25,615 bases of DNA, taken from positions 1 to 25,615 of IMG/VR virus record IMGVR_UViG_3300024339_000079. One strand, given 5' to 3'. Position numbers and translations under genes: made by a program. The DNA is from a virus. Positions within the stretch are counted from its first letter, which is position 1; every line of letters begins with the position of its first letter. The notes under the pieces were generated by a model. The model did not search any database. It was not told where the DNA came from and saw nothing but the letters and a program-made list of their open reading frames with translations. Below are positions 1 to 25,615 of the stretch, piece by piece.

Positions 1-1
1 A

Positions 2-493
2 CAAGTGGTAAGTAAAATCACTGGTGGTAATGCAGATACATTCATGGGAAACGTAACCGGGAAAGTACTCAATCCTTATATGGTTGCCGCATATCAAGGT
101 CCAACAGTTTTACGTGATCATTCATTTACTTTTAAGATGATGCCAAAAAATGCAAATGAATCACTACAAATAGCTAAAATAGTAAAAGCTTTTAAAATGG
201 CTATGTTACCATCTCATGGGAAAGGAAAAGCATCCATTGCCCCTGTTGGATTATTTGGTTATCCTGATGAATTTACAATAGATTTTAAGATAAATGGTGT
301 GGATCTCGACACAGAGCTGAATCCACTTTTTCGAATAGGTAGATCTGTATTAACCTCATGTGACATAGATTATACTACTCAAGATACTACATTATTTTTT
401 GACCAGTCACAACATCCGGTTTCGGTTGAAATGAAATTAGAATTTAAAGAATTAGAAGTTATGCATCGTGGACACATTGAAGCTGGATATTAA
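2..493 (+). CDS. Baseplate tail-tube cap, T4 gp48-type (5' partial)
   Basis: This is the C-terminal part of a tail-tube cap/initiator protein, which sits on the baseplate hub and starts polymerisation of the tail tube. The frame is open to the left edge, so the GTG at 5 is probably an internal valine and the real start lies outside the window. Visible features are a tube-like beta domain with FTFKMMPKNANESLQIAKIV (about residues 41-60 counted from the GTG), FGYPDEFTIDF and SCDIDY, then the closing FKELEVMHRGHIEAGY. This order (xFxFxPxNxxEAxxI, then PSEFDxxF, then a FKELEIIxxxxIxxGY ending) is what I recall from marine T4-like gp48 proteins. gp53 follows after 18 bases, consistent with a baseplate cluster. 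T4 gp54 and gp19 share the fold, so gp54 or a tube protein are the alternatives. Confidence 0.72.
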   Translation, partial: QVVSKITGGNADTFMGNVTGKVLNPYMVAAYQGPTVLRDHSFTFKMMPKNANESLQIAKIVKAFKMAMLPSHGKGKASIAPVGLFGYPDEFTIDFKINGVDLDTELNPLFRIGRSVLTSCDIDYTTQDTTLFFDQSQHPVSVEMKLEFKELEVMHRGHIEAGY

Positions 494-511
494 TAAAAGG
501 AAATACTAATT

Positions 512-1090
512 ATGTCAGAATTTTTTTCTCATTATCCCAAATTCTCTTATAATATTACAGGGCAAGTTGGACCTACGCAATTAAAAATTGCAGTTAATAT
601 TATGAATAGGACTAAACTCAAGAATGTAATTTTAGATGATATAGTTCAATTTGAGCCATATTCTATATTAGAAAATGAGAGACCTGATATAGTAGCAGAA
701 AAAGTTTATGGTGATGTAAAATTTACTTGGTTAATTTTTGTTATGAATGAAATACATGATCCTATTTGGGACTGGCCATTAGGAACTAGAGAATTTATAA
801 GTTATATCCAAGGGAAATATGGAAGTGTTCGTGAATCAGAAACCCGTATACATCATTATGAACAAATTCTCAGAGCAAGAGTAGAACGAAAAGGAATAAA
901 AGATCCTATACCTGAATATAGAATAAAATGTGATTATACTACTTGGTTGACTTTATCAACTGATACACGAGATACTATAAATTCTTATGTTTGGGAAACA
1001 CAACAAAATGAAGCTAAACGAGATATCAGATTAATTAAACCAGAATTTGCTAGTATGATAATGGCAGAACACACAAATAAATTATTATAG
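512..1090 (+). CDS. 53: Baseplate wedge subunit gp53
   Basis: Product of 192 aa, close to the length of T4 gp53 (about 196 aa). In T4, gp53 joins neighbouring wedges during baseplate assembly around the hub. The family pattern is clear: an N-terminal FFSHYPKFSYNI segment, a central ILDDIVQFEPYSILENERPD, then VKFTWLIFVMNEIHDPIWDW followed by PLGTREFISYIQGKYG (about residues 69-104). The C-terminal half is charged and helical. The start ATG follows an AAAAGG Shine-Dalgarno at 495-500. The gene lies 18 bases after the gp48-type gene and 9 bases before the hub gene, so it is probably co-transcribed with both. Identification rests on remembered family motifs and length. Confidence 0.85.
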   Translation: MSEFFSHYPKFSYNITGQVGPTQLKIAVNIMNRTKLKNVILDDIVQFEPYSILENERPDIVAEKVYGDVKFTWLIFVMNEIHDPIWDWPLGTREFISYIQGKYGSVRESETRIHHYEQILRARVERKGIKDPIPEYRIKCDYTTWLTLSTDTRDTINSYVWETQQNEAKRDIRLIKPEFASMIMAEHTNKLL

Positions 1091-1099
1091 GATAATACT

Positions 1100-2998
1100 A
1101 TGCCAGCATTTAACGAAGGTGGTTATTCAAAAGTTTCTTTTGGAGAAACAACGATCACACGCCGAAAAACCGGAAAACCACAACAATTTGACGTTGAGAG
1201 TGGCGGAGCGAAAAGTGATGATATTATAAATCCTACTGTGGGAAATCAGCCAAGCTTTCCTGGTGATTATGAAGTACATGAATGTAGTCTTAAATCTCCA
1301 CATAAGCCTGGTGGGGGAATTATTGATTTGAGAAACTCTTGGTCTGAACTGAATATTTTTGAAGATATGTTTTCATCTACCCTTACTTGTGATATTAGCA
1401 TTGTAGACGGAGTTGGATTAACGGAATTTCTACCAATTATAGGAGAAGAGACGTTGACCATAAAAATCAAAACATCAAATTTACCAAATCAACGCCCTGC
1501 ACAAGTTGGAGAACCTTCCGGTCCTCCTGGGAGTGAGATACTTGAATTTGGTCCGTTTAATGAAAGTGAAAACACTGGTTTTTTAGATTTAGTCTTTACA
1601 ATATTTAAAATGGCAGATCGAAGTAATCCAGTTGCAGGGGGGATATCTACTTATAAGTTACATGGAGTTTCACAAGAGTATGTAGATAACTTGAAGGTAA
1701 AAGTACAGAGAAGTACTATAAATGAGGTTACAGGAGAACCACAAAAAATATCCAATGTAGTTCGTAGTTTATATACTGAGTATGTTAAGCCGAAATCTAA
1801 AACATCAGCTGATACACCCAAAAAAATATTTATTGAACCCACACAAAATTTAGTAAATTTAAGTTTACCAAATCTAACACCATTCAAAACTTTTGAATTT
1901 TTAGCTGGAAGATCTGTCTCTGCTGGACAGCATGCAAGTGGATCAAATTTTGTTTTTTTTGAAACCGTAACAGGATATCATTTTATTTCTATAGAAACAC
2001 TTATGGCTGGAGGTGGTTCTGGATATTTGAAACCACCAGATTTTCCAGCAGGTAAAAATCCAGATGAAGGATCATATGCGTTTGGAAAAAATCGGGCTAA
2101 GGAAACCTATACAGTTTGGCCGAAACGGATGGATTTAGATGTCGAACTAGAAGATGCTGTTCTTGCACCAGAAAGAGTTGCTCTAGAAATGACATCTGTT
2201 TTGAGTTATAATTTTACTTCTAATTTTGATGTTTTAGAAAATTTAACAAAAGGGATGTATGCGAATAAATTAATGACGCATGATATAGTTAGAATGAAAT
2301 TTGATACTATAGATTTTAGTTATCTTCAAGATCAACTGCCCGACATAATTGTTCATGCTGATGGGACAAGAGAAGAACGACCAATTAAAAAAACAGTAGC
2401 AGATAAGAAAAACTTTTCAGATGTATTTACTCATTTAGAAAATCAAGAGTTGTGTACTTCTCGGCAATCAGCATTAAATGCTCCAAATGCTCTTGTAAGC
2501 TTTTATCCTACAAATCTAGGTCATAATGAAATATCACATTTTAAGAATGGTGTTGGAATAAAAACTGTAAAACATGGTGAAGAATTGGGACCATTAAATA
2601 TTGTTTCTAATAAAGTGGAAGAATGGTTACAACAACGTACAGTTCAGCAACAACAACTGAATAATATTAAATTGAATATTAGGGCTCCTGGTCGATCAAG
2701 TAGAATGGTAGGAGATGTGATAGAGTTTAAAATGCCTTCTCCTAGTTTATCAATGAGAGGTGGTGGAAATGAAATGGAAGAGGAGAAATATTTAAGTGGT
2801 AAATATTTAATTACCAAATTACGACATCATTTTTCTCGTGAAATATATAATATAGAATTTGAGTGTATAAAAGATTCTTTAAAAGCTACTTTATCAGGCG
2901 GTGGTGGAGGTTCTTCAGTTTCCGGAAGTTCTGCTATTATGGATGATGGATCAATACAAATGTCAGAAGATGGTGAACGCGTGATTGGAGGTTTATAG
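1100..2998 (+). CDS. Baseplate hub subunit, gp27-like
   Basis: Product of 632 aa, much longer than T4 gp27 (391 aa). In T4, gp27 forms a trimeric torus that joins the gp5 spike to the tail tube. The hub pattern is visible. A first tube-like domain (about residues 55-127) contains WSELNIFEDMF and ISIVDGVGLTEFLPIIGEE. A second region has VFTIFKMADR and YKLHGVSQEYVDNLK. A third carries PFKTFEFLAGRSVSAG followed by FVFFETVTGYHFISIETL. A C-terminal beta domain has GDVIEF and LSGKYLITKLRHHFSREIYN. It ends in a Gly/Ser-rich tail (GGGGGSSVSGSS) and an acidic stretch. AGGA at 1089-1092 is the likely ribosome site. The spike gene begins one base after its stop. The identity is inferred from motif order and from being next to gp5. 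Confidence 0.75.
   Translation: MPAFNEGGYSKVSFGETTITRRKTGKPQQFDVESGGAKSDDIINPTVGNQPSFPGDYEVHECSLKSPHKPGGGIIDLRNSWSELNIFEDMFSSTLTCDISIVDGVGLTEFLPIIGEETLTIKIKTSNLPNQRPAQVGEPSGPPGSEILEFGPFNESENTGFLDLVFTIFKMADRSNPVAGGISTYKLHGVSQEYVDNLKVKVQRSTINEVTGEPQKISNVVRSLYTEYVKPKSKTSADTPKKIFIEPTQNLVNLSLPNLTPFKTFEFLAGRSVSAGQHASGSNFVFFETVTGYHFISIETLMAGGGSGYLKPPDFPAGKNPDEGSYAFGKNRAKETYTVWPKRMDLDVELEDAVLAPERVALEMTSVLSYNFTSNFDVLENLTKGMYANKLMTHDIVRMKFDTIDFSYLQDQLPDIIVHADGTREERPIKKTVADKKNFSDVFTHLENQELCTSRQSALNAPNALVSFYPTNLGHNEISHFKNGVGIKTVKHGEELGPLNIVSNKVEEWLQQRTVQQQQLNNIKLNIRAPGRSSRMVGDVIEFKMPSPSLSMRGGGNEMEEEKYLSGKYLITKLRHHFSREIYNIEFECIKDSLKATLSGGGGGSSVSGSSAIMDDGSIQMSEDGERVIGGL
2987..2992 (+). promoter_or_regulatory. 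Ribosome binding site deciding the spike start
   Basis: GGAGGT lies inside the end of the hub gene, seven bases upstream of the ATG at 3000. A longer frame could begin with TTG at 2985, but that start would swallow this Shine-Dalgarno sequence. I therefore place the spike start at 3000. Confidence 0.75.
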
Positions 2999-2999
2999 T

Positions 3000-5033
3000 A
3001 TGTCTTATTTTATGGGAAAAGAGGGATTTATCTGGTGGCAAGGTGTTGTTGAAGATAGACACGATCCCCTTTATCTTGGCAGATGTAAAGTTCGTATTCT
3101 AGGGTGGCATTCAGAATTAAAAACAGATCAACCTACAAAAACATTACCTTGGGCGTATCCTGTTTCTCCGATTACTTCTGCAAGTCAAACAGGAGTAGGT
3201 ACAACTCCATTAGGACCTGTAGAGGGCACATGGGTATTAGGCTTTTATAGAGATGGAGAATCAGGTCAAGAACCTATGTTCTTTGGTACTTTTGGTGGCA
3301 TACCGGAGTTGGATGGAAAATTCAATAATCTTGAGAAGGGATTTTCAGATCCAAGACAGCCTGGGGGAGATCCAGGACACCCACTTTATCCAGATGAAAT
3401 ACCAACAAGACAATTACGTTTTGACGCAGCTTCAATTAAAGCTGGACAATCAGTTCCCAGAGAACCTGCTTCAATTATACATAATGCCACTCCCGACCCT
3501 GCTCAACACCCACAAGAAATTAAAATATCTGAGTCTGTTACACTTAAACAAGGAGCAAAACCCACTACCGATGAGGCTCATGTAAAAGGGGAATATTCTA
3601 GTTTTCCAGTAACACAATTAATTGAGTCACGCTGGAACCGGCCAGCATATACTGTTAAACTAGTAGAAAATCCAGTTCGATCTACTTTTCCTGATACTGG
3701 ATTATCTCCATTAGATAAAACTATTCCAACCTCTTTAATTTCAAATACTAGAAATTTAAATTATCTTAAAGAGCCTACTACGAATAGATTGGCAAGAGGT
3801 ATAAGAGGTAATACTCTCAAGACAGATCCTTCTATTTCAGGTATAGTTTATGAAAAAACTTTATCACGAGAACAAGGTCAAACAAACATTCCTTGTGCGA
3901 CAGGAAGTACTTGGTCTGAACCTACTCCTGCTTGGAATGCACTATATCCTTACAATCATGTTCATCAAACAGAAAGTGGACATATTGTTGAAATGGATGA
4001 TACGCCAGGATTTGAGAGACTTCATTGGTATCATCGTGCTGGTACTTTTACTGAAATTGATGCAATAGGAATTAAACATGAAAAAACTGTAAATGATCAT
4101 TATAGTATTATTTTAGGATCAAAATATTCACACATTGAAGGTGGTGATTGTCTTACGGTTGACGGTTCACAACAAGTTCTTGTTCAAGGACGTAAGAATG
4201 ATAGAATAGGAAGTTCTTATATTGTTTCTATGGGAAAAGGATCTTTTAATCTTAATAATCCTGGGAATCTTGTTGGTATTACTAGTTATGATTATACAGT
4301 ATCAGCTACAAATAAAATTACACACGCGTCTTCTCATTTTTATCGTCATTCCGGACATGCTCATCACAATACAACAGGTGAGCAAACAGATAGTGTAGGT
4401 GGAAAATGGACTATGGACGCGAAGGCATTTAGTCTTAGTACAGTAGGATCTGCTTCTGTTAATGCAGGAATGTCTTGGAGTGTTAAGGCGTCAGATTCTA
4501 TTAATGAAAGTATATTTGGATTATTACCAAGTGCTTCTATGGGATATGCGAAAAAAACTACCGCAACGTTAGGGAAGATAGGGATGGAATCTATTGATGG
4601 TTTAGCAACGGGTGGTATTGAATTTCTCTTGGGTCCTGCTGGAATTTCAGCAAGTTTTTCAATGATGCCTTTAGGTGATATAAAACTAGACGCGTTAAAT
4701 GAGATTAAGATGTCGGCAAGTTTGGGAAACTTGAAAGGGGAGACATTACTAGGGGATGTCATATTTGAAAGTTTGTTATCATCATCTAAATTAACGGTAG
4801 ATGGAGCAGCATCAATGCAAGGACTATTGGGAGAAGTAAGTGTAAGTACTACAGGTAGAGTTAAAGTCAAGGGATTAATAATTACCATGAAACAATTTAT
4901 GGATGATATAATAGATATTATAACAGAACATACACATCCTAGTGGTTCAGGGCCGACTGGTCCTCCAATGCCACCAGCATCGGTAAAATTATCATTACTG
5001 AAATCTATAAAAGTAGGACAGAGTTTTGAATAA
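3000..5033 (+). CDS. 5: Central spike protein, gp5-like, without lysozyme domain
   Basis: Product of 677 aa, the trimeric membrane-puncturing spike under the hub. Residues about 7-105 form the gp5 OB-fold: WWQGVVEDRHDPLYLGRCKV, LPWAYPVSPITSASQTGVG, GPVEGTWVLGFYRDG and FFGTFGG, then GFSDPR. T4 gp5 has its T4-lysozyme domain after this point. Here there is a Pro-rich linker of about 190 residues in which I see no lysozyme motif. The conserved neck of the gp5 C-terminal part follows (about 317-345): YPYNHV, TESGHIVEMDDTPGFERLHW. Next comes a long region of alternating hydrophobic residues, consistent with a triple-stranded beta-helix. Near the end is EHTHPSGSGPTGPP with an H644-x-H646 pair, which may bind a metal as in P2 gpV-type spike tips. 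The stop overlaps the next start (TAATG). Confidence 0.88.
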   Translation: MSYFMGKEGFIWWQGVVEDRHDPLYLGRCKVRILGWHSELKTDQPTKTLPWAYPVSPITSASQTGVGTTPLGPVEGTWVLGFYRDGESGQEPMFFGTFGGIPELDGKFNNLEKGFSDPRQPGGDPGHPLYPDEIPTRQLRFDAASIKAGQSVPREPASIIHNATPDPAQHPQEIKISESVTLKQGAKPTTDEAHVKGEYSSFPVTQLIESRWNRPAYTVKLVENPVRSTFPDTGLSPLDKTIPTSLISNTRNLNYLKEPTTNRLARGIRGNTLKTDPSISGIVYEKTLSREQGQTNIPCATGSTWSEPTPAWNALYPYNHVHQTESGHIVEMDDTPGFERLHWYHRAGTFTEIDAIGIKHEKTVNDHYSIILGSKYSHIEGGDCLTVDGSQQVLVQGRKNDRIGSSYIVSMGKGSFNLNNPGNLVGITSYDYTVSATNKITHASSHFYRHSGHAHHNTTGEQTDSVGGKWTMDAKAFSLSTVGSASVNAGMSWSVKASDSINESIFGLLPSASMGYAKKTTATLGKIGMESIDGLATGGIEFLLGPAGISASFSMMPLGDIKLDALNEIKMSASLGNLKGETLLGDVIFESLLSSSKLTVDGAASMQGLLGEVSVSTTGRVKVKGLIITMKQFMDDIIDIITEHTHPSGSGPTGPPMPPASVKLSLLKSIKVGQSFE

Positions 5034-5506
5034 TGGCTTTAGTTAAATCAATATTACAAACCGAATTGGGGACGATGTTTATGGAGCAACCTGCTACTGG
5101 TATTACGCCTGGGAGAAATATAACAAAGGCATTTAAGAATTATTTGTCTATGGCACAAAATGCGGCGGGGTTTCCATATTCTGTTGTCATGGCTGAACCG
5201 TATGGAATGAATATTGGACAAATTTTCCAAGGGATGTTACCAGTAGGAATGACAATAGGTCAAGCAGTGGGGGCACAATTATCAGCTATGTCATTAACAT
5301 TTATGAGTTCAGCACAAATAGGCCCTCCTGTAGCAGCACCTTCACATATTCCACTATTACAAATGCTATTTAATGCATATGCTCCTTCACCAATGGATTT
5401 CGGTCGTGAGCTTGGAGGTATTATGGCAGATTGGTCAAAAACTTGGGTAGTAAGTGGTATAATTCCTGGTACTCCACCAGTACCATTTTCAGGACCTTTA
5501 TCATAG
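5033..5506 (+). CDS. Unidentified methionine-rich protein after the spike
   Basis: I do not recognise this 157-aa protein. Its ATG overlaps the spike stop codon (TAATG at 5031-5035), so translation is probably coupled to the spike. It is rich in Met (13 residues) and Gly/Ala/Pro, with little charge. It has moderately hydrophobic stretches such as IFQGMLPVGMTIGQAVGAQL and a helical segment IPLLQMLFNAYAPSPMDFGR. It ends in a Pro/Gly tail, GIIPGTPPVPFSGPLS. There is no signal peptide and no convincing membrane helix. In T4-like phages this position suits a small spike- or hub-associated factor. I see no PAAR signature, so a spike-tip role is only a guess. The overlap and the clear reading frame make it very likely a real gene. 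Confidence 0.7.
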   Translation: MALVKSILQTELGTMFMEQPATGITPGRNITKAFKNYLSMAQNAAGFPYSVVMAEPYGMNIGQIFQGMLPVGMTIGQAVGAQLSAMSLTFMSSAQIGPPVAAPSHIPLLQMLFNAYAPSPMDFGRELGGIMADWSKTWVVSGIIPGTPPVPFSGPLS

Positions 5507-5515
5507 AGAAAAAAA

Positions 5516-8296
5516 ATGTCAGGAGCAATACAAAAAGAAATTGAAGAAGTTGAAAAAACACTGAAAAGTGCGCCTAATAATCATCTACTTGCACGTGAGG
5601 GAATTTTAGATTCTATTACGTTAACAAGGGAATTTGCCCAAACCTTATTAAATGCAATATGTCAGAAATTTACATCTGCTTCGGGAAATTATACTCTTGC
5701 AACTATATGTGAAAATCTCGCACAACAAAGAGCTATATGTTATGGGGCAAGAGATTTAAAAACTACTTATAAAAAATTCACACTTCCAGCATACGAAGTT
5801 GTAAACGGTGCTTTAGGACTTACAGAACCTAATACGTCTTTTATGGGAATTACAGCATCTCAAATTTTAGATGAATATCCAATTACATTAAGTTCGGTTG
5901 CTGGAACAACACAAACACAAGGAAGTAATACCTTTAGTACTTATGTTGGAGATTATTATCTCGTGAGATCAAGAGTTTCAGGAGAATTGGTAGATGCTAT
6001 AGATAATATTAATCCCTATACGACTCCAGACACAGAGATAGTTTCTGGTAACAGTATTGCTTGGGGATCTAGTGTAACGGGAGAAGAGGCAGCGAATACA
6101 TGGAATTATAGTTGGGCAAAAGCGAATATTGCATCTGTAGCTATAGTTAATTCAGGAGCATTCAATGAATTAACTACGTTGACGTTATCTGACCATTTGA
6201 CGCAAGGGAGTAATACAAATTATACTCCAGTTGGACCTGGTTATGGTGGAGTGTTTTATTTAAAGTTACACGAGGATCACGTAAACACCTTTACTATCAC
6301 TGGAACGACGACTGCAAATACAGTAGAGATTACTAATGTTTCTACTGTGGATATGGAGAAAATAAAATATGGAGATGTCATAACCGCGAGTAATATTTTA
6401 GTGGGACATTATGGTCCGACATCTATTGCTGCGGCAAAGGATTCAGAAAATAAAATTAGATTGAGTAATTTAGTTTATGATATTGGTACAGTAGAACAAT
6501 TCATGAACACTGTAACCTTAACAGGTGGTACATGGCCTACTTGGATTGATGGAGAAACTATTACTATTGCGGGAGGTGGAGGAAAAATTGTAAGTAGACC
6601 AAGTGGTATTAAATTAACTCTTTCAACTTCTGCTAATGTTGCATCTGGTACAGCATATTCATTAACATATGGTGGAAAAGCAACATCAAATGGAAGTGTA
6701 ACTCTTACAGTTAATAGTATTCCTTTTAGTTATGCAAAAGATGATATTTTTTGTCAAATAAAAGTTACCGCTGAAGGGATTGTTAAGAATCCTAATTGGA
6801 AACATACAGGTAATGGAACAGGTGGCTATAGTGGAACAAATGAGGGTCCAGATGATACGTTAAATGCTAATACATCTCAGTTTGTTGGATTATTAGGATT
6901 TTATGATCCTGATAATGGTTCAGCTAATGCTACAAATGATTTAACAAGAAGTGCTAGAGAAGATTGGGTATCTATTGGTCAAGAATATAATGAAACAGAA
7001 TATCCTTTTATAGAAACAAATCCATTTAAACCCGCAGTAGGTGCTACACATGCAACCTATGAAGTAAAAAATAGTGAATTAGTGGGAACACAACCTCCTG
7101 TATTGACACGTGATGATGTATATTCTGGTAGATATATTAGGTGGGATGTAAAGAGAGCGTCCGCGGGGGGTGCATTACCAGAACATAGATATTATACAGA
7201 CAGCGCAGAAAAGTTTTATTATGAACTACCAGCAAATGCGGGATATTCTTGTGGTACTGTTACTATAGCTGATCTTCCCATGCCTTCTACCGCGGAACCA
7301 CCCGCCGCAATAGATAAATCAGGATTATCGGGTGCTATAACAAGAGTGCAAGGAACACCTGTTATTGCAAATAGTGTTTCGGTTGGTGTAGCTGACACAA
7401 CAGATATTCCGGTAGATGATGATACAACAACCGCAGCTTTAAGTGGCATGTTCAATCCACCTAGTAACAATGCAACTATAGGAAGCTATTATAATCTTAA
7501 TGCAGATAATTTAATTTATGTTAATAGATACCATTATGAAACGGTGACTATTACCACTTCACCTGCTTGGACAGCTACAGTTGCAACAGATTCGTCCGTT
7601 TTTCCTTGTAAATATAATTTTGTACAGAAACACATATATGAGGCAGGGGGTACAGCAAATTCTACAATGAATGCTGATGTACAATTTATACGTGATACCG
7701 TAGATGATTTACAATCCATTGATGCGTTCCGTGATCCGATTGTCACAGGAGCACAAGCTGGGGGTAGTGGAATAAGTGATGATGCATTTGATACTTATAT
7801 GAATGTGGCTACAGATGCAGATTTAGCATCGTTATCTACATCATTGACAAATTTTCGTAATGCTCTTACTGCTCAAGGACGAACAGGACCTAACAATGCG
7901 AATACTGGAAAGGGGACATCTATAACTTATGCGAATACTACATGGGCGGCTTTTCATACTGAACTAGGAACGTTTGGTAGTAATTGTGGAAAGAGAGTAG
8001 CGGAAATAGATGCTCGTATTGGTGTACCAACTAGGGCGGGTACTAGATCTACAACTCGTGGAGTACCACCAGCAATTTATGTGTCAGCGATACCATCATC
8101 AAATACAACAAATGGACAAGTACCATATGGTAGATCTCTTTATAATAATATAAACTATCTATTGGGAAAAGATCTAAACTTGTTAGGAAAATTAATTGGA
8201 GATGTACAATCGTTAAGTACTCAAATTAATTTAGTAAAAGGGGATAGAAATAAATTTGAAATGTTAAATGGTAGAGATAAGGAATATAATGTCTGA
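5516..8296 (+). CDS. Large unidentified virion structural protein (926 aa)
   Basis: I cannot assign a family. The N-terminal 130 residues are mostly helical, starting with a charged helix (EIEEVEKTLKSAPNN) and followed by LTREFAQTLLNAICQKF and AICYGARDLKTTYKKF. Residues about 130-430 are Thr/Ser/Gly-rich and beta-like, including LTLSTSANVASGTAYSLTYG, which resembles the ends of the repeats in the 2434-aa protein downstream. A middle region contains VGLLGFYDPDNGSANATND and YIRWDVKRASAGGALPEHRY. The C-terminus is helical again: GRSLYNNINYLLGKDLNLLG, then INLVKGDRNKFEMLNGRDKE. The helix-beta-helix layout suggests a baseplate or fibre-network component. The ribosome site is weak (GAGAAAAAAA just before the ATG). 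The last 8 bases overlap the next gene. Confidence 0.7.
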   Translation: MSGAIQKEIEEVEKTLKSAPNNHLLAREGILDSITLTREFAQTLLNAICQKFTSASGNYTLATICENLAQQRAICYGARDLKTTYKKFTLPAYEVVNGALGLTEPNTSFMGITASQILDEYPITLSSVAGTTQTQGSNTFSTYVGDYYLVRSRVSGELVDAIDNINPYTTPDTEIVSGNSIAWGSSVTGEEAANTWNYSWAKANIASVAIVNSGAFNELTTLTLSDHLTQGSNTNYTPVGPGYGGVFYLKLHEDHVNTFTITGTTTANTVEITNVSTVDMEKIKYGDVITASNILVGHYGPTSIAAAKDSENKIRLSNLVYDIGTVEQFMNTVTLTGGTWPTWIDGETITIAGGGGKIVSRPSGIKLTLSTSANVASGTAYSLTYGGKATSNGSVTLTVNSIPFSYAKDDIFCQIKVTAEGIVKNPNWKHTGNGTGGYSGTNEGPDDTLNANTSQFVGLLGFYDPDNGSANATNDLTRSAREDWVSIGQEYNETEYPFIETNPFKPAVGATHATYEVKNSELVGTQPPVLTRDDVYSGRYIRWDVKRASAGGALPEHRYYTDSAEKFYYELPANAGYSCGTVTIADLPMPSTAEPPAAIDKSGLSGAITRVQGTPVIANSVSVGVADTTDIPVDDDTTTAALSGMFNPPSNNATIGSYYNLNADNLIYVNRYHYETVTITTSPAWTATVATDSSVFPCKYNFVQKHIYEAGGTANSTMNADVQFIRDTVDDLQSIDAFRDPIVTGAQAGGSGISDDAFDTYMNVATDADLASLSTSLTNFRNALTAQGRTGPNNANTGKGTSITYANTTWAAFHTELGTFGSNCGKRVAEIDARIGVPTRAGTRSTTRGVPPAIYVSAIPSSNTTNGQVPYGRSLYNNINYLLGKDLNLLGKLIGDVQSLSTQINLVKGDRNKFEMLNGRDKEYNV

Positions 8297-8465
8297 AGAA
8301 ACTCCTAAATGGGAAAAGGCATCTCCAAACAGAGGAGATATGCAAAGTTTATTAAAGAAGACCAAAAAATTTGCTGAGATGTATCTGAAAATTGTAGAAG
8401 AAAAAAAAACAGAGTGGGAAGATCACTTAGAAGCTCAAAAAGAAAAGCAAGGATCAAATGGCTGA
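8289..8465 (+). CDS. Small charged helical protein (58 aa)
   Basis: A short gene that overlaps both neighbours: its ATG at 8289 lies before the stop of the 926-aa gene (8296), and its TGA (8463-8465) lies after the start of the next gene (8458). AAGGA at 8279-8283 is the likely ribosome site. An in-frame ATG at 8268 is a possible longer start, but it would sit upstream of that site. The product is almost entirely polar: SPNRGDMQSLLKKTKKFAEM, then YLKIVEEKKTEWEDHLEAQK. This predicts one long amphipathic or coiled-coil helix. I know no family for it. A small adaptor or chaperone for one of the two large flanking proteins would fit, but that is inference. Confidence 0.6.
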   Translation: MSEETPKWEKASPNRGDMQSLLKKTKKFAEMYLKIVEEKKTEWEDHLEAQKEKQGSNG

Positions 8466-10464
8466 ATGGAAAAAATGGACAATAGCAGATGCTGGTACAA
8501 TTAAAGACATTGCTGACACTGCTAAAGAACTAGCTGAAGGACTTAAAACGGCGTCTGACCTTGCTGTAACTGCTACTACGGTGACAAAGTGGATAGCAGA
8601 ACTTGAATCAATTAATCCATTTATAAAGGCATTAGAATTAATTGCCGATGAACTAATTAAAGCTATCCAAGATACGAGAAATGCAGGATACTATTATCTC
8701 CTTGTTGATCCTTATTCTGGAAGACCTAATGTTACACCAATTAATACAAAAGTTAAGGGGTTTGAATGGTGTAGGAATAGTTCCGGACAACGATTATATT
8801 GGAATCCTAACTCAGAAAATCCAGAAGCTTCAATCACCATAAGTGTTCCACCATTTTTATCATCAACATTTGAACCCAAGTTAACGACACCACGAAAAAT
8901 AGTAGTGGGTGGATATAATCCATATGTGGATCAAATGATTGATCCTTTTACTTCCATGACTCCGTATCCAACATATTCGGCGACAAAGGTAGTTGAAACT
9001 ATAGTGGGAGCATTTGGAGATGAAGGAGATGTTGCAAAATATGAAGCAAAGGATGGGGAGTTTCGGCAGGGAAAACCTGACACTGGTGACATAGTATTTA
9101 ATGATGAAGGTGTAGCGTTTACTGGATGGGATAGGGACATAAAATTCGGATTACAATTATGGAATATGGGTGCTATGAAAGCAGACGGGAAAGACCACGA
9201 TGATACAGCCAGGAAAAATGGAGGATGGAAAATTGATAGGGAGAAAATTAATATTAAAATCCAATCAGGACGACCAAATGCGCAAGGGTCTTCAGTTGAA
9301 ATTGAAAAAATAACCTATGGAGGAAAGACTTTAAAGATTGAATCTGCGAGTTCAGCTTTAGTATTTATTATAGCTGCTCCATCGTATAAGGTGTTCGCAG
9401 AAAGTATGCAAGCTTTTGCGAAATTATTTTCAGATATTCCAGATTTCGCGGATTCGTCTGTTCAAAATATTATGGATCATTATAATGACATTTTTGTAAC
9501 ACCAAAAGCACAAGTAATCAACATGACTATGTGTGATTCAAAATATGGATTATTCACAGTAGGAGATGTTATAAGAGGAGAGCGTGGGGGATTGGGTATA
9601 ATAACAAAAGTAGACAAGATAGTTGTAACTTCAATGGTTGCTATGATGAATTATACACTAACAGATGATCGGGGTGAGACAAAACTTAAATATCAAGAAG
9701 TTGATTCGAATAGTAGTGGACGATATAAAGATATGGAAATAACACTAACTCCTATTGCCACCAAAGAGGCGTCAAATATAGAGAGTTGGGTTATAAATGA
9801 TGCAGTGTATGAACAAGAAGCTAGAGGTATTTGGGGAACTGCTGCTGAAAATTATCCAAACTATCAGATTAAGGGTCAAGATACTATGACTTATCCAGGT
9901 GATCGTTCAAGGAGTGGAGAGAAGAGAAACTTGGGAGGAGAAATATCGAAAAGAATATATCCAAAATATGGTACAGTGGCTTTAGAAAAATTAGAAATTC
10001 CACTTGAGCCTGTAGCACCAAATTTTAGTGGAATTCAAATGAGTCAATGTATTCCACATTGGAATACATTTTTTGATCTGTTGGAAAATTTTGTAGTGGG
10101 AGTAAAGGGGTATATTAGTACACCAACAGATTTTATTCAAGATCAAATTGATATGCTTAACAGAGTTGTAAAAGAATTAGAAGATATGATAAAGACTATT
10201 GAGAAGTTTTTAAAATTCTTCTCAGTAGATTTATCCAAAATGGGAATATATGCTGTTCATATAAAAGGTAATACAGCTGGAAATGCGGGGCTAGCATCTG
10301 CAATTGGAAATGCTGATGGTTTACCAACAGGTTTGGATTATGCTGCTGGTATTGTATTTGTTGGAATGGACATTGCAGGAGTAAATGCACTTGATTTAAC
10401 TTTAGCTAATCTTATAATGGGAACGGGTGGAACGGCAGCAGAAACAGAGCTGGCGGAACTTTAG
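8458..10464 (+). CDS. Unidentified virion protein with helical ends (668 aa)
   Basis: Not assigned to a named family. The N-terminal 90 residues are helical (IKDIADTAKELAEGLKTASD, PFIKALELIADELIKAIQDT). A beta-rich body follows: GYYYLLVDPYSGRPNVTPIN, GFEWCRNSSGQRLYWNP, VGGYNPYVDQMIDPF, then FTVGDVIRGERGGLGIITKV, which looks like a beta-barrel core. The C-terminal 130 residues hold a long amphipathic helix (QIDMLNRVVKELEDMIKTIE), then GIYAVHIKG and the less polar DYAAGIVFVGMDIAGVN, ending in a Gly/Ala-rich, acidic tail. The helix followed by a hydrophobic AAGxVFV segment resembles the ends of some phage tail structural proteins I have seen, without a firm function. The start overlaps the 58-aa gene by 8 bases, with AAGGA at 8449-8453. 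A 56-base gap separates it from gp25. Confidence 0.7.
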   Translation: MAEWKKWTIADAGTIKDIADTAKELAEGLKTASDLAVTATTVTKWIAELESINPFIKALELIADELIKAIQDTRNAGYYYLLVDPYSGRPNVTPINTKVKGFEWCRNSSGQRLYWNPNSENPEASITISVPPFLSSTFEPKLTTPRKIVVGGYNPYVDQMIDPFTSMTPYPTYSATKVVETIVGAFGDEGDVAKYEAKDGEFRQGKPDTGDIVFNDEGVAFTGWDRDIKFGLQLWNMGAMKADGKDHDDTARKNGGWKIDREKINIKIQSGRPNAQGSSVEIEKITYGGKTLKIESASSALVFIIAAPSYKVFAESMQAFAKLFSDIPDFADSSVQNIMDHYNDIFVTPKAQVINMTMCDSKYGLFTVGDVIRGERGGLGIITKVDKIVVTSMVAMMNYTLTDDRGETKLKYQEVDSNSSGRYKDMEITLTPIATKEASNIESWVINDAVYEQEARGIWGTAAENYPNYQIKGQDTMTYPGDRSRSGEKRNLGGEISKRIYPKYGTVALEKLEIPLEPVAPNFSGIQMSQCIPHWNTFFDLLENFVVGVKGYISTPTDFIQDQIDMLNRVVKELEDMIKTIEKFLKFFSVDLSKMGIYAVHIKGNTAGNAGLASAIGNADGLPTGLDYAAGIVFVGMDIAGVNALDLTLANLIMGTGGTAAETELAEL

Positions 10465-10520
10465 AGTAGATCAATTTTTTAAACGAATGTGTAAAGAACT
10501 AAATAGTATAAGGGAATAAT
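10465..10520 (+). other. Short intergenic gap before gp25
   Basis: This 56-base AT-rich gap separates the unassigned block from the wedge genes. It contains AAGGGA just before the gp25 ATG, a usable ribosome site, and a CTAAATA at 10499-10505 that is too close to the start to serve convincingly as a promoter. I see no hairpin terminator. Confidence 0.5.
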
Positions 10521-10913
10521 ATGGCTGTAAAACACGGAAAAGATTACGTAGATTTCGACATGGACTTCACTCCTCATCCTGCGCACGGAGATCTATCGCA
10601 AGTTAAAAAAAATAATGTTATTAATCGGTCTATTAATAATATAATGAAAACAAATGCGTATGAAAGATTATTTCAACCAGATGTTCAAGGTGGAATATCA
10701 AATTTGCTATTTGAAAATTTTGGCCCCTTAACTGATTCAAGATTACAATCAGCTATAAAACATGCAATTAATACGTATGAACCTAGAGCCATTGTTAAGA
10801 AAGTAGACATAACACGGCTAGAAGATGATAACGCATATCAAATCTACATTGAATATCAACCGGATAATAGTTCGGAAACAGCAAGTACAGAAGTTTACTT
10901 GGAAAGGGCATAA
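10521..10913 (+). CDS. 25: Baseplate wedge subunit gp25
   Basis: Product of 130 aa, against 132 aa for T4 gp25. This is the most conserved sheath-initiator protein of contractile tails. It binds gp6 in the wedge and provides the strand onto which the first sheath subunit locks. The gp25 motif is plain: YVDFDMDFTPHP near the N-terminus, VINRSINNIMKTNAYERLFQ, then GISNLLFENFGPLT, and the hallmark EPR triplet at residues 87-89 in INTYEPRAIVKKVDI. AAGGGA just upstream serves as ribosome site. The gp6 start lies five bases after the stop, the same 25-6 order as in other contractile tails. Confidence 0.95.
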   Translation: MAVKHGKDYVDFDMDFTPHPAHGDLSQVKKNNVINRSINNIMKTNAYERLFQPDVQGGISNLLFENFGPLTDSRLQSAIKHAINTYEPRAIVKKVDITRLEDDNAYQIYIEYQPDNSSETASTEVYLERA

Positions 10914-10918
10914 AGAAG

Positions 10919-12802
10919 ATGGCTAGTACAGAAGGAAAACTTAATGTATCGGAATTAGATTTTACTCAAATTAAAGAAAATCTAATAGGCTTCATGCAAA
11001 ACCAAGCTGAATTTGTTGGTTATAATTTTAGAGGTTCATCTTTTGATGTTCTTCTTGATGTGTTAGCATACAATACACACTATAATGCTTATTATGCAAA
11101 TATGGTGGCTAATGAAATGTTTTTAGATTCCGCTACACTTAGAAATTCAGTAGTTGCGAGGGCGAAACACTTAGGATATTTACCAAGATCCGCAAAGGGA
11201 TCAAAAGCGTATGTTAATCTCACCATTACCCCAGCTGATGATCCTGCGGTCATAACTATTCCAAAAAATTCTAAATTTCAGGGAAGTGTAGATGGTGTTA
11301 ATTATATTTGGTGTACATCTAATGCTCATGCCATTAATATTAATGCTAACCTTATCTACACAGCAACTAATGTTGAACTCACTCAAGGAATTCCAGTTTC
11401 ATTTAGATATACAGCCGCAACTGCAGATGTAGATCAAAGATATCTTTTTCCTAATGCGAACGTTGATACAGATACTATGACTGTAACAGTTCAAACTTCA
11501 GCTACTGAATCAGCATCATTTGCATATGCTTTAGCAAATGACATTACTACTGTTAATTCTACTTCTAAAAGTTATTTTTTAGATGAAGCTGATGATGGTT
11601 TATATGAAGTACAATTTGGAGATGGTATATTAGGAAAAGAAATATCAAACGGAAATATTATCACATTATCAGGTTTGATAACAGATGCTAATGCAACTAA
11701 TGGATGTAAATCCTTTTCTATCGTAACTGATGTTGGGGGATATTCTAATGTTAAAATATCTACAGTCTCAGCAGCAGGTGGGGGTGTACCATCCGCCGAT
11801 ATAGAAGAAATTAAATTTCAAGCTCCCAAAAGCTTTGATGCACAAAATCGATGTGTTACAGTTTTTGATTATATAAGTTTAATTAAAAGAGATTATCCAA
11901 ATGCTCAATCAGTAGTAGCTTGGGGGGGAGAAGATAACGACCCACCTATCTATGGAAAAGTTTATGTAGCAATTAAACCAAGAATAGGTTCTACTCTATC
12001 TACCGCCCAAAAAGAAGCAATCGAAAAATCAATATTAGCTAAACGTAATGTTGTTGGTGTAACTTCTGTAGTTGTAGATCCAGATTATATGTATTTGAAA
12101 GTTGATACTACAGTAAAATATGATTCAGCCTTAACATCTAATAGTGCAGCATCACTTAAACAAACTGTAACTTCAACGGTTCGAAATTTCGGCGCGAGTA
12201 ATTTAAAAGATTTCGATCAAGCATTTAGATATTCTAATTTAGTTAAATTAATAGACGAATCAGAAATTTCTATTAGAAGTAATCAAACTGCTGTTTCAAT
12301 AAAAAGGTTTTTGTATCCATTACTAGGATATACAGCAGCATATTCTTTAAAATTTTCAAATGAAATATATCACCCTTCAAATACTTTTTGGGGATCGATA
12401 TCAAGTAGTACATTTTCTTATCGTGATCTCGCGAATACTGTATGGCCTGATTGTAGGTTTCAAGATGAAAATGGATATATTCAAGCGTATAGGAAATTTG
12501 GTCTAGATAGAATTCTTGTTGCAAATAATATAGGAACAATTACTTATTCAAGTGGAGAAATACAGCTTACTGGATTTAAACCAGAAGCTATTGGAGCAAT
12601 CGAAACAGGAAATACGGAATTTATGACAGTTTCGATTATACCTGCATCCTCTGATGTTAAACCTGTGCGAGAACAAATTATATTAATGGCAGATGAAGAT
12701 GTTACTGTTACTATGGTAGATGATTCACCTTCAGGGACATATATGTCGGGAGTGCATAGCAAGACCGATGGTTCAACACTCCGCACCGGATATGAGAAAT
12801 AA
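10919..12802 (+). CDS. 6: Baseplate wedge subunit gp6
   Basis: Product of 627 aa, close to T4 gp6 (660 aa). gp6 dimers form the continuous inner ring that ties the six wedges together; it belongs to the baseplate J-like family. The N-terminal region is strongly typical: LDFTQIKENLIGFMQNQAEF, SSFDVLLDVLAYNTHYNAYY, ANMVANEMFLDSATLRNSVV and KHLGYLPRSAKGSKAYV (about residues 14-102). A beta domain follows with YEVQFGDGILGKEI. The J-like core has FDAQNRCVTVFDYISLIKRD, YPNAQSVVAWGGEDNDPPIY and GKVYVAIKPR (about residues 303-355). The last third is beta-rich. It starts five bases after gp25 and ends three bases before the next gene. Confidence 0.95.
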   Translation: MASTEGKLNVSELDFTQIKENLIGFMQNQAEFVGYNFRGSSFDVLLDVLAYNTHYNAYYANMVANEMFLDSATLRNSVVARAKHLGYLPRSAKGSKAYVNLTITPADDPAVITIPKNSKFQGSVDGVNYIWCTSNAHAININANLIYTATNVELTQGIPVSFRYTAATADVDQRYLFPNANVDTDTMTVTVQTSATESASFAYALANDITTVNSTSKSYFLDEADDGLYEVQFGDGILGKEISNGNIITLSGLITDANATNGCKSFSIVTDVGGYSNVKISTVSAAGGGVPSADIEEIKFQAPKSFDAQNRCVTVFDYISLIKRDYPNAQSVVAWGGEDNDPPIYGKVYVAIKPRIGSTLSTAQKEAIEKSILAKRNVVGVTSVVVDPDYMYLKVDTTVKYDSALTSNSAASLKQTVTSTVRNFGASNLKDFDQAFRYSNLVKLIDESEISIRSNQTAVSIKRFLYPLLGYTAAYSLKFSNEIYHPSNTFWGSISSSTFSYRDLANTVWPDCRFQDENGYIQAYRKFGLDRILVANNIGTITYSSGEIQLTGFKPEAIGAIETGNTEFMTVSIIPASSDVKPVREQIILMADEDVTVTMVDDSPSGTYMSGVHSKTDGSTLRTGYEK

Positions 12803-12805
12803 TAA

Positions 12806-15800
12806 ATGGCTGAAAAGAAAATAAAAGATAGAAAGGATATTTCAACGTTAATAGAAACTCTAGTGCCGGAGTTTGTAACAGCGGAACATCCGAAGATGAA
12901 AATCTTCATCGAAAAATATTATGAGTTTATGGAATCCCATCAAGTTTATTTTGAGGGAATTAATTTCAATGAATATAAACTTGTACAAGAAGGTATCGAT
13001 GACGCTTCAATAGAACCAGACTATTGGATTTTTGAAGATGAGATTAATACAAAATTGATGCCGGATGGTGATCCTAATGAATTCTATGATCCAAAGGTTT
13101 TAGAAGCTGCAATAGTAAATCACCGTATCCAATTAGAATCACAACGTGATACCTCAAAAGATAATGAATTACAATTTGTAATAGGTGAAACTGTTTATGG
13201 TAATACTACCGATGCAGAAGCGATTATTACTGGTGTATCAGGAAACACTATTGCCTTTTTAAAACCTACCACTAATACAAATTTCACATACGGCGAAGAA
13301 CTTACAGGAGTTGATTCTCGTGCTTGGACAACCTTTGCTAATGGTGTTTTAGCTGGTGTTTTTCCAGAAGGATCTATAGAGGGGTTTCGTTCAAGGGGAG
13401 CAATTGCCGCCACAAAAGAATTGGTAGATTTACAAGATATTGATAGAACGGTAGAAGGTCTTATTGATGATTCTTGGAAGAAAGAATTTTATACTCATGT
13501 TCCCAAACAAACCGTAACAGACAGGAGAAAACTTCTTAAGCAAATGAAAGAAGTTTATCGATCAAAAGGTGGAGAGGCTTCTTTTGATTGGTTATTTAAA
13601 TCTCTTTTTAATTCTCAAGATGTAGATTATTATTATCCTAAAAATGACTTGATGAGATTGTCTGATGGTAAATGGATAAAAGATAAAACCGTTAAAATTT
13701 TGACGGATACCGCAAATAATATTCATTTATTTGAGGGTAAAACACTCAGAGGATTAACATCTAATGCAACAGCAATAGTAGAAAAAACTATTACCAAAAC
13801 AGTAGGTGCAGTTCAAGTTACTGAATTGTATTTGTCTAAAATTGTTAAAGGTACAGACCGGTATGGAACTTTAGGATATTTTCAAACATATGAAGCAGTT
13901 TCAACTGAACCAGATGCGAATAATGATGTAGCTCTTGGATTTTGTTCAGGAATTGTAGAAGATGTAACTATTGAATATGGTGGTAGTAACTATGCACTTG
14001 GAGATGAATTAATATTTGTTGCTGGTGGTGGAGCAGAGGCTAAAGCCGAAGTTACTGAACTTGTAGATGATATACTTAAAGGATTTCGTTTAATAGATTC
14101 TGGTGATGGATATTTTGTAGGAGATACTTTAGATTTTATTGATGGGGGTACTGGTGGTGCTGGTGCAGCTGCAACTGTTGGTACTATTATCCCCACAGGA
14201 TCTGTTTTAAAAAATTCTGACCTAATTTATGATGTATCTTCATTAGCGATTAATTCCAATAATGTTATCAAGCCATTATATTCTAATTCCTCCTTGACTT
14301 TCACTGCTGGAATTAAAGAATCTTCCGGTAAAGTATGGGGTTCTACAGGGCCATTTTTTAACTCACAATTTTTTGCAGTAGGTGATCTTCTCAAAATACA
14401 AAAACATATTAAAAGTACCGAACACTTTACTGCTACTAGTGTTGGAACTACACTGACTCAAACAGGAACTACTGTTACTCTTTCAAATCCAGTTAGTCCA
14501 GAAGAAGCTATAAACATGATTGGTGGTAAAATTGTTTATGCAAATGGTAATAATAATATTATTGCTGGACAAGGAAATACTACTACACTTTATACTGTAG
14601 ATACACATACAATTAGTTCAGCTCAAAATTTTGATATTTATTATGGTGATGATTCGGTTCAAGGTACGGTTATAGGTGCGAATAGTAGTCTTGTGTTGTA
14701 CACTCTTAGTTCGATGTCTTATGATGAGAATTTTGGAAATCAAACTATACACAATTTCGCAAATAATGATTCGGTTATTTTATATGACACTAAAAAGAAT
14801 AGACTTCATGGTGCACTAAATGCCAATGCTAGTGATGCAGCATTAACACATACTGGACATACTTTTGATATAGGTAACACACCAGCAAATGTCACATCAA
14901 CTACAACAATTAATATAGGTGATGATTTTAGAGTGGGTGGAGGTTATGTTTCACAACAAGTTAATACATCTTATAACGTAGCTCCTGTATTAACTTATAC
15001 TAAACATGACTATGGTTCTATTAATACTCTTGCTATTACCAATGGTGGTCTTGGTTATAAACGTTTACCGTTAATTACGGTTGCTAATAACTTTATGATG
15101 AGTTTATCGAACTCATTAGAACACACAGGTTCTAATAATTCCTTGCTTAATGTAAACTTACATTCTTTTGATACGGGAACAATTACTCAATTAGGACAAA
15201 CTCTTACATTAAGTGGTGGATTATTTCCTGAAGTAGATTCAAATTTATTACACATAACATACGCAAATGGTGCTGAAAATTATATTACTACTGTAACTAA
15301 TACTACATCATTAGAAATGGCAAATACTGCAGACATTAGTTCAGCAGCTTCATATAATCTCACATACATGGCTGGTGCGAATACTTTTCCACATCATGCT
15401 CTTATCTATAATGATGATTATTCCTCAAGAGGATTAGTTTTAGATTTTATTGATGAACCCTCTAAATTCACATTTCCAAGAAGTCAAGGTTCAGTAAATG
15501 AAGGAACATATGTAGAAAAACCTGGACAAACAGGTTATATGAGAAAGGTAATTGCAAATGGTAATACCACTCTCCGTGTAGATATGACCACTAGTCAAGA
15601 TTTCTCTCCCGTAACTACTTTTCTACGAGTAGAGGGCTGGGGATCAGCGGCTGGTGAATTTGGAAGACTTCTTTTCGAAGATGGCTCTGCTATTTACCCA
15701 GAAGATTCCATAAGTTTCGTAGTACTAGAAGATGACTTCAGTCTTTTAACTGAGGATGGAAATCGTATATATGGTGAAGATGTTAGTAGTGATAGAATTA

Positions 15801-18800
15801 CTGCTCATGATGCATTGATTTCAACAACATATGCAGAAGGAACATTTACACAATCTAATAATATTATTACTGGAATTTCTACTATATTCCCTAATGAACT
15901 TGTACGTGGTACTTTTTCATATCTTGATAGTGAAGATGTAGTTATTGGAACATCCATCATTACAGGATATACCAACTCGACTTCTATTATTGTTGAAGAT
16001 TCTAACACAATATCTTCAGCAGCAAGTTATTCTATTTCGTATAATCCCACAATTGTTTATGGTTCTAATACTTCTGTCACAGCAGTAGCAAGTGGAGCGG
16101 GTAATAGAACAGTAACAGTAACCGAAGAAGGTCACAAAAAAACTGGTGTCAATAAAATTAAACTCATAGGTTCCGATAAAGAAATATTTAATGGAACTTA
16201 TACAATCGATTCCATAACTTCAAATACTTGGACTTATACTCTTCCTGAAGATACTTCAGATCAGCCAGGTACAGGACTCTCTGCGAAATTTGTACTTACC
16301 ACATATCTTGACAATGCTAACGCAGCTGTTATGGATACTTCATTAAAAGGTAATAATGCTATTATTGAAGTTGCTAGCATTGCGTCTGGATCAATCAAAG
16401 CATTAGCAGTTACAGATGTTGGAGCGGGATATTCTTCTAAACCTAGAGTTACTAATCCATCAGGTGATAATAATGCTTTACTAACAGCTGTTATTGGTGC
16501 ATTTGCTCAATATCCTGGAAAATATTATGGTACACAAGGAAGACTTGATGATGCACCTAGAATACAAGATAGTAGATATTATCAAAGTTTTTCTTATGTC
16601 TTAAAAGCACCTGTTGATACTACATCATATCGTGCTCATGTAGATAGGTTAGTCCATCCAGCTGGAATGAAGATGTTTGGAGAGTTGGCAATAAACCTTG
16701 AAGCTTCTGTAGAACTTTTTAAATCTGGTGTACACGCCGGATCTGATGGTAATCCAAAAGATGTAGATAATTATGATGACTCAGGATATGAATTGGGTCG
16801 ACCAGATTATTTACAACTTCATACTCCACGATTTCATCCTATTATTTTGACACGTCAGCAACACTTTAATATGGAGGTGAAAGAATATTTCCAACCAGAA
16901 GTAGAGATTTTTACAGCTGATGCACCACATCATGCAATGGATGGTAGGTTAGATGTTTCAGATGATGTGAACATGTTGAGAGAAGATTTTAGAGATGTTC
17001 AAGCAATGGTACGTACTATTGCTCCTCAACTATCTTATATAATGAATGATACTTTAGGAAATGATGAGCAATATGAAATAGGTGAAGTGGTATATCAAGG
17101 AGCTTCATATTTTACTAGAGCGAGACAAGCTGAAGTTTCTGGTTGGAATCATGCAACTAAAACACTAACTCTTATTAATCAAGTTCCTCTTGGGGATTTT
17201 GTATTAAATCTAAGTATCAAAGGTTATATCTCAGGATCAGATTATCCGATTCTTAAAGAAAATACTTTACCGTCGGGTACGATTACAGAACTAGAACATG
17301 ATATTCAATTGGGTGATACGGTACAAATTACTAGAGCAACAGAAGATTATTGGAATGGTGAATATGTAGTTCAAACAACCCCCACCACTAATACTTATAC
17401 TGTCTTTTTGGGGAGAGGTGATCCTGGAGAAAATGCTACCGCCACCGCGCAAACTGCACCAAGTGGGGGATCTTGGTTAAAAGTTGAAACGAAAACATTA
17501 GCCGATCCTTTCCGTGCTAGTTCTACCAATTATAATTCCCCCTTTAATGGAAATATTCTTTATGAACTTAATAATGGATTGTATGGTCAAATTCTTTTAG
17601 AATCTGGTGGATCTTTCCTTTATCCTAAAATACAATTTCCTGAAGCTGATTCTGGAACAGTTTCCATTGACATGAGTTTTAGTAGTGATCTTCTATTGGA
17701 AGATCATATTAATCCAGATACAGGAAATCATGAAGATGGATATGTCTTACATGAAGCACATGGTGAATCCGTAGGAATGGGTCCTACAAGATATATGGCT
17801 TTGGAAGATGATACAGAGGGAATTCAATGGAGTTATGAACGTGGTCTTCTTGGTCATGAAACTCTTAGTATTCCTTATATGGAAACAACCATAATATCAA
17901 CGAAAGTTGAATCTTTGCGAGAGGGTATTTTAACGGAGGATAATCTAAACAATATTGTATATGAAGATGTTCTTAATACCGTTTATATTCCAGGAATGGA
18001 ACCTGAATTAATTCCAGCAACAAGAATGGTTGTTGAGAGACCTCCTGTAAATTTCAATTTTGGTGAAGTAGAATACAACCTTGCAGATTCCATAGGTTGG
18101 CATTTGATGATGGAAGATGAAGATCACTTTATAGCAGAAGGTGATGAGACGACTGATGTATTACCAAGATTTCTTACAGAAGAAGGTCAACTCAGACAAG
18201 GAGCTTTTGACGTAGAGATACACCTTTTTGATCAAATGGGATATCATTTGATGATGGAAGATGATTCACACTTAATAGTTGAGGGTGATGAAGCTACAGA
18301 TTTAGCTAGATTTCTTACAGAAGAAGGACATGTTAAAAAACCATTTGGAGAAGTTCAATTCAACATTCCTCTACAAGTCAACAAGTATGATGATGAACAA
18401 TTAGCCTTAGAAAATACTAATCATCCACGAAATTGGGGAGAATATCATTATGGAGATTATTTTGAACAGAACGAACTCTTAGAATTTGAAACAGCTTCTG
18501 GTGGTGGTATCATTGGACTTAATTATATTCCAAATTCTATTCCTTGGGCTCATCATGAACTAGAATATGTTTTAGATGCAAATCTACAAAGTGAACTAAT
18601 TTCAACGGATCATGAATATGAAATTCAACGAGAAACTTCGTTGGGATATCATTTGATGATGGAAAATGAAGATCATTTTATAGTAGAAGGTGATGAGACG
18701 GCTGATGTATTACCTAGATTTCTTACAGAAGAGGGGCATGTCAAAAAATCAGATCTTAAAGAAATATTTATAGACAGATCAGGTATTTATGCCGATAACC

Positions 18801-20110
18801 CAATGCGAGTTATGACAACACAAAACCTTGTAGATCCTTGGACTCCGATGGGTTATCGTAACAGTTCTCAAATAAGTGATTGGGCGGATAGAACAATAGG
18901 TCAAATGGCTTTTGGATTACAAGTTGGTCGCCCTAGAGGACCTGCAAAGAAATATCCAACTGGTAAATATTCTCAACATCGATTACTTAATAGTGGTGCT
19001 GATGTTTTTGATCAACAAAACGGACAAGCAAATAGTGTACCTTTTCTTGGTCAAGGTATTGTTGGTGCACAAATTAATATGAATGATCCTGATCGTATTG
19101 GAAATTTTAATCAATATTGGGAACAAGTATCAGATCATATGTCTTGGTCTTTTGACGGACCAATAGGCTCGTTGCATGGTGCAAAACTGATTCAGCCTGG
19201 TATGTTAACTGTTCCGTCTGACCCAGCGGTAATCCACCATTTTGCACCAACTGCTAACAGTCAATTTCGTTCTACCCCTATTTCTAAAGTGGTTAAGGAA
19301 CACAAAACCGCTGAGAGTGATATCTCAATACAGAAATTAGTTACTGAAGCGGGAGAACATTTTCAATTAGAAGACGCATCAGGAAGAATTCTTCTTAGTG
19401 GTGCTATGGCAATTAGAGCGGCATATTCAAACTTTACTACACTAGCGGGTATGGTGGGTCAAATTACTATGTTACCAAATAATACAGTGGTGACGGGTAC
19501 TAACACATTATTCTCATCTCAACTTGCAACAGGTTCTGTATTTCAAACTTTTGAAGAAAGTGTAATATTAGAGGATGATGAAGGCATAGTGATGGAATCC
19601 AATGAACGAATCATGCATGAAGATATTACTATGAATGGAACCATTGAGTTTGACAATGATCAAACCTTAGCTTTTTATGAAAGTACACCTATGGATCAAG
19701 TTAAATGGTTTATGGCTACTGAGGAGACAATCTTTACGTACGCTGGATGGAAAATTGATCAAGGTAGTGGTTATGACCAAGAAGCTAAAACGGATACGCC
19801 AGGATCTTTTTGGTTGTGCGGAGAAGATTCAAATACAGAGGAAGAAATAGAATTAGAAGTAAATACCCCAAATCCAGGAGGACTCAATAATAGAGTAATC
19901 ACTGCGGAAAATACTTGGTGGCAAGAAAATATAATTTGGGAAGATACCACTAAAATGTTATTATCAGATGCTGCTGAATATAAAGTGGCATCAATTACTA
20001 ATGATACACAATTAACAGTAACACGGTCTGGTATGGATGGAACAGGATCTGTACCTTTTTGGAAGCAAACAACCGAGGCGGAAGTAACTGCCACAGTTTC
20101 GGGTCTATAA
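12806..20110 (+). CDS. Giant baseplate protein in the gp7 position (2434 aa)
   Basis: At 2434 aa it is more than twice the length of T4 gp7 (1032 aa), whose place between gp6 and gp8 it takes. The N-terminal region has FIEKYYEFMESHQVYFEGIN and, at about residues 240-290, KQMKEVYRSKGGEASFDWLF followed by SLFNSQDVDYYYP. I recall this pattern from large baseplate/tail proteins of marine T4-like phages. Residues about 387-470 hold two Gly-Tyr repeats. Residues about 547-1080 hold three beta repeats of 64-68 aa. Around 1235-1305 is a conserved block with RIQDSRYYQSFSYVLKAP and VHPAGMKMFG. The C-terminal half carries acidic LxxED repeats, three of them long and near-identical (1764-1981). It should form the outer wedge and perhaps a receptor-facing surface. 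The gp7 identity rests on position and the N-terminal pattern. Confidence 0.7.
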   Translation: MAEKKIKDRKDISTLIETLVPEFVTAEHPKMKIFIEKYYEFMESHQVYFEGINFNEYKLVQEGIDDASIEPDYWIFEDEINTKLMPDGDPNEFYDPKVLEAAIVNHRIQLESQRDTSKDNELQFVIGETVYGNTTDAEAIITGVSGNTIAFLKPTTNTNFTYGEELTGVDSRAWTTFANGVLAGVFPEGSIEGFRSRGAIAATKELVDLQDIDRTVEGLIDDSWKKEFYTHVPKQTVTDRRKLLKQMKEVYRSKGGEASFDWLFKSLFNSQDVDYYYPKNDLMRLSDGKWIKDKTVKILTDTANNIHLFEGKTLRGLTSNATAIVEKTITKTVGAVQVTELYLSKIVKGTDRYGTLGYFQTYEAVSTEPDANNDVALGFCSGIVEDVTIEYGGSNYALGDELIFVAGGGAEAKAEVTELVDDILKGFRLIDSGDGYFVGDTLDFIDGGTGGAGAAATVGTIIPTGSVLKNSDLIYDVSSLAINSNNVIKPLYSNSSLTFTAGIKESSGKVWGSTGPFFNSQFFAVGDLLKIQKHIKSTEHFTATSVGTTLTQTGTTVTLSNPVSPEEAINMIGGKIVYANGNNNIIAGQGNTTTLYTVDTHTISSAQNFDIYYGDDSVQGTVIGANSSLVLYTLSSMSYDENFGNQTIHNFANNDSVILYDTKKNRLHGALNANASDAALTHTGHTFDIGNTPANVTSTTTINIGDDFRVGGGYVSQQVNTSYNVAPVLTYTKHDYGSINTLAITNGGLGYKRLPLITVANNFMMSLSNSLEHTGSNNSLLNVNLHSFDTGTITQLGQTLTLSGGLFPEVDSNLLHITYANGAENYITTVTNTTSLEMANTADISSAASYNLTYMAGANTFPHHALIYNDDYSSRGLVLDFIDEPSKFTFPRSQGSVNEGTYVEKPGQTGYMRKVIANGNTTLRVDMTTSQDFSPVTTFLRVEGWGSAAGEFGRLLFEDGSAIYPEDSISFVVLEDDFSLLTEDGNRIYGEDVSSDRITAHDALISTTYAEGTFTQSNNIITGISTIFPNELVRGTFSYLDSEDVVIGTSIITGYTNSTSIIVEDSNTISSAASYSISYNPTIVYGSNTSVTAVASGAGNRTVTVTEEGHKKTGVNKIKLIGSDKEIFNGTYTIDSITSNTWTYTLPEDTSDQPGTGLSAKFVLTTYLDNANAAVMDTSLKGNNAIIEVASIASGSIKALAVTDVGAGYSSKPRVTNPSGDNNALLTAVIGAFAQYPGKYYGTQGRLDDAPRIQDSRYYQSFSYVLKAPVDTTSYRAHVDRLVHPAGMKMFGELAINLEASVELFKSGVHAGSDGNPKDVDNYDDSGYELGRPDYLQLHTPRFHPIILTRQQHFNMEVKEYFQPEVEIFTADAPHHAMDGRLDVSDDVNMLREDFRDVQAMVRTIAPQLSYIMNDTLGNDEQYEIGEVVYQGASYFTRARQAEVSGWNHATKTLTLINQVPLGDFVLNLSIKGYISGSDYPILKENTLPSGTITELEHDIQLGDTVQITRATEDYWNGEYVVQTTPTTNTYTVFLGRGDPGENATATAQTAPSGGSWLKVETKTLADPFRASSTNYNSPFNGNILYELNNGLYGQILLESGGSFLYPKIQFPEADSGTVSIDMSFSSDLLLEDHINPDTGNHEDGYVLHEAHGESVGMGPTRYMALEDDTEGIQWSYERGLLGHETLSIPYMETTIISTKVESLREGILTEDNLNNIVYEDVLNTVYIPGMEPELIPATRMVVERPPVNFNFGEVEYNLADSIGWHLMMEDEDHFIAEGDETTDVLPRFLTEEGQLRQGAFDVEIHLFDQMGYHLMMEDDSHLIVEGDEATDLARFLTEEGHVKKPFGEVQFNIPLQVNKYDDEQLALENTNHPRNWGEYHYGDYFEQNELLEFETASGGGIIGLNYIPNSIPWAHHELEYVLDANLQSELISTDHEYEIQRETSLGYHLMMENEDHFIVEGDETADVLPRFLTEEGHVKKSDLKEIFIDRSGIYADNPMRVMTTQNLVDPWTPMGYRNSSQISDWADRTIGQMAFGLQVGRPRGPAKKYPTGKYSQHRLLNSGADVFDQQNGQANSVPFLGQGIVGAQINMNDPDRIGNFNQYWEQVSDHMSWSFDGPIGSLHGAKLIQPGMLTVPSDPAVIHHFAPTANSQFRSTPISKVVKEHKTAESDISIQKLVTEAGEHFQLEDASGRILLSGAMAIRAAYSNFTTLAGMVGQITMLPNNTVVTGTNTLFSSQLATGSVFQTFEESVILEDDEGIVMESNERIMHEDITMNGTIEFDNDQTLAFYESTPMDQVKWFMATEETIFTYAGWKIDQGSGYDQEAKTDTPGSFWLCGEDSNTEEEIELEVNTPNPGGLNNRVITAENTWWQENIIWEDTTKMLLSDAAEYKVASITNDTQLTVTRSGMDGTGSVPFWKQTTEAEVTATVSGL
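13964..14190 (+). repeat. Two Gly-Tyr beta repeats in the giant protein
   Basis: Two successive units: YGGSNYALGDELIFVAGGG with a following Ala/Glu run, and SGDGYFVGDTLDFIDGG followed by GTGGAGAAATVG. Both follow the plan aromatic/Gly-x-G-x-x-Y-x-x-G-D-x-L-x-F-x-x-GG and then small residues. Weaker units occur at 15027-15095 (NGGLGYKRLPLITV) and 16394-16507 (VGAGYSSKPRVTN). A similar motif appears in the neighbouring gp8. Confidence 0.65.
14444..14644 (+). repeat. Beta repeat, copy 1, in the giant protein
   Basis: This unit of 67 codons starts GTTLTQTGTTVTLS and ends TISSAQNFDIYY. It shares the opening GTxTQ and the closing ISSAxxYxIxY pattern with copies at 15176 and 15839. It probably folds as a small beta-sandwich. 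Confidence 0.6.
15176..15367 (+). repeat. Beta repeat, copy 2, in the giant protein
   Basis: This unit of 64 codons starts GTITQLGQTLTLSGGLFPE and ends ISSAASYNLTY. The middle (ITYANGAENYITTVTNTTSL) matches the YANGNNNI stretch of copy 1. Confidence 0.65.
15839..16042 (+). repeat. Beta repeat, copy 3, in the giant protein
   Basis: This unit of 68 codons starts GTFTQSNNIITGISTIFPNE and ends ISSAASYSISY, almost the same ending as copy 2. It follows an acidic stretch (LLFEDGSAIYPED, LLTEDGNRIYGED) at 15659-15790 that belongs to the ED-repeat class. Confidence 0.65.
18095..18748 (+). repeat. Three long ED repeats near the giant protein's C-terminus
   Basis: Three copies start at 18095, 18239 and 18644 (residues 1764, 1812 and 1947), each reading G-(W/Y)-HLMME-(D/N) then (I/L)-x-(A/V)-EGDE and ending RFLTEEG. 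Copies 1 and 3 differ at only a handful of bases over roughly 87 aligned bases. Copy 2 is more diverged. All keep the reading frame, so they are internal duplications, not insertions. Confidence 0.85.
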
Positions 20111-20145
20111 TCTTATAAAAGAAGTTGTATAAATATAATAAGATT
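20109..20145. repeat. AT-rich inverted repeat around the late promoter
   Basis: AATCTTAT at 20109-20116 and ATAAGATT at 20138-20145 form a perfect 8-base inverted repeat with a 21-base loop that contains the TATAAATA box. It has no G+C-rich stem and no adjacent T-tract, so it does not look like a rho-independent terminator. In such AT-rich DNA it may be chance. Confidence 0.4.
20128..20135 (+). promoter_or_regulatory. T4-type late promoter, TATAAATA, upstream of gp8
   Basis: An exact match to the T4 late promoter octamer, which is read by RNA polymerase carrying the phage gp55 sigma-like factor with gp33/gp45. It lies in the largest intergenic gap of the window (20111-20201), about 66 bases before the gp8 ATG. 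That leaves room for a leader of about 55 bases. Such AT octamers do occur by chance in AT-rich DNA, so the intergenic position carries most of the weight. Confidence 0.65.
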
Positions 20146-20186
20146 GGAAGATTTGAAAAATTCACATTAAACTTTAAATATAATTC

Positions 20187-20192
20187 AGGAGG
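20187..20192 (+). promoter_or_regulatory. Strong ribosome binding site of gp8
   Basis: AGGAGG nine bases before the ATG at 20202 is one of the two strongest Shine-Dalgarno matches I see in the window (the other is GGAGGT before the spike). It is paired with the late promoter upstream, which suggests gp8 is an independent start point for strong expression. Confidence 0.7.
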
Positions 20193-20201
20193 AGCAATAA
20201 A

Positions 20202-21851
20202 ATGCCTGCTATAGTAACCAATAAATTTAGGATTCACAATGCAAAACAGTTTGTAGAGGCATTCAATGAAGTAGCTACTACATCTGGTGACGCAATGGTT
20301 GATTCCAGTGGGTTGCTTCAAACCAATATGTATCTTTTTATTGGTAAAGTTACCCCTTGGGCTGATGATACCCAACCACCCACACCAACCGATTCAGTAT
20401 CTAATACAGTTTATGATCACTGGCGTGATATGATCGCCGCTAAACGTATTGGCTCGGCTGATGTTAGTCATGTTGTTCCACGATATAATTGGACATCAGG
20501 ACAAAATTATTTCGCATATACTCATGCAAATAATACTTTATTCGACCAAACCTTTTATGTTATGACTGATGATTATAATGTATATAAATGTTATGCTAAT
20601 AATAATGCTGGCGGAACATCCACAACTAAACCTTCGGGAACAGGAACTGCTTATATTACCACAGGCGATTCTTACAAGTGGAAATTTATGTATCAAATCT
20701 CAGCTTCACGAGCACTTAAATTTGTAACTCCTAGTTATATGCCGGTACAGCGTGTACGTAAATCAAATACGGCAATTGCAAATACCACAGATTCTTCACA
20801 GCAGTATGCTGTTGAAATCGCGGCTAATACCTCAGGTAATGGTGCGGTTGAAGTAGCACATGTTACAGCAGGTGGTACAGCTTATAAATTTGAAACTGGT
20901 GCTGTACAATCTGGATATGTTGAAACTGGTACTACTTGTAAAATTGTAGGAGCGGGTTTAGCAACAGATGATATCGTGGATAACGATATTTTCTTTACTT
21001 CAGATGCTGGTAGTGGATCTACTGGATTAGGTGGAAGAATTACAGGTTATCATTCAGCTACTCAAGTAGTTACTTGGACTCCTGCACTTGCGGGATCTGT
21101 GATACCAGCTGATGCTGATGGTTATTCTATTGGTCCAGCTGTTACAATTACAGGTGATGGACACGGAGCAAATGTACGAACTACAAATGCTGTATCCGGT
21201 GTAATTGGTAATATTGTTGTTGTGGCTGGTGGTAATAATTATGGAAACGCAGTTGCTACCATTTCAACAAATTCTGGTGGTGGAGGAGTTATTACACCTA
21301 TTATCGGTCCACGAGGTGGTCACGGTGATGATGCGGTTGAAGAACTTGGTGGATTTTTTGTCATGGTCAATAGCCGATTAGAATATGGTGAATCTGGTAA
21401 CTTTACTACAAACAACGATTTCCGTAAAATTGGACTGTTAGCACAACCATTATATGCTAATGGTGATATTTCTACATCAACAATAATAGACCAAGCGGTA
21501 ACACAGACAATTCAAACTTGGAATAGTACTGCATTTGCAGAAGACGAACTTGTAACTGGCGCACTTTCTGGTGCAACAGGTAAAGTAGTTGACTTCAAGA
21601 GTAATACTACTATTCGATTAGTAGATGTAACTTTGGGAACAAGCACCACAATAGGTTTTGATGGTATCGCAGGATCATTCCTGGCAAACGAAACGATCAC
21701 AGCACCAAGTGGAGCTCAAGCTAATACCCAAACTGTTGTTGGTGGAGATTTTGAGAAATTTTCCGGAGACATTCTTTATATTGAAAATCGTTCACCAGTA
21801 ACAAGAGCTGATGATCAAATAGAAGACGTAAAATTGATAATCGAATTCTAA
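20202..21851 (+). CDS. 8: Baseplate wedge subunit gp8, enlarged
   Basis: Product of 549 aa against 334 aa for T4 gp8, a dimeric wedge protein that binds gp7 and gp10. The T4 landmarks appear in order: AIVTNKFR at the N-terminus, PWADD, PTDSVSNTVYDHW (62-74), VVPRYNW (91-97), GDSYKWKFMYQI (155-166), NDFRKIGLLAQP (about 404-416) and the C-terminal GDILYIENRSPVTRADDQIE. The last matches the T4 ending GEMIYMENRPPIIMAMDQTE. The extra length sits in two places: about residues 205-380, Gly-rich with Gly-Tyr motifs (VTAGGTAY, VVAGGNNYGNA), and about 418-520, a Thr/Gly-rich beta stretch (LSGATGKVVDFKSNTTIRLV). It is preceded by its own late promoter and a strong ribosome site. Confidence 0.92.
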   Translation: MPAIVTNKFRIHNAKQFVEAFNEVATTSGDAMVDSSGLLQTNMYLFIGKVTPWADDTQPPTPTDSVSNTVYDHWRDMIAAKRIGSADVSHVVPRYNWTSGQNYFAYTHANNTLFDQTFYVMTDDYNVYKCYANNNAGGTSTTKPSGTGTAYITTGDSYKWKFMYQISASRALKFVTPSYMPVQRVRKSNTAIANTTDSSQQYAVEIAANTSGNGAVEVAHVTAGGTAYKFETGAVQSGYVETGTTCKIVGAGLATDDIVDNDIFFTSDAGSGSTGLGGRITGYHSATQVVTWTPALAGSVIPADADGYSIGPAVTITGDGHGANVRTTNAVSGVIGNIVVVAGGNNYGNAVATISTNSGGGGVITPIIGPRGGHGDDAVEELGGFFVMVNSRLEYGESGNFTTNNDFRKIGLLAQPLYANGDISTSTIIDQAVTQTIQTWNSTAFAEDELVTGALSGATGKVVDFKSNTTIRLVDVTLGTSTTIGFDGIAGSFLANETITAPSGAQANTQTVVGGDFEKFSGDILYIENRSPVTRADDQIEDVKLIIEF

Positions 21852-21893
21852 TATATTATTGACAAATAAGAGTAAATTATTTAGGAAAAATAA
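21852..21893 (+). other. Short AT-rich gap after gp8
   Basis: Forty-two bases with no hairpin and no exact late promoter box. AGGA at 21883-21886 is the ribosome site for the following ATG, seven bases downstream. The two genes are probably on one transcript. Confidence 0.5.
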
Positions 21894-24800
21894 ATGCCAT
21901 TATCTACTAATTTTAATGTAACGCCGTATTATGATGATTTTGATGAGGCTAAAAACTATTATCGTATACTCTTTAAACCAGGGTATGGAATACAAGCGAG
22001 AGAACTAACTCAACTACAAACTGCTTTACAAAAGCAAATTGAATTGGTTGGAGCTCATAGTTTTAAAAATGGTAGTAAAGTCCTTGGCGGAGATATAACT
22101 CTAGATACCGATATTAAATCTCTTCAATTAGAGCTACAATATTTGGGGTCTAATATAAATGCCTCTTCCTTTATAGGAAAAACTATTGTTGGAGCCACCT
22201 CTAACGCCAGAGCGAGAGTAGTTACATCTCAATCTGCAACTACGCTATTACAACCCATATTAATGTTTCATTATTTGGGTGGTGATACTTTTGTTGACGG
22301 CGAAGTAATACAAAATGAAGTTGTAGCTCCAGCAGTACCAGATTTTTCTGCAACAACTATTAGTCTTGACGGCCCGTCCGCCACGTCTAATGCTGTTGCA
22401 GATGGTTCTATTGTTAGTATTGATAATGGTGTATTTTTTATTGATGGTAATTTTGTTCTTAATCCAGCAAATACTATAATTCTTGATACTGCTAATACTA
22501 CTCCTTCTGGTAGAATTGGTTTAGAAATAGCCGAAACAATTAAGACAAGTGATGATGATAATACTTTACTTGATCCCGCAGATGGTTCTTTCAACTATGC
22601 TGCACCTGGAGCAACACGACTTGAAGTAGCATTATCTTTAGTTAAAAAAGAGATCAATGTTACAGATCCAATTTCACGAGTCGCAGATCCTAAATTTATA
22701 CAATTATTAAAAATTATTGATGGAATTAAACATGAGAGTATTAAATATCCCCCATATCTAGCAATTGAAAAAACTCTTACTAAAAAATCCAATCAAAAAT
22801 CAGGTGATTTTACTATAACACCTTTTAGTTTAAAACTAGATGATCATAGAGGAATATCTGGTTTGACAGCAAATGCTGGTTTGGCTGGTACAACTCTATA
22901 TGGTAATAATACACGATTTACTACAGAATTAAGTATAGGGGATAAACTTTATCTAGGATCTAATACTACAACAGCTGAAGTTACTTCTATTGCGAATAAT
23001 TCAAGACTGACAATTGCCTCTACACTTTCTGCGGCAACTGAAGGATTGAAAATTTACAATGAATCTAAAATTCAAGCTGGATTGAGTTCCGGTAAGGCTT
23101 TGGTTGATGGGCAAGAATACGAAAGTGTTTCTACTCAATTTCTAGACATTAATAAGGGGCGTGATACTACTATAGATACCGGTTATAGTATGGGAATAGA
23201 AGTGGGTAATTATATTATGCTTGATGGAGTGAATAGTTTATTTGATGTTGGTTCACATGAAATCATTCATCTACATAATGCAAAACACGCTAATGTTAAT
23301 ACAGCTGGTGGAAACCATCTCGGTAATACTTATTATCAATCTACAATGATTGGTACTGCAAGAATTCGTAGTTTACAATGGGCTTCTGATTCTGGTAATA
23401 CTACATATGCAGATTCCAATCACTCTAATTATAAAGCATATCTTTATGATATTGATACTTCTAATTCTGTTACTGGTACGGTTGGTGGAGCTAGTTCAAA
23501 TACAAGAATAATTCAATTGTTCTCCAATTCATCTTCTTATGTAAATAACGTATATCAAGGTTCTACTATAACTGTCAATACAGTTAATGGAATTGATACG
23601 ACTAGTGATTTAAGATCGATAGATGATTATGTTGCAAATTCTACAGGACATTTTGCTACCGTCAATTCAGTATTTTCTCAAGCTACTATTGCTAATAGTA
23701 CTTATGCTATTGCATTTACTGTAGCGGATACTAAATCAATAACAGTTGCGACATGGCCAACAACAAATCTTGCTGATTCACAAGTTACCATAAATTCCTA
23801 TGCGGATATTTCTTCAACTGGAAAATATGGTGATAGTGATTCTGGTAAGACACTTCTAAGAGACACAAATATAAATTCATTGGTTTATCCTTTACCACAA
23901 AGTCCTGTTAAGGGAACTGTAATAACAGCAAACACCGTACATTACCAGTTCAAACTAGTAGAGAAAAATCTTACTTCTTCTGCTGCGGGTAAATTGACAT
24001 TAACTTTAGGTACTCCAAACTATGAATTTCTTCCTACAACAGGAACATTAACCACTAAACAAGCAAGAGAGAATATTATTGTAGTTGTTAAGACAACCGG
24101 ATCTGCTCAAACATTTGTTAATTCATGTGCTACTGGTTTAAGTCTTCCAGGTGCAACAGGAACAAGACTTGTAGTAGCGGGAGAATGGTTAGATTTGGGT
24201 GCACGTGATGTGTCGGGTGTTTCTGTAAGACCTGTTGTTATTAGTGCAGATAAACACACTATAGAAATATATTGTAATACTTCTGCGGCTTTTACTGCAG
24301 ATATTATCTATGGTGCATCTAGTTCAACAACAAGAAAAGAGCCTGGACCTAGAACTAAGTCTATGATTTCAGGTAATGGTTCTCATATCGGAGCATATGC
24401 TGGTGGTCTACCTACAACACATGTAGCTAGTGGACAATTTTATTTTACTACTCCTAATATAACTCAAACAAATACCGATGAAATTGTAGTATCTGATGCA
24501 TTTAATTTGACAAAAATCGTTGATTCAGGGGTAATTTCTGTTCCAGTAACGAATACTATGATGACGGCAACAGCCAATGATATTACTCACATGTATGAGT
24601 TTGATTCTGGACAAAGAGATAATTTTTATGATCATGCGAGAATTAAACTGAAATCTGGTTATCCAGGTCCCACTGGACAGATTATGGTTGTAGTGGATTA
24701 TTTTGATTGGGATGGAGCTGTAGGATATTTTTCAGTAGATTCTTATCCTACATCTGGTGCATGGAATCAATCGGATGTTGCATCTGCGAAAAAATTTAGT

Positions 24801-25615
24801 TACTCCACAATACCTGAATTCACTAGTCCTACGACAGGGGAAACTATAAAACTAAGGGATAGTATAGATTTACGTCCTCGAAGAGAAAATACATCTAACG
24901 ATTTTAGAACAAACACTGCTGCTCTTGAAGCAATACCAACCCCCATACCAAATGGTATTCTGACTACAGATGTTGAGTATTATTTACCAAGAATAGATAA
25001 GCTATCACTAACTAAAGATAGAAAATTTAAAACTTTAGTGGGTACACCTTCATTAAATCCTGTAGCACCTCCGGATGATGAAGATTCTATGACTCTCTAT
25101 ACTATAAATGTTCCAGCATATACATTTAGTCTTACTGATGTTTCTACACGGTATGTTGACAATAAATCTTTTTCCATGAGAGATATTGGAAAATTGGAAA
25201 GAAGAATTGAAAGACTAGAATATTATACTTCATTGTCTTTATTAGAAAAGGAAACAGCGGCACGGAACTTTACTACCACTGCAGCAAAAGATTCTCTATT
25301 TAATGAAAAAGGGGATTCATTTAAAAATGGAATACTAATAGATTCATTTAGCGGCCACTCTGTTGGAGATGTTTTAAGTGATGATTATAATATTTCAATA
25401 GAATATGCTACTAAGGAGATGCGTCCTGGATACGATTATGATAATCACAGGTTTACATATGATGTAACATATAGTAATAATGTAACAAAAACAGGGGATC
25501 TAATTACACTTCCTTATACAGATGTTGATTTTATACAACAACCTATGACAAGTAATACAGCAGTTGTAAACCCCTTTAACATTATTAATTTTGTAGGAAG
25601 CGTAAAAACATATCC
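21894..25615 (+). CDS. DUF4815-type virion structural protein (3' partial)
   Basis: The frame is open from the ATG at 21894 to the right edge, giving 1240 codons with no stop; the end lies outside the window. The start matches the DUF4815-type pattern I recall from phage structural proteins: FNVTPYYDDFDEAKNYYRIL, then FKPGYGIQARELTQLQTALQ. Other conserved parts are FDSGQRDNFYDHARIKLKSG (about residue 903), VVVDYFDWDG, IKLRDSIDLRPRR (about 985) and a helical SMRDIGKLERRIERLEYYTS (about 1095). Residues about 332-388 hold a beta repeat related to those in the giant protein. It occupies the position of T4 gp9/gp10 downstream of gp8, so a peripheral baseplate or fibre-attachment role is inferred. 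AGGA at 21883-21886 supports the start. Confidence 0.8.
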   Translation, partial: MPLSTNFNVTPYYDDFDEAKNYYRILFKPGYGIQARELTQLQTALQKQIELVGAHSFKNGSKVLGGDITLDTDIKSLQLELQYLGSNINASSFIGKTIVGATSNARARVVTSQSATTLLQPILMFHYLGGDTFVDGEVIQNEVVAPAVPDFSATTISLDGPSATSNAVADGSIVSIDNGVFFIDGNFVLNPANTIILDTANTTPSGRIGLEIAETIKTSDDDNTLLDPADGSFNYAAPGATRLEVALSLVKKEINVTDPISRVADPKFIQLLKIIDGIKHESIKYPPYLAIEKTLTKKSNQKSGDFTITPFSLKLDDHRGISGLTANAGLAGTTLYGNNTRFTTELSIGDKLYLGSNTTTAEVTSIANNSRLTIASTLSAATEGLKIYNESKIQAGLSSGKALVDGQEYESVSTQFLDINKGRDTTIDTGYSMGIEVGNYIMLDGVNSLFDVGSHEIIHLHNAKHANVNTAGGNHLGNTYYQSTMIGTARIRSLQWASDSGNTTYADSNHSNYKAYLYDIDTSNSVTGTVGGASSNTRIIQLFSNSSSYVNNVYQGSTITVNTVNGIDTTSDLRSIDDYVANSTGHFATVNSVFSQATIANSTYAIAFTVADTKSITVATWPTTNLADSQVTINSYADISSTGKYGDSDSGKTLLRDTNINSLVYPLPQSPVKGTVITANTVHYQFKLVEKNLTSSAAGKLTLTLGTPNYEFLPTTGTLTTKQARENIIVVVKTTGSAQTFVNSCATGLSLPGATGTRLVVAGEWLDLGARDVSGVSVRPVVISADKHTIEIYCNTSAAFTADIIYGASSSTTRKEPGPRTKSMISGNGSHIGAYAGGLPTTHVASGQFYFTTPNITQTNTDEIVVSDAFNLTKIVDSGVISVPVTNTMMTATANDITHMYEFDSGQRDNFYDHARIKLKSGYPGPTGQIMVVVDYFDWDGAVGYFSVDSYPTSGAWNQSDVASAKKFSYSTIPEFTSPTTGETIKLRDSIDLRPRRENTSNDFRTNTAALEAIPTPIPNGILTTDVEYYLPRIDKLSLTKDRKFKTLVGTPSLNPVAPPDDEDSMTLYTINVPAYTFSLTDVSTRYVDNKSFSMRDIGKLERRIERLEYYTSLSLLEKETAARNFTTTAAKDSLFNEKGDSFKNGILIDSFSGHSVGDVLSDDYNISIEYATKEMRPGYDYDNHRFTYDVTYSNNVTKTGDLITLPYTDVDFIQQPMTSNTAVVNPFNIINFVGSVKTY
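22887..23057 (+). repeat. Beta repeat related to those of the giant protein
   Basis: A unit of 57 codons beginning GTTLYGNNTRFTTELSIGDK, with VTSIANNSRLTIAS and ending EGLKIY. The plan (GTT-x-x-x-G-x-x-T-x-F, GD, then v-x-s-I-x-n-x-s-x-L) is that of a common phage surface beta-domain. A partial unit also occurs near the end of the giant protein (GQITMLPNNTVVTGTNTLFS, about 19456-19530). Confidence 0.5.

Follow-up and report, generated by a model that had tools for sequence, protein, structure and literature searches.

The interval between gp5 and gp25 of an uncultured marine T4-like phage, present in the 25,615-nt stretch analysed here (the window; positions 1 to 25,615 of IMGVR_UViG_3300024339_000079), holds genes for proteins of 157, 926, 58 and 668 amino acids, whose genes would make up two modules for the centre of the baseplate. 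We regard them as two modules, not one, because the 58/668 pair persists where the 157/926 pair is replaced by genes for a ~780-aa protein and a PAAR protein. Our leading reading, which we hold only tentatively, is that 157/926 is a spike-tip cassette of an apex-type gp5, and that 58/668 encodes a hub part and its small partner. The protein families are new and the kind of machine is known; this work names new baseplate-slot families for an uncultured marine phage group.

Genes and junctions of the gp5-gp25 interval

The features of the window discussed below are as follows.

3000..5033, + strand: gp5-like central spike, with an OB domain and beta-helix matching T4-type gp5
4929..4940, + strand: His-Thr-His-Pro (HTHPSGSGPTGPP) at the C-terminal apex of gp5, from the sequence and the apex motif across loci
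5033..5506, + strand: 157-aa gene, first of the putative tip cassette (ORF list, relatives)
5060..5164, + strand: first repeat in the 157-aa protein, roughly residues 10-44 (internal alignment)
5207..5320, + strand: second repeat in the 157-aa protein, roughly residues 59-96 (internal alignment)
5351..5464, + strand: third repeat in the 157-aa protein, roughly residues 107-144 (internal alignment)
5516..8296, + strand: 926-aa gene, second of the putative tip cassette; acidic product (pI 4.9) of no known family (ORF list)
6443..6691, + strand: residues 310-392 of the 926-aa protein, a domain also present at residues 788-856 in the downstream 2434-aa wedge-like protein
8289..8465, + strand: 58-aa gene, charged product, candidate small partner of the 668-aa gene (ORFs and relatives)
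8458..10464, + strand: 668-aa gene, constant member of the slot (ORFs, predicted fold)
10521..10913, + strand: gp25, right border of the four-gene block (Pfam, PHROGs)

The left neighbour of the block is gp5 (Pfam Gp5_OB, 5.6e-16; PHROG 430, 8.9e-74) and the right one is gp25 (Pfam, 5.2e-10; PHROG 261, 6.2e-33). The longest gp5 frame begins with a TTG at 2985; the ATG at 3000, preceded by GGAGG, is the likelier start. Domain and profile searches of this spike protein gave no lysozyme match. It carries an HxH motif near its C-terminus, as apex-type spikes do, with about 30 residues beyond the motif.

The four genes lie exactly where the original prediction had placed them, and their junctions are as it described: TAATG at 5031-5035, a 9-base gap at 5507-5515, and 8-base overlaps at 8289-8296 and 8458-8465, which may couple their translation. 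For the small gene, the longest ORF begins at 8268 (65 aa), and 58 aa is the better call because the relatives start near 8289. The frames and order of the four genes recur across many divergent contigs, with protein identity down to 21-30%, so the block goes beyond chance. Many relatives of it are present in IMG/VR.

The block, whole or in part, also lies on two contigs from MAGs (Chloroflexi, Marinimicrobia); no host was drawn from them because the binning of phage contigs is unsafe.

Tip types among the relatives

Two designs are known by which contractile phages close and arm the spike tip, a separate PAAR cap and a built-in HxH apex. Co-occurrence was counted over 63 DNA-distinct loci showing both gp5 and gp25. 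All four genes lie between these two in 27 of the 63, with a His-x-His-Pro gp5 and without PAAR, and their order is the same in 27/27, which bears out the expectation that the block keeps its place between gp5 and gp25 within its group. The 668-aa family occupies the interval in 38/63 loci; 10/63 combine it with PAAR and lack the HxHP motif, and one (L032) has 58/668 but neither of the two tip types. The remaining 25/63 show no member of the four families (19 with PAAR, 6 without it, and HxHP in none). The His-x-His-Pro apex is thus present on gp5 at 27/27 loci with 157/926 as against 0/29 with PAAR, and PAAR occurs in the slot at 0/27 loci with the 157-aa family, as judged by a PAAR HMM that we built from seven sequences.

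The original prediction also held that the four genes build one sub-assembly, and here the counts went against it: of the 38 loci with the 668-aa family, 11 lack 157/926 while keeping 58/668, or else 668 next to a small gene that was not recognised, and in 10 of those 11 a PAAR gene stands in place of 157/926. Loci of this sister group, read individually, have the order gp5, ~780-aa gene, PAAR, (58-like gene), 668-aa gene, gp25, and comparison of their ~780-aa proteins with the 926-aa profile found no similarity. On the gp6 tree there are two state changes between the 157 type and the PAAR type, with L031 on one side of the PAAR group and the main 157/926 clade on the other. An AU test on this tree gave p 0.0023 against a single clade of the 157/926 type; for this test the group took in the rows without an assigned tip type, among them the window's own cluster, its members were chosen with the tree already in view, and the branch of L031 is long.

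As far as sequence can tell, the tip-type link and the PAAR swap favour a location of the block at the central spike rather than at the periphery. Both tip designs exist here within one closely related group, each tied to a different, unrelated set of partner genes while the core stays the same, and the partner needs of each design would thereby become testable by comparison.

The proteins of the two modules

By sequence, the statement that none of the four proteins matches a T4 baseplate subunit stands (Pfam, PHROGs, PDB chains), since no family reached a credible E-value: the best for the four proteins against Pfam and PHROGs was 0.008 over 19 residues, and sequence profiles of the 157-, 926- and 668-aa proteins gave no credible match to PDB chains among the matches listed. 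In isolated phages, tblastn with these three proteins and their divergent relatives gave no credible match either, and their profiles each scored 0/12 (ten isolate genomes and contigs of 131 and 145 kb) in searches run without a positive control, in keeping with the suggestion that the block is specific to a phage group. When 44 ORFs from the gp5-gp25 intervals of 12 loci were compared profile to profile, matches were confined to L030-L032. None of the four proteins is named in the literature titles and abstract openings searched.

The 157-aa protein consists of three copies of one motif of ~35 residues, and the pairwise alignments among the three repeats score above all 40 column shuffles each. 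Its gene adjoins the spike gene, like those of the PAAR/gp5.4 caps, and overlaps gp5 by one base at 47/60 loci (not all from distinct contigs). The PAAR profile gave no match for the protein, and among 38 sequences of the family no Cys or His is invariant, His105 being nearly so; some PAAR proteins are without a metal (PMC8651086). One such chain, helical by look, could wrap the gp5 tip with its three-fold symmetry, with the 926-aa protein as its larger partner; in a known case, the trimeric beta-prism is capped by one PAAR molecule of pseudo-trimeric symmetry (PMC10715212). L032 and L034 encode proteins of 79-87 aa that can be aligned to repeat 1, with E 5.5e-6 and a score higher than in 30/30 shuffles. 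A more specific and rather unlikely version of this scheme is that the 157-aa protein is a non-PAAR chain of which a single molecule docks on the trimer of the spike tip throughout a large uncultured set of marine T4-like phages, that it arose by triplication from a one-repeat protein of ~85 aa such as these, and that whole tip cassettes, either an apex-type gp5 C-terminus with 157/926 or a blunt gp5 with ~780/PAAR, are swapped as units over an unchanging 58/668 core.

The second module is constant with either tip type, the alternative ~780/PAAR cassette going with a blunt gp5. Its two genes overlap by exactly 8 bases at 41/44 loci (not all from distinct contigs), and at 34/45 when DNA-distinct loci are counted. 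An AF2 model of the 668-aa protein reached a pLDDT of 66.8 with 30 sequences (42.4 in a first run with 9) and predicts long N- and C-terminal helices, a central beta-barrel (~349-513) and a C-terminal alpha/beta domain. Searched by fold against the PDB and BFVD, this model (pLDDT 66.8) gave no clear match among the matches listed, with Z below 8 taken as not telling; the best phage match listed was that of the barrel to a ~1000-residue T4/KP1 baseplate chain (Z 6.2, 79 residues). A proton-activated chloride channel headed the VIA rows (Z 8.3, 77 residues) and was set aside because long paired helices explain it. The 668-aa protein might belong to the hub or the inner wedge, with the 58-aa protein as a co-translated partner, either a chaperone or a helical plug.

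Alternative readings and known systems

Several points speak against the tip-cassette reading. The HxH apex is a closed tip by itself and gp5 needs no cap, so that the apex alone could explain why PAAR is absent, and 157/926 might be unrelated to the tip. The association also reflects very few evolutionary switches, not 56 independent loci; L032 keeps 58/668 with neither tip type; and the cassette orders differ, the large gene preceding PAAR in one and 157 preceding 926 in the other.

A reading that we consider less probable than the tip cassette puts the large proteins at the periphery, where the 926-aa protein would serve as a beta-rich part of a fibre or in receptor binding and would be carried by the 668-aa protein as a wedge part. 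This is consistent with the domain that the 926-aa protein shares with the 2434-aa wedge-like protein (blastp E 9e-5; HMM i-E 2.2e-8), with the insertions by which its relatives differ from each other, with distances that track those of gp6 least well among nine genes (correlation 0.69), and with the baseplate-chain match of the 668-aa barrel. However, that Z lies below the telling value and EF-Tu-like barrels score nearly as high, the block sits between hub and inner-wedge genes, and the mean divergence of the 926-aa protein (1.62 times that of gp6) is near that of the gp27-like hub protein (1.48 times). The same shared domain argues against a quite improbable reading of the block as accessory cargo, in which the gp5-gp25 gap is a plastic region of marine T4-like phages and its genes are non-structural. 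HTVC008M and Mosig do have a gap of ~7 kb, filled by small genes, an oxygenase gene and others; PMC3037559 describes a hot spot close to gp5, and in some cyanomyophages a plastic region divides the baseplate module (PMC7029224). Yet the four genes of the block are on the same strand and nearly touching, keep their order in 27/27 DNA-distinct loci and over large divergence, and two of the products are as large as 668 and 926 aa. We think it unlikely, if somewhat less so than cargo, that any of the proteins acts in assembly and is then lost from the virion. The 58-aa protein would be the foremost candidate, being small and very hydrophilic (GRAVY -1.47) and encoded directly before the 668-aa gene, usually overlapping it, but small coupled proteins may be structural too.

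With the tip-cassette reading still preferred, the window resembles T4 in having a gp5 with OB domain and beta-helix and adjoining tip genes. T4 gp5.4 is a PAAR protein on gp5 (PMC4576200), and a true PAAR is found in the sister group, whereas the slot of the window's group is without one, its gp5 C-terminus is of the apex type and the 157-aa protein lacks PAAR similarity. The His-x-His near the C-terminus is shared with the apex-type spikes of P2 gpV and phi92; such an apex holds an iron ion (PMC11448403). Unlike these, the window has the motif on a T4-type gp5, followed by its ~30 further residues and by two more genes directly downstream. The nearest isolates by gp6 (38-39% identity) are HTVC008M, Melnitz and Mosig, which have PAAR in the slot; HTVC008M and Mosig show a similar frame, gp48-gp53-tail protein-gp5 ... 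gp25-gp6. Profiles of the 157-, 926- and 668-aa families, run without a positive control, found no members in these three phages, nor did the block profiles in the Sinorhizobium phages phiM12 and phiN3, which nevertheless resemble the window in carrying an accessory gene right after gp5 and before gp25, in their case a peptidase (M15 in the phiM12 annotation).

Four genes between gp5 and gp25

The window is a complete virus record of 25,615 bases that traverses a T4-like baseplate cluster in the following order:

gp48, end of the gene
gp53
gp27-like hub protein, PHROG 350 ('tail protein')
gp5
+ strand, the block: four genes encoding 157, 926, 58 and 668 aa
gp25
gp6
12806-20110, 2434-aa wedge-like protein (wedge PHROGs)
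wedge protein, PHROG 438, gp8-like by position
21894-25613, open 1240-aa gene, PHROG 358 (2.3e-216), a family of unknown function

The four ORFs and the junctions that had been claimed between gp5 and gp25 agreed exactly with our ORF and junction check. Within gp5, residues 15-124 (OB domain) match T4 gp5 and residues 309-486 (beta-helix) match a KP1 spike chain, while no lysozyme domain was reported among Pfam and further profile matches. The longest gp5 ORF starts at TTG 2985; ATG 3000, with GGAGG ahead of it, is the likelier start. Residues 788-856 of the 2434-aa protein form a domain common to the 926-aa protein (6443-6691).

No credible match was found for any block protein in Pfam and PHROGs, or for the 157-, 926- and 668-aa profiles among PDB sequences. 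As tblastn of these three proteins against 50,697 phage records yielded zero relatives, whereas the window gp6 matched 1184 (best 39%; Melnitz, HTVC008M and Mosig), the phage group is within reach of this collection but the block is not.

IMG/VR provided 60 loci with the 157-aa family and 60 with the 668-aa family, and GTDB two contigs with block relatives. Loci long enough to show it share the order gp48-gp53-gp27-gp5-157-926-58-668-gp25-gp6. With longest ORFs, the overlap of gp5 with the 157-aa gene is a single base in 47/60 loci and 17 bases in 12 (in-frame start further upstream), and the two genes lie 4 bases apart in one; the 58/668 overlap is exactly 8 bases in 41/44. These counts are by locus, some loci being on the same contig and a few having been removed by hand as repeats; among DNA-distinct clusters, 34/45 carry the 8-base 58/668 overlap. 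The two GTDB contigs, L159 and L160 (the latter with part of the block), were binned in Chloroflexi and Marinimicrobia MAGs (host uncertain).

Constant and exchangeable gene pairs

The original prediction was that the four proteins build one sub-assembly, and this was not borne out: there are two modules, the 668-aa family occurring also with a PAAR protein (the separate spike cap, gp5.4 in T4) and a ~780-aa gene. In this sister group (L030, L189-L196, L198-L202), loci reaching that far show gp5, a ~750-900-aa protein, a ~95-aa PAAR, usually a small 51-70-aa gene, and finally a 668-family gene before gp25. The ~780-aa proteins, of which 11 were aligned with a mean identity of 40%, resemble none of the 926-, 157- and 668-aa profiles. 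In locus L032 (gp6 42% identical), the 668-family gene again has an 8-base overlap with a small gene, here of 57 aa.

The 202 loci collapsed to 138 DNA clusters, 63 of which show both gp5 and gp25. All four block families are present in 27/63, the 668 family with PAAR in 10/63 (58 recognised in 4 of these), 58/668 only in 1/63, and none of the four in 25/63 (19 with PAAR, 6 without). The four genes are group-specific baseplate-slot genes, comprising one constant pair and one exchangeable pair.

Divergence relative to gp6 (medians; the window plus 16 loci) was 1.21 for 157, 1.62 for 926, 1.68 for 58 and 1.72 for 668; the values for gp5, gp53 and the gp27-like protein were 1.15, 1.36 and 1.48. 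Most of the block diverges faster than the core, yet unlike a hypervariable adhesin.

The exchangeable pair and the spike tip

The gp5 C-terminus carries His-x-His-Pro (HxHP; e.g. HTHPTGTGPSGPP) in 27/27 four-gene clusters, none of which has PAAR in the slot (0/27), and HxHP is found in 0/29 clusters with PAAR; 7 clusters of 63 have neither. PMC11448403 describes HxH as the mark of the central-spike apex domain, its histidines holding an iron ion, and T4 gp5 is described, in PMC4576200 and PMC10715212, as ending bluntly and being capped by the PAAR protein gp5.4. The 157/926 cassette is thus paired with one tip design and the PAAR cassette with the other. That 157/926 is a tip cassette is the best supported reading, which we hold tentatively, at slightly under even chances.

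This association represents few evolutionary events, not 56. On the gp6 tree (46 rows), the 668-bearing PAAR group is placed between L031 and the main clade, giving two changes between the 157/926 and PAAR types; a single clade of the 157/926 type was rejected (AU test, p 0.0023), for a group named after the tree had been seen, in which rows of uncertain tip type (including the window's own cluster) were counted as members, and with L031 a long branch. By eye, a gp5-like fragment in L033 has a PAAR-looking stretch at its own end, perhaps a fused tip.

When the 157-aa family alignment (38 sequences) was cut into thirds and compared with itself by HHalign, all repeat pairs matched (1/2, E 2.3e-5; 1/3, 9.7e-5; 2/3, 2.4e-5; probabilities 58-76%), each above 40/40 column shuffles, with a motif step of about 49 residues. 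Three small proteins, two in tandem from L032 (85 and 87 aa) and one of 79 aa from L034, jointly aligned, matched repeat 1 (E 5.5e-6, above 30/30 shuffles) and weakly repeat 3 (E 0.007), but not repeat 2 (13/30 shuffles as high). PAAR has pseudo-trimeric symmetry where it contacts the trimeric prism (PMC10715212); a three-repeat chain encoded beside a trimeric spike recalls this, and by analogy the 157-aa protein might dock on the spike as PAAR does.

The 668-aa model and other slot contents

The AF2 model of the 668-aa protein (30 sequences; pLDDT 66.8, pTM 0.56) predicts long helices at both termini, a barrel in the middle (352-459, mostly pLDDT 70-89) and an alpha/beta part towards the C-terminus. 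Foldseek gave no match at E <=0.001. VIA-align placed residues 349-513 on a baseplate chain of T4 (5iv5_BJ) and KP1 (9f4a_A0) over 77-79 residues at Z 6.2, with EF-Tu-like barrels near the same rank (Z 5-5.6); for this predicted model, such an alignment does not amount to an identification.

Other slots are filled differently. L032 has a 1263-aa protein (5136-8927) with Big_5 Ig-like domains (Pfam 8.6e-10) and no similarity to the 926-aa or ~780-aa proteins; its tandem small proteins (8936-9190, 9193-9453), located before gp25, weakly resemble PHROG 5576 (E about 0.001-0.002). In L195, gp6 is two overlapping ORFs (4924-6760), owing either to a frameshift or to faulty assembly. The slot of L060 is filled by an endolysin-like gene of 466 aa (8134-9534; PHROG 181, 3.3e-94), and in Sinorhizobium phages a peptidase gene is found there.
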